DNA of 64,000 bases from Cordylochernes scorpioides (Eukaryota > Arthropoda > Arachnida > Pseudoscorpiones > Chernetidae). A program made the position numbers and the translations under genes. The stretch covers positions 68,338,754-68,402,753 of the forward strand of contig CP092875.1 in NCBI GenBank assembly GCA_030710605.1, read 5' to 3'. Under the pieces are notes generated by a model. It worked only from the letters and a program-made list of their open reading frames with translations, had not been told where the DNA came from and did no database searches. Positions 1 through 64,000 of the stretch are shown in pieces; position 1 is the stretch's first letter, and the number at the start of each line of letters is the position of its first letter.

Positions 1-359
1 TGATAAAGCTGATCAAGATAAATATTTACAATGCATTGAGGTATCGGCAGAAGCCGGAAAAATTCCTTACATAATGGCGTAATCAACAGTTCAGAATACT
101 ATAGTATTTCTGATAAATCAGCAGAAAATATTTGATTTTTGGATTAAGCTGAACCAAGAATTAATGAAAATTATGAGGATTCGACCAAATTGATAGAAGT
201 AAATCTGCATTATTACCCAACAAACCGGGATTGGGCTCAGATATTGGGAGTAGAATAATCAGAATAAGATGATCAGATGAAACGCAAAAGGAAAATAAGA
301 ATATATCGTCTTCGTCTGAACAGGCTCGTAGGCCTCAGCCTGGCACATCTCACCAAATC

Positions 360-1255
360 AACACCACCCATGACAGGGCAGCCAAGCCATCTTAACCACC
401 AAAGAGGTATGCTGTTACAGAGCTGCAATACAGCAAACAGTAGCAGACCCTGAGTAATTCCAGGTAAGCTGCAGCCACCTTTGACCAGTTATGCTTTGTG
501 GAGTAGAGGCTCAATCTATCCTCGGTGGACGACACTAAGGCCCTGGGCGAAATGCTTGGAAAATCATCAGTATTACAAATAATGAAGATGTCAGATCAGC
601 CTTTGTTTGGGCTATTCGGCTAATTCTGGTGGAGCGCCTAGTTGAAGAGGGCCTCACCATTGGGGCCACTCTTCTGAAAACATTTCTTTATAGGAAACGG
701 TCGGAGAAGTTAGCGATTTGGAATTTCCCGATTTCTATATGTGACAAGTACTTCGTCGCGGCACTTCGCCCCAATGCAAGATGGTTTCTCTTAAACGTAA
801 ACGTAAAGACATGGATTACTGGCAGCAGGGAAACTTTGTTCTTCTAAATGAAGGCTTTACACCTAAACAGTTCCCTGATAAGTTGGTGATCATCTCCAAA
901 GGAGATATTGTTCACATTTGGTTATTTCGTGCGTATTCAATAAAAATCACTCTGTACCAAATATCTTTAATAGCTAAGGCCATAATCCCGATATACATGC
1001 TAAAAGGTAAAAAATCCTTTAAGTTTTCTATGAATGTGTATTTTATATTATTAATATGTTATCATAATAAAAAGTTCTCCCTTTAAATAATCATTAAAAT
1101 AATCCATTGAGTTTATCACCTACTATTAAACGTAATGGTGGTGATAAATAATGAGCTACAACATCACTTTAGTTAATTCAACAAAATGCCAACCTTTATA
1201 CCATGGCTTCGGCTAGGGCCTTAAACAGTATAGTACAAACTTTCAATTTCATACG
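360..1255 (+). pseudogene. Decayed coding-like remnant, unit A copy
   Basis: This stretch is less AT-rich than its surroundings and is repeated in diverged form at 16690-17440, which makes it the left part of macro-repeat units A and B. Short open stretches read as protein (for example EERLVEEGLTIGA-like text near 630-700), but frames break repeatedly between about 400 and 900 and no frame exceeds about 100 codons. The alignment with the second copy contains indels that shift frame, so neither copy is intact. I recognise no family; a retroelement gag or an old host exon are both possible. No promoter or splice signal is convincing. Confidence 0.4.
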
Positions 1256-1314
1256 ATGAAAACTGTAGTCATGAGAGGGAAAGAGCAAGTGTTTGTATTT
1301 ATCAAAAACTAGCG

Positions 1315-1965
1315 GATGTGCCCGGCTTCGCCCGGGTTTTACCCGAGTGAATGTTTGTCTAACGAAAATTTGTTAAAACAATTCTCTATAAACTTATAAA
1401 ATGTACTCGGCTTCGCCCGGGGTTTTACCCGAGTGAAGGTTTGTCTAGCGAACATTTGTTAAAACAATTCTCTAAAAACTTATTAAAAAAAAAGATATAT
1501 TTTGATAATTTGAAACTCGTAAATTTGAATCTCTCGATAAAGTGAACATTTTTTCCCGGTCCCTGTGTGCCGTGTCATCCTGAATTTTGTCATTCCTAAT
1601 TTTCTACATTAGAAAATCATAGTTTTATCTAGTGAACATTTTCTCCCGTGTCACATTGCCGTGTCATCCTGAGATAATCTTACTTTTGATAAATAATATT
1701 TAAGATAACAAACTTAGTGATAAGAAAACTTGTTATCATCGTCACAATGGGGGCGCTGCTTGCGAGTTAAATCTACAAATCTGCAAATAACTCTAAGGAT
1801 ATTCAAGATATTCAGGAAATTATTTTTCAAAAACCTTCCCGGGGATATACCTAATAATATCCCAAAATTTCACGGCGATTGGATGTATGGTTTTTGAATC
1901 TATAGAGTACAAACAAACAAACAAACAGACAGACAGACATTCAATTTTATATATATATAGATGTT
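1315..1965 (+). mobile_element. RTE-type LINE/SINE 3' end, 5'-truncated
   Basis: The segment opens with two near-tandem copies of a cggcttcgcccggg-type motif (1322 and 1408). It ends in a (acaa)n(acag)n tract (1912-1938) followed by a TA-rich tail at 1945-1965. That order, GC-rich motif, long UTR, acag repeat, TA tail, is typical of the 3' untranslated ends of RTE-clade LINEs and the SINEs that share them in many invertebrates. No reverse transcriptase coding remains. The corresponding part of unit B lacks it, so it inserted after duplication. Confidence 0.55.
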
Positions 1966-2309
1966 TGAAGGAAAGTGAAAAATGTGAATTTATGGTTCCA
2001 ATTTTAAGGAAAGAATACCATGTGAAATGTCTATTTGTAAAATACATTGTTTAAAATGAGATTTCTCCCTTTGGTTACTTAAATATACAATCATCCTCCA
2101 ATTTTAATACGTGATTTGATGGTCAAGAAAATCCACTGTCAAGGTGCTGGTCCATGGTCAAATACAAAAGATCCTAATTCCAAAATAGAGATAGCAATAA
2201 CATTCCCGTCCTTAGAATCCCTTGATAAATAATTACCTTGGCCATTTTTTATCTTCAGAATATTTTACATCACCTCAATATAATTTGGAAACATTGATAA
2301 TTTCAAATA

Positions 2310-2660
2310 TTGATAAGGTATTTGTCAAGAGGATTATTTTATAAAAAAGAAATAGCTATATCACCTATTGATATTGACACAAAAATTGTAAAATCCATTG
2401 ACTGTATCTTCAAACTAGCAGATTTGTCTCGTGACAAACCGATACCACATCAGCTTTGTCAAATTCAAAACGCTTCATCTGGAGCCCATAGTTTAATGTT
2501 AAGGCCATCGTCAGTTCAGAGCGGACTAAGAATTTTTAATATTCATAAGGCAACTATGAAATAATAAGAATTTAACAAAAATGCGGTCATCTGGTAAAAG
2601 GTTTCTTAAGGTAATCTATGGAAAAATTGAAAATCAATTTGAAAAAAATATATATATTGA
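2310..2660 (+). other. Repeated coding-like fragment, start of shared block in unit A
   Basis: This stretch has homologues at about 17505-17780, 36816-37120 and 62220-62510. In the 36816 copy a readable text ISPIEIDKNCETIGC...KLEDLASDKPTLQQLC is open for about 45 codons, while the unit A copy reads differently. I do not recognise the family. The copies mark the left end of the region common to all four macro-repeat units. Confidence 0.35.
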
Positions 2661-3021
2661 TCTGAAATGTAAAATATTGCTTTTCCTGTTATTAAATATT
2701 TAGAATGTTCGAATATATACAAAGGGTATTGTGAATATTATTGTAAGATGGGGTGTCATCTATGTTTTCTATCATTTCTCCAACTGATGAATGACTATTA
2801 TAATGAACAGTGACACAGCATGAGTGAGTTTGAAAATTATTTATTGATTGCAAAACCGTTTTTTATTTTTATTTTGTAGGATAGAAGTGAGGAAATTTAT
2901 AATTTAGAGCAGACTGGTTAAAACATCTATAAAACACACAAAAAAAGATTAGTTCAAAGTAGTGGTGATAGGAAGTAACTGTTGTTGAAATATATGAATA
3001 ATAATAATATATAATAATAAC

Positions 3022-3110
3022 ATTTGCTCGTGGTCAGGAGATGCCTTATTTATTTTTAATATCAACACCTGACCCACTTATCTTTTATTTTTTTCTATTG
3101 TTTTTTCATA
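3022..3110 (+). mobile_element. Retrozyme 3' fragment
   Basis: The text gctcgtggtcaggagatgcc, then a 'caacacctgac' phrase and 'cttttatttttttct', follows the same order as the end of each 350-bp retrozyme monomer in 37147-39560. It lies inside a TA/ATA-rich expansion (about 2997-3150) that other unit copies lack. No hammerhead motif is retained. Confidence 0.6.
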
Positions 3111-4500
3111 ATAATATATATATATAATATATAATAAATAAATAAAATATGAAAGTTTAGAGTTGCATTGGTAAAAATATATTAGAAATTAATATTAGAT
3201 CAACATGGTATGTTTGTAGGTATATTTTAATGAATATTTCTTGAAATTAAAAATACATCAATATGATATTCAGAAAGAAATAATATTCCACCAAATTATT
3301 TTTACAATATTAATGATAGGCCTTTAAGAAATATAAATTAGAAAATTATATAAGCATATTTAGAAGTAAATGTAATTGAATTATTGTTAATTAATTATTT
3401 CAAAGTATGAGCTCGTTTCAGTGGTGAATAGGCATCCTATAGGCAAAATTCATAAATTCTTTAAACTCATTAATTTGAATGAATTAATTAGTTTGAAAGT
3501 TAATAAAATATATTTCAAGACTTTGAGATCTTTTGTAATTTAACAATATAAAAACAATATGGTATACAACTATATTCTCTTGATAACACATATGATATTT
3601 TCATTAATTTATAGAAGTTGATTAATAATAAGCATATCTGTTGATGCTATGAAGCAGTTTTAGAGAAGAGATCCCTCATTTTGGATCACATGTTGAATTG
3701 AACAAAGGAACAGTTCTTCTGATGGTCTTGGAGTGACTCAAATATAAAATATGACTACAGTGACCACCTCATAGCAGATGATCTTAGTATAAATCAACTG
3801 TAAATTACCATTAAGCACCATCTCAAAGCAGATGATTTTTATATAATTCAAATATAAATTTCAACATGGCGACCACCTCAAATCAGATGATCTTGGTATA
3901 ATTCAACTCTAAATTAACTTTAGACAACCATCTCAAAGCAGATGATTTTGATATTATGGAAATTATAATTCCAAATTTTGGCAAACAACTTTGATAGAAG
4001 ATGATTTTGGTATAGTTCAACTATAGAGAACAAATGAAATCACCTCATCACAGATGTTATTTGTTCAATTTACATATTTATTCGTCAACTTTAAAATTTT
4101 ATATAAGATATGACTTTGACATTAATACCCTGAATAAATATACTCTTAGTAGATGATATTAATGATGATTTGATTTCAAAATGAAAATATCTTTTCCATT
4201 TTCTCTCATTTTATCAGGGTAACAGTTGTATATCTGTGAAAATAATGATATATAATACTACGTAAATATTCTCTAACAGTAATGAGCTAATATGTTGGTT
4301 ATTCTTTTCATCGTTGACCTTCATTATCAAGAGAAATCATATTTTTCAATTTGTTAGTGAAGGTTTTTGGCAACTACATAAATATACTTTTAGCGAAACA
4401 ATGTAATGATTACAAAGTTTTAAACAATAAATATATATCTAGTATAGGCGCGTAGTCAGCAAATAGTGGTTCAATTATATTCGTAGATTTCAGAAATGTA
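3110..4500. repeat. AT-rich shared spacer with 'cagatgat' phrase repeats
   Basis: There is no gene here. Between about 3720 and 4060 a short phrase (ccatctcaaagcagatgatt and variants, spaced 60-70 bp) recurs five or six times, which suggests an old, decayed tandem repeat. The same stretch recurs at 18650-19060, 41690-42080 and 63430-63790. Confidence 0.5.
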
Positions 4501-4765
4501 CTTTATGATAAATCATTGGATTATCAATCCAAGTCAGCCCCATAGCCCCATCCAGTGGACCAGTCTGTGGCCATCCCCTGAACCACATAGACCCAATTGC
4601 CTAGCCTATGACCTAACCAGAGCCCCGCGATCCAGTAGCCTAGTCAGTAGCCAACCCTTCAGCCAGCCATTGAAACAACAACATGCCAAGTGCCAGCTCT
4701 ACCTTATCTCAGGGTATACCCTACATTGGTTGTTGAGACTCTGAATCATTAAAAGGAGATTTAGT
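4500..4765 (+). repeat. Left long inverted repeat of satellite block, unit A
   Basis: This GC-rich segment starts near 'cagccccatag' and aligns as reverse complement with 8770-8995 over roughly 230 bp, at an estimated 65-75 % identity by eye. Matching landmarks include ccagtctgtggcc, catagac/catagat, acatgcca and gagactctgaat. Equivalent left arms lie at 19500-19745 and 42525-42785. An 82-codon open frame here has no family resemblance and is probably incidental. Confidence 0.6.
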
Positions 4766-4966
4766 ACTGAACAAATATAATTATAAAAAAAAAATTAAAA
4801 TTACTTCCTGTGTGTATAAAAATGTGAATTTACCATCAGTACTAGAAACACAAATGGATAGAAGACTGAGCAAAAAAGAAACCGAGAGAGTAGAGGAAAG
4901 ATATTTGGAGTTTGAAATAGAAGGAATTCAGAAATATTTTCTGAAATATTAAGCATTTCAGCTTAT

Positions 4967-6465
4967 CAAAAAGGAATAACAAACTCCAATATCAGAAGTA
5001 TATTGGAGACTAGAACAAAAAGGAATAACAAACTCCAATATCAAGAGTATATTGAAGATCTAGAACAAAAAGGAATAACAAAATCCAATATCAAGAATAT
5101 ATTGGAGATATAGAGAACAAAACGGAATAACATATTCCAATATCAAGAGTATATTGGAAATCTGGACCAAAAAGGAATAAGAAACTCCAATATCAAGAAT
5201 ATATTGGAGATCTAGAACAAAAAGGAATAACGAACCCCAATATCAAGGGTATATTGGGGATCTAGAACAAAAAGAAATAACAAACCACAATATTAAGAGT
5301 ATATTGGAGATCTGGACCAAAAAGAATAACAAACCACAATATTAGGAGTATATTGGAGATCTAGTCCAAAAAGGAGTAACAAACTCCAATATCAATATTA
5401 TATTGGAGATGTGGACCAAAAAGAAATAACAAACCCCAATATCAAGAGTATATTGGAGATCCGGACAAAAAAGGAATAACAAACTCCAATATCAAGAGTA
5501 TATTGGAGATCTAGTCTAAAAAGGAATAACAAACCACAATATCAAGGGTATATTGTGGATTTATAACAAAGAGGAATAACAAACTCCAATATCAAGGTTA
5601 TATTGGAGATCTAGAACAAAAAGGAAAAACAAACCCCAATAACAAGGGTATATTGGATATCTAGACCAAAAAGGAGTAACAAACTCCAATATCAAGAGTA
5701 TATTGGAGATCTAGAAAAAAAGGAATAACAACCCCCAATATCAAGAGTATATTGGAGATCTAGAACAATAAGGAAAAACAAACCCCAATATCAAGGGTAT
5801 ATTGGAGATCTATAACAAAAAGGAATAACTGACTCCAATATCAAGGTTATATTAGAGATCTAGAACAAAAAGGAATAACAACCCCCAATATCAAGGGTAT
5901 ATTGGGGATCTAGACCAAAAAGGAGTAACAAACTCCAATATCAAGTGTATATTGGAGATATAGAACAAAAAGGAAAAACAAACCCCAATATCAAGGGTAT
6001 ATTGGATATCTAGACCAAAAAGAAGTAACAAACTCCAATGTCAAGAGTATATTGTAGATCTAGAACAAAATGGAATAACAACCCCCAATATCAAGAATAT
6101 ATTGGAGATCTAGAGAACAAAAAGGAATAACAACCTCCAATATTAAGGGTATATTGAGGGTCTAGAACAAAAAGAAATAACAAACTCCTATATCAAGAAT
6201 ATATTGGAGATCTAGAACAATAAGGAGTAACAAACCCCAATGTCAAGGTTATATTGGAGATCTGGACCAAAAAGGAGTAACGAACTCCAATATCAAGATT
6301 ATATTGGAGATCTAGAACAAAAATGAATATCAACCCCCAATATCAAGGGTATATTGGGGATCTAGAGCAAAAAGGAATAACAATCTCCAATATCAAGGTT
6401 AAATTGGAGATCAAGACCAAAAAGGAATAACATACCCCAATATCTAGAGTGTATTGGGGGTCAAA
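4967..6465. repeat. 50-bp hairpin satellite array, about 30 monomers
   Basis: A monomer of 49-50 bp repeats head to tail: an A-rich run (aaaaaggaataacaaa), then ctccaatat, a loop around caagag, atattggag, and atctagaac. Each monomer contains its own inverted repeat (ctccaatat / atattggag), so RNA or single strands could form a row of hairpins. Variant monomers often change both arms together (cccc with gggg at 5230 and 6335, ccac with gtgg at 5530, ttcc with ggaa at 5125), although several monomers do not match. No coding sequence is present. Confidence 0.9.
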
Positions 6466-6780
6466 TGAAATTGAAATAATAATGATAATAAATTCACATT
6501 TTAATAAGTGTTATTGAATTAATTCTATCTCTATATAGTTAAACTAATATTAAGAAGGATTCAAAGAAGACATTAATAAATTTATCTATTTTATTGAAAA
6601 AGCATTTTTAAAGAAATAGTTTTTAAATATGATAAATTGTTTGTGTGATACTAATATGAAATAAGTTGCTACCAAAATAAAATTTAAAAAATTAATTGTT
6701 TTATTATAATTTTATTTCACAGAATAGCCTCGGTAGAAAAGTTAAATAATATATAATATAGATACAGGGAGAGATAGATT
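6466..6780. other. AT-rich spacer, nothing recognised
   Basis: This AT-rich DNA is conserved in position in units B (21150-21470) and C (44490-44815). I see no gene, RNA or mobile-element end. Confidence 0.5.
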
Positions 6781-7660
6781 GGTTAAAATCTTTTCATTAC
6801 AAGAGGCGGATCATTTGAACTTCTTTTGAAGTCGAAACCGATGAGAACGACCAGTTGACCTCCAGAATCACTTTGTGGGAAGCAAACATCTTGGGATGGT
6901 TGAAGGTAGCGGCAACTCCATATACTGTTTATAAGCGATCTATCGCATAGTTGGCAGACCTCGAGGCAGATTTTTCAGGATGTCGTGGCATGTAGTGTCC
7001 CGAAAGGTTATTGAGGCGTAGGTCGGCTGAGGAGATTAAGCGGAGGCGACACAAATGAAGGGAATGTCCAATCACGCCCTCAGCTTTGAAGAAAATATTT
7101 GTAGGAGAAGCTGAATCTAGATTCCTTCCCGCGAACAGGCTGTGGATGTGTGTGAGGGTCATTGTTAAATTCGCAGGACGACATTTTTTTTCCTCGTGCA
7201 CCACCCGGAAGTTGATGACCTGTAGTAGACGCTAGTAGAGGCTCCAGGAGCGCAGCCCGCGTTGAGCATCCTTAAATAAGAATATTTAATGGGAAGGCTC
7301 TTCAGACTTGAGACCGCGCAAGGAAGACAGCAGGTCTGGTGACCTGACGGGAGTTTTGTCATCTTGCAGACTTGTAGAAATAAAACTAACAAAGAGCAGA
7401 ATCAGGTTATTCAGATCAACGATGCTGTACAACTACGAAAGGCTTTAGGGACATGGTCATCTTGGAGGAAACTCTTGGCTTTGAAACGGCGATGATATCC
7501 TTGAGTCGGTCTCTGAAAATGTCGATCATAGCAGCCATTGCCACAAAGTTTTCTCGGCGATCTTCAGTCTGTTTTCCCTAATCTACCCAGCATCTACCAC
7601 CAAAATGTAACATAGAAATTGGGACAGGCAACTTAAGAATCACACGGGTCACAAGATTCA
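6780..7660 (-). pseudogene. LTR-element-like remnant with gag-like start, unit A
   Basis: Read on the minus strand, the right edge shows a TTACA-type LTR end followed by a primer-binding-like TGGTGGTAGATGCTGGG (about 7580-7605), then an open start AMAAMIDIFRDRLKDI (about 7500-7550). The same order is seen in the TRIM at 28007-28687. Downstream open stretches (6929-7204, 7165-7392) are interrupted, and I could not identify protease, RT or a matching second LTR. Copies at 21470-22310 and 44815-45690 are broken in the same way. I infer a decayed non-autonomous LTR element; a diverged gene fragment is the alternative. Confidence 0.4.
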
Positions 7661-7839
7661 CGCACACAAAGGTTAAGGAAGTGTCACCAATATGTATATT
7701 ATGAAAAATCTATTTGTGTAGTTGAGTCATATAAATAAAATCATAAATGAATATCTTCAATCTTTTTATATTTCATTTTTAACGTTTCAGCCACTTGCCC
7801 TCTTTAGGAAAACTCTATTTGTTATTTTGTGTCAAAAAG

Positions 7840-8045
7840 CGATCAAAATTTTATATATTTATATAAAAAAAGCCTACCTAGATTTGTTGAAGAAAAAAAA
7901 AACATTTTTTTATCTAACATATCGAGGTAAGCTTTTTTTATATAAATATATTTGCTATAGTTTCAAAAATAGAGCTATCCATAAATTAATATTTAATTAA
8001 GATGGCATATATTTTGATCTAATATATGCCTTTTTAATTAATTAT
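7840..8045. repeat. Two adjacent AT-rich inverted repeats
   Basis: 7845-7955 pairs a 'tatatttatataaaaaaagc' arm with its reverse complement about 80 bp later. 7990-8040 pairs ttaattaag/ggcatata with tatatgcctttttaatt. Both recur in units B (22535-22730) and C (51065-51255), and a related 'ggcatatattgga' hairpin lies at 15055-15130. They are MITE-like or foldback remnants without coding. Confidence 0.6.
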
Positions 8046-8291
8046 TTCCAAGTGTGTTTACTTTGTATTTAAATTCTGAGTAGACTAATATTTTAAAGAG
8101 CGTGGAGCGTGTACTCCATACTCAATAAATAATAAAAAATAATTCAATATTAATGAATAAAATTCAAATATATCTGGACAGAGGGGTAAAATATAAAAGT
8201 GGTTGGAAACACTGGAAAAATATAAAAAGTTGAAGATATTCATTTATTAGTAAATTAAATTTAATTGCCATCTATCGTTAGAATTTTACAC

Positions 8292-8500
8292 AAATAAATT
8301 TACTGGCAATGCGCTTCTTTTAAATATCATCAAATATTATCTCTGCAGACCTTACTGCAATGATATGAGTTATTGAATGAGAGGGTTCACTACTGATGAG
8401 CCAAACCCTCTCATTCAATAACTCATATCATTGCAGTAAGGTCTGTAGAGATAATATTTGATGATATTTAAAAGAAGCGCATTGGCCGTAAATTTATAAA
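8292..8500. repeat. Near-perfect palindrome with about 81-bp arms, unit A
   Basis: The left arm (8305-8385) and right arm (8406-8487) are reverse complements with one or two mismatches. The 20-nt loop is ttcactactgatgagccaaa. The inner stem gagaggg/ccctctc and the loop match the second hairpin of the hammerhead-like motif at 25850-25915, but the first hairpin (GAAA side) is missing. Copies: 22981-23184 and 51505-51711. Confidence 0.85.
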
Positions 8501-8529
8501 AAAATATTTATATTTAAATCAAATATACA

Positions 8530-8690
8530 GGTTGGACCATAAGACCCGAAACTTTTTATTTTTTATTAAAATTTAAAGGCAAACTAAAATTAAAACTAAA
8601 ATTATTTTAATCTAGTTTGCCTTTCAATTTTTAACAAAAATAAAAGGGTTCAGGATTACTGGCCAATCTGGAATCAATTGGAACCTCTAA
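8530..8690. mobile_element. MITE with long imperfect terminal inverted repeats, unit A
   Basis: A 'ttggaccataagacccgaaa' end is mirrored, with mismatches, by an 'agggttcaggattactggcc' end. Internally, aaaggcaaact and agtttgccttt pair, so most of the 160 bp folds back. There is no coding sequence. Copies at 23215-23360 and 51746-51890 carry an indel in the right arm. Confidence 0.65.
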
Positions 8691-8769
8691 AATTAGTTTA
8701 ATTTATATAGGGATAGAATTAAATCAACAAAAAAGGTTTCACACTCAAATTTGTTCAGTACTTCATTAC

Positions 8770-8995
8770 GTATATTTATTCAGAGTCCCATCGTAAATGT
8801 TGGGATACCACAAGATAAAGTAGAGCAAGCAGTTGGCATGCTGTTGATGAAAATCATGGCCAGCTTAGAGTCAGCACACGTCCCAGTCCACCGAATCAAT
8901 AGGGCCCAAGGAAATGTCACAAGCCAGGCCAAAGGATCTATGGGTTCAAGGGGGAGGCCACAGACTAGTCCTCTGAGGCTATGGGGCTCACTTTC
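8770..8995 (-). repeat. Right long inverted repeat of satellite block, unit A
   Basis: This is the reverse-complement partner of 4500-4765 and ends at ctatggggct. A plus-strand frame (8751-9227) reads through it, with text such as IPQDKVEQAVGMLL and VHRINRAQG that is shared with the frames at 23437-23676 and 51964-52203. The reading frame is preserved in the three copies, but the left arm does not preserve it, so coding function is doubtful. I recognise no family. Confidence 0.55.
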
Positions 8996-9069
8996 TCTGT
9001 ATGTCCTGTGTTATGTAATTATAGAAAGAATTGATAGTATTTGGTTCTCAAAAGGTGGCTTAAGAAGCT

Positions 9070-9235
9070 ATTTATCCAGGAAGGGAGTCGCGAGAGAGGT
9101 GGTATACAACCCCACCCCCCTCCTGGAGGGCTCCCACCCACGCCCCTCCAGAGTGGAGTCCACACCCTCAAAAAGTAGAGTTTCTAAGCATACTATTCTA
9201 TTGACTCCCCCTGCACTCCCTTCCTGATCATGACA
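9070..9235. mobile_element. GC-rich segment of about 160 bp ending in caggaagggag inverted ends
   Basis: Both ends carry an 11-12-bp inverted repeat (caggaagggagt ... actcccttcctg). The inside is C-rich (accccacccccctcctggag). Copies at 23760-23925 and 52285-52450 have slightly decayed ends. It could be a small MITE or a SINE. Open frames on both strands are probably incidental. Confidence 0.45.
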
Positions 9236-9947
9236 TAGGATTTCATCATTATCCATTGATAGCAGTTCGAGCTGAAATTGACTCTTTCAACTTGATCATA
9301 TTTGCACCATATTTCCATAGTCATCACAATACTGCTGCACAGTTTAAACGGTATTTTTGTACCTTTTCCCTCTATATGAAAATCAGAGGTTTAACCTGAA
9401 GGGCAGCGTCCAAGGTCCAGTAAATGGCGCCAAAATAATAAGGCTTCTTCAAAACGATTTTGGGGCTATATTAGTCAAAGGGCTACAACAACAGCTTGTA
9501 TTTTTGCCATGGTTTGATGTATAACTTACACAATCAATATTCTACCAGTGTTATGTGGTCATCAAATTCAAAAGGATATTTTACACTTTCACATCCTTGT
9601 GAATGATGCTGTGGATTTCAAGATAATGTAATCCCTAAAGTATTTGAATGGTGTAAAACCTTGCCTTGTCCCCATAATTTTTTACATTCATTCATATAAT
9701 GGAGGAAATTGATTCCTTTCAAAAATTCATTGCTAAAATGTAAAATTAAAACTAGCTCCAAAAGAAAAGGAATACCTTTGGTAATTAGAAGTATTTGTCT
9801 CTCTGTTTAGATTTCTTCGGAATTTCTATCATTAGCACGGAATATTTGACTGAACCCAACTCTAGAAATATGATAATCCTTTAAAATCGTCATTTTCAGG
9901 CATACTATTGATCTAGTTGAAATGAAAAAAGGTAAATTCTGTATTAC

Positions 9948-10017
9948 CGCAGTTAGGCAAGCTTCCTCTTCTGGAGCTGCACTTTCACTCTGGAGGAGAA
10001 GATCAGGAGCAGCCAAC
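9948..10017 (-). CDS. Candidate 70-nt internal exon, unit A copy
   Basis: On the minus strand a pyrimidine-rich acceptor (ctagctttgtttttag) precedes a 70-nt segment, followed by a GTAATA donor. Only one frame is open, and it reads LAAPDLLLQSESAAPEEEAC and then LTA. The same segment with the same splice signals occurs at 24696-24765 and 53223-53292. Substitutions among copies are a mixture of silent and replacement changes. I do not recognise the protein, and I could not identify a phase-compatible neighbouring exon with confidence. It may be a fragment of a host gene copied with the macro-repeat. Confidence 0.4.
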
Positions 10018-10049
10018 CTAAAAACAAAGCTAGTAATTAGAAGGGACAT

Positions 10050-10640
10050 TTATATATAATATTAAATACACATTTGATAATGGGTCGTAAAATTGTTTGA
10101 AGCTATTGGTACTAACTGTGTTTTTGTACACATTTATTATAATTAAAATTCCATTGCGTTTGAAATTTGTATAGTAGCAAAGTTCATAAGAAATACGAAA
10201 TTATAATTTACCAAAGAGTATGAAACCCATATATATAATTCTACCATAATGGCTGATGCAACGCACAGGTTCTCTCCGAGGAATATTTGCAAAATAGGAA
10301 AAAATTAACAAAGAAAGGGCTTATAAAAAACGCAGCGAATGAAAACAAGAGGTGGAAAAGATAATGGTTTCAGGCCAATTCTCTATTTCAAAATATTCTT
10401 TAAGGATTCATGAAATCTTCAGAAATTTACAAAGATATGTTTATTTGTCAAAGTGGCTAGGCTATTGTTGTGCTGTTTGGTGTGAAGATATTGATTTTTA
10501 AAAGAAAGATCACTCATCCTGTCGAAAAATAAAAGATAAACTTAAAGTTTACTATTTATTGCATTCTTTATGTAGCGGACTAGAGTATTCCGCGTGACAA
10601 AACCACAATACATTTGTAATAAGTATTAAGCCTTTTTTAA
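10050..10640. other. AT-rich DNA, nothing recognised
   Basis: This is the start of the unit A-specific stretch. There is no gene, RNA, repeat or transposon end that I can support. Confidence 0.5.
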
Positions 10641-10829
10641 TGAGATATTTGACTTTTACCTTTACATATCAATATAAAACAATAGGAATTTCATATAAAT
10701 TTGATGAGAAAATATATTTGCACTATATTAAAATATATATTTCTTTAAATTATCATTCGACCAAGCATTTGATAAGAAAACATCTAAGCATATCCTCACT
10801 CGACCAGATCCATTCGCATAGGGTAAATT

Positions 10830-11045
10830 ATATATTGGAAGATGTCTCACAGTTTAAGTTAACTTTGTCACCCACGTTGTCCATCCCAATTGTTCCAGCT
10901 AGATATGGAGGAACATTACTCACATGTGGACTGGACGTGCTGAATTTTGTAGGAAACCACAGCCTTCTTGGTCTCGGAGTAGATTTAAATTTGGTTTCTA
11001 CTCTTTTACTGGAGTTTCACCGCAGTAGGAACATGGGAGAATGAT
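10830..11045 (-). pseudogene. Short coding-like segment, possibly Ig-like
   Basis: This stretch is less AT-rich than its flanks. On the minus strand about 62 codons are open between a stop near 11025 and one near 10830, ending in the text TIGMDNVGDKVNLNCET. The GDKVNLNC phrase resembles the B-strand and first cysteine of immunoglobulin-like domains, but it is short and other frames are also open (plus strand 10640-11044). I regard it as a possible exon fragment with low certainty. Confidence 0.2.
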
Positions 11046-11099
11046 CCAGAATCCAGAATTTCACAGCACACTACACCAAATAGAACAACTAGGTTACCT

Positions 11100-13860
11100 T
11101 ATGTGTTAAAATCTATATTAATTATTTTCAATGAGTAAATTAGCAATTACTATACTGCTACTGTTTTGCTGTTGAACAAATGCTAATATTATTATCACGA
11201 CCACTAATTATAATCTGCATAATACAACATATTGAGTAAGATATTATGGATCAATAATCTTAAGGCAAACCTTTACTTAGAGAGAAACTGGAAAATCGAA
11301 TTCTGCTAACATATTTATCCAAAATCATCAGCCGCATTATGAATGGGTCTAGAAAGGACAGCCATTTTTAAGCCTTATCACAATTTTTACTTTAAACTAA
11401 ATAACACCACTTGTAGTAGATGTTTCTTCGCCATATTCATAGTTCTTTGAAATAAGAGACACTTCGGACAGAGACGTTTTTTTAGGAAGTTTGACAACAT
11501 TATTTTAGCAAGGCGTTAGAATGTATATCTCTATAACGTTGTGTGAAAAAAAAGTTTAATTTTCTTGACAAAAACAAAATGTGTCGAATCATCAAAGAGA
11601 TATTTTTCTCTCTATACCAAGTGTCTCTTATTTTAACGAATAAAAAATTAATTATTGAGCATAAAGGAATCGCACATTTAAACAAAAATTATTTAAACCT
11701 AAAATGTGTCGATTTTATAAATCCAAATATTAACAAACTTCACTAAAACCTTTCTTTTTATTTAAAGAAGATCCTCTAATGCAAATAAAAATAGCCTCAT
11801 ATTGAAATAATTGATAAATTATACTGAAAACTTGCAGTTATTTGTCAACCATCTAAAAATCAATTCGCATACTTTTCGCCTCTGACATTTGCTGAAATAT
11901 TTCAATGTTTTTTTTTTTAAAGCATATATAACTAGCTTCTGTCCATCTGTCTGCCCAGATTTCTTGTGTTAAATTTATAACATACTCAAATAGTATCTAG
12001 AATTCTGATATTTGGTAATTTTTTCGAACAAAAAGGCATCGCAAGCTGACAAAAATCAGATTTCTGGATGATCGGAAATGGTGTATTTTCTATATTTCCT
12101 TTCAAATTTGTGATTAATTTTAATAAAATTCTTAGCAACGTAGAAGTTGGATATTTAATAGACTATTTCAATCCACCTAACATTTCCAGTGTACAAAATA
12201 TCTGATACCTATGTGGCCATGGTGTGTTCTGCAATAGGCTAGAGAAGAGAAATAGCATATTTTCTTTCAAAGGAAAGTAGACCCAGCCGATTCTGTAGCA
12301 TAATGATCGTTTGACCATAAATAAAAATAAGTAGGTAGAAAACTTTTCTCTCCGTTTGGATTTATTAGCAGCTTTACGTTATTCTTTATTATTATACTTT
12401 CAGAGCCTTCACGTTTTAATTGATTTGAATTTTATCGAGTATAGAAATTGAGGAAAAGAAAATCAAAATGAAATGTCAATTTAGTCGTAAAACAATTAAA
12501 ACCTTTAAAAGACCAGACTATTATTCTAATAAATAAAATCAAAATTAATAATTCATTCATAAAATTATTTTTACAATATTACAATTATAATTTGGCGTTA
12601 TTCAAGTATGATGCCATATATATTTAGACATTAAGGATAATATTCCAGAATATATATTCCAAACACACACAAAAGCATCTATCGCTCTAAATATATGTAT
12701 TTGATGCAATTTGCCAAAATTTTAAACTAGCGCACATACATTTCTGTTTTATTTATCGAAATACTTAAAATAATTTTCTTAGTTGAAATTAAAAAAAAAA
12801 ACTATTATAAGGAGTTGCATTTATTGTCTATTTTATCTAAAATCTATTTTACATTGGTAGTTGAAAGTGTGAATTTTTTATGTTCAGCGAACCTTTTAAG
12901 TTTCTACTTTCTTACTCGCGATTATGATGCTATTATTTTAATTGGATGTTTGAGCATTAATATATATTTAATTAAACACGAAGGAAATAGTAATTATTTT
13001 GAACTATGAAGATTATAAATATCTGCATATTTATTTATACTTTTCTTCTTGTTAAATTGATTATTTTTACGTTTTTTAAAATATATTTTCATACATAAAT
13101 TATTCATTTGTTTTTACCACTTTCTTTTATTTTCCATCGTTTGCTTGCGTTATCTTTGTTTTTTAGCAGGTTTACTCTGAATATTTTAAACCGTTATCTT
13201 CTCATATAGTCTTTAATTTTATTTGTGCAATGGTTTATTTCCTTTGTTTGTTTGTGTTATATGTCTGCATATTTTAAAATTTAACATACATTCTATCTCT
13301 GCATAGATGTCTGGAATCTTATGAATATTCATTGTAATCTGATTAAACCTTGGTGCTAATTTTTCAAGCTTTTAAGGTGTGGTTTGACAGTATGTTAAAA
13401 TATCAATACAAAATTTATTATCATTGACAAATCCATTTTTAAAGCATTTTAGACTCTCATAAGATTATCTCTTGAGAGATTTAAAAATTAAAATATTAAA
13501 ATAAAATAAGTATTGAAAGATAATAATATTGGTTTATACACAAAAGAATACTAAATTCGTTATTTAAACCAATGTTTATTTACAAATATAAAATTTTACA
13601 GAAAACAAAAATATATTAGCATATATATACAAATACTAATAATGTAATTTATAAATATTTTAAAGGTTGAAGAGAAAAAGTGAACTTGAATAAATTATAC
13701 AAACAATTTTTGAAACAATATAGATTGAATATTTCATGATACTTTTGAATTTTAATTTAAAAACTATATAAATAATTATAAAAAAGTAAAAAATATTAAT
13801 TCATAATATGGAAAAATATATTTAAAAGAAATTATTTAATTTTTCAAACAATATTTGTAT
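11100..13860. other. AT-rich non-coding stretch, nothing recognised
   Basis: Frames of 60-67 codons occur at 11500-11746 and 12815-13009, but their composition is that expected of AT-rich non-coding DNA. I see no inverted repeat, RNA gene or transposon signature of note. Confidence 0.5.
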
Positions 13861-14680
13861 TCAAACAAGGTAGAAAGTTGAGATATAGATAGAATACTTT
13901 TAGAAAAATCGACATATACAAAAATATTCTCAAAAATATATCAATGCTCTTAGATATACATTATCACATTGGTTTTTCCTGAATATACAAATATAATATA
14001 CTTCCATAAATAAATAAATGCATAAGCTTTAGAAATAGAATAATACAATACTCTCTTTCTCTGAAAAGATAGATTTAATACCTTCAGAAATACATTAAAA
14101 AAATATATTTTCAGTATAATAGCAAATACAATACACTTCCTGAAAAAATATATACAATATTTTCTGAAATATATGTCAATACATTATTTTCTTAGAAATC
14201 TCTCGAAAAATATAATACCTTCAGGAAAATACTAATTAAATGAATTAAGAATTAAACAAATACAATATTTTCAAAATATACGAACGAATTATACTTAGAT
14301 AAATAAACAAAATAATTCTTTCAGGTATAGAAAATACAAAACTTTCAGGTATAGACAAATACAATACTTTAAGATATAAAACAAATGCAATAATTTCAGG
14401 TATGGACAAATAAAATTCTTCCAAATGTCGACAAATACAATACTTTTTATATAAACAAATACAATGCTTTCAGATATAAGAAAATGCAATACTCTCAGAA
14501 ATAGACAAATACAATACTTTTAGAAATAAATACAACACCTTTTTTTTATATAAACAAATACAATCTTTCACATAGACACAAATACAATACCTTCAAATAT
14601 AGACAAATACTCTTCACTTTCAGAAACAAAAATTTATAATTATTTTATAAAACATAGATAAATACAATACGATATTTTCG
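13860..14680. repeat. Degenerate AT-rich minisatellite, period about 25-30 bp
   Basis: Variants of 'agacaaatacaatacttt' followed by 'cagaaatat/cagatatag' recur roughly every 25-30 bp, most clearly between 14300 and 14640. Phasing is irregular and monomers are diverged, so it is an old array. The open minus frame at 14295-14489 is a by-product. Confidence 0.65.
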
Positions 14681-15044
14681 GAAATAGATTACAATAATTC
14701 AGAAAATGCGCATATACACATATGTAAATGAATATAAATAAAAAGTTTATGATATACAGACTTAGGATAAATCGTGAGATATACAGTATTTATAGGGTTT
14801 ATGGAATATGTTGATGTATAGTCTTTATAATATTTATCCGTTCGTATTGTGTATATGATATTTACATTATCTTTTTATATTATCTTTATATTATCTTGTT
14901 ACTATTTTATGTACTATTTTATATTATCTTGTTGTGGACAATATTGTGTCATATTTTGTCTCTCTTGATATTCTAATTGTTCACAATTATTCCAGAAACT
15001 TTTATAAAACCCGAATAAATAAATATATATACATTTATTTATTT

Positions 15045-15395
15045 TTTTGAAAATAGAGCAATCCATAAATAAATCTTTAATTAAAAAGGCATATATTGGA
15101 TTAATGATATTTTGATCCAATATATGCCTTAAACATTTATTTTAATTTACATAATTTATTTTGAAAATAGAGCAATCCATCTTCAATTCATTAGATAATA
15201 AAAAGACATATATTGGATTGAATAAAATATTTATTTTGCCAATATTTCGGCTGGCTGAACGCCAACTTTTATCGAGGCATTACATTTTTGTATAATTTTT
15301 GTATAATGATCACATCTTTATATAAAGGTTGGCGTTCAGCCAGCCGAAATATTGGCAAAATAAATCTTTTATTAAATCCAATATATGCCTTTTTA
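15045..15395. repeat. Foldback elements sharing a ggcatatattgga end
   Basis: At 15055-15130 a hairpin pairs aaggcatatattgga with tccaatatatgcctt. At 15205-15390 a larger foldback pairs 'attttgccaatatttcggct' and 'ggctgaacgccaac' with their reverse complements around 15325-15375, leaving about 70 bp of loop. No coding. Confidence 0.75.
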
Positions 15396-16090
15396 TTATC
15401 TAATTTACTTAATTACAAACAAATATCCCAAAATTGCGATATTTCCATGATAAAACTGAAAATTTAAAATTTATCGGTTGACGTTATTAATATTTTTGAT
15501 AAATCAAACATTTCTATTTCTACATTGGATTCTTCCAAAAACATCTTCCGTTTTCAATTGATCTGGTTTTGATAAGAGATTTTAAAATTATGAAAAGTTG
15601 TTGAATAATATTATTTGAAAGCTCCAATTGGATTCTTTTCAAATATTATTTTGTCTTCATTTATATAAACTTTTAAGATTGAAATTTTCTATTGCTATAA
15701 AATTTTGCTATGCAATTTGCATTATTTCTAGGTCTTGATATCCGAATATATTGGAAAGCTGATTAACTTTTTATCGACGACCAACTAACCTGGCTTTGTG
15801 ATTTTGGCCATCGAGCTTCTGAGTTGGTCAATAGATCGTCTGCATTGTTTGAAAATATCCATTGATTTGTTTTCTTTATGAGCTCTGATTGTTTACCGCC
15901 ATGATATTACACCCTAAATTTGCTTTCAGCTGAATACGATGGGAAGTCGTAAGAACGCTTTCCAAAATAAACTTTCCAATATTCGTAAGAAAATTGTGAA
16001 TATTTTTGAAGCTCTATATGTATTCATTTTGAATAAAAATATAATCAAAATATATTTCTATACAGTTTATATACTTCATTGAATAAAATA
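15396..16090. other. AT-rich DNA, nothing recognised
   Basis: No gene or repeat can be supported here. Confidence 0.5.
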
Positions 16091-16092
16091 AA

Positions 16093-16143
16093 ATTCATTG
16101 GTGAACAATCCCGGCAGTTTCGCCATTTTAATCTTCAGACCGC
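16093..16143 (-). ncRNA. Relic of the hammerhead-like element
   Basis: The minus strand reads gcggtctgaagattaaaatg, then gcgaaactgc, then gttcacca, in the same order as the full motif at 28778-28843. The GUC cleavage triplet and the GAAA box are present, and the stem III pairing survives with one G-U. The CUGAUGA box is lost after ACCA, so no catalytic core could form. It is a partial, diverged copy. Confidence 0.5.
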
Positions 16144-16689
16144 TTCACTATTGTATATATACTCAGCGTTGCTTATGTAATAAAGTAAATTGGTGTTTTG
16201 AAAGACTGTGTGTGTTTAGAAATATATATCTAAATTAAAGATTTTATGCAGCGAGCAATTTCTTTTCACAAAATCATAGTATTCATTTTATTGCGGTTTA
16301 AGGGCTGTAGAAATATCTAATAAATATTGTCAAGTGGCTCTACGGCTCCGGTCACAAGAGGCCCCATGGGACGCCTGTCAATCATCCCTAAACTCCGGTA
16401 GAGGGGGCACGGTGGCTAACGACGCTCATTAGTATTATCTTTACTTCGGGATAAGTTATATTATTTTATCTGACCTTCTCTCTCCCTATATATACCTCTT
16501 GTAAATAATTTCATTGGAGAACTAGAAGGCAAATATCCTATATAATAATTTAATTCTTCCCAAATTTGCCCTTGCTTTATCTCCGCGACAATATATATAA
16601 ATATGTAGCGGGATATTTTTTTACATTTTTCAGGGATAGAAGACGTTAAATTGAGGTGATATTCAATATGTTGTTTACCAAACTTATTT
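16144..16689. other. Boundary stretch with one GC-rich insert
   Basis: 16325-16425 is GC-rich (gctctacggctccggtcaca, then gggggcacggtggctaacga) and looks like an interspersed repeat fragment that I cannot name. The rest is AT-rich with no supported gene. Confidence 0.35.
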
Positions 16690-17440
16690 GTGATTTTTCG
16701 CAATACAGCAAACAATAGCAGGCCCTGAGTGAGTCCAGGTCAGCTTTAGTCACCCTTGACCAGTTCTGCTTTGTGGAGTGACGCTCTATCATTCTTTAAT
16801 GGACTACCCCGAGGCCTGGAGGAAATGCTTGGAAAATAATCAGTATTACAAATAATAAAATGCCAGATCAGCTCTTGGTTGGACTTTTTGGCTAATTCTG
16901 GAGGAGCGCCTAGTTGAAGAGGGTTTCACTATTGGGACCACCCTACTGGAGACCTTTCTTTATAGGAACGGGCGGAGAAGTTAGCGAATAGGAATCTCTC
17001 AATTTCTATAAGTGATGAGGACGTCGTCGCGGCACTGTGGCCCTACTTCAAGATGGTTTCTCTTAAACCTGGGTCGTTACATTCGACGGATACACATGGA
17101 CTACTGGGAGCAGGGAAACCTCTGTTCTTCTAAATGGTACAACTTCCTTAAATTTGTTTATGAATGTGTGTTTTATAATATTAATATGATAGCATAATAT
17201 AATGCTCTCCCTTTAAATAATCATTGAAACAATTCATTTAGTTTTCCTCACTATAAAACGTAATGGTGGTGATAAATAATGAGCCAAAACATAACTTTTG
17301 GGAAATTCAGAGAATATTCTAACCTGTATACCAATGGTTTCGGCTAGGACCCTAATAAGTACAGAGAAAAATTTAATTTCATAACATAAAAGGGAGTTAT
17401 GAAATTCTTTGAATCTTACACAATTCTTTTTCTTTAGCAC
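16690..17440 (+). pseudogene. Decayed coding-like remnant, unit B copy
   Basis: This aligns with 400-1255. Indels relative to the unit A copy change the frame several times, and no frame exceeds about 85 codons. The family is not recognised. Confidence 0.4.
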
Positions 17441-19500
17441 ATTTTACATCACCTCAATTTAATTTGGAAATTTTAAAAATATCATATATTGTTAACATAT
17501 TTTAAAGAAGATAATTTTATAAAATTCAACTAGATATATCACCTATTGTAATTGATACAAAAATTGTAATATCTATTGTCTGTCTCTTCAAACTAGCATA
17601 TATGACTAGTATATGGCTTTGTCAAATTCAAAACTCCCTATCTGGAGCCCATGGTTTATTGTTAAGGCCATTCTAATTACAGAGCAGACATTTTTGAAAA
17701 TATCTATAAGGCAAGTATGAAATCCTAAGAATTTAACAATAGGCGGTCATCTGGTGATGGATTTCTCAAGGTATTCTGAACCGTTTTGGAAAAAAAATTG
17801 ATCTAAAATACGTGCGTAAAAGGCTACTTTTCCTATTATCAAATCTTTAATATGTTTTAAAATATACAAAGTATATTGAGTGTATTATAATAAGATAGGT
17901 GTCAACCATGTATTATATTATTTCTCCAACTGATGAATGGATATTATAATAACCAGTTACACAGCATGGATTAGTTTGAAATTATTTATTGATTTCGAAA
18001 TCGATTTTTTATTATTTTGAAGGAATGAAGTGAAGCAACATATAATTCGGATCAGACTGGCTAAAACACACAAAAAAGATTAGTTGAAAGTGGTGTTGAG
18101 AGGAAGTAACTTACAGGTGTTGACATATGACGGCTTAGAGTTGCTTTTGTAAAATTATAATAGAAATAGGTATTAGATCAACATGGTATGTTTGTAGATA
18201 TATTTTAATGAATATATCTTTTAAATTAAAAATACATCAATATAATATTCAGAAAGGAATAATATTCCACCAAATTATTTTTACAATATTAATAATAGGC
18301 CTTTAAGAAATCTAAATCAGAAAATTTTATTAAGCACATTTAGAAGTAAACGTAATTGAATTATTGTTAATTAATTATTTCAAAGTATGAGCACGTTTCA
18401 GTGGTGTATAGGCATCCATTTAGGTAAAGTTCATAAATTCTTTAAACTCATTAATTTAAATGAATTAATTAGTTAGGAAGTTAATAAAAGATATTTCAAG
18501 ACTTTGAGATCTTTTGTAATTTAACATTATAAAAACAATATGGTATACAACTATATTCTCTTGAAAATACATATAATATATTTTCATTAATTTATTGAAG
18601 TTGATTAATAATAAACATCTCTGTTGATGCTATGAAGAAGTTTTAGTGAAGAAATCACTCATTGTGGATCACATGTTGAATTGAACATAGGAACAGTTCT
18701 TCTGATGGTCTTGGAGTGACTCAAATATAAAATTTGACTAAGGTGACCACCTCATAGCAGATGATCTAAGTATAAATCAACTGTAAATTACCATTGAGCA
18801 CCATCTCAAAGCAGATGATTTTTATATAATTCAAATATAAATTTTAACATGGCGACCACCACAAATCAGGTGATCTTGGTATAATTCAACTCTAAATTAA
18901 CTTTAGACAACCATGTCAAAGCAGATGATTTTGATATTATGGAAATTATAATTCCAACCTTTGGAAAACAACTTTGATAGAAGATGATTTTGGTATAGTT
19001 CAACTATAGAGAACAAATTGAAACCACCTCATTACCGATTTTATTTGTTCAATTTACATATTTATTCGTCAACTTTTAAATTTTATATAAGATATGACCT
19101 TGACATTAAAACCATGAATAAATGTACTCTTAGTAGATGATATTAATGATGATTTGATTTTAAAATGAAAAATTATTTTTCCATTTCTTCTAATTTATCA
19201 GGATAACAGTTGTACATCTGTAAAAATAATGATATATAATTCTACTTAAAAATTATCTAACAGTAATGAGCTAATATGTCGGTTATTCTTTTCATCGTTG
19301 ATCTTCATTATCATGAGAAATCATATTTTTCAATTTGTTAGTGAAGATTTTTGGCAACTACATAAATATACTTTTAGCGAAACTATGCAATAATTTCAAA
19401 GTTTTAAACAAGAAATATATTTCTAGTATAGGCGCGTAGTCAACAAATAGTGGTTCAATTATATTCGTAGGTTTCAGAAATGTACTTTATGATAAAGTAA
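17441..19500. repeat. Shared AT-rich spacer, unit B
   Basis: This is the counterpart of 2260-4500 without the RTE tail and the retrozyme fragment. The 'caaagcagatgatttt' phrase repeats lie at 18740-18980. No gene. Confidence 0.5.
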
Positions 19501-19745
19501 GGGATTATCAATCCAAGTCAGCCCCATAGTCCCATCCAGTGGACCAGTCTGTGGCCATCCCCTGAACCACATAGACCCAATGACCTAGCCTATGACCTAA
19601 CCAGAGCCCCGCGATCCAGTAGCCTAGTCAGTGGCCAACCCTTCAGCCAGCCATTAAAACAACAACATGCCAAGTGCCAGCTCTACCTTATCTCAGGGTA
19701 TACCCTACATTGGTTTTTGAGACTCCGAATCATTAAAAGGATATT
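19500..19745 (+). repeat. Left long inverted repeat of satellite block, unit B
   Basis: Counterpart of 4500-4765. It pairs as an inverted repeat with 23450-23675. Confidence 0.6.
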
Positions 19746-19954
19746 TAGTACTGAACAAATATAATTATAAAAATTACATTTAAAATTACTCCCTGTGTGT
19801 ATAAAAATGTGAATTTATCATCATTACTAGCGACACAAATGGATAGATGACCGAGCAAAAAAGAAACCGAGAGAGTAGATGAAAGATATTTGGAGTTTGA
19901 TATAGAAGAAATTCAGAAATATATTCTGAAAAATTAAGCATTTCAGCTTATCAA

Positions 19955-21150
19955 AAAGGAATAAAAAACTCCAATATCAGAAGTATATTGGAGATCTAGA
20001 AGAAAAAGGAATAACAAACTCCAATATCAAGAGTAAATTGGAGATTTAGAACAAAAAGGAATAACAACCCCCAATATCAAGAGTATATTGTAGATCTAGA
20101 ACAAAAATAAATAACAACCCCCAATATCAAGGTTAAACTGGAGATCTGGACCAAAAAGGAATAAGAAACTCCAATATCAATAGTATATTGGAGATCTAGA
20201 ACAAAAAGGAATAACAAACCCCAATATCAAGGGTATATTGGGGATCTAGAACAAAAAAGAATAACAAACTCAAATATCAAGATTATATTGGAGATCTAGT
20301 CCAAAAAGGAAAAAAACAAACCACAATATCAAGGGTATAATGGGGATCGAGACCAAAAGAAATAACAAACCCCAATATCAAGGTTATACTGGAAATCTGG
20401 ACCAAAAAGGAATAACAAACCAAATATTAAGAGTATATTGGAGATCTGGACCGAAATGAAATAAGACACTCCAATATCGAGAGTATATTGGAGATCTAGA
20501 ACAAAAAGGAATAACAAACTCCAATATCAAGAGTATATTGGAGATCTAGTCCAAAAAGGAATACCAAACCACAATATCAAGGGTATATTGTGGATCTATA
20601 ATAAAAATGAATAACAAACCCCAAATTCAAGGGTATATTGGAGTTCTAGACCAAAATGGAGTAACAAACTCCAATATCAAGAATATATTGGAGATCTAGA
20701 ACAAAAAGGAATAACAACCCCCAATATCAAGAGTATATTGGAGATCTAGAACAAAAAGAAATAACAACCCCCAATATTAAGGGGATATTGGGGATCTAGA
20801 ACAAAAAGAAATAACAAACTCCAATATCAAGATTATATTGGAGATCTAGAACCATAAGGAATAACAAACTCCAATATCAAGATTATATTGGAGATCTAGA
20901 ACAATAAGGAATAACAAACCCCAATATCAAGGTTATATTGGAGATCTGGACCAAAAGGTAGTAATGAACTCCAATATCAAGAGTATATTGGAGATCTAGA
21001 ACAAAAATGAATAACAACCCCCAATATCAAGGGTATATTGGGGATATAGAGCAAAAAGGAATAACAATCTCCAATTAAAGGTTATATTGGAGATCTAGAC
21101 CAAAAAGGAATAACATACCCCAATATCAAGAATGTATTGGGGGTTAAATG
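19955..21150. repeat. 50-bp hairpin satellite array, about 24 monomers
   Basis: The monomer is the same as at 4967-6465, but the array is about six monomers shorter. Internal hairpin arms are again ctccaatat/atattggag or ccccaatat/atattgggg. Copy number differs between units while the flanks stay collinear, as expected from unequal exchange. Confidence 0.9.
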
Positions 21151-21469
21151 AAATTGAAATAATAATGATAATAAACTCACATATTAAGAAGTATTATTGA
21201 AATAATTCTATCTCTATATAGTTAAACTAATATTCAGAAGGATTCAAAGAAGACATTAATAAATATATCCATTTTATTGAGAAAACATTTTTGAAGAAAT
21301 AGTTTTTAAATATGATAAATTGTTTGTGTGATATCTAATATAAAATAAGTTGCTACCAAAATAAATTGAAAAAATCAATTGTTTTATTATAATTTCATTT
21401 CACAGAATAGCCTCAATAGAAAAGTTAAATAATATATAATATAGATACAGGGAGATAGATTGGTTAAAA

Positions 21470-22310
21470 TCTCTTCGTTACAAAAGGCGGATCATGTGAA
21501 CTTCTTTTGAAGTCGAAACCGATGAGAACGACCAGGTGGCCACCAGAAACACTTTGTGGGAAGCAAACATCTTCGGAATGGTTAAAGGTCACGGCAACTC
21601 CACGAGCTGTTCATCAGCGATCTATCGCAAAGTTGACACACCTCGGGGCAGATTGTTCAGGATGTCGTGCCATGTAGTGTCCGGAAAGGTTATTGAGGCG
21701 TACGTCGGCTGAGGAGATTAAGCGGAGGCCACACAAATGAAGGGAATGTCCAATCACGCCCTCAGCTTTGAAGAATATATTTGTAGGAGAAGCTAATTCC
21801 AGATTCCTTCCCGCGAACAGGCTGTGGATGTGTGTGAGGGTCATTGTTAAATTCGCAGGACGACATTTTTTCCTCGTGCACCACCCGGAAGTTGATGACC
21901 TGTAGTAGACGCTAGTAGAGGCTCCAGGAGCGCAACACGCGTTGAGAATCCTTTAACACGAACATTTCAAGGGAAGACTCTTTAGACTTGAGACCGCGCA
22001 AGGAAGACAGCAGGTCTGGTGGCCGGACGGGAGTTTTGTCATCTTGCAGACTTTTATAAATAAAACTAACAAAGAGCAGAATCAGGTTATTCAGATCAAC
22101 GATGCTGTACATCTACGAAAGGCTATAGGGACATGGTATTCTTGGAGGAAACTCTTGGCCTTGACACGGCGGGGATATCCTGGAGCCAGTCTCTGAAAAT
22201 GTAGATCATAGCAGCCAATGTCCTCAAGGTTTTCTCGGCGATCTTCAGTCTGTTTTCCCTAATCTACCCAGCATTTACCACCAAAATGTAACGTAGAAAT
22301 TAGGAAAGAC
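21470..22310 (-). pseudogene. LTR-element-like remnant, unit B
   Basis: Counterpart of 6780-7660, with further changes (minus frames at 21614-21844 and 21912-22112). It is broken and has no enzymatic domain. Confidence 0.35.
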
Positions 22311-22980
22311 AACTTCAGAATTACACGGTCACAAGATTCACATAAAAAAAGGTTAAGGAATAGTCACCAATATGTATATTATGGAGAATCTATTTGTGTA
22401 GTTGAGTCATATAATTGAAATCATAAATGAATATCTTCAATCTTTTTATTTTAATCATTTTCAACGTTTCAGCCACTTGCCCTCCTCAGGAAAACTCTAC
22501 TCGTATATGCTATTTCGTTTCAAAAAACGATCAGAATTTTATATATTTATATAAAAAAGCCAACCAAGATTTGTTAAAGAAAAAAGAACAGTTTTTTCTT
22601 TAACATATCGAGGTATGCTCTTTTTATATAAATATATTTGCTATTGTTTCGAAAATAAAGCTATCCATGAATAAATATTTAATTAAAAGGGCATAAATTT
22701 TGATATGATATATGCCTTTTTAATTAAATATTTTTAATTGTGTTCACTTTGTATTTAAATTCTGAGTAGACTAATATTTTAAAGAGCGTGGAGCGTGTAC
22801 TCCATACTCAATAAATAATAAAAAAATAATTCAATATTAATGAATAAAATTTAAATATATCTTGACAGAGGGGTAAAATATAAAAGTGGTTGGAAACACT
22901 GGAAAAATATAAAAAGTTGAAGATATTCATTTATTAGTAAATTAAATTTAATTGCCATCTATCGTTAGAATTTTACACAA

Positions 22981-23184
22981 ATAAATTTACTGGCAATGCG
23001 CTTCTTTTAAATATCATCAAATAATATCTCTACAGACCTTACTGCAATGATATGAGTTATTGAATGAGAGGGTTCACTACTGATGAGCCAAGCCCTCTCA
23101 TTCAATAGCTCATATCATTGCAGTAAGGTCTGTAGAGATAATATTTGATGCTATTTAAAAGAAGCGCATTGGCAGTTAATTTAT
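22981..23184. repeat. Palindrome with about 80-bp arms, unit B
   Basis: Counterpart of 8292-8500 with the loop ttcactactgatgagccaag. Confidence 0.85.
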
Positions 23185-23214
23185 ATAAATTTATTTATAT
23201 TTAAATCAAATATA

Positions 23215-23360
23215 CACAGGTTGGACCATAAGACCCGAAACTTTTTATTTTTTATTAAAATTTAAAGGCAAACTAAAATTGAAACTAAAATTATTTCAAT
23301 CTAGTTTGCCTCAATTTTTAACAAAAATAAAAGGGTTCAGGACTTATTGGCCAAAATGTA
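23215..23360. mobile_element. MITE, unit B copy
   Basis: Counterpart of 8530-8690 with a shortened right arm. Confidence 0.6.
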
Positions 23361-23449
23361 TCATTTGAACCTCTAAAATTAGTTTAATTTATATAGGGAT
23401 AGAATTAAATCAACAAAAAAGGTTTAACCCTCAAATTTGTTCAGTACTT

Positions 23450-23675
23450 CATTAGGTATATTTATTCAGAGTCCCATCGTAAATGCTGGGATACCACAAG
23501 ATAAAGTAGAGCAAGCAGTTGGCATGCTGTTGATGAAAATCATGGCCAGCTTAGAGTCAGCACACGTCCCAGTCCACCGAATCAATAGGGCCCAGGGAAA
23601 GGTCACAAGCCAGGCCAAAGGATCTATGGGTTCAGGGGGGAGGCCACAGACTAGTCCTCTGAGGCTATGGGGCTA
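23450..23675 (-). repeat. Right long inverted repeat of satellite block, unit B
   Basis: Counterpart of 8770-8995. The open plus frame is 23437-23676. Confidence 0.55.
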
Positions 23676-23759
23676 ACTTACAATTGTTGGGGCAGTGGAA
23701 TCATAATTATAGACATAATTAATAGCATTTGTTATCAAAAAGAGGCTTCAGGTTCTATC

Positions 23760-23925
23760 TGTCCAGGAAAGGAATCGCAAGAGAGGTGGTATACAACCCC
23801 ACCCCCCTCCTGGAGGGCTCCCACCCACGCCCCTACAGAGTGGAGACCACACCCTCAAAAAGGAGAGTTTCTAAGTATCCTATTCTACTGACTCCCCCTG
23901 CTCTCCCTTCCTGGTCATGACATAG
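23760..23925. mobile_element. GC-rich segment with inverted ends, unit B
   Basis: Counterpart of 9070-9235. The left end is decayed (caggaaaggaat). Confidence 0.4.
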
Positions 23926-24695
23926 GAATCCAACATTATCCATTGATAGCAGTTTAATCTGAAATGGGCTTTTTGAACTTTGTCATATTTGCACCACATT
24001 TTCAGTTATCATATTACTTCTGCTCAGTGCAACAGGTATTCTTTTACCTTATTTCTCAATATAGAAAACGGAGGTCTAACTTGATCTACTCACATTTCGC
24101 AAAGAGTAGCGTTCAAGGTCCACCAATCTTCTTCAAATAATAGGGATTGTTGAGAACGACTTATATGGTTGCGTAAGCCAAAGTGCCCCAACACCAGCTT
24201 ATATTTTGCCATGTTTTGAAATTTGGTTTGCACAACCAATATCTTACCAGTGTTATGTGGCAATCAAATTTCAAAAGGGGTTTCTAATTTTACATTCCTG
24301 TGAAAGATCTTATGAATGTGAGGATAGTGTAATGATATTCCAGTGGTCTAAAACCTGCCAATGACTTCAGGAATTATTTTCCATTCATTGATATGATGAA
24401 GAAGAGAAAATAAATCTCTTAAAAGATCCATTACTAAAAATTCTAACTATTAAGTAGTAGTAAAATTGTAAATAACTGCATCAAGAAAATAAAATATTTG
24501 GTAATTTGATTAATTCTCGCTCAGCTATGATTTTTGTTCATTCTATCATTATCGTTAAATCACAGAATTCTTTGATTTTTTTTTCTGAGCACCGAATACG
24601 TGACCAAACCACCTCTTGTGAAAATCCTCCCAATATCGTCAATTTCAAGCACATATTGATCAAGTTGGAATGATAAATGATAAATTCTGTATTAC

Positions 24696-24765
24696 CGCAG
24701 TTAGGAAAACTTCCTCTTCTGGAGCCGCACTTTCACTTTGGAGGGGAAGGTCAGGAGCAGCCAAC
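24696..24765 (-). CDS. Candidate 70-nt internal exon, unit B copy
   Basis: The acceptor ends ttttttcag and the donor is GTAATA. The open frame reads LAAPDLPLQSESAAPEEEVF and then LTA. About 70-130 bp further upstream on the minus strand (24836-24905) there is an open text VVVVVPNEEPEMSPCISIT followed by a GTAAAT donor. Against the unit C copy its two differences are silent in that frame, but its phase does not join cleanly to this exon. Confidence 0.4.
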
Positions 24766-25063
24766 CTGAAAAAAAAAAAGAGTTCACTTAAAATGACATT
24801 TATAAATAGTATTCACTGAGTATAAATTTACGACTGCTGTGATAGAGATGCATGGAGACATCTCTGGCTCTTCATTGGGCACGACAACAACAACTGAGTA
24901 CAAATCTAATAAAGCTTCAAAGAATTGTGTAAAACTATATTTAATAACTGTACACATTACATAGTTAAGATCCCAATGTGTCCAGAATATATTGAATCAA
25001 AGTTATGAGAATTATGAATATTGAAGATAGAGGTTGCCTGGCCGGCATTTTATATTTCTTTTT

Positions 25064-25160
25064 AAAAAATAGACACTACGGCTAAGTTTTATTTTCTTGG
25101 AATATTTTGTTGGAACATTGATAAAATAAAACTTCAACTGGCCGAAGTGTCTATTTTTTT
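25064..25160. mobile_element. Small MITE with tagacact ends, unit B
   Basis: The ends aaaaaatagacactacggc and gccgaagtgtctatttttt form an inverted repeat with the inner taagttttatttt/aaaataaaact pairing. The unit C copy (53585-53692) keeps a longer central palindrome around gttggaacattga that this copy has partly lost. Confidence 0.75.
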
Positions 25161-25362
25161 AAAGATAATTATGAACGTCTAATTTTCCAAAGTAGATAAT
25201 CAACTATATATACATACAACCCATATAGAAATATAGATGGATGGAAATTTTGCCGAGAGGATAGTGTTCTATAGAAGCATAGGACGCCTCTCCCGTCAAA
25301 ATAAACGTCTAAACTAGACCCCATCTGATTTGTCCTAGCCATTTTGCCATATAAACATCTCA

Positions 25363-25749
25363 TTGGCGCATTGTGAAGATTCCATTAGACAATTTTCAAT
25401 TAAAATAATGTTATTGATATCTTATCAAAACATGCAAAGTCTGTACTATTTAAAAAGATATTTATATATATACATGATACTATGTACAATGTATATGGCG
25501 CCTCTGCAAACGCTGCAGAGTTTGGTGGAGAATCACCAGCAGATCTCCAGTGACAGCACGTATTTCGCTATCTACGAAGTAAAGCTAGATTGCGTGCTTC
25601 GCCACTGGAGAGATGGTGATGGCGTGGTCCTCGAGATCAACTGGAGAGATCTAGGACTGCAGGATTGGCGGCCTGCCGATGATTCCATTAGATCCCTTGT
25701 GGATCCCAATATGGATTTGAGAAACTTTATGTATAATATGATGCACTAG
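25363..25749 (+). CDS. Unrecognised open frame, duplicated
   Basis: The part from about 25495 is GC-richer than its surroundings and reads as plausible protein (for example LRHWRDGDGVVLEINWRDLG). The upstream 40 codons are AT-rich and probably not coding. In the unit C copy (54038-54289) the tryptophan codon of RHWRD is TGA, and most other differences are replacement changes, so the two copies show no sign of purifying selection. No domain recognised; it may be an exon or retroelement fragment. Confidence 0.25.
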   Translation: MAHCEDSIRQFSIKIMLLISYQNMQSLYYLKRYLYIYMILCTMYMAPLQTLQSLVENHQQISSDSTYFAIYEVKLDCVLRHWRDGDGVVLEINWRDLGLQDWRPADDSIRSLVDPNMDLRNFMYNMMH

Positions 25750-25849
25750 CGCGCCATCTGTTATCAAATTTCAAAACTATTTTAAAGGCGTAAGATTATT
25801 TTCGATATTAAACAATTTCTACTGCCCTTACTGCAATGGAAAAATTAAT

Positions 25850-25915
25850 GAGAGGGCCTGGCTCATCAGTGGTGAACCCTCTCAGCGGTTTCGCCAGTTT
25901 AATCTACCATACCGC
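25850..25915 (-). ncRNA. Hammerhead-like core with swapped strand order, copy 1
   Basis: In the minus-strand RNA the order is GCGG-U-A, UGGU, AGAUUAAA, CUGGC, GAAA, CCGC, a linker with GAGAGGG, ACCA, CUGAUGA, GCCAG, then CCCUCUC. All hammerhead core bases are present: CUGAUGA, GAAA, an NUH triplet (GUA), G10.1-C11.1 and A15.1-U16.1. Three stems pair exactly next to them: stem I ACCA/UGGU, stem II GCCAG/CUGGC, stem III CCGC/GCGG. The strands are connected in the opposite cyclic order to normal type I, II or III hammerheads. Two hairpins (GCGG/CCGC and GAGAGGG/CCCUCUC) would present the core strands in their loops. Cleavage activity is inferred, not shown. Confidence 0.5.
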
Positions 25916-26180
25916 TGTTATATTGCATTTTTGGAACTTCTTTTTATAGTGATACTGTTGATAGACTCTTTGAATGGGTATTTTAGAAGAACTATGGACC
26001 GATATAAGAAACAATTTGATATTTGCGGAAGAGCGATTGCTCGAAGCATATTAATTATTTATAAATGTATGTAATTCTACTGTCCTCAAAGCTTATGTCC
26101 ATAGTTCTTCTAAAATACCCATTCAAAGAGTCTATCAACAGTATCACTATAAAAGGAAGTTCCAAAAATGCAATATAACA

Positions 26181-26246
26181 GCGGTATGGTAGATTAAACT
26201 GGCGGAACCGCTGAGAGGGTTCACCACTGATAAGCCAGGCCCTCTC
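26181..26246 (+). ncRNA. Hammerhead-like core, mutated copy in right arm
   Basis: This is the inverted partner of 25850-25915. The GAAA box reads GGAA and CUGAUGA reads CUGAUAA. Both are bases that the hammerhead core does not tolerate, so this copy should be inactive. Stems I-III are still complementary. Confidence 0.5.
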
Positions 26247-26576
26247 ATTAATTTTTCCATTGCAGTAAGGGCAGTAGAAATTGTTTAATATCGAAAAGAA
26301 TCTTACGCCTTTAAAATAGTTTTGAATTTTGAAACTTTATGTATATTATTAGGGAATAACTATGTAATTTTATAGTAAATATTTGGATGACCATTTCTTT
26401 GATTAATCCAGGTTCTTGTTATAACCTGTGTTTGTATTTCTGTTTTGGGGGAATGATAAAATATAAGGTTGTCCCGAAAGTTCGTGTTTTTCTTAAAATG
26501 TTGTTTTTATTATTACTTAGCGAATAATATTATTACAGCGAATACATAATACATCGACTTTCTATTCCCATAACTA

Positions 26577-26825
26577 TATTGTAAGATTATAAACTCAAAA
26601 GGAGAGCTTCTTCTTTATAACATGTCTATTTCGCTAGCTACAATAATTACAGATAGTTACAAATTTGTATATATATCTTGGCTCTCAATGTACGTCTATA
26701 TAATTTCACGCATCTCACATCACACCTTGTCTTTACGCCCGGTGAAGAATAATGTCGTTCGAAAGCTAGCAAAATAAACATGTTTTATAGAAGAAGCTCC
26801 TTTTGAGTTTATAATCTTACAATAT
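26577..26825. mobile_element. Foldback nested in the mariner-type element
   Basis: The left arm (26577-26638) and right arm (26764-26825) are about 62 bp and almost perfectly complementary, including aagattataaactcaaaagg and cttcttctttataacatg. The loop is about 125 bp. No coding. Confidence 0.8.
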
Positions 26826-26875
26826 AATACATAATACTATTACTTTATACATAATATAAAATATAAAAATAACTC

Positions 26876-27180
26876 CGCCTTTTCCGGTCCCAAACCCGGA
26901 TAAAAAAGGAGGGGGAGCAGTAACAAGCTCATTAAAAAACCTGGGCTCAGTTGGCCCGGCTGATAGTACCCTGTAAGGGCTCCTGATCCAGGGATACAGG
27001 GTGTGTCTGTACTCCATGTTAGGAGCGGTTGTACATGGCGTGTGTTCCTCATGTCAGAGGCCACCATTTCATATTGGAGCTAAGTCGGCCTGCCATTGAG
27101 TAGTGCTCCCAGTCTTAATGACAAATGCAGACGCATTCTACTTCACCAACACCATCAAAAGTCTCAACCTCTACTAGCTT
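26876..27180 (-). other. GC-rich interspersed-repeat fragment
   Basis: On the minus strand this reads through ggagcccttacagggtacta and cccgggtttgggaccgg-type text. It resembles the untranslated part of a LINE, but I cannot assign a clade. Open frames (26817-27067) are conserved in length in unit C (55358-55608) without recognisable domains. Confidence 0.35.
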
Positions 27181-27306
27181 GATACCCTAATATGATTGAG
27201 TGGAGATAAGAAAGAAGAAGACATAATATAAAGATATTATACATAACAGCAAGTAATATTGGTATTTCCAGTTTTTGCAAGTGTTAACGAATTTTTGAGA
27301 CAACCT

Positions 27307-28002
27307 TGTAATACCAATAATTGATACATCGATTAAAGAATCATACCTCTCGATCAATACTCATATCCTCAGATTTCTTTTGAATTTTTTAAGAATCTTC
27401 TCAAGGCATTGGAAGGCTATGGTTATTTGGGCTTCTTGAATGCTAGAATTGCTCCTTCTTGAGAACGTCGTCTCCCAAGTTTACGACTTTCTTATATCTT
27501 TTACCTAGCAACCTTTGTAAGCAATAGTCAAAATTTTGCAAATTCTAAAATTCTATACCATTTTATTATTCATAAAAAAGTTTTATATAATATTCAACAA
27601 ATTCAATTCATTCACCTATTGCCTATATTATAAATAGGATCATCATTGGAAATCTTCAAATTCTAATTTATCGACAGTTAATCAATAAAAAAATTAATTT
27701 AATAGAATTGAAATACTTTTAAAAAAATTTTTTTTTATGTTTCTATAAAAATAGTTTTTTTATGTTATCAAATTTGTTTGATTGATTTTACATTCCAAAG
27801 GCGTCAAATTGATTCAATGGTTGAGGTCATCATAACGTGAAAAAAATAAATGATAATTAAAATTTGAATTCAAGGACTCTTTTCTACAAAAATAAAAATT
27901 TCACTCTTGTATTTGGGTTATCTAAAACGATGGTCGATCATCAGACTAATCATTTATTGGCTAAAATTTGAAAAATCAATACAAAGCATTAACACGCCAT
28001 CT
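27307..28002. other. AT-rich DNA, nothing recognised
   Basis: No gene. The stretch is repeated collinearly at 55848-56535. Confidence 0.5.
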
Positions 28003-28006
28003 ATAT

Positions 28007-28687
28007 TGCCATGTGGAAAATTAGAAAAGACAAACTCCAGTAAGACACAGTAATTTATTCAAGGCAAGAACAAACTAAGAAGGATAAATAAAAGATATGC
28101 AATAAGGTAGTTTACAGAGTAGGAAAAAATATATAAACATAAAAATGAACTCTGTTAATAAAATAATAAATACTTCGTTACATAGCTCCTTTCCTATGGG
28201 AGCTGTGACCCACAGCTTGCAATTATTGTAGTTACTGACATGGATCTGACGTGCTTCTGCCAAGGATTCCATCGAAGTCTTGGAACTTTGTCCCTATCAT
28301 CTTTGCGTCCTTTTTCTTGCGGCGTGAAGAGCGGCTTTGTCGTCGTATCGTCTATAGGGACATCGTCATCTTGGAGGGAAGTCTTGGCTTTGACACGGCG
28401 GTGGAATCCTGGAGCCACTATCTGAAAATGTAGATCACAGACCCATGGCCTCTAGGTCTTCTCGGCGATCTTCAGTTTGTCTTCCCTAACTTACCCAGTA
28501 TCTCCACCAAAATGCCACGTGGAAAATTAGAAAAGACAAACTCCAGTAGAACAAAGTAATTTATTCAAGGCAAGAACAAACTAAGAAGGATAAATAAAAG
28601 ATAAGCAATGAGATAGTTACAGAGTAGGAAAAATATCTAAACATAAAAATGATACTCTGTTAATAAAATAATAAATACTTCGTTACA
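28007..28687 (-). mobile_element. TRIM-like miniature LTR retrotransposon, unit B
   Basis: Direct repeats at 28007-28182 and 28513-28687 (about 175 bp) begin TG and end CA and are flanked by ATAT on both sides (28003-28006, 28688-28691). On the minus strand the LTR is followed within 3 nt by a primer-binding-like TGGTGGAGATACTGGG, and a purine-rich aggaaaggag precedes the second LTR, which sets the orientation. The 330-bp interior has one open frame with the text RVKAKTSLQDDDVPIDDTTT, related to the start of the remnant at 6780-7660, and no pol. It is therefore non-autonomous. Duplicate: 56540-57219. Confidence 0.75.
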
Positions 28688-28746
28688 ATATACAACAAAT
28701 GGAGACATTAAGACGCGAATTATTCTTTTCATAAATAAATCAAACT

Positions 28747-28960
28747 TCTACTGTCCTTACTGCGATGATAAAATATTGGGAGGGCTTGGCTCATCAGTGG
28801 TCAACCCTCCCAGCGGTTTCGCCAATTTAATCTACCAGACCGCCTCTTTAGAGCTCTAATACTGCATTGGATGATTTTGATTAAATATTCTACACTGAAG
28901 AGTGGAATCTTAGAAATGGTATATAAGAAAACTATGAACATAAGCTTTTAGGACAGTAGA
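28747..28960 (-). mobile_element. 214-bp element carrying the hammerhead-like core
   Basis: The ends are a perfect 10-bp inverted repeat, tctactgtcc and ggacagtaga. There is no coding sequence. The hammerhead-like motif sits near one end (28778-28843), about 95 nt from the other conserved landmark cataagctttt. It is related to the elements that make up the foldback at 25764-26331. Duplicate: 57278-57491. Mechanism of mobility unknown; a MITE or a ribozyme-bearing SINE are possible. Confidence 0.6.
28778..28843 (-). ncRNA. Hammerhead-like core with swapped strand order, copy 2
   Basis: The arrangement is the same as at 25850-25915, with the cleavage triplet GUC. Stem II is GCCAA/UUGGC instead of GCCAG/CUGGC, and the outer hairpin is GGGAGGG/CCCUCCC instead of GAGAGGG/CCCUCUC. 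Both are paired compensatory changes. CUGAUGA, GAAA, stem I (ACCA/UGGU) and stem III (CCGC/GCGG) are unchanged. Of six differences from copy 1, four form two compensatory pairs, one is the tolerated H17 position (A to C), and one lies in a linker. Confidence 0.55.
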
Positions 28961-28984
28961 ATTATATTCAAATATAATTAAATA

Positions 28985-29813
28985 GATTGCTTTGTATTAA
29001 TATACATCATAAGAAACATTGTGCCAAAATATTTATTGCAAATGAGGAGGGGGGGGGGGGTAATAAAATTTTTTAATTTGGAACTTTTCGCGGAAAAATC
29101 TTTGTCCTTTATTCTGATATTTGAGACAGATAATATGAATTTTCTTCTGATTCCCTTCTCATTTTTCAACACCTACTTGACTATTTCCTTCAATTTAACT
29201 GGCTATAATTCAACAGCGACTTTAATGCAACCTAAAATTATGATCCGTTGTGGTGTTGAATTGAAAAAGTTTGGCTGAAGTAGTTCTCCAGTAAGAAGAC
29301 ATCTCTCCTTCTCTCTAAAGGGAAACCTTGGCATTTCCACTAGGTGTTGTCTTTTATAGAGAGGTAGTTCAACTCGATATACACCATGCTGACCTATAAT
29401 TACATAGCTATGAACCATGAACCTTGTGGGATATGTAAGAAAACAATCTCCATAAGACTAAACTTACAAGCCTAAATCTAAAGTCGCCTAATGCATGACT
29501 TCATCACTGATTAAAATAAGTATATTCTCATGCTAAAATTTGAGATGCAAAAGATTGGATGAGCCGACAATGCAATTTGCTGAATATATTCTTCTTTTAT
29601 TCAGAAAATTGATACGAAATTGGAATATAAAGATCAGATTAGTTAATGGCGGCTTAAGGAAACCTTGCGCATTGGTAATATATACCATTGATTTACTATG
29701 GAAGGCAGATTAGTTGTGTTTAGGGAACCTATAGACATAAGCGTATAGGTCCGTAGAGCTGCAAGCATATAATAAACGTTTGATAATAAGAATAAGAGAT
29801 TCTTCTTAGAGCT
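28985..29813. other. Shared non-coding stretch with a G-run
   Basis: A run of twelve G follows 'gagga' near 29050; it is shortened to five or six in unit C (57578). Short open frames on both strands (29021-29278, 29203-29418) recur in unit C without recognisable domains. Nothing else is seen. Confidence 0.4.
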
Positions 29814-29905
29814 ATTATATTACAATCTATAAAATAAAAGAAGACAAGTATCTTTAACATGTTTAAGATACTTGTCTTCTTTTATTTTATAGATTGTAAT
29901 ATAAT
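29814..29905. repeat. Perfect palindrome, 41-bp arms, 10-nt loop
   Basis: The left arm 29814-29854 and right arm 29865-29905 are exact reverse complements. The phrase ataataaacgt lies on both sides (29769-29779 and 29906-29916), and unit C has it only once (58375), so the palindrome plus about 35 bp is an insertion with an apparent target duplication. Confidence 0.85.
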
Positions 29906-29916
29906 ATAATAAACGT

Positions 29917-32201
29917 ATTTACATCATATCGCCACGCTGTAAGATTCAAAGGAAAAACAGGGTAACGTGGTAAGATTCTTTAATGGAACATGACGAGCTT
30001 TCAGGCAGCAACTGCCCTTCTTCAGGTCTTATACAAGTGTAGACAAAGAAGTGCCATATTTATAAGCAAAAATATTTACATATATACGCGCAAGGAAATA
30101 AGGAATTTTACATACTGAAGATTGGAAAGGGGAATTTGCATATTTACAAATAAAACAAACTCTGTGTGAGAAATAGAGGCAAAAAAACGGAGATAAAAAT
30201 TAAACCTGAAGGCAAAACACGGAGATAAAAATTGAACCGAAAAATAACAATAAAACCCAGAACATATCAGCGAGTGAGGCCGTAAAATATTGTATATTGC
30301 GGTGGGAGATCAATCTTCCGGTTAAAACTGGGAGTACAGTTGGACACCAGTGCTTCCAGAACCAAGCGTTGGTACTTGTTTCCAATATCCCTGTATACAG
30401 AAATCGTATCGTCTAAATTGAAGGAATGGTCGAAATCTGCCATGTGTTGAAAAATGAGAGATTTTCGATCTTTGGAACGTATATTACGGTTGTGTTCGCG
30501 GATTCTAGTGGCGATGGTTCGACCAGTTTCACCAATGTAGCATTGCTCACAATCGTTGCATGATATTTTATAGATGCCGTTATTGAGGGATAGAGGGTTA
30601 AGTTTGATGGAGCTTTTTGTTATGGGGTGCCGTAAGGATGCTTCTAGGGAAGGCGAATTTTTGAAAAACGTGCGAATACCGAATTTTCGTAAAAATAACG
30701 CAATATCAGAGTTCGTGGTCGAAAAAGGAAGGACACAGACGTTTTTATACAGCGGAGGTGTAACTTTTTTGTGGTTCGGAACGTAAAAATGGCGGTCAAT
30801 AAAATTATGAGGGTAACCGGCGGATAAAAGATGGGTGTAAACGGTACGCTTCTCGATCGTTCTAAATAAGGCAAGGGAACAATGAGTATATACCCGTTTG
30901 GAGAGAGTTTTTACCGTGGTGATTTTGTGAGAAACCGGAGCATGTGATAAAAAATGTAAATAGGAGGGAGTGAAGTTAGGCTTGCGAAATACGGTGGTCT
31001 GAAAAGTGCCATTAGGGTTGATGACTAAAACGTCTAAAAACGGGATGCAATTAAAACAGGATGGGTTGTGAGTAAAACGGAGATCATGATGGTATGAGTT
31101 TAAAACTGTGAGTATAGGGAGATGGTCGGTATCACGATGGAGGCAAAAAATGTCGTCAACGTACCTCGACCACATCTCGATCCCCAAATGATTATGGGAA
31201 ACTAACCACCGGTCCAGATTAGACATAACAATCTCAGCTGCTATTGTGGAAAGAGGGCTGCCCATAGGGGAGCCTCTCATCTGTACAAAGAAACAGCCAT
31301 TGAATTCTAAAGCATTCATGTCAAGGCAGATGGTGAATAGATCCAAGATGGTTTTTTGATCATTACTAGGAAGAGTGGAAGAAGAAAGAAGTTGCTCTAG
31401 GCCATCTATGATCAGAGAATGCGGGAGGCACAGAAAGAGTGATGTCACGTCAAAAGTCGACATGGTGAGACCACGAGGTTGGGGGACACTCTTTAATCTT
31501 GTAAAAAATTCAGATGGATCCTGGACCGAGTAAAGATTATGAGTTTTGACCAGGGGTTTTAGAAGGCTAGAAAGGTATTTGGCTAGCTGTAAGGCGGGTG
31601 ACAGATGGTAAGCAACTATGGGTCTAAGGGGGACACTGGGCTTATGTGTTTTAGGTAGGCCATATATATATGGAACCCTAGAAAGATTGGAGGTAAACTG
31701 CTGGAACTGATCGGGAGTAATGCATTCGTTTCTTCTGAGCAATCTGAGTGATGATTTGTAGGCACCAGAAATAGCACAAACACGTTCAGGTGAAATCTCT
31801 TGGAAGGTATCGGAGTCTGAAAGGATATCAGACATTTTCTTCTTGTAATCATCAACTTTTAACACAACTACTTGTGAGCCCTTATCTGATTTAGTGATGA
31901 GGATATCATGATGGCTCTTGAGGGCTTTCAAGGAGGCAAGATCGCTCTTGACGGAATTGGAGCGAGATGAAGAACTCTTGTAAGCAGCAAGAAGTTTGTT
32001 GGCTATGGTAGAACGGATGTGATGTTTGTCTGTGTGGGACTGGTGCTGGAGGGAAGATTCAATACAGCTAATCGTGTATAAAAGATCAGGTTCATTGGGC
32101 AACCCAAAACTAAGGCCTTTCTCTAGTAGGGATATCTGCTTGTCTGAAAATACAATGTCGGTTAGGTTAACAATGGTATCTTCAGAGGGTTTCTTGGTTT
32201 C
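29917..32201 (-). mobile_element. Penelope-like retroelement, 5'-truncated
   Basis: This segment is absent from the equivalent place in unit C, where the retrozyme relic runs on uninterrupted (58382-58440). Its minus-strand 3' UTR contains ctgaagaagggcagttgctg followed by cctgaaagctcg, a hairpin text common near PLE ends. The 5' end stops inside the coding region near 32190. About 25 bp of the retrozyme target are missing and I see no clear target duplication. Confidence 0.8.
30267..32102 (-). CDS. Penelope-like RT with GIY-YIG endonuclease
   Basis: This protein copies its own RNA at a nicked chromosomal site, with a telomerase-related reverse transcriptase followed by a C-terminal GIY-YIG endonuclease. 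Visible landmarks are ITKSDKGSQVVVL near the RT start, YGLPKTHKP, RYVDDIF (catalytic Asp pair) near residue 318, RGSPMGSPLST, and GIYKISC...CYIGETGRT near residue 510-530. Length from the first Met is 611 residues. The frame stays open to 32201 with PLE-like text (VNLTDIVFS), so this Met is internal and the N-terminus is missing. The frame shows no stop or shift. There is no promoter, so it is probably not expressed as a working element. Confidence 0.9.
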   Translation of the reverse strand: MPNEPDLLYTISCIESSLQHQSHTDKHHIRSTIANKLLAAYKSSSSRSNSVKSDLASLKALKSHHDILITKSDKGSQVVVLKVDDYKKKMSDILSDSDTFQEISPERVCAISGAYKSSLRLLRRNECITPDQFQQFTSNLSRVPYIYGLPKTHKPSVPLRPIVAYHLSPALQLAKYLSSLLKPLVKTHNLYSVQDPSEFFTRLKSVPQPRGLTMSTFDVTSLFLCLPHSLIIDGLEQLLSSSTLPSNDQKTILDLFTICLDMNALEFNGCFFVQMRGSPMGSPLSTIAAEIVMSNLDRWLVSHNHLGIEMWSRYVDDIFCLHRDTDHLPILTVLNSYHHDLRFTHNPSCFNCIPFLDVLVINPNGTFQTTVFRKPNFTPSYLHFLSHAPVSHKITTVKTLSKRVYTHCSLALFRTIEKRTVYTHLLSAGYPHNFIDRHFYVPNHKKVTPPLYKNVCVLPFSTTNSDIALFLRKFGIRTFFKNSPSLEASLRHPITKSSIKLNPLSLNNGIYKISCNDCEQCYIGETGRTIATRIREHNRNIRSKDRKSLIFQHMADFDHSFNLDDTISVYRDIGNKYQRLVLEALVSNCTPSFNRKIDLPPQYTIFYGLTR

Positions 32202-32362
32202 TCAAGAAGCCTCTGGGACCAAATATCTTTGGTCCAAAAATCTTTGGACGCTGACCAGCGCCAACAGCGCGAAACGCGTTCGTGGATGGCTTTTCTTGAT
32301 TTATCAAGAAATTGGGTTGGCCAAATATCAGGGAATAGGCTAAATCGATGTTTAGTTGATTT
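32190..32362 (+). mobile_element. Old retrozyme monomer, left part
   Basis: This matches the 350-bp monomers of 37147-39560 from the ttggtttctcaagaagcc phrase through the hammerhead region to 'aaatcgatgtttagttgat', at roughly 80-85 % by eye. The first part of the monomer was replaced by the PLE. The rest continues at 33837 beyond a LINE insertion. Confidence 0.75.
32245..32286 (+). ncRNA. Degenerate hammerhead motif in retrozyme relic
   Basis: CUGACCA replaces CUGANGA, so the essential G8 is changed. Stem II gcgc/gcgc and GAAA are intact, and stem I has a mismatch (ggacg against cgtgg). Predicted inactive. Confidence 0.65.
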
Positions 32363-33836
32363 ATTTATTTATTTCCTCTCAAATTTACAGTGTACCATTC
32401 GAGCATAAAGCTCACGAGTCACTTTGTCGTGGATGTTATGCATCAAGAATTTCTAAAAAATGGCCTTCAGAACTGACTGGAAGGTCACAGTTCAGGTAGA
32501 GTGAAGTCCAGGTCTTTTATGTCTTGGATTGAGGTATCCATCAAATTGGAACAATTCTTGTATAACTGGATTTTGGGAAGTAGAGAGTTTTAGATATAAT
32601 TTCTGGGTCGAGGATATGTATATTTCTTCTATATTAGGCTGGTTTAAGTCCTGCTTTAAAATTGCATTTGATAGATTAAATGGGGCATTTACAGTACTTC
32701 TTAAACAAATTCTCATGAATGCATCAATTCTTTTCCTATCAGTCAAGGTTATGTATTTAAACCATACAGGCAATGCGTATGTTACTATAGGGAGAATACA
32801 GCTTCTGTATAAAGTAAATTTTTGGTTAACAGATAAACCACTTTTTGAACTGAACATATTGGATAATGAGGCTTTGGCTATTTCAGATTTTCTTATTATA
32901 TCCTTCACGTGGCTGGTGAATTTCAGTTTAGAATCGAAAGTGACTCCCAAATATTTGACCTGCTGGGTCCAATTTATGGGAGATGAGTAAATTATAAGAT
33001 TTGTCCTGGGTGTGAACTTGAAGCTATTTTGTGGAGGAAAGATAATTGCTTGAGATTTCTTTGGATTCAGATTGAGTTTCCATTTATCACACCAATTGCA
33101 AATGATTTCAAGATAGTTTTGAAGGCGGGAAATTAAAATATCTGGGGAACGCGAGCTGGATAACAGGGCAGTATCATCAGCGAAAAGAGCTAGTCGGCAT
33201 TGTGGGATATGTGGAATATCATTGATGTATAAATTGAAAAGTATAGGACTCAATATTGAGCCTTGAGGAACACCAGATTCTATTTGCCGAGGACTTGATA
33301 TATATGTTCCAACTTTTACGGAGAACGTTCTATCCTGAAGATAATTCTTCAGGAACCTGATGAATTTCTGAGGAAAATTATAAGAAGTTAATTTAATGAT
33401 GAGGCCTCTGTGCCAAACCATATCGAAAGCTTTTTTTAAGTCTAAAAGCACTACTCCAACAGCTTCGTTAAGGGATTTGCGAGTTTGTATGAAGTCAATA
33501 ACGGTAATCAATTGGTGAGTTGTTGAATGATTTGCTCTAAACCCAAATTGCTGTGGAATTAGAACATTTCTTGTATCTATATAGGTCTGGAGTCTTTTAA
33601 GGATGATCCGCTCAAATATTTTTCCAAATATCGGCAAGAGACTAATTGGCCTAAAATCATCCAGGGATTTAGATAGTTGCTTTTTTGGTATGGGAATAAC
33701 TATAGCATGCTTCCATATCTTTGTAAAATAGCAAAGATTAATAGATGCATTGAAGATGCTAGTTAAAAATACAACCCATTTTATAGGTAGGTTTTTGATT
33801 AATTTGGTAGTTATTTCATCGTGACCAGGCGCCTTG
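32363..33836 (-). mobile_element. Jockey-like LINE, 5'-truncated, with 11-bp target duplication
   Basis: The insertion interrupts the retrozyme relic. The target phrase ttagttgattt appears at 32352-32362 and again at 33837-33847, but only once in the undisturbed unit C copy (58562). The minus-strand 3' end is an A-rich (aaat)n tail (32363-32376). The 5' end is cut inside the RT domain. This is the usual outcome of target-primed reverse transcription. Confidence 0.85.
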
Positions 33837-33874
33837 TTAGTTGATTTCTGTTTCACCAGATGGCGCTCTGCCAT
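32492..33874 (-). CDS. LINE reverse transcriptase, truncated and fused to flank
   Basis: The protein is the RT part of a Jockey-type non-LTR retrotransposon, with no remaining AP endonuclease. It shows KAPGHDEIT at the cut 5' end, FRPISLLPIFGKIFERI, VLLDLKKAFDMVWH (first catalytic Asp), SGVPQGSILSPILFNLYIND, and LFADDTALL (catalytic Asp pair). The C-terminal part ends RPGLHST. The first dozen residues (MAERHLVKQKST) are translated from the retrozyme flank beyond the insertion point at 33836, so the apparent start Met does not belong to the LINE. The frame is otherwise uninterrupted, which suggests a fairly recent copy. Confidence 0.85.
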   Translation of the reverse strand: MAERHLVKQKSTNKAPGHDEITTKLIKNLPIKWVVFLTSIFNASINLCYFTKIWKHAIVIPIPKKQLSKSLDDFRPISLLPIFGKIFERIILKRLQTYIDTRNVLIPQQFGFRANHSTTHQLITVIDFIQTRKSLNEAVGVVLLDLKKAFDMVWHRGLIIKLTSYNFPQKFIRFLKNYLQDRTFSVKVGTYISSPRQIESGVPQGSILSPILFNLYINDIPHIPQCRLALFADDTALLSSSRSPDILISRLQNYLEIICNWCDKWKLNLNPKKSQAIIFPPQNSFKFTPRTNLIIYSSPINWTQQVKYLGVTFDSKLKFTSHVKDIIRKSEIAKASLSNMFSSKSGLSVNQKFTLYRSCILPIVTYALPVWFKYITLTDRKRIDAFMRICLRSTVNAPFNLSNAILKQDLNQPNIEEIYISSTQKLYLKLSTSQNPVIQELFQFDGYLNPRHKRPGLHST

Positions 33875-33945
33875 CTGAAAAGCACATGTGCTCCTGATCA
33901 GGATATGCCTTTTTTATTTTTAATACCTTTAATATTCAAACATTA
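33837..33945 (+). mobile_element. Old retrozyme monomer, right part
   Basis: This continues the monomer split by the LINE: ttgatttctgtttcaccaga, then cacatgtgctcctgatcagg, matching the array monomers. It ends in a T-rich tract and 'aataccttta' as in unit C. Confidence 0.7.
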
Positions 33946-34059
33946 ATTGACGAACTTTTAGATGTACGTAAACGGATGGTTCTGAAAAAGAATATCAAGA
34001 TCGATCAGAAACAAATTAAGATTCTTCCAAACATATATGTTGAGAATGAAAGATACCCA

Positions 34060-34520
34060 AACACTTGGCGGTGCCTAGAGCATCGCACTCCTTCTGGAGC
34101 GTGGAGTGGGACGTGCGTATGACCTCCTTGGAAGATTGGGAGGTCGCTAGGTCTAACGACTGGAGCCGTCGTTAGGGTGGTGGTGTCTTGTCTTTTTGGG
34201 GGGGTGCCATTGCCCCGTTAGTCAGCCACATTTCAGAGTTCCCTGTTCACGGTTACCATAGCGGCTCGGGGCTTACGACACTGTACTTCACCCTACAGGG
34301 CAGTCTCTTACTTGTGTTGCTTCTCCCGCCCGCCACGTAGAGGAGGACTTCTTGGCAGGCGTCATCCGGGCGAAACGGGTGTGTAGCACGAGAGAGCGCC
34401 AACCCCGTCCGGCCCTGGTACCATAAGGAACAAAACTTGGCTGTTGGGTTCTGCGCTACCTGGAATATAAGAGCTCCATCTATCCTTCATTTCTGTAGTG
34501 AAACTGTATAAGAGTGGTGG
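34060..34520. other. GC-rich segment of unknown origin
   Basis: This is about 400 bp of markedly higher GC than the window (for example gtctaacgactggagccgtc, cttctcccgcccgccacgta). It recurs at 58790-59190 with small indels and one 20-bp deletion. Minus frames (34362-34589, 58979-59302) are not conserved between copies. It may be a LINE 5' region or a decayed gene. There is no tRNA or rRNA fold that I can recognise. Confidence 0.35.
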
Positions 34521-35060
34521 TCTTTTAATAAATCTGTATGTATGAGATATCCAAACACATGGAATGAATTTCCAAGAAAATATCGACAACTGAAGAACAA
34601 AACCTTTCTAGAGATATAATTGAAGTTCTAAAACAATATAACACTTTAAAATTATAAACATATTTTAAAGATAATTTTATTTTAAAATAAATATAATTCA
34701 AATTATTACTATGCAGCCCTTATCCAGCGATGTGATTAATAGTTTGATATTTTAAATATAAGACTTATTCTTTCTCTATACTGTAAAGAGAATTAGAAGT
34801 TATTTTATTTGTTAAAAGATAAAATCAAGCTAAATAGTTTTCTATTCAAAATTGCGCACTAAAATATTATATTTGAGTCGTTGTCTGCTGGTTGTAGTGA
34901 GATGGTGTAATTCTGGAAAGACTAAGGTCACCTTTCTCAATATCATCTTCTCATAAGATAAGTCAAATATAATGTTTTAGTGAGGCAGCTTTTTTGGAAT
35001 AGAAAACTATTTAACTTGATTTTTATCTTTTACAATGAAATAACTTCTTAGCAAAATATA

Positions 35061-36479
35061 CTCTATAACAAAAAAATCGACGCAAAAAGAAGCAGTTGTC
35101 CGATTTATATGAAAATACGTATTCAAAGAGGCTTCGACCAAACATGCAAATGATTGAAATTTGGTGGCCGATTTATTCAAAGCAAGAGCTCCATCGCATC
35201 TGAACTGCGCATCCAGCACGAGCATTCTAGACTCAATATTCGGCGCGGCACGAATTGATTTCAGAATTTCCGTTTAATATTTTAGCAGTACGCCTATTTC
35301 TACTGTATCAATGCCTCGCCGAAAGATTCGTGCTCATTACGAACACATGTCAGAGTTTGAAACTGGTCGTGCCATTGGATTGAAAGAGGCTGGTTGGTCT
35401 AATCGACTAATCGCGCGACATCTGTGTCGAAGTGATGCGGCTATTAGGCGATGTTGGCAAAAGTGGGTCAACCACGGAAGTATGCAACGTCAGGACGGCA
35501 GCGGTGGACCAAGGGCAACAACAGAACGGGAGGACAGAGCAATTGTCAGAATGGCTGTCGCAGCACCGGAATCCACGTTATCTACCATCCAACGTGTGAC
35601 CGGCACACAAGTGTCCAAAAAGACCATCAACAGGCGACTGAGAGAGCGGAATCTAAGAGCTCGCCGACCGTTACGATGCCTACCCCTCACACCCGTGCAC
35701 CGACAGGTCCGACTACAGTGGCGTCGGAAGCGATCAACTTGGTACTGCGCTGACTGGGGACGTATAGTCTTTAGTGACGAGTCCCGTTTCTTAATGTGTC
35801 CTGACGACCGTCGCAAACGTGTCTGGAGACGTCCTGGGCAGCGTGTGGATCCTGGCCTTACTGTCGGACACCCCACAGGTCCAAAACAGGGCGTTATGGT
35901 CTGGGGTGCCATTTCATTTGATAGCAGGACCCCATTGGTAGTCATTCCTGGCACCCTGACAGCACAACGGTACATAGATGACATTCTACGGCCTGTTTTG
36001 TTGCCGTTCCTCTCACATCACCCCGAGCTTACTTTTCAACAAGATAGTGCCCGGCCACACACGGCACGTGTTACAATGGATTGTCTTCAATCTTGCCGAA
36101 CTCTTCCGTGGCCAGCCAGGTCGCCTGATCTCTCGCCCATAGAGCACATCTGGAACGTGATGGGAAGGCGATTGCAATCATCCCGGAATGTTGACTATTT
36201 AGCCCGACAGTTGGATACAATTTGGCAAGAAATCCCGCAGCACACCATCCGGAATCTTTATCAGTCCATGACACGCCGGGTGGCAGCCTGCATCCAGGCC
36301 AGTGGGGGTTTAACAACATATTGACATTCTTAATTTGGGATAATCAAGCTATGAAATAAAACAATTAATTGTTCTGATATTTTAATCGTTTTTTCCCCTA
36401 TACATGCTCTTTACATACACCAATCTTTGTCCTAATCTGACAACTCCTTCTTGGTGCGTCGATTTTTTGTTATACAGTG
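35061..36479 (+). mobile_element. Tc1-like DNA transposon, full length
   Basis: The element is bounded by TA and by terminal inverted repeats: the left end reads ctctataacaaaaaaatcga and then cgc, and the right end reads gcgtcgattttttgttatac and then agtg. About 24 outer bases match with a few mismatches, and similarity continues to the aagaagnagttgtc phrase. A single transposase frame fills the interior. The same flanks surround the unit C copy, so the two copies arose by segmental duplication. Confidence 0.9.
35311..36324 (+). CDS. Tc1-like transposase, intact frame
   Basis: This is a cut-and-paste transposase of the IS630/Tc1/mariner superfamily. It is 337 residues, the usual length. An N-terminal helix-turn-helix pair covers residues 12-110 (SEFETGRAIGLKEAGWSNRL, then GSGGPRATT as the linker with an AT-hook-like position). 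Catalytic residues are D156 (FSDESRF), D245 (FQQDSARPH) and E278 (SPIEHIW). D245 to E278 leaves 32 residues between them, two fewer than the usual DD34E of Tc1. The second motif has QQDS where the unit C copy has QQDN. The start is the first Met after the left inverted repeat. Because of the Asn-to-Ser change it may be weakened. Confidence 0.95.
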   Translation: MPRRKIRAHYEHMSEFETGRAIGLKEAGWSNRLIARHLCRSDAAIRRCWQKWVNHGSMQRQDGSGGPRATTEREDRAIVRMAVAAPESTLSTIQRVTGTQVSKKTINRRLRERNLRARRPLRCLPLTPVHRQVRLQWRRKRSTWYCADWGRIVFSDESRFLMCPDDRRKRVWRRPGQRVDPGLTVGHPTGPKQGVMVWGAISFDSRTPLVVIPGTLTAQRYIDDILRPVLLPFLSHHPELTFQQDSARPHTARVTMDCLQSCRTLPWPARSPDLSPIEHIWNVMGRRLQSSRNVDYLARQLDTIWQEIPQHTIRNLYQSMTRRVAACIQASGGLTTY

Positions 36480-36659
36480 TACGTAGTACGATGCGATTTA
36501 CATTAAAAGTGACCTGTCTATATATATAAAAAAAACTCTTCCCTCAGCGAATTGTCTTTTATTTAGAATTTTATCGAAGGGATTATATTAATGACAAATA
36601 TATATAATCATATGATATTTTTAGTTTTAAATTAAACACATAACTGGCTTCTTTTGAAA

Positions 36660-37119
36660 ATTGAACAATTTCAACTGCCCTTACTGCAATGAAAAAATTA
36701 AAAGGAGGGCCTGGCTCATCAGTGGTGAACCCTTCCAATCGTACACGTCTATAATAGTTTCGAATATTCGTAACAGATGGTGCGCTATGCATCATAATAT
36801 AACTATAACATATATGTCAATAGAATTATTTTATAAAAATGAACTAGATATCTCACCTATTGAAATTGACAAAAACTGTGAAACTATTGGGTGTCCCTGC
36901 AAACTAGAAGATTTGGCTAGTGACAAACCCACACTACAACAACTTTGTTAAATTCGAACGCCCCATTTAGAGCCCAAGGTTTAATGTTAAGACAATTGTC
37001 AGTTCAGAGGGGACTCAGATTTTTTTATATTTATAAAGCAACTATGAAATCCTAAGAATTTAACCAAAAGGCGGTAATCTGGTAGAAGGTTTCTTAGAGT
37101 ACTCTAAACCGATTTGGAA

Positions 37120-37120
<1 letters not shown>
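36660..37120. other. Shared block with half of the hammerhead-like motif
   Basis: On the minus strand 36695-36745 carries the second hairpin only (GGUUCACCACUGAUGAGCC within GGAAGGG/CCCUCCU), without the GAAA hairpin. It is followed on the plus strand by the ISPIEID-like fragment (36816-36950). The same arrangement recurs at 62050-62510. Confidence 0.5.

Positions 37121-37146
<26 letters not shown>
37121..37146. repeat. TA microsatellite at left edge of retrozyme array
   Basis: About 12 TA units. The matching tract at 39560-39584 bounds the other side, and the undisturbed site in unit D has a single TA tract (62515-62534). Confidence 0.9.
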
Positions 37147-37153
<7 letters not shown>

Positions 37154-37347
37154 ACGAAAGAAAAAAATAAAAGATAAAAAGATCAGGTGTTGAAATCAAT
37201 ATTAAAAATGGCATATCCTGACCAGGAGCACATGTGCTTTTCAGAAGGCAGAGCGCCATCTGGTGGAACAGAAATCAACTATTCATTGATTTAGCCTGTT
37301 CCCTGATATTTGGCCAACCCAATTTCTTGATAAATCAAGAAAAGCCA

Positions 37348-37389
37348 TCCACGAACGCGTTTCGCGCTTTTGGCGCTCGTCAGCGTGGA
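37348..37389 (-). ncRNA. Type I hammerhead ribozyme, array copy 1
   Basis: The RNA order is UCCACG, CUGACGA, GCGC-CAAAA-GCGC, GAAA, CGCGUU, CGUGGA. Stem I is UCCACG/CGUGGA, extended outward by AGCC/GGCU after an internal loop. Stem III is only A-U and C-G with a 2-nt loop, but ACGCGU is self-complementary, so a dimer would form a full stem III. Predicted cleavage after GUU, between 37354 and 37353. Confidence 0.9.
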
Positions 37390-37697
37390 GTAGGCTGAAC
37401 CATTGCGACCAAAAAATAATTTTTGATCCCAATGGCTTCCTGAAAAACCAAGAAATGGGTATTTAAGGCCAAACTTGCGTAAATACGCTTAGCACATTAA
37501 AAAACGAAAGAAAAAAATAAAAGATAAAAAGATCAGGTGTTGAAATCAATATTAAAAATGGCATATCCTGACCAGGAGCACATGTGCTTTTCAGAAGGCA
37601 GAGCGCCATCTGGTGGAACAGAAATCAACTATTCATTGATTTAGCCTGTTCCCTGATATTTGGCCAACCCAATTTCTTGATAAATCAAGAAAAGCCA

Positions 37698-37739
37698 TCC
37701 ACGAACGCGTTTCGCGCTTTTGGCGCTCGTCAGCGTGGA
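37698..37739 (-). ncRNA. Type I hammerhead ribozyme, array copy 2
   Basis: Identical motif to copy 1. Predicted cleavage between 37704 and 37703, 350 nt from the previous site. Confidence 0.9.
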
Positions 37740-38048
37740 GTAGGCTGAACCATTGCGACCAAAAAATAATTTTTGATCCCAATGGCTTCCTGAAAAACCA
37801 AGAAATGGGTATTTAAGGCCAAACTTGCGTAAATACGCTTAGCACATTAAAAAACGAAAGAAAAAAAATAAAAGATAAAAAGATCAGGTGTTGAAATCAA
37901 TATTAAAAATGGCATAGCCTGACCAGGAGCACATGTGCTTTTCAGAAGGCAGAGCGCCATCTGGTGGAACAGAAATCAACTATTCATTGATTTAGCCTGT
38001 TCCCTGATATTTGGCCAACCCAATTTCTTGATAAATCAAGAAAAGCCA

Positions 38049-38090
38049 TCCACGAACGCGTTTCGCGCTTTTGGCGCTCGTCAGCGTGGA
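38049..38090 (-). ncRNA. Type I hammerhead ribozyme, array copy 3
   Basis: Identical motif. Predicted cleavage between 38055 and 38054, 351 nt from copy 2. Confidence 0.9.
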
Positions 38091-38320
38091 GTAGGCTGAA
38101 CCATTGCGACCAAAAAATAATTTTTGATCCCAATGGCTTCCTGAAAAACCAAGAAATTCGTTGATTTCAACACCTGATCTTTTTATCTTTTATTTTTTTT
38201 CTTTCGTTTTTTAATGTGCTAAGCGTATTTACGCAAGTTTGGCCTTAAATACCCATTTCTTGGTTTTTCAGGAAGCCATTGGGATCAAAAATTATTTTTG
38301 GTCGCAATGGTTCAGCCTAC

Positions 38321-38362
38321 TCCACGCTGACGAGCGCCAAAAGCGCGAAACGCGTTCGTGGA
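38321..38362 (+). ncRNA. Type I hammerhead ribozyme, array copy 4
   Basis: First plus-strand copy. CUGACGA at 38327-38333, GAAA at 38347-38350, predicted cleavage after 38356. Confidence 0.9.
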
Positions 38363-38670
38363 TGGCTTTTCTTGATTTATCAAGAAATTGGGTTGGCCAA
38401 ATATCAGGGAACAGGCTAAATCAATGAATAGTTGATTTCTGTTCCACCAGATGGCGCTCTGCCTTCTGAAAAGCACATGTGCTCCTGGTCAGGATATGCC
38501 ATTTTTAATATTGATTTCAACACCTGATCTTTTTATCTTTTATTTTTTTCTTTCGTTTTTTAATGTGCTAAGCGTATTTACGCAAGTTTGGCCTTAAATA
38601 CCCATTTCTTGGTTTTTCAGGAAGCCATTGGGATCAAAAATTATTTTTTGGTCGCAATGGTTCAGCCTAC

Positions 38671-38712
38671 TCCACGCTGACGAGCGCCAAAAGCGCGAAA
38701 CGCGTTCGTGGA
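38671..38712 (+). ncRNA. Type I hammerhead ribozyme, array copy 5
   Basis: Identical motif. Predicted cleavage after 38706. Confidence 0.9.
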
Positions 38713-39021
38713 TGGCTTTTCTTGATTTATCAAGAAATTGGGTTGGCCAAATATCAGGGAACAGGCTAAATCAATGAATAGTTGATTTCTGTTCCACCAG
38801 ATGGCGCTCTGCCTTCTGAAAAGCACATGTGCTCCTGGTCAGGATATGCCATTTTTAATATTGATTTCAACACCTGATCTTTTTATCTTTTATTTTTTTT
38901 CTTTCGTTTTTTAATGTGCTAAGCGTATTTACGCAAGTTTGGCCTTAAATACCCATTTCTTGGTTTTTCAGGAAGCCATTGGGATCAAAAATTATTTTTT
39001 GGTCGCAATGGTTCAGCCTAC

Positions 39022-39063
39022 TCCACGCTGACGAGCGCCAAAAGCGCGAAACGCGTTCGTGGA
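39022..39063 (+). ncRNA. Type I hammerhead ribozyme, array copy 6
   Basis: Identical motif. Predicted cleavage after 39057. Confidence 0.9.
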
Positions 39064-39372
39064 TGGCTTTTCTTGATTTATCAAGAAATTGGGTTGGCCA
39101 AATATCAGGGAACAGGCTAAATCAATGAATAGTTGATTTCTGTTCCACCAGATGGCGCTCTGCCTTCTGAAAAGCACATGTGCTCCTGGTCAGGATATGC
39201 CATTTTTAATATTGATTTCAACACCTGATCTTTTTATCTTTTATTTTTTTTCTTTCGTTTTTTAATGTGCTAAGCGTATTTACGCAAGTTTGGCCTTAAA
39301 TACCCATTTCTTGGTTTTTCAGGAAGCCATTGGGATCAAAAATTATTTTTTGGTCGCAATGGTTCAGCCTAC

Positions 39373-39414
39373 TCCACGCTGACGAGCGCCAAAAGCGCGA
39401 AACGCGTTCGTGGA
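39373..39414 (+). ncRNA. Type I hammerhead ribozyme, array copy 7
   Basis: Identical motif. Predicted cleavage after 39408. Confidence 0.9.
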
Positions 39415-39559
39415 TGGCTTTTCTTGATTTATCAAGAAATTGGGTTGGCCAAATATCAGGGAACAGGCTAAATCAATGAATAGTTGATTTCTGTTCCACC
39501 AGATGGCGCTCTGCCTTCTGAAAAGCACATGTGCTCCTGGTCAGGATATGCCATTTTTA

Positions 39560-39584
39560 ATATATATATATATATATATATATT
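39560..39584. repeat. TA microsatellite at right edge of array
   Basis: TA tract between the retrozyme array and the LINE fragment. Confidence 0.9.
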
Positions 39585-40848
39585 AAACGAACAAAATCGA
39601 TTTTTATTAAGTCATAAAGAACGACGTTACAATTTTAAGAGTTAGTGGGGGAGGGGGTACAATTAAAATCTACATTGATGAAAAATTTATAAATATCGTA
39701 TTTTGTTCTGTTTAAAATGCGACGTAATTCGATCTTTTCCCCTTCGAGGATAAATTTAGAAGGATTGAACCTGTATAGAGGGTCGATGTTTCGGCATTCT
39801 TTAATAGCGTTGTCGATAAATGGTTTCGTCAAAGCGCATTCTGTATAGCGATGCTGGATATCTGGGGGTCCGCCGCAGGCGGTGCAGGAAGCTTTTCCAT
39901 TTCTTGTAGGGTAAGGTAGAGCTCTCAGCTTCAAACGCCATGCGATGTCGTCGTATATATTAATTCTTCTGTGCCAGCAAGGCGCAGTGTCGAATGTCCA
40001 TTTGGCCGTTTTTTCTACAGCGTACTCAAAATTAAAATAGGACGATATGATTATTTGGCGTAGCGCGCTGCTTCTGAACCGTGAGAAGAGGCGTGATTTG
40101 TACGTAATGGGAAGGTGAACGCAGGAAGGATGGTTGTTTGGTTTAAAATTCATAATTTTCGTTTCATTGTAGAACGTAGTGATTCTTTGAAAATCGTTCC
40201 GAATGTTTCGCGTGGCGTGGGATAATAAATCGTTGATATCTCGTATTTCACCGTTTAAATCCAAAAAGTCTTTCAGACGTCTCAGGCCTCGTACATTGAA
40301 GATGGCAGGATTTTGCATATAAAGGCCGTGTAAAAGGCGGCATTTTAAAAGCACGATGTGTAAAAAGTCGTTTTTCGAGAGGCTTTTAAAATCGATATGA
40401 AAGTTTGGCGCGATGTTTTTCCAGCTTGATAGAGTCTGCTTTCGTCGTGGCGATAGAAAGCTGTGTAAATCGTAGTTAAACAGATTGTAGTAGTTTGTCG
40501 AATTTTTGTTTATAAAAAGAAAATCGTTTTCGTTTTTTTCCCCGTTAATAGACTTTTGTATACGTTTTAGAATAAAGAGGTCGCGCTGAGAAGCCAAGTG
40601 CAGCAGGCCGAGGCCACCCCTCTCGGCGGGTAGGCAATTTATTGACGAGGTCGTCCAGGTGGTTTCATTATAGAGCGCGTCATCTAAGTCCTTTTGTAGT
40701 TCGTTTAATGTAGAATCGCTTGGTAAGATGGCGTTTATCATGTAGGTAAATTTTGGTATAAAGTTCGCATTTAAAAATCGCGTCTTGAGGTGGAGGGGGA
40801 GCGTTAAAATGTTTTGTTTTGCAATTACGGCTGAATGGCGGAGGTTTT
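39585..40848 (-). mobile_element. Non-LTR retrotransposon 3' fragment
   Basis: 5'-truncated: similarity to the macro-repeat resumes exactly at ttttcctgttatcaaaatc (40848). The minus-strand 3' UTR is short (39585-39634), ending at the TA tract. The fragment replaces about 35 bp present in unit D (62535-62570). Confidence 0.8.
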
Positions 40849-41020
40849 TTCCTGTTATCAAAATCTTTAAAATGTTCAAATATATACAAAGTGTATTGTG
40901 AGTATTATAGTAAGATGGGGTGTCATCTATGTTTTCCTTTATTTCTCCAACTGATGAATGGATATTATAATAACCAGTGACACAGCATTGGTGAGTTTGA
41001 AATTTATTTATTGAATGCAA
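39635..41020 (-). CDS. LINE ORF2 C-terminal part, 5'-truncated
   Basis: The element-derived part (39635-40848, about 400 codons) is the region downstream of the RT fingers and palm. It has thumb-like helical text (LPAERGGLGLLHLASQRDLF) and ends with a C-x2-C ... H-x4-C zinc-binding motif (CTACGG...HRYTEC) near the C-terminus, seen in several LINE clades. The catalytic FADD box is not present because the 5' end is missing. The first 57 or so residues (41020 back to 40849) are translated from the macro-repeat flank and do not belong to the element. Clade not assigned. The frame is open throughout, so the copy is not old. Confidence 0.75.
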   Translation of the reverse strand: MHSINKFQTHQCCVTGYYNIHSSVGEIKENIDDTPSYYNTHNTLCIYLNILKILITGKNLRHSAVIAKQNILTLPLHLKTRFLNANFIPKFTYMINAILPSDSTLNELQKDLDDALYNETTWTTSSINCLPAERGGLGLLHLASQRDLFILKRIQKSINGEKNENDFLFINKNSTNYYNLFNYDLHSFLSPRRKQTLSSWKNIAPNFHIDFKSLSKNDFLHIVLLKCRLLHGLYMQNPAIFNVRGLRRLKDFLDLNGEIRDINDLLSHATRNIRNDFQRITTFYNETKIMNFKPNNHPSCVHLPITYKSRLFSRFRSSALRQIIISSYFNFEYAVEKTAKWTFDTAPCWHRRINIYDDIAWRLKLRALPYPTRNGKASCTACGGPPDIQHRYTECALTKPFIDNAIKECRNIDPLYRFNPSKFILEGEKIELRRILNRTKYDIYKFFINVDFNCTPSPTNS

Positions 41021-42524
41021 AATAGATTTTTTTATTTTGAAAGATTGAAGTGAAGAAATATATAATTTGTAGGAGGCTGGCTAAAACTTCTATAAAACAC
41101 ACAAAAAAATATTAGTTCAAAGTAGTGGTGAGAGGAAGTAACTGTTGTTGAAATATGACAGTTTAGAGTTGCATTGGTAAAAATATATTAGAAATAAATA
41201 TTAGATCAACATGGTATGTTTGTAGATATATTTTAATCAATATTTCTTGAAATTGAAAATACATCAATATAATATTAAGGAAGGAATAATATTCCACCAA
41301 ATTATTTTTACAATATTAATGATAGGCCTTTAAGAAATCTAAATCAGAAAATTATATTAAGCACATTTAGAAGTAAATGTAATTGAATTATTGTTAATTA
41401 ATTATTTCAAAGTATGAGCTCGTTTCAGTGGTGAATAGGCATCCATTTAGGCAAAGTTCATGAATTCTTCAAACTTATTAATTTGAATGAATTAATTAGT
41501 TTTGAAGTTAATAAAATATATTTCAAGACTTTGAGATCTTTTGTAATTTAACATTATAAAACAATATGGTATACAACTATATTCTCTTGATAATACATAT
41601 GAAATTTTCATTAATTTATAGTAGTTGATTAATAATAAACATCTCTGTTGATGCTATGAAGCAGTTTTAGTGAAGAGATCACTCATTGTGGATCACATGT
41701 TGAATTGAACATAGGAACAGTTCTTCTGATGGTCTTGGAGTGACTCAAATATAAATTTGACTAAGGTGACCACCTCATAACAGATGATCTTAGTATAAAT
41801 CAACTGTAAATTACCATTAAGCACCATCTCAAAGCAGATGATTTTTTATATTGTGGAAATTATAATTCCAATATAAATTTCAACATGACGACCACCACAA
41901 ATCAGATGATCTTGGTATAATTCAACTCTAAATTAACTTTAGACAACCATCTCAAAGCAGATGATTTTAATATTATGGAAATTATAATTCCACTTTTGGC
42001 AAACAACTTTGATAGAAGATGATTTTGGTATAGTTCAACTATAGAGAACAAATTGAAACCACCTCATTACAGATGTTATTTGTTCAATTTACATATTTAT
42101 TCCTCAACTTTAAAATTTTATATAAGATATGACCTTGACATTAATACCATGAATAAATATCCTCTTAGTAGATGATATTAATGATGATTTGATTTTAAAA
42201 TGAAAAAATATTTTCCATTTTCTCTCATTTAATCAGGATGACAGTTGTACATCTTTAAAAAAAATGATATATAATACTACGTAAATATTCTGTAACAGTA
42301 ATGAGCTAATATGTTGGTTTTTATTTTCATTGTTGACCTTCATTATTAAGAGAAATCATATTTTTCAATTTGTTAGTGAAGGTTTTTGGCAACTATATAA
42401 ATATACTTTTAGCGAAACAATGAAATAATTACAAAGTTTTGAACAAGAAATATATTTCTAGTATAGGCGCGTAGTCAACAAATTGTGGTTCAATTATATT
42501 CGTAGATTTCAGAAATGTATTTTA
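40849..42524. repeat. Shared AT-rich spacer, unit C
   Basis: Counterpart of 2690-4500. The 'cagatgat' phrase repeats lie at 41770-42040. No gene. Confidence 0.5.
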
Positions 42525-42785
42525 TGATAAAGGATTGGATTATCAATCCAAGTCAGCCCCATAGCCCCATCCAGTGGACCAGTCTGTGGCCATCCCCTGA
42601 ACCACATAGACCCAATTGCCTAGCCTATGACCTAACCCGAGCCCCGCGATCCAGTAGCCTAGTCAGTAGCCAACCCTTCAGCCAGCCATTAAAACAACAA
42701 CATGCCAAGTGCCAGCTCTACCTTATCTCAGGGTATACCCTACATTGGTTGTTGAGACTCTGAATCATTAAAAGGAGATTTAGTA
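42525..42785 (+). repeat. Left long inverted repeat of satellite block, unit C
   Basis: Counterpart of 4500-4765, with partner at 51980-52203. The gypsy element has since separated the two arms further. Confidence 0.6.
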
Positions 42786-42989
42786 CTGAACAAATATAAT
42801 TATAAAAAAAATAAATTTAAAATTACTCCCTGTGTGTATAAAAATGTGAATTTACCATCATTACTAGAAACACAAATGGATAGAAGACTGAGCAAAAAGA
42901 AACCGAGAGAGAAGAGGAAAGATATTTGGAGTTTGAAATAGAAGAAATTCAGAAATATTTTCTGAAATATTAAGCATTTCAGCTTATCA

Positions 42990-44490
42990 AAAAGGAATAA
43001 CAAACTCCAATATCAGAAGTATATTGGAGATCTAGAACAAAAAGGAATAACAAACCCCAATATCAACAGTATATTGAAGATCTAGAACAAAAAGGAATAA
43101 CAAAATCCAATATCAAGAATATATTGGAGATATAGAGAACAAAACGGAATAACATATTCCAATATCAAGAGTATATTGGAGATCTGGACCAAAAAGGAAT
43201 AAGAAACTCCAATATCAAGAATATATTGGAGATCTAGAACAAAAAGGAATAACGAACCCCAATATCAAGGGTATATTGGGGATCTAGAACAAAAAGAAAT
43301 AACAAACCACAATATTAAGAGTATATTGGAGATCTGGACCAAAAAAGAATATCAAACCACAATATTAGGAGTATATTGGAGATCTAGTCCAAAAAGGAGT
43401 AACGAACTCCAATATCAATATTATATTGGAGATGTGGACCAAAAAGAAATAACAAACCCCAATATCAAGAGTATATTGGAGATCTAGTCTAAAAAGGAAT
43501 AACAAACCACAATATCAAGGGTATATTGTGGATTTATAACAAAAAGGAATAACAAACTCCAATATCAAGGTTATATTGGAGATCTAGAACAAAAAGGAAT
43601 AACAACCCCAATATCAAGGGTATATTGGGGATCTAGACCAAAAAGGAGTAACAAACTCCAATATCAAGAGTATATTGGAGATCTAGAAAAAAAGGAATAA
43701 CAACCCCCAATATCAAGAGTATATTGGAGATCTAGAACAATAAGGAAAAACAAACTCCAATATCAAGAGTTTATTGGAGATCTAGAACAAAAAGGAATAA
43801 CACAACCCCCAATATCAAGATTATATTGGAGATCTAAAACAAAAAGGAATAACTGACTCCAATATCAAGGTTATATTAGAGATCTATAACAAAAAGGAAT
43901 AACAACCCCCAATATCAAGGGTATATTGGGGATCTAGACCAAAAAGGAGTAACAAACTCCAATATCAAGTGAATATTGGAGATCTAGAACAATAAGGAAA
44001 AACAAGCCCCAATATCAAGGGTATATTGGATATCTAGACCAAAAAGGAGTAACAAACTCCAATGTCAAGAGTATATTGGAGATCTAGAACAAAAAGGAAT
44101 AACAACCCCCAATATCAAGAATATATTGGAGATCTAGAGAACAAAAAGGAATAACAACCCCCAATATTAAGGGTATATTGGGGATCCAGAACAAAAAGAA
44201 ATAACAAACTCCTATATCAAGATTATATTGGAGATCTAGAACAATAAGGAGTAACAAACCCCAATGTCAAAGTTATATTGGAGATCTGGACCAAAAAGGA
44301 GTAACGAACTCCAATATCAAGATTATATTGGAGATCTAGAACAAAAATGAATATCAACCCCCAATATCAAGGGTATATTGGGGATCTAGAGCAAAAAGGA
44401 ATAACAATCTCCAATATCAAGGTTAAATTGGAGATCAAGACCAAAAAGGAATAACATACCCCAATATCAAGAGTGTATTGGGGGTCAAAT
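42990..44490. repeat. 50-bp hairpin satellite array, about 30 monomers
   Basis: Closest to the unit A array: many variant monomers occur in the same order (for example atattccaatat near 43155 and accacaatatcaaggg near 43505). This shows that whole arrays were duplicated rather than generated independently. Confidence 0.9.
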
Positions 44491-44814
44491 GAAATTGAAA
44501 TAATAATGATAATAAATTCACATTTTAATAAGTGTTATTGAATTAATTCTATCTCTATATAGTTAAACTAATATTGAGAAGGATTCAAAGAAGACATTAA
44601 TAAATTTATCTATTTTATTGAAAAAGCATTTTTAAATAAATAGTTTTTAAATATATTAATTTGTTTGTGTGATACTAATATAAAATAAGTGTCTACCAAA
44701 ATAAAATTTAAAAAATTAATTGTTTTATTATAATTTTATTCACAAAATAGCCTCGGTAGAAAAGTTAAATAATATATAATATAGATACAGGGAGAGATCG
44801 ATTGGTTAAAATAT

Positions 44815-45690
44815 TTTCATTACAAGAGGCGGATCATTTGAACTTCTTTTGAAGTCGAAACCGATGAGAACGACCAGTTGACCTCCAGAAACACTTTGTG
44901 GGAAGCAAACATCTTGGGATGGTTGAAGGTAGCGGCAACTCCATATAATGTTTATAAGCGATCTATCGCATAGTTGGCAGACCTCGAGGCAGATTTTTAA
45001 GGATGTTGTGGCATGTAGTGTCCGGAAAGGTTATTGAGGCGTAGGTCGGCTGAGGAGATTAAGCGGAGGCCGCACAAATGAAGGGAATGTCCATTCACGC
45101 CCTCAGCTTTGAAGAAAATATTTGTAGGAGAAGCTGAATCCAGATTTCTTCCCGCGAACAGGCTGTGGATGTGTGTGAGGGTCATTGTTAAATTCGCAGG
45201 ACGACATTTTTTTTCCTCGTGCACCACCCGGAAGTTGATGACCTGTAGTAGACGCTAGTAGAGGCTCCAGGAGCGCAGCCCGCGTTGAGCATCCTTAAAT
45301 ACGAATATTTAATGGGAAGGCTCTTCTGACTTGAGACCGCGCAAGGAAGACAGCAGGTCTGGTGACCGGACGGGAGTTTTGTCATCTTGCAGACTTGTAG
45401 AAATAAAACTAACAAAGAGCAGAATCAGGTTATTCAGATCAACGATGCTGTACAACTACGAAAGGCTTTAGGGACATGGTCATCTTGGAGGAAACTCTTG
45501 GCTTTGAAACGGCGATGATATCCTTGAGTCGGTCTCTGAAAATGTCGATCATAGCAGCCATTGCCACAAAGTTTTTTCGGCGATCTTCAGTCTGTTTTCC
45601 CTAATCTACCCAGCATCTACCACCAAAATGTAACATAGAAATTGGGACAGGTAACTTCAGAATCACACGGGTCACAAGATTCACGCACAC
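44815..45690 (-). pseudogene. LTR-element-like remnant, unit C
   Basis: Counterpart of 6780-7660, with minus frames at 44997-45227 and 45188-45415. It is broken in the same places, and the gypsy insertion lies just beyond it. Confidence 0.35.
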
Positions 45691-45722
45691 AAAGGTTAAG
45701 GAAGTGTCACCAATATGTATAT

Positions 45723-46062
45723 TGTTACATCATGATTAATGGCGTATTTCTTATATTATTTTTAATATATTTGAAATTTAAATTATATATTTATTTATTT
45801 TTATATAAAATATTCTATGATATTTATTTAAAACAGATTATTAATTTATCATCATTTGTATTTAGGTACACTGTGACTTCACTGCTCTCTTTGATGTGAG
45901 AAAATAAAGAAAGGATTCTGGTGGCTACTTAAAGAAGACTTATCTCGTTATTCCCTTTTATAAATTTGTAGGATGGTTGAAACACGCTCTGGTAAGATGC
46001 AAGACCCAGCACAGGAGAGAATCCAGGCTGAAGAGTCTGCCAAGCCGCAACCTGGTGTAACA
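45723..46062 (+). repeat. 5' LTR of gypsy element
   Basis: 340 bp. A TATA-like tttatataaaat lies near 45800 and an AATAAA at 45903-45908. The gag start codon (45973) lies inside the LTR, so transcription must begin upstream of it. Confidence 0.95.
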
Positions 46063-47121
46063 ATTGGTAGAGATGCTAGTTCCGACCCAGTTGTCCTGAA
46101 TCCCAACATCGACATCCCCAAGTATGATGGAACGGAAGACCCTCGCCCATGGATTGAATCTCTTGAAGAAATTGGCTTCTTGTACCATTGGGCAGACTAC
46201 ATTATCTCTCGTTATGCCGCCATGAACATGACGGGAAGCGCTAAAACCTGGTTGAATTTACACAAAGCTAGTTTCACGAGCTGGGAAAATATTAAAATCC
46301 GCCTCATTCAGGATTTTTCTTTGGACGCGAATAAAGAAGAACTTAGAATGAAGCTCAACAGAATGCAACACTGGAATGAACCAGCAATCAGGTTCGCGGA
46401 AGACATTCTAGTGTTGTGCAACAAGGTTGACCCCGCAATGGAAGAAGAAACAAAAATTGAACATGTTATTGGAGGACTGAAAAAAGAGTACTCATTCGCG
46501 CTCTACCTGAACCCTCCTAAAACGACCGATGACCTTCTTGTCGTGTGCAAGAAAATGGATTCTTTTGAAAAGAAGTATCGGGAACGTGTGGAGAAATCCA
46601 GAAACCTATATAACGGTCCACGCTATTCTAGACCCCAACAACAATCGAGGTACGTGCCGCCGACTGCCGCACGAAACTACCAGACCACTTCCAGGCCCCA
46701 AGCCCCTGTTTCCAATAATTACAAGAACGACTCCCCTCCTACCCCCAGACAGTATCGAAACAACTTTCCCCAGCCCTCTACCCCTAGACGTCCTTATAAT
46801 CCTAACTTTGTGCCGAAACCAAACCTTCAGAGAAACACTTACAATAAAAGCCAAGAAGTGAGCAAAAATAGGACGGAAGATGGAAGACCAATCTGCTTTA
46901 AATGTAACAAGCCAGGGCACGTGGCCCGTTATTGTAGGGTCAAGTTTATAAGAATCCTAGAAGAGGATCCAGCAGATACCCAAGAGAAGGTCGAAGAAAA
47001 ATGCCAAATGAATGAAATATCAGAGAAATCAGGACCTCGGCTTTATGCTGATGTATGTCATAGCACACAGACAAATATTCCTACCCGGAATAGATATTCC
47101 GTGTTGGAAGATTTAAACTAA
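45973..47121 (+). CDS. gag: Gag polyprotein of gypsy element
   Basis: The structural protein that packages element RNA, 382 residues. A capsid-like Retrotrans_gag region spans roughly residues 45-190 (TAKTW-type helix at SAKTWLNLHKASFTSWENIK). A Pro/Gln/Tyr-rich linker follows (about 215-300), then one zinc knuckle C-x2-C-x4-H-x4-C at residues 308-321 (CFKCNKPGHVARYC). The start ATG is within the 5' LTR, 90 nt before its end; no later Met precedes the capsid region at a plausible place. The stop directly follows a UUUAAAC slippery heptamer, pointing to Gag-Pol production by -1 frameshifting. Confidence 0.95.
   Translation: MVETRSGKMQDPAQERIQAEESAKPQPGVTIGRDASSDPVVLNPNIDIPKYDGTEDPRPWIESLEEIGFLYHWADYIISRYAAMNMTGSAKTWLNLHKASFTSWENIKIRLIQDFSLDANKEELRMKLNRMQHWNEPAIRFAEDILVLCNKVDPAMEEETKIEHVIGGLKKEYSFALYLNPPKTTDDLLVVCKKMDSFEKKYRERVEKSRNLYNGPRYSRPQQQSRYVPPTAARNYQTTSRPQAPVSNNYKNDSPPTPRQYRNNFPQPSTPRRPYNPNFVPKPNLQRNTYNKSQEVSKNRTEDGRPICFKCNKPGHVARYCRVKFIRILEEDPADTQEKVEEKCQMNEISEKSGPRLYADVCHSTQTNIPTRNRYSVLEDLN
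46065..46085 (+). promoter_or_regulatory. Candidate primer-binding site
   Basis: TGGTAGAGATGCTAG begins 2 nt after the LTR. It resembles the TGGTGGAGATGCTGGG text in the same position in the TRIM and in the remnant at 6780-7660. The tRNA is not identified. The site lies within the gag reading frame. Confidence 0.55.
47112..47118 (+). promoter_or_regulatory. -1 ribosomal frameshift heptamer UUUAAAC
   Basis: In the gag frame the bases read U UUA AAC followed at once by UAA. Slipping back one base opens a frame that runs without a stop into the protease. This fits the X XXY YYZ rule exactly. I did not identify a convincing downstream pseudoknot; gtcgacca at 47153 and tggtcgac at 47263 are complementary but far apart. 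Confidence 0.8.
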
Positions 47122-48578
47122 GCGTCGCGCCTGAATCTGTCAATCAAAGCAAGTCGACCATAAACGGAATCAAGAAGTTGGACCCTAAATACAAATTAAA
47201 AATTAATGTGGACAAGATAGGGACTTTTGAAGCTTTGGTTGATACAGGTGCTGACCTCTCAGTGGTCGACCTCAGAACGGCCCTCGATACAGGCCATGGT
47301 ATAAGTAAACTCGCAAAAATTTGTGCAGGACCCGATGGAAAAAAATTGGACATGGTAGGAAGTATATTTTTAAATATAAAAATTGATGACGAAACATTAT
47401 CACACAACTTTGTGATATTGAAAACGCATTTACGGACATTAATTCTTGGGAGAGATTTCCTTAAGAAAATGAACGCAAAAATAGATTGTAAGCAAGAAAC
47501 TATAAAATATGATTTGACGAATAATCATGACGAAATCAATTTTGAAATGTTGAAAATAAAGAGTGCCAAGGATTCCATTGTACCGGAATGTTCCATGAAA
47601 TTGATCAAGGCATTGGTAGAAACAGAGGATGGAGAATATATTATCGAGGAGAGCAGCAAAATGTTTCAAACAAATGGACTTCGTCTAGCAAGAAGCTTGA
47701 TCAATGTTATAAATAGGGAAACACACATCTGGATAACTAATCCGTATCCTCGACCGTTAAAAATAATGAAAAACCAAACATTGGCTTTTGGAAGTAGTCC
47801 AGCGAAGATAAATGTGAGTCGAGAAAGAGAGGTAGAAAAGAACGAAGAACCTAGATTCCAAATAAACGAAAATCTTTCACCAAAGGAACAGAAGGAGTTA
47901 AAACAAGTTTTAGAAAGGTATGGAGATCTTTTTTCATCGAGATTAGGGAGAACCAATTTGGCAAAACATCGGATAGACACAGAAGACGCGAAGCCAATTA
48001 AACACAAGCCTTACCGGGTAAGTGCTAAAGAACGAGATATTATAAAAGAGCAAATTGACGAGATGCTTACAGAAGGCATAATTAGGCCATCTTCTAGCCC
48101 CTGGTCTTTTCCAGTAATATTGGTCAAGAAGCGAGATGGTAAATACAGATTTTGTGTGGACTACAGAAAACTGAATAATGTGACAGTAAAAGATGTCTAT
48201 CCGATCCCTAGAATAGACGAAGTTATGGATACTCTCCAAGGATCTACACACTTCTCAGCAATAGACCTCAGATCTGGATATTGGCAAGTTGAAGTCGAAG
48301 AAAGAGACAAAGAGAAAACAGCTTTCACTACAGCGCATGGATTATATGAATTCAACGTGATGCCTTTTGGACTTTGTAACGCGCCTGCTACCTTTGAGAG
48401 AAATATGGAGAATATGCTTGGAAATCTGAGATGGCAAATTTGTTTGTGTTATCTGGATGATGTTATCATATATAGCCCGGATTTTCCAACGCACCTCAAA
48501 AGACTTGAAGCTGTTTTTAGATGTTTTCGTGAATCTAATTTAAGGTTTAAACGACAAAAAATGCCGATTTGCTTTTGA
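47112..48578 (+). CDS. pol: Pol part 1: protease and reverse transcriptase
   Basis: Entered by -1 frameshift from gag; no ATG starts this frame before the protease. The aspartic protease active site is LVDTGADLSVVD (about 47232-47270), with ILGRDFL as the second conserved turn. RT follows with GIIRPSSSPWSFPVILVKK, FCVDYRKLNN, FSAIDLRSGYWQ (catalytic Asp), MPFGLCNAPATF and YLDDVIIYS (catalytic Asp pair, about 48450-48476). The frame ends early at 48578 because of an extra A in the run 48556-48561; the remaining pol is in the next frame. The break falls just after the RT thumb, not at a normal domain junction, so it is a mutation or a sequencing error. Confidence 0.93.
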   Translation, partial: FKLSVAPESVNQSKSTINGIKKLDPKYKLKINVDKIGTFEALVDTGADLSVVDLRTALDTGHGISKLAKICAGPDGKKLDMVGSIFLNIKIDDETLSHNFVILKTHLRTLILGRDFLKKMNAKIDCKQETIKYDLTNNHDEINFEMLKIKSAKDSIVPECSMKLIKALVETEDGEYIIEESSKMFQTNGLRLARSLINVINRETHIWITNPYPRPLKIMKNQTLAFGSSPAKINVSREREVEKNEEPRFQINENLSPKEQKELKQVLERYGDLFSSRLGRTNLAKHRIDTEDAKPIKHKPYRVSAKERDIIKEQIDEMLTEGIIRPSSSPWSFPVILVKKRDGKYRFCVDYRKLNNVTVKDVYPIPRIDEVMDTLQGSTHFSAIDLRSGYWQVEVEERDKEKTAFTTAHGLYEFNVMPFGLCNAPATFERNMENMLGNLRWQICLCYLDDVIIYSPDFPTHLKRLEAVFRCFRESNLRFKRQKMPICF

Positions 48579-50586
48579 AGAATTGGAGATTCTCGGCTAT
48601 ATAACGAGCAAACATGGTATAAAACCCGCGGAACATAACATCAAAGCTGTCAGAAATTTTCCTCGACCCAAAAAGGTCAAAGAAGTACAATCCTTTTTGG
48701 GAATGTGTTCATATTATAGAAAATTTATCAAAGACTTTTCAAAAATTGCTGACCCTTTGACCAACCTTATAAAAAAAGGTGTATCATTTACCTGGACAGA
48801 AAGACAAGAGGAAGCGTTTCAAACCCTAAAAACAGCACTATTAAGTCCACCAATTTTAGGTCACTTCAATCCAAATGCACCTACTTATGTTCATACTGAT
48901 GCGTCCAACATCGGCATAGGTGCAACACTTGTCCAAGACATCGGTGGTGAAGAGAAGGTGATCTCATATTTGAGTCGTACCCTAAGTAAAGCGGAGCAAA
49001 ATTATTCAACCACTGAAAAAGAATGTCTGGCCGTTGTCTGGTCAATGTCAAAATTACGACCCTACCTTTATGGAAGACACTTTAAAATAGTAACAGACCA
49101 TCACGCCTTATGCTGGCTCAAAAACTTGAAGGATCCAACAGGTCGATTGGCAAGATGGGCATTGAAAATTCAAGAATATGACTTCGATATAATACATAAA
49201 TCGGGAAAGAAGCATCTGGACGCCGATGGCTTATCTAGGGGGCCCTTACCAGAAACTGATTGGGATGAGGATTTTGAAAGGCTATTTTTAAATCAAATAA
49301 CAGACGAAGAGGATAAATTTATCGAAAGTGTTAAGAAAAACCTTAATGAAAGCAGGCGATCAATTGCGCAAAACTTTAAAGAAGAAGATGGATGCCTCTT
49401 TAAGAAAAACCCGAACCCTGAAGGCAGGGCGTGGTTGCTTGTGGTTCCAGAGAATAAAAAGAGAGAAATTATGAAAGAATATCACAATCATATGTCGAAT
49501 GGCCATCTGGGCGTCGCCAGAACCATGTACCGAATAAAGAGTAAATACTTTTGGCCATCCATGCTAAAGGATGTCTCAGAATTCGTTAGGACGTGTCACC
49601 TTTGCCAAAGTAGGAAAGGCTCAAACCAATTACCTTCTGGACTACTACAGCCCATCCCCCCAGCCAACTTTCCTTTCGAAAGAATTGGAATTGACTTTGT
49701 TGGTCCACTACCATCTACGAAAAACAGGAAAAAATGGATAATCGTGCTGTCGGACTACTACACTAGATATGCAGAAACAAGAGCAGTCTCGGAAGCAACA
49801 GTGAAAGAAGTTTCTAAATTTCTAGTAGAGGATATTTTTCTTCGGCACGGAGCCCCACAATATCTTATTAGTGACAGAGGCTCTCAATTTACCAGTAATT
49901 TAATGAAAGAGGTGATGAAAACGTGCAAGATTAAACATTGCTTCACAACGAGCTATCATCCCCAGACTAATGGATTGACAGAGCGGTTAAATAGAACATT
50001 GATCAATATGCTCAGTATGTATGTGAACACTGATCAGAAAAATTGGGACGAAATACTCCCATTCATCACTCACGCTTACAATACTACAATTCAGGAAACC
50101 ACAGGATATTCTCCCTTTTTCCTGATGTTTGGAAGAGAACCCACGTCTCTTTTGGACGACAGGAATATCTCGGTGGACATTGACAAAGATGATTATGATG
50201 AATACATAAAACATCACTTAGACAAAATAAACAGAACAAGAAAATTTGTTATTAACAACACAATAAAGACTCAAGAAAGAATGAAAAAGAACTATGACAA
50301 GAAACACATGGAAAGAAGCTACGAACCAGGAGAATTAGTAGCAGTTTGGACACCAATTAGGAAAATAGGAAAGTGTGAGAAACTACTGAGAAAATATTTT
50401 GGCCCATATAGAATATTAAAGAAGCTGTCTAACGTAAATTACTTAATTGAACCAAAAGATAATCCTGGCCAAGACCCATTGATTGTCCATGTCTCAAGAA
50501 TCAAACCCTATTTTGAAAGAATTGATGAGGTCAATCACGAGGACGTGACGACCTCTGGAGAGGGGGAAGTGTTACATCATGATTAA
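48562..50586 (+). CDS. pol: Pol part 2: RNase H and integrase
   Basis: Continuation of pol after the one-base break. The RT connection (LGYITSKHGIKPAEHN) is followed by RNase H (YVHTDASNIGIGATLVQ, YSTTEKECLAVVW, IVTDHHALCWL). Integrase then follows: an HHCC zinc domain (HLGVARTMYRIKSKYFWPSM, CHLCQSRK), catalytic D (GIDFVGPLP), D (LISDRGSQFTSN) and E (TNGLTERLNRT), and a GPF/Y-like C-terminal module (YFGPYRILKKLSNVNYLIEP). No chromodomain or env follows. The stop lies 17 nt inside the 3' LTR. Confidence 0.95.
   Translation, partial: CRFAFEELEILGYITSKHGIKPAEHNIKAVRNFPRPKKVKEVQSFLGMCSYYRKFIKDFSKIADPLTNLIKKGVSFTWTERQEEAFQTLKTALLSPPILGHFNPNAPTYVHTDASNIGIGATLVQDIGGEEKVISYLSRTLSKAEQNYSTTEKECLAVVWSMSKLRPYLYGRHFKIVTDHHALCWLKNLKDPTGRLARWALKIQEYDFDIIHKSGKKHLDADGLSRGPLPETDWDEDFERLFLNQITDEEDKFIESVKKNLNESRRSIAQNFKEEDGCLFKKNPNPEGRAWLLVVPENKKREIMKEYHNHMSNGHLGVARTMYRIKSKYFWPSMLKDVSEFVRTCHLCQSRKGSNQLPSGLLQPIPPANFPFERIGIDFVGPLPSTKNRKKWIIVLSDYYTRYAETRAVSEATVKEVSKFLVEDIFLRHGAPQYLISDRGSQFTSNLMKEVMKTCKIKHCFTTSYHPQTNGLTERLNRTLINMLSMYVNTDQKNWDEILPFITHAYNTTIQETTGYSPFFLMFGREPTSLLDDRNISVDIDKDDYDEYIKHHLDKINRTRKFVINNTIKTQERMKKNYDKKHMERSYEPGELVAVWTPIRKIGKCEKLLRKYFGPYRILKKLSNVNYLIEPKDNPGQDPLIVHVSRIKPYFERIDEVNHEDVTTSGEGEVLHHD
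50557..50569 (+). promoter_or_regulatory. Polypurine tract
   Basis: GGAGAGGGGGAAG lies immediately before the 3' LTR. This is the expected primer for plus-strand DNA synthesis and lies within the pol frame. Confidence 0.9.
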
Positions 50587-50909
50587 TGGCGTATTTCTTA
50601 TATTATTTTTAATATATTTGAAATTTAAATTATATATTTATTTATTTTTATATAAAATATTCTATGATATTTATTTAAAACAGATTATTAATTTATCATC
50701 ATTTGTATTTAGGTACACTGTGACTTCACTGCTCTCTTTGATGTGAGAAAATAAAGAAAGGATTCTGGTGGCTACTTAAAGAAGACTTATCTCGTTATTC
50801 CCTTTTATAAATTTGTAGGATGGTTGAAACACGCTCTGGTAAGATGCAAGACCCAGCACAGGAGAGAATCCAGGCTGAAGAGTCTGCCAAGCCGCAACCT
50901 GGTGTAACA
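50570..50909 (+). repeat. 3' LTR of gypsy element
   Basis: 340 bp; no difference from the 5' LTR found by eye. It encodes the last residues and stop of pol at its left end. Confidence 0.95.
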
Positions 50910-50913
50910 ATAT

Positions 50914-51500
50914 TATGGAGAATCTATTTGTGTAGTTGAGTCATATAAATAAAATCATATAAATGAATATCTTCAATCTTTTTATATTTCATTTTTAACG
51001 TTTCAGCCACTTGCCCTCTTTAGGGAAACTCTATTTGTTATTTTGTGTCAAAAAGCGATCAAAATTTTATATATTTATATAAAAAAGCCTACCTTGATTC
51101 GTTAAAGAAAAAAAAACATTTTTTTCTTTAACATATCGAGGTATGTTCTTTTTATATAAATATATTTGCTATTGTTCCGAAAATAAAGCTATCCCTTAAT
51201 AAATATTTAATTAAAAAGGCATATATTTTGATCTAATATATGCCCTTTTATTTAATTATTTTCAATTGTGTTTACTTTGTATTTAAATTCTGAGTAGACT
51301 AATATTTTAAAGAGCGTGGAGCGTGTACTCCATACTCAATAAATAATAAAAAATAATTCAATATTAATGAATAAAATTTAAATATATCTGGACAGAGGGG
51401 TAAAATATAAAAGTGGTTGGAAACACTGGAAAAATATAAAAAGTTGAAGATATTCATTTATTAGTAAATTAAATTTAATTGCCATCTATCGTTAGAATTT
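50914..51500. other. Shared spacer right of gypsy insertion
   Basis: Counterpart of 7705-8290, including the two AT-rich inverted repeats (51065-51255). No gene. Confidence 0.5.
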
Positions 51501-51504
51501 TACA

Positions 51505-51711
51505 CAAATAAATTTACTGGCAATGCGCTTCTTTTAAATATCATCAAATATTATCTCTACAGACCTTACTGCAATGATATGAGTTATTGAATGAGAGGGT
51601 TCACTACTGATGAGCCAAGCCCTCTCATTCAATAGCTCATATCATTGCAGTAAGGTCTGTAGAGATAATATTTGATGATATTTAAAAGAAGCGCATTGGC
51701 AGTTAATTTAT
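51505..51711. repeat. Palindrome with about 80-bp arms, unit C
   Basis: Counterpart of 8292-8500, with the gagaggg/ccctctc inner stem and tgatgagcc in the loop. Confidence 0.85.
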
Positions 51712-51745
51712 ATAAATTTATTTATATTTAAATCAAATATACACA

Positions 51746-51890
51746 GGTTGGACCATAAGACCCGAAACTTTTTATTTTTTATTAAAATTTAAAGGCAAAC
51801 TAAAATTGAAACTAAAAATATTTCAATCTAGTTTGCCTCAATTTTTAACAAAAATAAAAGGGTTCAGGACTTATTGGCCAAAATGTATCA
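51746..51890. mobile_element. MITE, unit C copy
   Basis: Counterpart of 8530-8690, closest to the unit B copy. Confidence 0.6.
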
Positions 51891-51979
51891 TTTGAACCTC
51901 TAAAATTAGTTTAATTTATATAGGGATAGAATTAAATCAACAAAAAAGGTTTAACCCTCAAATTTGTTCAGTACTTCAT

Positions 51980-52203
51980 TAGGTATATTTATTCAGAGTC
52001 CCATCGTAAATGCTGGGATACCACAAGATAAAGTAGAGCAAGCAGTTGGCATGCTGTTGATGAAAATCATGGCCAGCTTAGAGTCAGCACACGTCCCAGT
52101 CCACCGAATCAATAGGGCCCAAGGAAAGGTCACAAGCCAGGCCAAAGGATCTATGGGTTCAGGGGGGAGGACACAGACTAGTCCTCTGAGGCTATGGGGC
52201 TAA
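51980..52203 (-). repeat. Right long inverted repeat of satellite block, unit C
   Basis: Counterpart of 8770-8995. The open plus frame is 51964-52203. Confidence 0.55.
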
Positions 52204-52284
52204 CTTACAATTGTTAGCGCAGTGGAATCGTAATTATAGACATAATTAATAGCATTTGTTCTCAAAAAGAGGCTTCAGGCGCTA

Positions 52285-52450
52285 TCTGTCCAGGAAGGGA
52301 GTAGCGAGAGAGGTGGTATACAATCCCACCCCCCTCCTGGAGGGCTCCCACCCACGCCCCTCCAGAGTGGAGACCACACCCTCAAAAAGGAGAGTTTCTA
52401 AGCATCCTATCCTACTGACTCCCCCTGCTCTCCCTTCATGGTCATGACAT
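52285..52450. mobile_element. GC-rich segment with inverted ends, unit C
   Basis: Counterpart of 9070-9235. The left end caggaagggag is intact; the right end is ctcccttcatg. Confidence 0.4.
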
Positions 52451-53222
52451 AGGATTGCAACATTATCCATTGATAGCAGTTTAAGCGCTAAAATGGGCTT
52501 TTTGAACTTTGTCATATTTGCACCACATTTTCAGTGATAATATTACTGCTGCTCAGTGCAACAGGTATTTTTTACCTTATTTCTCAATATAGAAAACGGA
52601 GGTCTAACTTGATCTACTCACATTTCGCAAAGAGTAGCGTTCAAGGTCCACCAATCTTCTTCAAATAATAGGGATTGTTGAGAACGATTTCTATGGTTGC
52701 GTAAGCCAAAGTGCCCCAACACCAGCTTATATTTTGCCATGCTTTGAAATTTGGTTTGCACAACCAATATCTTACCAGTGTTATGTGGCAATCAAATTTC
52801 AAAAGGGGTTTCTAATTTTACATTCCTGTGAGGGATCTTATGAATGTGAGGATAGTGTAATGATATTTCAGTGGTCTAAAACCTACCGATGACTTCAGGA
52901 ATTATTTTCCATTCATTCATATAATGAAGGAAAAATAATCCCTTAAGAAGATCCATTACTAAAAATTATAACTATTAAGTAGTAGTAAAATTGTAAATAA
53001 CTGCATCAAGAAAAGAAAACATTTGGTAATTTGATTAATTCTCGCTCAGCTATGATTTCTGTTCATTCTATCATTATCGTTAAAGCACAGAATTATTTGG
53101 ATTCTTTATTCTGAGCAGAGAATACGTGACCAAAACCACCTCTAATGAAAATGCTCAGAATATCGTCAATATCAAGCTTATATTGATCAATTTGGAATGA
53201 TAAAAGATAAGTTCTGTATTAC

Positions 53223-53292
53223 CGCAGTTAGGAAAACTTCCTCTTCTGGAGCCGCACCTTCACTTTCGAGGGGAAGGTCAGGAGCAGCCAAC
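53223..53292 (-). CDS. Candidate 70-nt internal exon, unit C copy
   Basis: Same splice signals as the other two copies. The open frame reads LAAPDLPLESEGAAPEEEVF and then LTA. It differs from the unit B copy by a Gln-to-Glu change and a Ser-to-Gly change. Confidence 0.4.
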
Positions 53293-53584
53293 CTGAAAAA
53301 AAAGAGTTCATTAAAATGGCATTTATAAATAGTATTAACTGAGTACAAATTTACGACTGCTGTGATAGAGATGCATGGGGACATCTCAGGCTCTTCATTG
53401 GGCACGACAACAACAACTGAGTACAAATCTAATAAAGGTTCGAAGAATTGTGTAAAACTATATTTAATAACTGTATACATTACATAGTTAAGATCCCAAT
53501 GTGTCCAGAATATATTGAATCAAAGTTATGAGAATTATGAATATTGAAGATAGAGGTTGCCTGGCCGGCATTTCATATTTCTTT

Positions 53585-53692
53585 AAAAAAATAGACACTA
53601 CGGCTAAGTTTTATTTTCTCAATGTTCCAACAAAATATTTTGTTGGAACATTGATAAAATAAAACTTCAACTGGCCGAAGTGTCTATTTTTT
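53585..53692. mobile_element. Small MITE with tagacact ends, unit C
   Basis: Complete palindromic form of the element at 25064-25160, with a central hairpin around caatgttccaacaaaatatt. Confidence 0.8.
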
Positions 53693-54037
53693 TAAAGATA
53701 ATTATGAACGTCTAATTTTCCAAAGTAGATAATCAACTATATATACATACAACCCATATAGAAATATAGATGGATGGAAATTTTGCCGGGAGGATAGTGT
53801 TCTATAGAAGCATAGGACGCCTCTCCCGTCAAAATAAACGTCTAAACTAGACCCCATCTGATTTGTCCTAGCCATTTTGCCATATAAACATCTCATTGGC
53901 GCATTGTGAAGATTCCATTAGACAATTTTCAATTAAAATAATGTTATTGATATCTTATCAAAACATGCAAAAGTGCACTGTCTGTACTATTTAAAAAGAT
54001 ATTTATATATATACATGATACTATGTACAATGTATAT

Positions 54038-54289
54038 GGCGCCTCTGCAAACGCTGCAGAGTTTGGTGGAGAATCACCAGCAGATCTCCAGTGACAGCAC
54101 GTATTTCGCTATCTACGAAGTAAAGCTAGATTGCGTGCTTCGCCACTGAAGAGATGGTGATGGCCTGGTCCTCGAGATCAACTGGAGAGATTCAGGACTG
54201 CAGGGGTGGCGGCCTGCCGACGATTCCATTAGATCCCTTGTGGATCCCAATATGGATTTGAGAAACTTTATGTATAATATGATGCACTA
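54038..54289 (+). pseudogene. Unrecognised open frame, unit C copy with stop
   Basis: Counterpart of 25501-25749. A TGA replaces the Trp codon of the RHWRD text at about 54150, and several replacement changes are present. Confidence 0.3.
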
Positions 54290-54390
54290 GCGCGCCATCT
54301 GTTATCAAAATTCAAAACTATTTTAAAGGCGTAAGATTATTTTCGATATTAAACAATTTCTACTGCCCTTACTGCAATGGAAAAATTATT

Positions 54391-54456
54391 GAGAGGGCCT
54401 GGCTCATCAGTGGTGAACCCTCTCAGCGGTTTCGCCAGTTTAATCTACCATACCGC
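54391..54456 (-). ncRNA. Hammerhead-like core with swapped order, unit C copy
   Basis: Identical in all core and stem positions to 25850-25915. Confidence 0.5.
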
Positions 54457-54721
54457 TGTTATATTGCATATTTGGAACTTCTTTTTATAGTGATACTGTT
54501 GATAGACTCTTTGAATGGGTATTTTAGAAGAACTATGGACCGATATAAGAAACAATTTGATATTTGCGGAAGAGCGATTGCTCGAAGCATATTAATTATT
54601 TATAAATGTATGTAATTCTACTGTCCTCAAAGCTTATGTCCATAGTTCTTCTAAAATACCCATTCAAAGAGTCTATCAACAGTATCACTATAAAAGGAAG
54701 TTCCAAAAATGCAATATAACA

Positions 54722-54787
54722 TCGGTATGGTAGATTAAACTGGCGGAACCGCTGAGAGGGTTCACCACTGATAAGCCAGGCCCTCTC
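54722..54787 (+). ncRNA. Hammerhead-like core, degenerate, unit C right arm
   Basis: It has the same GGAA and CUGAUAA changes as 26181-26246, and one more mismatch in stem III (tcgg in place of gcgg). Predicted inactive. Confidence 0.45.
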
Positions 54788-55006
54788 ATTAATTTTTCCA
54801 TTGCAGTAAGGGCAGTAGAAATTGTTTAATATCGAAAAGAATCTTACGCCTTTAAAATAGTTTTGAATTTTGAAACTTTATGTATATTATTAGGGAATAA
54901 CTATGTAATTTTATAGTAAATATTTGGATGACCATTTCTTTGATTAATCCAGGTTCTTGTTATAACCTGTGTTTGTATTTCTGTTTTGGGGGAATGATAA
55001 AATATA

Positions 55007-55847
55007 AGGTTGTCCCGAAAGTTCGTGTTTTTCTTAAAATGTTGTTTTTATTATTACTTAGCGAATAATATTATTACAGCGAATACATAATACATCGACT
55101 TTCTATTCCCATAACTATATTGTAAGATTATAAACTCAAAAGGAGAGCTTCTTCTTTATAACATGTTTATTTCGCTAGCTACAATAATTACAGATAGTTA
55201 CAAATTTGTATATATATCTTGGCTCTCAATGTACGTCTATATAATTTCACGCATCTCACATCACACCTTGTCTTTACGCCCGGTGAAGAATAATGTCGTT
55301 CGAAAGCTAGCAAAATAAACATGTTTTATAGAAGAAGCTCCTTTTGAGTTTATAATCTTACAATATAATACATAATACTATTACTTTATACATAATATAT
55401 AATATAAAAATAACTCCGCCTTTGCCGGTCCCAAACCCGGATAAAAAAGGAGGGGGAGCAGTAACAAGCTCACTAAAAAACCTGGGCTCAGTTGGCCGGA
55501 CTGATAGTACCCTGTAAGGGCTCCTGATCCAGAGATACAGGGTGGGTCTGTACTCCATGTTAGGAGCGGTTGTACATGGCGTGTGTTCCTCACGTCAGAG
55601 GGGGCCATTTCATATTGGAGCTAAGTCGGCCTGCCACTGAGTAGTGCTCTCAGTCTCAATGACAAAGGCAGAAGCATTCTACTTCACCAACACCATCAAA
55701 AGTCTCAACCTCTACAAGCTTGATACCCTAATATGATTGAGTGGAGATAAGAAAGAAAAAGACCTAATATAAAGATATTATACATAACAGCGAATAATAT
55801 TGGTATTTCAATTTTTTGCAAGTGTTAACGAATTTTTGTGACAACCT
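55007..55847. mobile_element. Non-autonomous mariner-type element, unit C
   Basis: Counterpart of 26466-27306, with the nested foldback at about 55118-55366 and the GC-rich fragment at 55417-55720. Confidence 0.7.
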
Positions 55848-56539
55848 TGTAATAGCAATAATTGATATATCGATTAACGAATCATACCTCTCGATCAATA
55901 CTCATATCCTCAGACTTCATTTGAATTTTTTAAGAATCTTCTCAAGGCATTGGAAGGCTATGGTTATCTGGGCTACTTGAATGCTAGAATTGCTCCTTCT
56001 TGAAAACGTCGTCTCCCAAGTTTACGACTTTCTTATATCTTTTACCTAGCAACCTTTGTAAGCAATAGTAAAAATTTCCAAATTCTAAAATTCTATACCA
56101 TTTTATTATTCATCAAAAGTTGTATATTATTCAACAAATTCAATTCATTCACCTATTGCCTATATTATAAATAGGATCATCATTGAAAATCTTCAAATTC
56201 TAATTTATCGAAAGTTAATCAATAAAAAAATATATTTAATAGAATTGAAATACTTTTAGAAATTATTTTTTCAAATGTTTTTATAAAAATAGTTTTTATA
56301 TGTTATCAAATTTGTTTGATTGATTTTACATTCCAAAGGCGTCAAATTGATTCAATGGTTGAGGTCATCATTACGTGAAAAAAATAAATGATAATTAAAA
56401 TTTGAATTCAAGGACTCTTTTCTACAAAAATAAAAATTTTACTCTTGTATTTGGGTTATCTAAAACGATGGTCGATCATCAGACTAATCATTTATTGGCT
56501 AACATTTAAAAAAATCAATACAAAGCATCAACGCGCCAT

Positions 56540-57219
56540 TGCTACGTGGAAAATTAGAAAAGACAAACTCCAGTAAGACACAGTAATTTATTCAAGGCAA
56601 GAACAAACTAAGAAGGATAAATAAAAGATATGCAATGAGGTAGTTTACAGAGTAGGAAAAAAATATAAACATAAAAATGATACTCTGTTAATAAAATAAA
56701 TACTTCGTTACATAGCTCCTTCCCTATGAGAGCTGTGACCCACAGCTATCAATTATTGTAGATACTGACATGGATCTGACGTGCTTCTGCCATGGATTCC
56801 ATCGAAGTCTTGGAACTTTGTCCCTAGTACCTTTGCGTTCTTTTTCTTGCGGCGTGAAGAGCGGCTTTGTCGTCGTATTGTCTATAGGGACATCGTCATC
56901 TTGGAGGGAAGTCTTGGCTTTGACACGGCGGTGGAATCCTGGAGCCACTCTCTGAAAATGTAGATCACAGCACCCATGGCCTCTAGGTCTTCTCGGTGAT
57001 CTTCAGTTTGTCTCCCCTAACTTACCCAGCATCTCCACTAAAATGCCACGTGGAAAATTAGAAAAGACAAACTCCAGTAGGAAAAAGTAATTTATTCAAG
57101 GCAAGAACAAACTAAGAAGGATAAATAAAAGATAAGCAATGAGGTAGTTTACAGAGTATGAAAAATATATAAACATAAAAATGATACTCTGTTGATAAAA
57201 TAATAAATACTTCGATACA
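56540..57219 (-). mobile_element. TRIM-like miniature LTR retrotransposon, unit C
   Basis: Duplicate of 28007-28687. LTRs are at 56540-56712 and 57044-57219. The left ATAT flank is deleted. Confidence 0.7.
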
Positions 57220-57277
57220 ATATATAACAAATGGAGACATTAAGACGCGAATTATTCTTTTCATAAATAAATCAAAC

Positions 57278-57491
57278 TCTACTGTCCTTACTGCGATGAT
57301 AAAATATTGGGAGGGCTTGGCTCATCAGTGGTCAACTCTCCCAGCGGTTTCGCCAATTTAATCTACCAGACCGCCTCTTTAGAGCTCTAATACTGTATTG
57401 GATAATTTTGATTAAATATTCTACACTGAAGAGTGGAATCTTAGAAATGGTATATAAGAAAACTATGAACATAAGCTTTTAGGACAGTAGA
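57278..57491 (-). mobile_element. 214-bp element with hammerhead-like core, unit C
   Basis: Duplicate of 28747-28960 with the same 10-bp inverted ends. Confidence 0.6.
57309..57374 (-). ncRNA. Hammerhead-like core with swapped order, unit C copy of type 2
   Basis: As 28778-28843, except for one base in the outer hairpin (ctctccc) that breaks a pair there. The core and stems I-III are intact. Confidence 0.5.
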
Positions 57492-58381
57492 ATTATATTC
57501 AAATATAATTAAATAGATTGCTTTCTATTAATATACATCATAAGAAACATATTGCCAAAATATTTATTGCAAATGAGGAGGGGGGTAATATAATATTTAA
57601 ATTTGGAACTTTTCGCTGAAAAATCTTTGTCATTTACTCTGATATTTGAGACAGCTAATATGATACTTGCAGATATACTCAATCATTTGCTCTTCAATAA
57701 TTTTTAAAAAGTATTTTGGGAGAAATATGAAGTCCTGAATTTGCTTCTGATTCCCTTCTCATTTATCAACACCTACTTGACTATTTCCTTTAATTTAACT
57801 GGCTATAATTCAACAGCGACTTCAATTCAACCTAAAATTATGATCCGTTGTGGTGTTGAATTGAAGAGGTTTGGCTGAAGTAGTTCTCCAGTAAAAAGAC
57901 ATCTCTCCTTCTCTCTAAAGGGAAACTTTGGCACTTCCACTAGGTGTTGTCTTTTATAGAGAGGTAGTTCAACTCGATATACACCATGCTGACCTATAAT
58001 TACATAGCTATGAACCATGAACCTTGTGGGATATGTAATAAAACAATCTCTATAAGACTAAACTTACAAGCCTAAAGCTAAAGTCGCCTAATTCACTTCA
58101 TCACTGAATAAAATAAGTATAATCTCATGCTAAAATTTGAGATGGAAAAGATTGGATGAGCCGACAATGCAATTTTCTGAATATATTCTTCTTTTATTCA
58201 GAAAATTGATACGAAATTGAAAGATAAAGATCAGATTTGTTAATGGCGGCCTTAGGAAACCTTGCGCATTGGCAATATATACCATTGATTTACTATGGAA
58301 GGCAGATAAGTTGTGTTTAGGGAACCTACATAAGCGTATAGACATAAGCGTATAGGTCCGTAGAGGTGCAAGCATATAATA
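57492..58381. other. Shared non-coding stretch, unit C
   Basis: Counterpart of 28961-29768, with an extra 80-90 bp near 57660-57735. No recognised gene. Confidence 0.4.
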
Positions 58382-58660
58382 AACGTATTTACGCAAGTTA
58401 GGCCTTAAATACCAATTTCTTGGTTTCTCAAGAAGCCTCTGGGACCAAATATCTTTGGACACTGACGAGGGCCAACAGCGCGAAACGCGTTCGTGGATGG
58501 CTTTTCTTGATTTATCAAGAAATTGGGTTGGCCAAATATCAAGGAATAGGCTAAATCGATGTTTAGTTGATTTCTGTTTCACCAGATGGCGCTCTACCAT
58601 CTGAAAGGCACATGTGCTCTTGGTCAGGATATGCCTTTTTTATTTTTAATACCTTTAATC
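58382..58660 (+). mobile_element. Solitary old retrozyme monomer
   Basis: Runs from cgtatttacgcaagttaggc to the gtgctcttggtcaggatatg phrase. It matches the array monomer throughout at about 80-85 % by eye and shows the pre-insertion state of the locus that PLE and LINE disrupted in unit B. Confidence 0.8.
58456..58497 (+). ncRNA. Diverged hammerhead motif in solitary retrozyme
   Basis: CUGACGA, GAAA and GUU are kept. Stem II has one mismatch (gggc/gcgc) and stem I is weak (ggaca against cgtgg). Activity is doubtful. Confidence 0.6.
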
Positions 58661-58789
58661 TTTCAAACATTAATTGACGAACTTTTAGATGTACCTAGAC
58701 AGATGGTTCTGAAAAAGAATATCAAGATCGATCAGAAACAAATTAAGATTCTTCCAAACATATATGTTAAGAATGAAAGATACCCAAAC

Positions 58790-59190
58790 ACTTGGCGGTG
58801 CCTAGAGCATCGCACTCCTTCTGGAGCGTGGAGTGGGACGTGTGTATGACCTCCTTGGAGCGTTGGGAGGTCGCTATGTCTAACGACTGGAGCCGTCGTT
58901 CGGGTGGTGGTGTCTTGTCTTTTTGGGGGGTGCCATTGCCCCGTTAGTCAGCCACATTTCAGAGTTCCCTGTTCACGGTTACCATAGCAGCTCGGGGCTT
59001 ACGACACTGTACTTCACCCTACAGGGCAGTCTCTTACTTGTGCTGCTTCTCCCGCCCGCCACGTAGAGGAGGACTTCTTGGCAGGCGTCATCCGGGTGAA
59101 GTGGGTGTGTAGCACGAGAGAGCGCACAACCCCGTCCGGCCCTGGTACCATAAGGAACAAAACTTGGCTGTTGGGTTCTGCATCTATCCT
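58790..59190. other. GC-rich segment of unknown origin, unit C
   Basis: Counterpart of 34060-34520. Confidence 0.35.
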
Positions 59191-59745
59191 TCATTTCTGT
59201 AGTGAATCTGTATAAGAGTGGTGGTCTTAATAAAGCTGTATATATGAGATATCTAAACACATGGAATGAATTTCCAAGAAAATATCGACAACTGAAGAAC
59301 AAAACCTTTCTAGAGATATAATTGAAGTTCTAAAACAATAAAATTATAAACATATTTTTAACGATAATTTTCTTTTAAAATAAATATAATTCAAATTATT
59401 TCTATGCAGCTCTTATCCAGCGAAGTAATTAATAGTTTGATATTTTAGATATAAGACTTATTCTTTCTCTATATACTGTAAAGAGAATTAGAAGTTATTT
59501 TATTTGTTAAAATCAAGCTAAATAGTTTTCTATTCCAAGATTGCGCACTAAAATATTATATTTGACCCGTTGTCTGCTGGTTGTAGTGAGATGGTGTAAT
59601 TCTGGTAAGACTAGGGTCACCTTTCTCAATATCATCTTCTCATAAGATAAGTCAAATATAATGTTTTAGTGAGACAGCTTGGAATAGAAAACTATTTAAC
59701 TTGATTTTTATCTTTTACAATGAAATAACTTCTTAGCAAAATATA

Positions 59746-61166
59746 CTCTATAACAAAAAAATCGACGCAAAAAAGAAGCAGTTGTCCGATTTATATGAAA
59801 TTACGTATACAAAGAGGCTTCGACCAAACATGCAAATGATTGAAATTTGGTGGCCGATTTATGCAAAGTAAGAGCTCCAGCGCATCTGAACTGCGCATCC
59901 AGCACGAGCATTCTAGACTCAATATTGGGCGCGGCACGAGCTGATTTCAGAATTTCCGTTTAATATTTTAGCAGTACGCCTATTTCTACTGTATCAATGC
60001 CTCGCCGAAGATTCGTGCTCATTACGAACATATGTCAGAGTTTGAAACTGGTCGTGTCATTGGATTGAAAGAGGCTGGTTGGTCTAATCGACTAATCGCG
60101 CGACATCTGTGTCGAAGTGATGCGGCTATTAGGCGATGTTGGCAAAAGTGGGTCAACCACGGAAGTATGCAACGTCAGGACAGCAGCGGTGGACCAAGGG
60201 CAACAACAGAACGGGAGGACAGAGCAATTGTCAGAATGGCTGTCGCAGCACCAGAATCCACGTTATCTACCATCCAACGTGTGACCGGCACACAAGTGTC
60301 CAAAAAGACCATCAACAGGCGACTGAGAGAGCGGAATCTAAGAAATCGCCGACCGTTACGATGCCTACCCCTCACACCCGTGCACCGACAAGTCCGACTA
60401 CAGTGGCGTCGGGAGCGATCAACTTGGTACTGCGCTGACTGGGGACGTATAGTCTTTAGTGACGAGTCCCGTTTCTTACTGTGTCCTGACGACCGTCTCA
60501 AACGTGTCTGGAGATGTCCTGGGCAGCGTGTGGATCCTGGCCTTACTGTCGAACACCACACAGGTCCACAACAGGGCGTTATGGTCTGGGGTGCCATTTC
60601 ATTTGATAGCAGGACCCCATTGGTAGTCATTCCTGGCACCCTGACAGCACAACGGTACGTATATGACATTCTACGGCATGTTTTGTTGCCGTTCCTCTCA
60701 CATCACCCCGAGCTTACTTTTCAACAAGATAATGCCCGGCCACACACGGCACGTGTTACTATGGATTGTCTTCAATCTTGCCGAACTCTTCCGTGGCCAG
60801 CCAGGTCGCCTGATCTCTCGCCCATAGAGCACATCTGGAACGTGATGGGAAGGCGATTGCAACCATCCCGGAATGTTGACTATATAGCCCGACAGTTGGA
60901 GACAATTTGGCAAGAAATCCCGCAGCACACCATCCGGAATCTTTAGCAGTCCATGACACGCCGGGTGGCAGCCTGCATCCAGGCCAGTGGGGGTCCAACG
61001 ACATATTGACATTCTCAATTTGGGACAATCAAGCTCTGAAATAAAACAATTAATTGTTCTGAAATTTTAATCGTTTTTTTTCTCCTATACATGCTCTTTA
61101 CATACACCAATCTTTGTCCTAATCTGACAACTCCTTCTTGGTGCGTCGATTTTTTGTTATACAGTG
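59746..61166 (+). mobile_element. Tc1-like transposon, decayed duplicate
   Basis: The same terminal repeats and TA flanks as 35061-36479. Target flanks match the unit B copy, so it was copied with the macro-repeat rather than by transposition. Confidence 0.9.
59997..60946 (+). pseudogene. Tc1-like transposase, frameshifted and truncated
   Basis: One A is missing after the fourth codon (gccgaag against gccgaaag), which shifts the original start out of frame; the frame is open again from a Met at 60032. A TAG at 60944-60946 replaces a Tyr codon and removes the last 24 or so residues. The catalytic FSDESRF, FQQDNARPH and SPIEHIW motifs remain. Both lesions are absent from the copy at 35311-36324. 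Confidence 0.9.
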
Positions 61167-61197
61167 TACGTAGTACGATGCGATTTACATTAAAAGT

Positions 61198-61272
61198 GAC
61201 CTGTCTATAGCACCCCCTCTCTATAGCACCCTATTTTGATGAGTCCCAAGAGGGGGCGCTATAGACAGGTTT
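61198..61272. repeat. Hairpin with acctgtctatagc arms
   Basis: acctgtctatagcaccccct and its near-complement agggggcgctatagacaggt (one mismatch) enclose about 35 bp. It contains ttgatgagtccc but no GAAA box. Confidence 0.7.
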
Positions 61273-61274
61273 AA

Positions 61275-61870
61275 CTATAATAATGAATATATTCATAAAG
61301 GATGAGTTTCTTTATTTGAAAAATTAATTCGAGCTTTCGGGCGCAAGCTGCCCTTCTACAGGAATAATATTTACACTTTCAATTAATCATGTATTTACAG
61401 TTATATATATTTTATTTAAATGGTTTCTCGCTTTGGTCTTGCATAGCGTGAGTGGATCCCATGCCCGCGCGATTTAGTTCAAATCAAAGAAAAGCCCTGA
61501 TAAAGAGAGGCGTGTTGCCCCTAGAAATACTAGCCGATCAACAATTTATATCCAGTATATGCCATATATTTATCTATACATATATATAAGCTATTTTTTT
61601 GCATATTTAGGATTATTTATGAAGTTTTATATTTTATTATTTAAGAAAAATTATTGCTATGTAAATTAGTCAATTGGTTCATATTATTATATGCAAAATT
61701 GTTAAGTGGTGTGGTTAAGAGAAATCGGATATTTCTATTTTAGTTTTTGGACCAGCCTATCATATGTCTCTGGAATATCTATGTGTCTATTTATGCTATT
61801 ATATTTTGTTGAAATCAGTGCTTCCAGTATTAATCTTCTGTATTTACTATTTATGTTTGTTTCAGGTTTA
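61275..61870 (-). mobile_element. Second Penelope-like element, 3' remnant
   Basis: The minus strand carries the C-terminal end of a PLE endonuclease domain and a 3' UTR with the same gggcagcttgcgcccgaaag-type hairpin as the element at 29917. It is absent from unit B, where 36516 passes directly into the next shared block, so it is an insertion specific to unit C. Confidence 0.7.
61735..61863 (-). pseudogene. PLE GIY-YIG domain C-terminus, fragment
   Basis: About 42 codons are open to a TAG stop at 61735-61737, reading NSKYRRLILEALIS and INRHIDIPETYDRL. This aligns with NKYQRLVLEALVS and FNRKIDLPPQYTIF at the end of the PLE at 30267. The rest of the protein is missing. It belongs to a different PLE lineage from the first, judging from the amount of change. 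Confidence 0.75.
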
Positions 61871-61878
61871 ACTATATT

Positions 61879-61960
61879 TAAATAAAAGACATTCGCTAAG
61901 GTAAGAGTTTATTTTATATATATTAAAAAACTCTTCCCTCAGCGAATTGTCTTTTATTTA
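61879..61960. repeat. Inverted repeat of about 38-bp arms
   Basis: taaataaaagacattcgcta is mirrored by tagcgaat/tcagcgaattgtctttta with a few mismatches. Unit B has only the right arm (36530-36565), so the left arm arrived with the PLE remnant or was lost in B. Confidence 0.6.
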
Positions 61961-62049
61961 GAATTTTATCGAAGGGATTATATTAATGACAAATATATAT
62001 AATCATATCATATTTTTAGTTTTAAATTGAACACATAACTAGCTTCTTT

Positions 62050-62510
62050 TGAAAATTGAACAATTTCAACTGCCCTTACTGCAATGAAAAAATTAAAAGG
62101 AGGGCCTGGCTCATCAGTGGTGAACCCTCCCAATCGTACACGTCTATAATAGTTTCGAATATTCATAACAGATGGTGCGCTATGCATTATAATATAACTA
62201 TAACATATATGTCAATATAATTATTTTTTAAAAATTAACTAGATATCTCACCTATTGAAATTGACAAAAACTGTGAAACTATTGGGTGTCCCTGCAAACT
62301 AGAAGATTTGGCTAGTGACAAACCCACACTACAACAACTTTGTTAAATTCGAACGCCCCATTTAGAGCCCAAGGTTTAATGTTAAGACAATTGTCAGTTC
62401 AGAGAGGACTCAGATTTTTTTATATTTATAAAGCAACTATGAAATCCTAAAGAATTTAACAAAAAGGCGGTTATCTGGTAGAAGGTTTCTTAGAGTACTC
62501 TAAACCGATT
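62050..62510. other. Shared block with half of the hammerhead-like motif, unit D start
   Basis: Counterpart of 36660-37120. The minus-strand hairpin GGGAGGGUUCACCACUGAUG is present without a GAAA partner. The ISPIEID-like fragment is at 62240-62345, in which the first Met-containing part is frameshifted. Confidence 0.5.
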
Positions 62511-64000
62511 TGGAATATATATATATATATATATTGATCCAGAATGTGTGTGTGTAAAAGGCTACTTTTCCTGTTATCAAAATTTTTAAAATGTTCAGAT
62601 ATATACAAAGTGTATTGTGAGTATTATAGTAAGATGGGGTGTCATCTATGTTTTACTTTATTTCTCCAACTAATGAATGGATATTATAATAACCAGTGAC
62701 ACAGCATTGGTGAGTTTAAAATTATTTATTGAATGCAAAATAGATTTTTTTATTTTGAAGGATTTAAGTGAAGAAATATATAATTTGGAGCAGACTGGCT
62801 AAAACTTCTATAAAACACACAAAAAAAGATTAGTTCAAAGTAGAGGTGAGAGGAAGTAACTGTTGTTGAAATATGACAGTTTAGAGTTGCATTGGTAAAA
62901 ATATATTAGAAATAAATATAATATCAACATGATATGTTTGTAGATATATTTTAATGAATATTTCTTTAAATTAAAAAGACATCAATATAATATTCAGAAA
63001 GGAATAATATTCCACCAAATTATTTTTACAATATTAATGATAGGCCTTTAAGAAATCTAAATCAGAAAATTATATTAAGCACATTTAGAAGTGAACGTAA
63101 TTGAATTATTGTTAATTAATTATTTCAAAGTATAAGCTCGTTTCAGTGGTGAATAGGCATCCATTTAGGCAAAGTTCATAAATTCTTCAAACTCATTAAT
63201 TTAAATGAATTAATTAGTTTGGAAGTTAATAAAAGATATTTCAATACTTTGAGATCTTTTGTAATTTAACATTATAAAATCAATATGGTATACAACTATA
63301 TTCTCTTGATGATACATATAATATTTTCATTAATTTATAGAAGTTGATTAATAATAAACATCTCTGTTGATGATATGAGGCAGTTTTAGTGAAGAGATCA
63401 CTTATTGTGGATCACATGTTGAATTGAACATAGGAACAGTTCTTCAGATGGTCTTGGAGTGACTCAAATATAAAATATGACTACGGTGACCACCTCATAG
63501 CAGATGATCTTGGTATATATCAACTGTAAATTACCATTAAGCACCATCTCAAATCAGATGACTTTTATATAATTCAAATATAAATTTTAACATGGCGACC
63601 ACCACAAATCAGATGATCTTGGTATAATTCAACTCTAAATTAACTTTAGACAACCATCTCAAAGCAGATGATTTTGATATTATGGAAATTATAATTCCAA
63701 CTTTTGGCAAACAACTCTGATAGAAGATGATTTTGGTATAGTTCAATTATAGAGAACAAATTAAACCATCTCATTACAGATGGTCTTTGTTTAACTCACG
63801 TATTAATTCTTCAACTTGAAAATTTTATAAAATATATGACCTTGACTTTAATACCATGAATAAATATTCTCTTAGTAGATGATATTAATGATGATTTAAT
63901 TATATAATTTTTGCCATTCTCTCTCACTGGATTTAAACTTCTGAAATGTGATTTTCGTAGCTTAAAGTAATTGTACATATGTAACAATAATGATAAATAA
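62220..64000. repeat. Macro-repeat unit D, partial at window end
   Basis: The last 1.8 kb repeats 2330-4200, 17510-19200 and 40850-42230 in order, including the AT-rich stretch with the recurring 'caaagcagatgatttt' phrase. The unit runs off the end of the window before its satellite array. I see no gene in it. Confidence 0.7.

Follow-up and report, generated by a model that had tools for sequence, protein, structure and literature searches.

What is a complete hammerhead core, with its strands in an unfamiliar order, doing in the genome of a pseudoscorpion, and what carries it there? The question is raised by positions 25850-25915 of a 64-kb stretch of Cordylochernes scorpioides DNA (the window), where the core runs as NUH strand, GAAA strand and CUGAUGA strand, with a fourth helix added. 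A sequence-only reading had described a complete hammerhead core here, and re-reading its boxes and three stems on the minus strand bore this out. The NUH, GAAA, CUGAUGA wiring, with an outer helix tying stem I to stem II, is likewise seen in the sequence and found by a descriptor. The same reading held that only three permutations of the hammerhead had been described; this claim to novelty fails because the order is the ‘type SGC’ already described by Eckert et al. (2023; PMC10085705). The order itself is therefore known, and what is new is its place, in an abundant element of C. scorpioides. The best explanation, to which a probability of about 0.8 is assigned, is a type-SGC hammerhead riding on a non-autonomous, Penelope-type and retrozyme-like unit of ~372 bp that has reached high copy number in this animal. 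The predicted ribozyme probably cuts the RNA copies of the element into units.

On the minus strand, 25916-25850 reads AGCGG-U-A-UGGU, AGAUUAAA, CUGGC-GAAA-CCGCU and GAGAGGG-UUC-ACCA-CUGAUGA-GCCAG-G-CCCUCUC (Table 1). The conserved core is abutted by stem I (4 bp), stem II (5 bp) and stem III (5 bp), and the motif at 25850-25916 contains every element by which a hammerhead is recognized (CUGANGA, GAAA, NUH and abutting stems I-III). In standard hammerhead numbering, C3-A9, G12-A14, A15.1-U16.1 and H17 are complete. Hammerhead rules predict cleavage after 25910, i.e. at the 25910/25909 junction. The motif also has what distinguishes type SGC, namely the S-G-C block order with crossing stems and a helix linking stems I and II (helix IV, 96.6% paired and with two-sided changes at three pairs).

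The blocks S, G and C are the strand names of Eckert et al. (2023), whose non-circularly permuted type SGC comprises 583 sequences, 407 of them HRIMA-1 and 176 variants (PMC10085705). According to that paper, type SGC self-cleaves biochemically at the predicted site, mutation of the G in CUGAnGA abolishes cleavage, and each of the four stems can be rescued by compensatory mutations. The pseudoscorpion motif shares the S-G-C order, the core nucleotides, the crossing stems I-III and the helix between stems I and II. It differs in several dimensions: stem III and the extra helix are 0-44 nt apart in the published sequences and 0 nt apart here, the linker between stems I and II is typically 3 nt there and 8 nt here, and stem I has five perfectly conserved pairs in HRIMA-1 whereas it has 4 bp here and 3 in subfamily C (PMC10085705). 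The direct join of stem III to helix IV is, in the words of Eckert et al., ‘not obviously compatible’ with the crystal structure. Given these differences, the pseudoscorpion copies would be useful for a structure. The setting differs as well, since the published type-SGC sequences are environmental and none is reported there from the genome of a known organism (PMC10085705), whereas here it lies in animal genomic DNA inside a retroelement. No later placement of type SGC in a genome was found in the titles and openings of the open-licence PubMed Central literature, which counts as weak evidence.

Table 1. Features of the window (positions 1-64,000; strand as read in the assembly orientation).
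Feature	Coordinates	Strand	Basis
Stem III, 5' strand AGCGG	25912..25916	-	sequence, descriptor, pair counts
U16.1 and H17 (UA)	25910..25911	-	sequence
Stem I, 5' strand UGGU	25906..25909	-	sequence; compensatory G-C to A-U change in L014 and L061
Linker between stems I and II, AGAUUAAA, 8 nt	25898..25905	-	sequence
Stem II, 5' strand CUGGC	25893..25897	-	sequence; C-G/U-A exchange (19 and 29 of 50 distinct rows)
GAAA box (G12 A13 A14 A15.1)	25889..25892	-	sequence
Stem III, 3' strand CCGCU	25884..25888	-	sequence
Outer helix IV, 5' strand GAGAGGG, immediately 3' of stem III	25877..25883	-	sequence, covarying pairs
Stem I, 3' strand ACCA	25870..25873	-	sequence
CUGAUGA box	25863..25869	-	sequence
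Stem II, 3' strand GCCAG	25858..25862	-	sequence
Outer helix IV, 3' strand CCCUCUC	25850..25856	-	sequence
Inverted second SGC copy, two core substitutions (GAAA to GGAA, CUGAUGA to CUGAUAA), predicted inactive	26174..26247	+	sequence
Subfamily B copy, intact core, H17 = C, stem II UUGGC/GCCAA, helix IV GGGAGGG/CCCUCCC	28777..28850	-	
Copy within the segmental duplication of 22376-29138, intact core	54390..54463	-	
Copy within the segmental duplication, substituted core	54715..54788	+	
Subfamily B copy within the segmental duplication, intact core, one broken helix IV pair	57308..57381	-	
Decayed copy, 39.6 bits	16084..16150	-	
CUGAUGA block alone (subfamily C sequence), centre of a palindrome with 92-bp arms	23058..23100	+	
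Related C-block-only copies	8371..8413, 51585..51627	+	
Related C-block-only copies	36702..36756, 62097..62151	-	
Direct arm, unit U1-331 (372 bp per unit in tandem copies), tailless end	26002..26332	+	
Inverted arm, U96-331, facing outward	25764..25999	-	
Tail closing the inverted arm, 26 nt, TAACAGATGGCGCGCTAGTGCATCAT	25738..25763	-	
Flank repeat, 5' side, GAAACTTTATGTATA	25721..25735	+	
Flank repeat, 3' side, same 15 letters	26331..26345	+	
Penelope-like ORF (RVT_1 reverse transcriptase and GIY-YIG)	30267..32102	-	

The repeat unit to which the motif belongs measures about 372 bp and falls into three or more diverged subfamilies, represented by 25916-25850 (A), 28844-28778 (B) and, on the minus strand of locus L014, 1921-1993 (C). 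Its abundance was estimated with R1, a covariance model built on stem III and helix IV alone, in a 250-kb sample of the 2.62-Gb assembly (25 segments of 10 kb each, placed at round coordinates and spread over 10 of the 24 contigs). The sample yielded 13 matches at E < 1e-3, eight of them above 85 bits. Seven of the eight best-scoring copies pass a tolerant check of core and stems, and the strict descriptor passes four or five. By simple proportion, the 13 matches correspond to about 136,000 copies (Poisson 95% interval 72,000-233,000, narrower than the true uncertainty because matches cluster, with three in locus L052), the seven that pass to about 73,000 (29,000-151,000) and four to about 42,000. 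The sample thus suggests roughly 10^5 copies in the genome. Searches of the genome with subfamily A and subfamily B as queries scored 40 of 849 and 40 of 3130 first-look candidates, respectively, so that these totals are barely informative.

Several of these copies lie in the window itself (Table 1). The segmental duplication that bears SGC loci joins 22376-29138 to 50910-57663 (~6.8 kb, 95.8% identity). At 8371-8413, 23058-23100 and 51585-51627 the CUGAUGA block of subfamily C stands without the NUH and GAAA strands; the first two of these blocks are centred in near-perfect palindromes (arms of 94 and 92 nt), and the third is a near-identical copy.

Under the favoured reading, the unit would be transcribed, and its three strands would fold into a core whose stems I, II and III cross one another and are held by helix IV between I and II. 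The RNA would then cleave itself 3' of the NUH triplet. A Penelope-type reverse transcriptase/GIY-YIG endonuclease would copy transcripts of tandem units, or a unit that had been circularised, starting at two fixed sites 26 nt apart and leaving partially tandem and inverted-arm insertions with short target duplications. The core, its pairing and compensatory changes, the unit, its tandem and inverted layout, the tail and the flank repeats are read in the DNA; transcription, cleavage, circularisation of the RNA and the identity of the helper are what we infer.

The alternative that survives best holds that the source elements once had a working type-SGC hammerhead and that the present copies are passengers, with an anatomy that the enzyme produces without need of the ribozyme. 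It is not fully exclusive of the best explanation and is judged unlikely. It can be assessed in alignment A2, whose 74 rows (50 distinct) come from the window and from 56 of the 82 fetched loci, with a cut-off at E = 1e-13; two rows are the window's own locus (L010), which leaves 72. Among these 72 aligned genomic copies, 12 have a broken core and stems fail in five more, and decayed or partial matches fall below the alignment cut-off (for instance L041 818, L044, L046, L048, L029 89, window 16084 and the C-block-only copies). A similar message comes from the anole Penelope-like element (PLE), for which Frangieh et al. (2024; PMC11167929) report unprocessed RNA as the dominant insertion substrate and no reads that began or ended at the predicted HHR site; ribozyme cleavage may thus not be needed for insertion. 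Against mere passengers, all catalytic positions are kept in 60 of the 72 copies, and the stems as well in 55, a share biased upward by the E cut-off and because loci were mostly fetched as best matches to subfamily A or B. The high pass rate among the best-scoring copies of the 250-kb sample points the same way. Moreover, subfamilies A and B agree at 58 of 66 ribozyme positions but at 99 of 148 ungapped flank positions, so that the ribozyme is the better conserved part; A was represented here by the core-substituted copy of the right arm. H17 is A in 41 of the 72 copies and C in 30, and is missing in one.

That the permuted core is paired as proposed finds some support in compensatory changes. 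Because A2 was fitted only to stem III and helix IV, stems I and II serve as an independent test; pair counts merge identical rows. With all the crossing stems included, standard pairs fill 96.6% of cells compared with 94.4% in shuffles (0 of 500 as high), and 42 cells are changed on both sides compared with 16.9 (0 of 500 reach 42). Two-sided changes fall at six pairs, a count reached by 6 of 500 shuffles. When the pairing is slid by 1-3 columns, at most 54.8% of cells are paired and at most four are two-sided. Stem I contributes one pair (G-C to A-U, in L014 and L061) and stem II two, one of them an exchange between U-A in 29 rows and C-G in 19 and the other a G-C to A-U change in L056, whereas changes in stem III are one-sided only. 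In an alignment of seven sequences these measures also lean towards the crossing structure, less strongly. The number of further pair types is no higher than in shuffles (332 of 500 reach it). Uncompensated changes in stems I or II occur in L029 and L030 (one pair each), L060 (one per stem) and the second L035 copy (two pairs). The compensatory changes support the crossing four-helix structure, though as few independent events, because subfamilies share them (stem I in one subfamily, stem II in two, stem III in none).

The same alignment bears on the notion that an ordinary fold-back of the RNA or DNA into two hairpins, one at stem III and one at helix IV, plus a local GGUUCA/UGAGCC stem, is the conserved feature and that the hammerhead boxes are incidental. 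Nested minimum-energy folds do contain both hairpins, and palindromes with the C block alone exist. However, covariation in GGUUCA/UGAGCC is not clearly beyond that of shuffles (58 of 500 reach its score, and one cell is changed on both sides). Although 93% of its cells pair, 10 of 50 rows lack an intact C52-G62 pair. Stems I and II cross the hairpins, and their two-sided changes also speak against such a fold, which is considered very improbable.

The anatomy of the insertions was traced by mapping the 331-bp unit of the window onto the window and loci L010-L062. In the window, a direct and an inverted arm are bounded by a 15-letter flank repeat, of which 26331-26332 are the element's own last 2 bp, so that the target duplication proper is about 13 bp. 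The tail sequence of the SGC unit is TAACAGATGGCGC. Partial direct tandems, consisting of a truncated unit, the same 41-bp join and the start of the next unit, are found in L011, L025, L031, L033, L034 and L035, and their period is 372 bp. L035 holds two ribozymes in the same orientation 372 bp apart, the first of which passes the check while the second fails in stem I. It is the one direct pair at one-unit spacing among the 19 neighbouring match pairs listed, and because its second ribozyme fails, no two intact direct copies able to release a monomer were found among these pairs.

Arms end at one of two fixed points, either after GAATTTTGA or, some 26 nt further on, after TAACAGATGGCGCGCTAGTGCATCA(T). 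In 14 of 15 outward inverted pairs one arm is tailed and the other tailless; for distinct insertions the figure is 11 of 12, a locus fetched twice and duplicated loci each being counted once. In the fifteenth pair, L019, one arm is tailless and the other stops inside the tail after TAACAGAT. In the 11 distinct insertions of mixed type, 6-15 letters (mean 11.2) are common to the two flanks, with 8-15 letters in 10 of them, compared with a mean of 5.4 and at least eight letters in 5 of 110 mismatched flank pairings; shared letters may include a few of the element's own end letters, in the control likewise. This count omits L010 (same locus), the second window copy, L028 (whose 3' flank is that of L016), L021 (flank too short) and L019 (both arms classed as tailless).

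Judged from these sequences, the insertions look Penelope-like. As presented by Frangieh et al. (2024; PMC11167929), PLEs with pLTRs and hammerheads show partial tandems and a hammerhead in the repeat, and a tail may lie between their two fixed end points; all of these features have counterparts here, including a pLTR-like unit in partial direct tandems. The differences are the SGC order, a tail of 26 nt instead of the published 30-40 bp, and the lack of an ORF for reverse transcriptase and GIY-YIG inside the element. The 372-bp unit is too short for such an ORF, and it is thus classed as a PLE-type insertion and not as an autonomous PLE. The same study describes how a Penelope-like enzyme, once purified, cleaves both strands of DNA and extends each of them, with reverse transcription beginning at two neighbouring internal sites, which matches the PLE tail (PMC11167929). 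The two fixed ends seen here, one per opposed arm, agree closely with these two start sites.

The mapped ends also decide against a MITE or fold-back DNA transposon that carries the motif by accident. Such an origin was considered because of a 12-bp inverted repeat inside the unit (TTCTACTGTCCT) and because the insertions are palindromic. It was rejected once the real element ends had been mapped, which lie outside the TTCTACTGTCCT repeat, and it is given even slighter credence than the two-hairpin fold. Arms are truncated at varying inner points and tandem joins fall at a fixed place, one arm is tailed and the other tailless, and the length of the shared flank varies, a pattern that is Penelope-like and atypical for a transposon with terminal inverted repeats.

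A descriptor that requires CUGANGA, GAAA, NUH and 4-bp stems I, II and III within a span of at most 130 nt, and that permits all six strand orders, was used to search for the motif. In the 64-kb window it gives four matches, all four in the NUH-GAAA-CUGAUGA order, which represent two diverged loci and their segmental duplicates. In 100 dinucleotide-shuffled whole windows it gives one match summed over all, likewise in SGC order. The 250 kb sampled elsewhere in the genome contain four matches, all SGC and none in the other five orders, and five, again all SGC, once a stem I of 3 bp is allowed. The boxes and the 4-bp stems are short, but a chance assembly of hammerhead boxes can be dismissed as a negligible prospect, since one match per 100 shuffled windows stands against four in the window and four in the sample, in one order only, and two-sided changes recur across subfamilies.

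Standard models give no sign of this family. No Rfam family reaches its gathering score anywhere in the 64-kb window, and no Rfam hammerhead family matches 25780-26000 at E up to 10. This miss is expected because the crossing strand order cannot align to nested models, and it serves as a warning that nested covariance models such as those of Rfam missed all window copies at gathering score. Outside the genome, scans for the SGC pattern in viral contigs gave no match in one case and one match in another, and contigs of prokaryote genomes gave eight. These nine matches were rejected as relatives and are read as chance, because none of them fits the descriptor in any strand order. A BLAST search of the SGC family against phages gave no match.

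The preferred reading, a type-SGC hammerhead on a Penelope-type unit, invites comparison with animal retrozymes. As described by Cervera and de la Pena (2020; PMC7229834), these consist of tandem units of 150-450 bp with type I hammerheads and are reported as circular RNAs, with PLEs as suspected helpers and, according to a section heading, up to 120 000 copies in axolotl. The pseudoscorpion unit resembles them in being a short, non-coding, partly tandem hammerhead unit of 372 bp, in its very many copies and in the PLEs that reside in the same genome. It differs in that type I order and circular RNA are documented there (PMC7229834), whereas the order here is SGC and the unit is known from sequence. 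Owing to its SGC order, the unit is filed as a variant that would work like a retrozyme and not as a strict member of the group.

Type SGC was previously represented by environmental sequences of unknown origin, active in vitro but lacking a host or a role. A named animal and a Penelope-type, high-copy element provide a host, a plausible function and a large natural library for testing the crossing structure. The finding suggests that retrozyme-like elements are not bound to one strand order, and it offers a mechanism for the non-circular permutation of an RNA, namely insertion that truncates, inverts and re-joins units. A bolder proposal, which is put forward tentatively and leans towards the doubtful, is that in a dominant lineage of animal retrozymes, of which a single genome may hold tens of thousands of active copies, non-circularly permuted hammerheads might be the ribozymes that do the processing, and that the permutation was born of such Penelope-type insertion, which can reorder the three strands. 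If this were true, animal retroelements would hold relatives of the environmental type-SGC RNAs or be where these arose.

Which enzyme might mobilize the unit is suggested by its neighbours. The Penelope-like ORF of the window (Table 1) is a possible helper of the same general type. A tblastn search with this ORF found no complete PLE ORF joined to an SGC unit; elsewhere it found fragments only, in L058, L050 and L012, the last of which lies about 0.7 kb from an SGC unit. Beyond the ORF, positions 37146-39563 hold an HH9-like array of 351-bp units, direct and inverted, with classical hammerheads (seven Rfam Hammerhead_HH9 matches of 31.3 bits, under the gathering score of 52); it is read as a retrozyme or PLE repeat of conventional type, alongside the permuted one. 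Both have direct and inverted units with AGATGGCGC towards the unit end, whereas the array has the classical strand order and otherwise lacks significant similarity to the SGC unit. The nine letters of AGATGGCGC common to the two unit ends are not significant alone (E 0.19), and for this reason the helper is only a suggestion. The motif follows CACC or AAC near the ends of both types of hammerhead element, at 33858, 37261-39501 and 58584 and in the SGC tails at 25759 and 54300. It resembles a CTCF-type binding sequence.

Other small ribozymes may be present as well. A twister-like core lies at 26866-26917 on the plus strand and is duplicated at about 55407-55458 (twister-P1, 33.7 bits against a gathering score of 67.2; E 5.1e-06 in a 181-base search), with its central CCGGTCCCAANCCCGG block intact. 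Elsewhere in the genome, locus L049 has twister-P1 matches on the minus strand at 6652-6706, 7257-7311 and 7856-7913 (53.3, 53.3 and 36.8 bits, below the same gathering score of 67.2). Lying on one strand ~600 bp apart, these may mark a tandem element that carries twister ribozymes; Tandem Repeats Finder, whose upper limit is a period of 500, reports nothing at L049. The 64-kb window further contains other large duplications and encodes a Tc1-type transposase.
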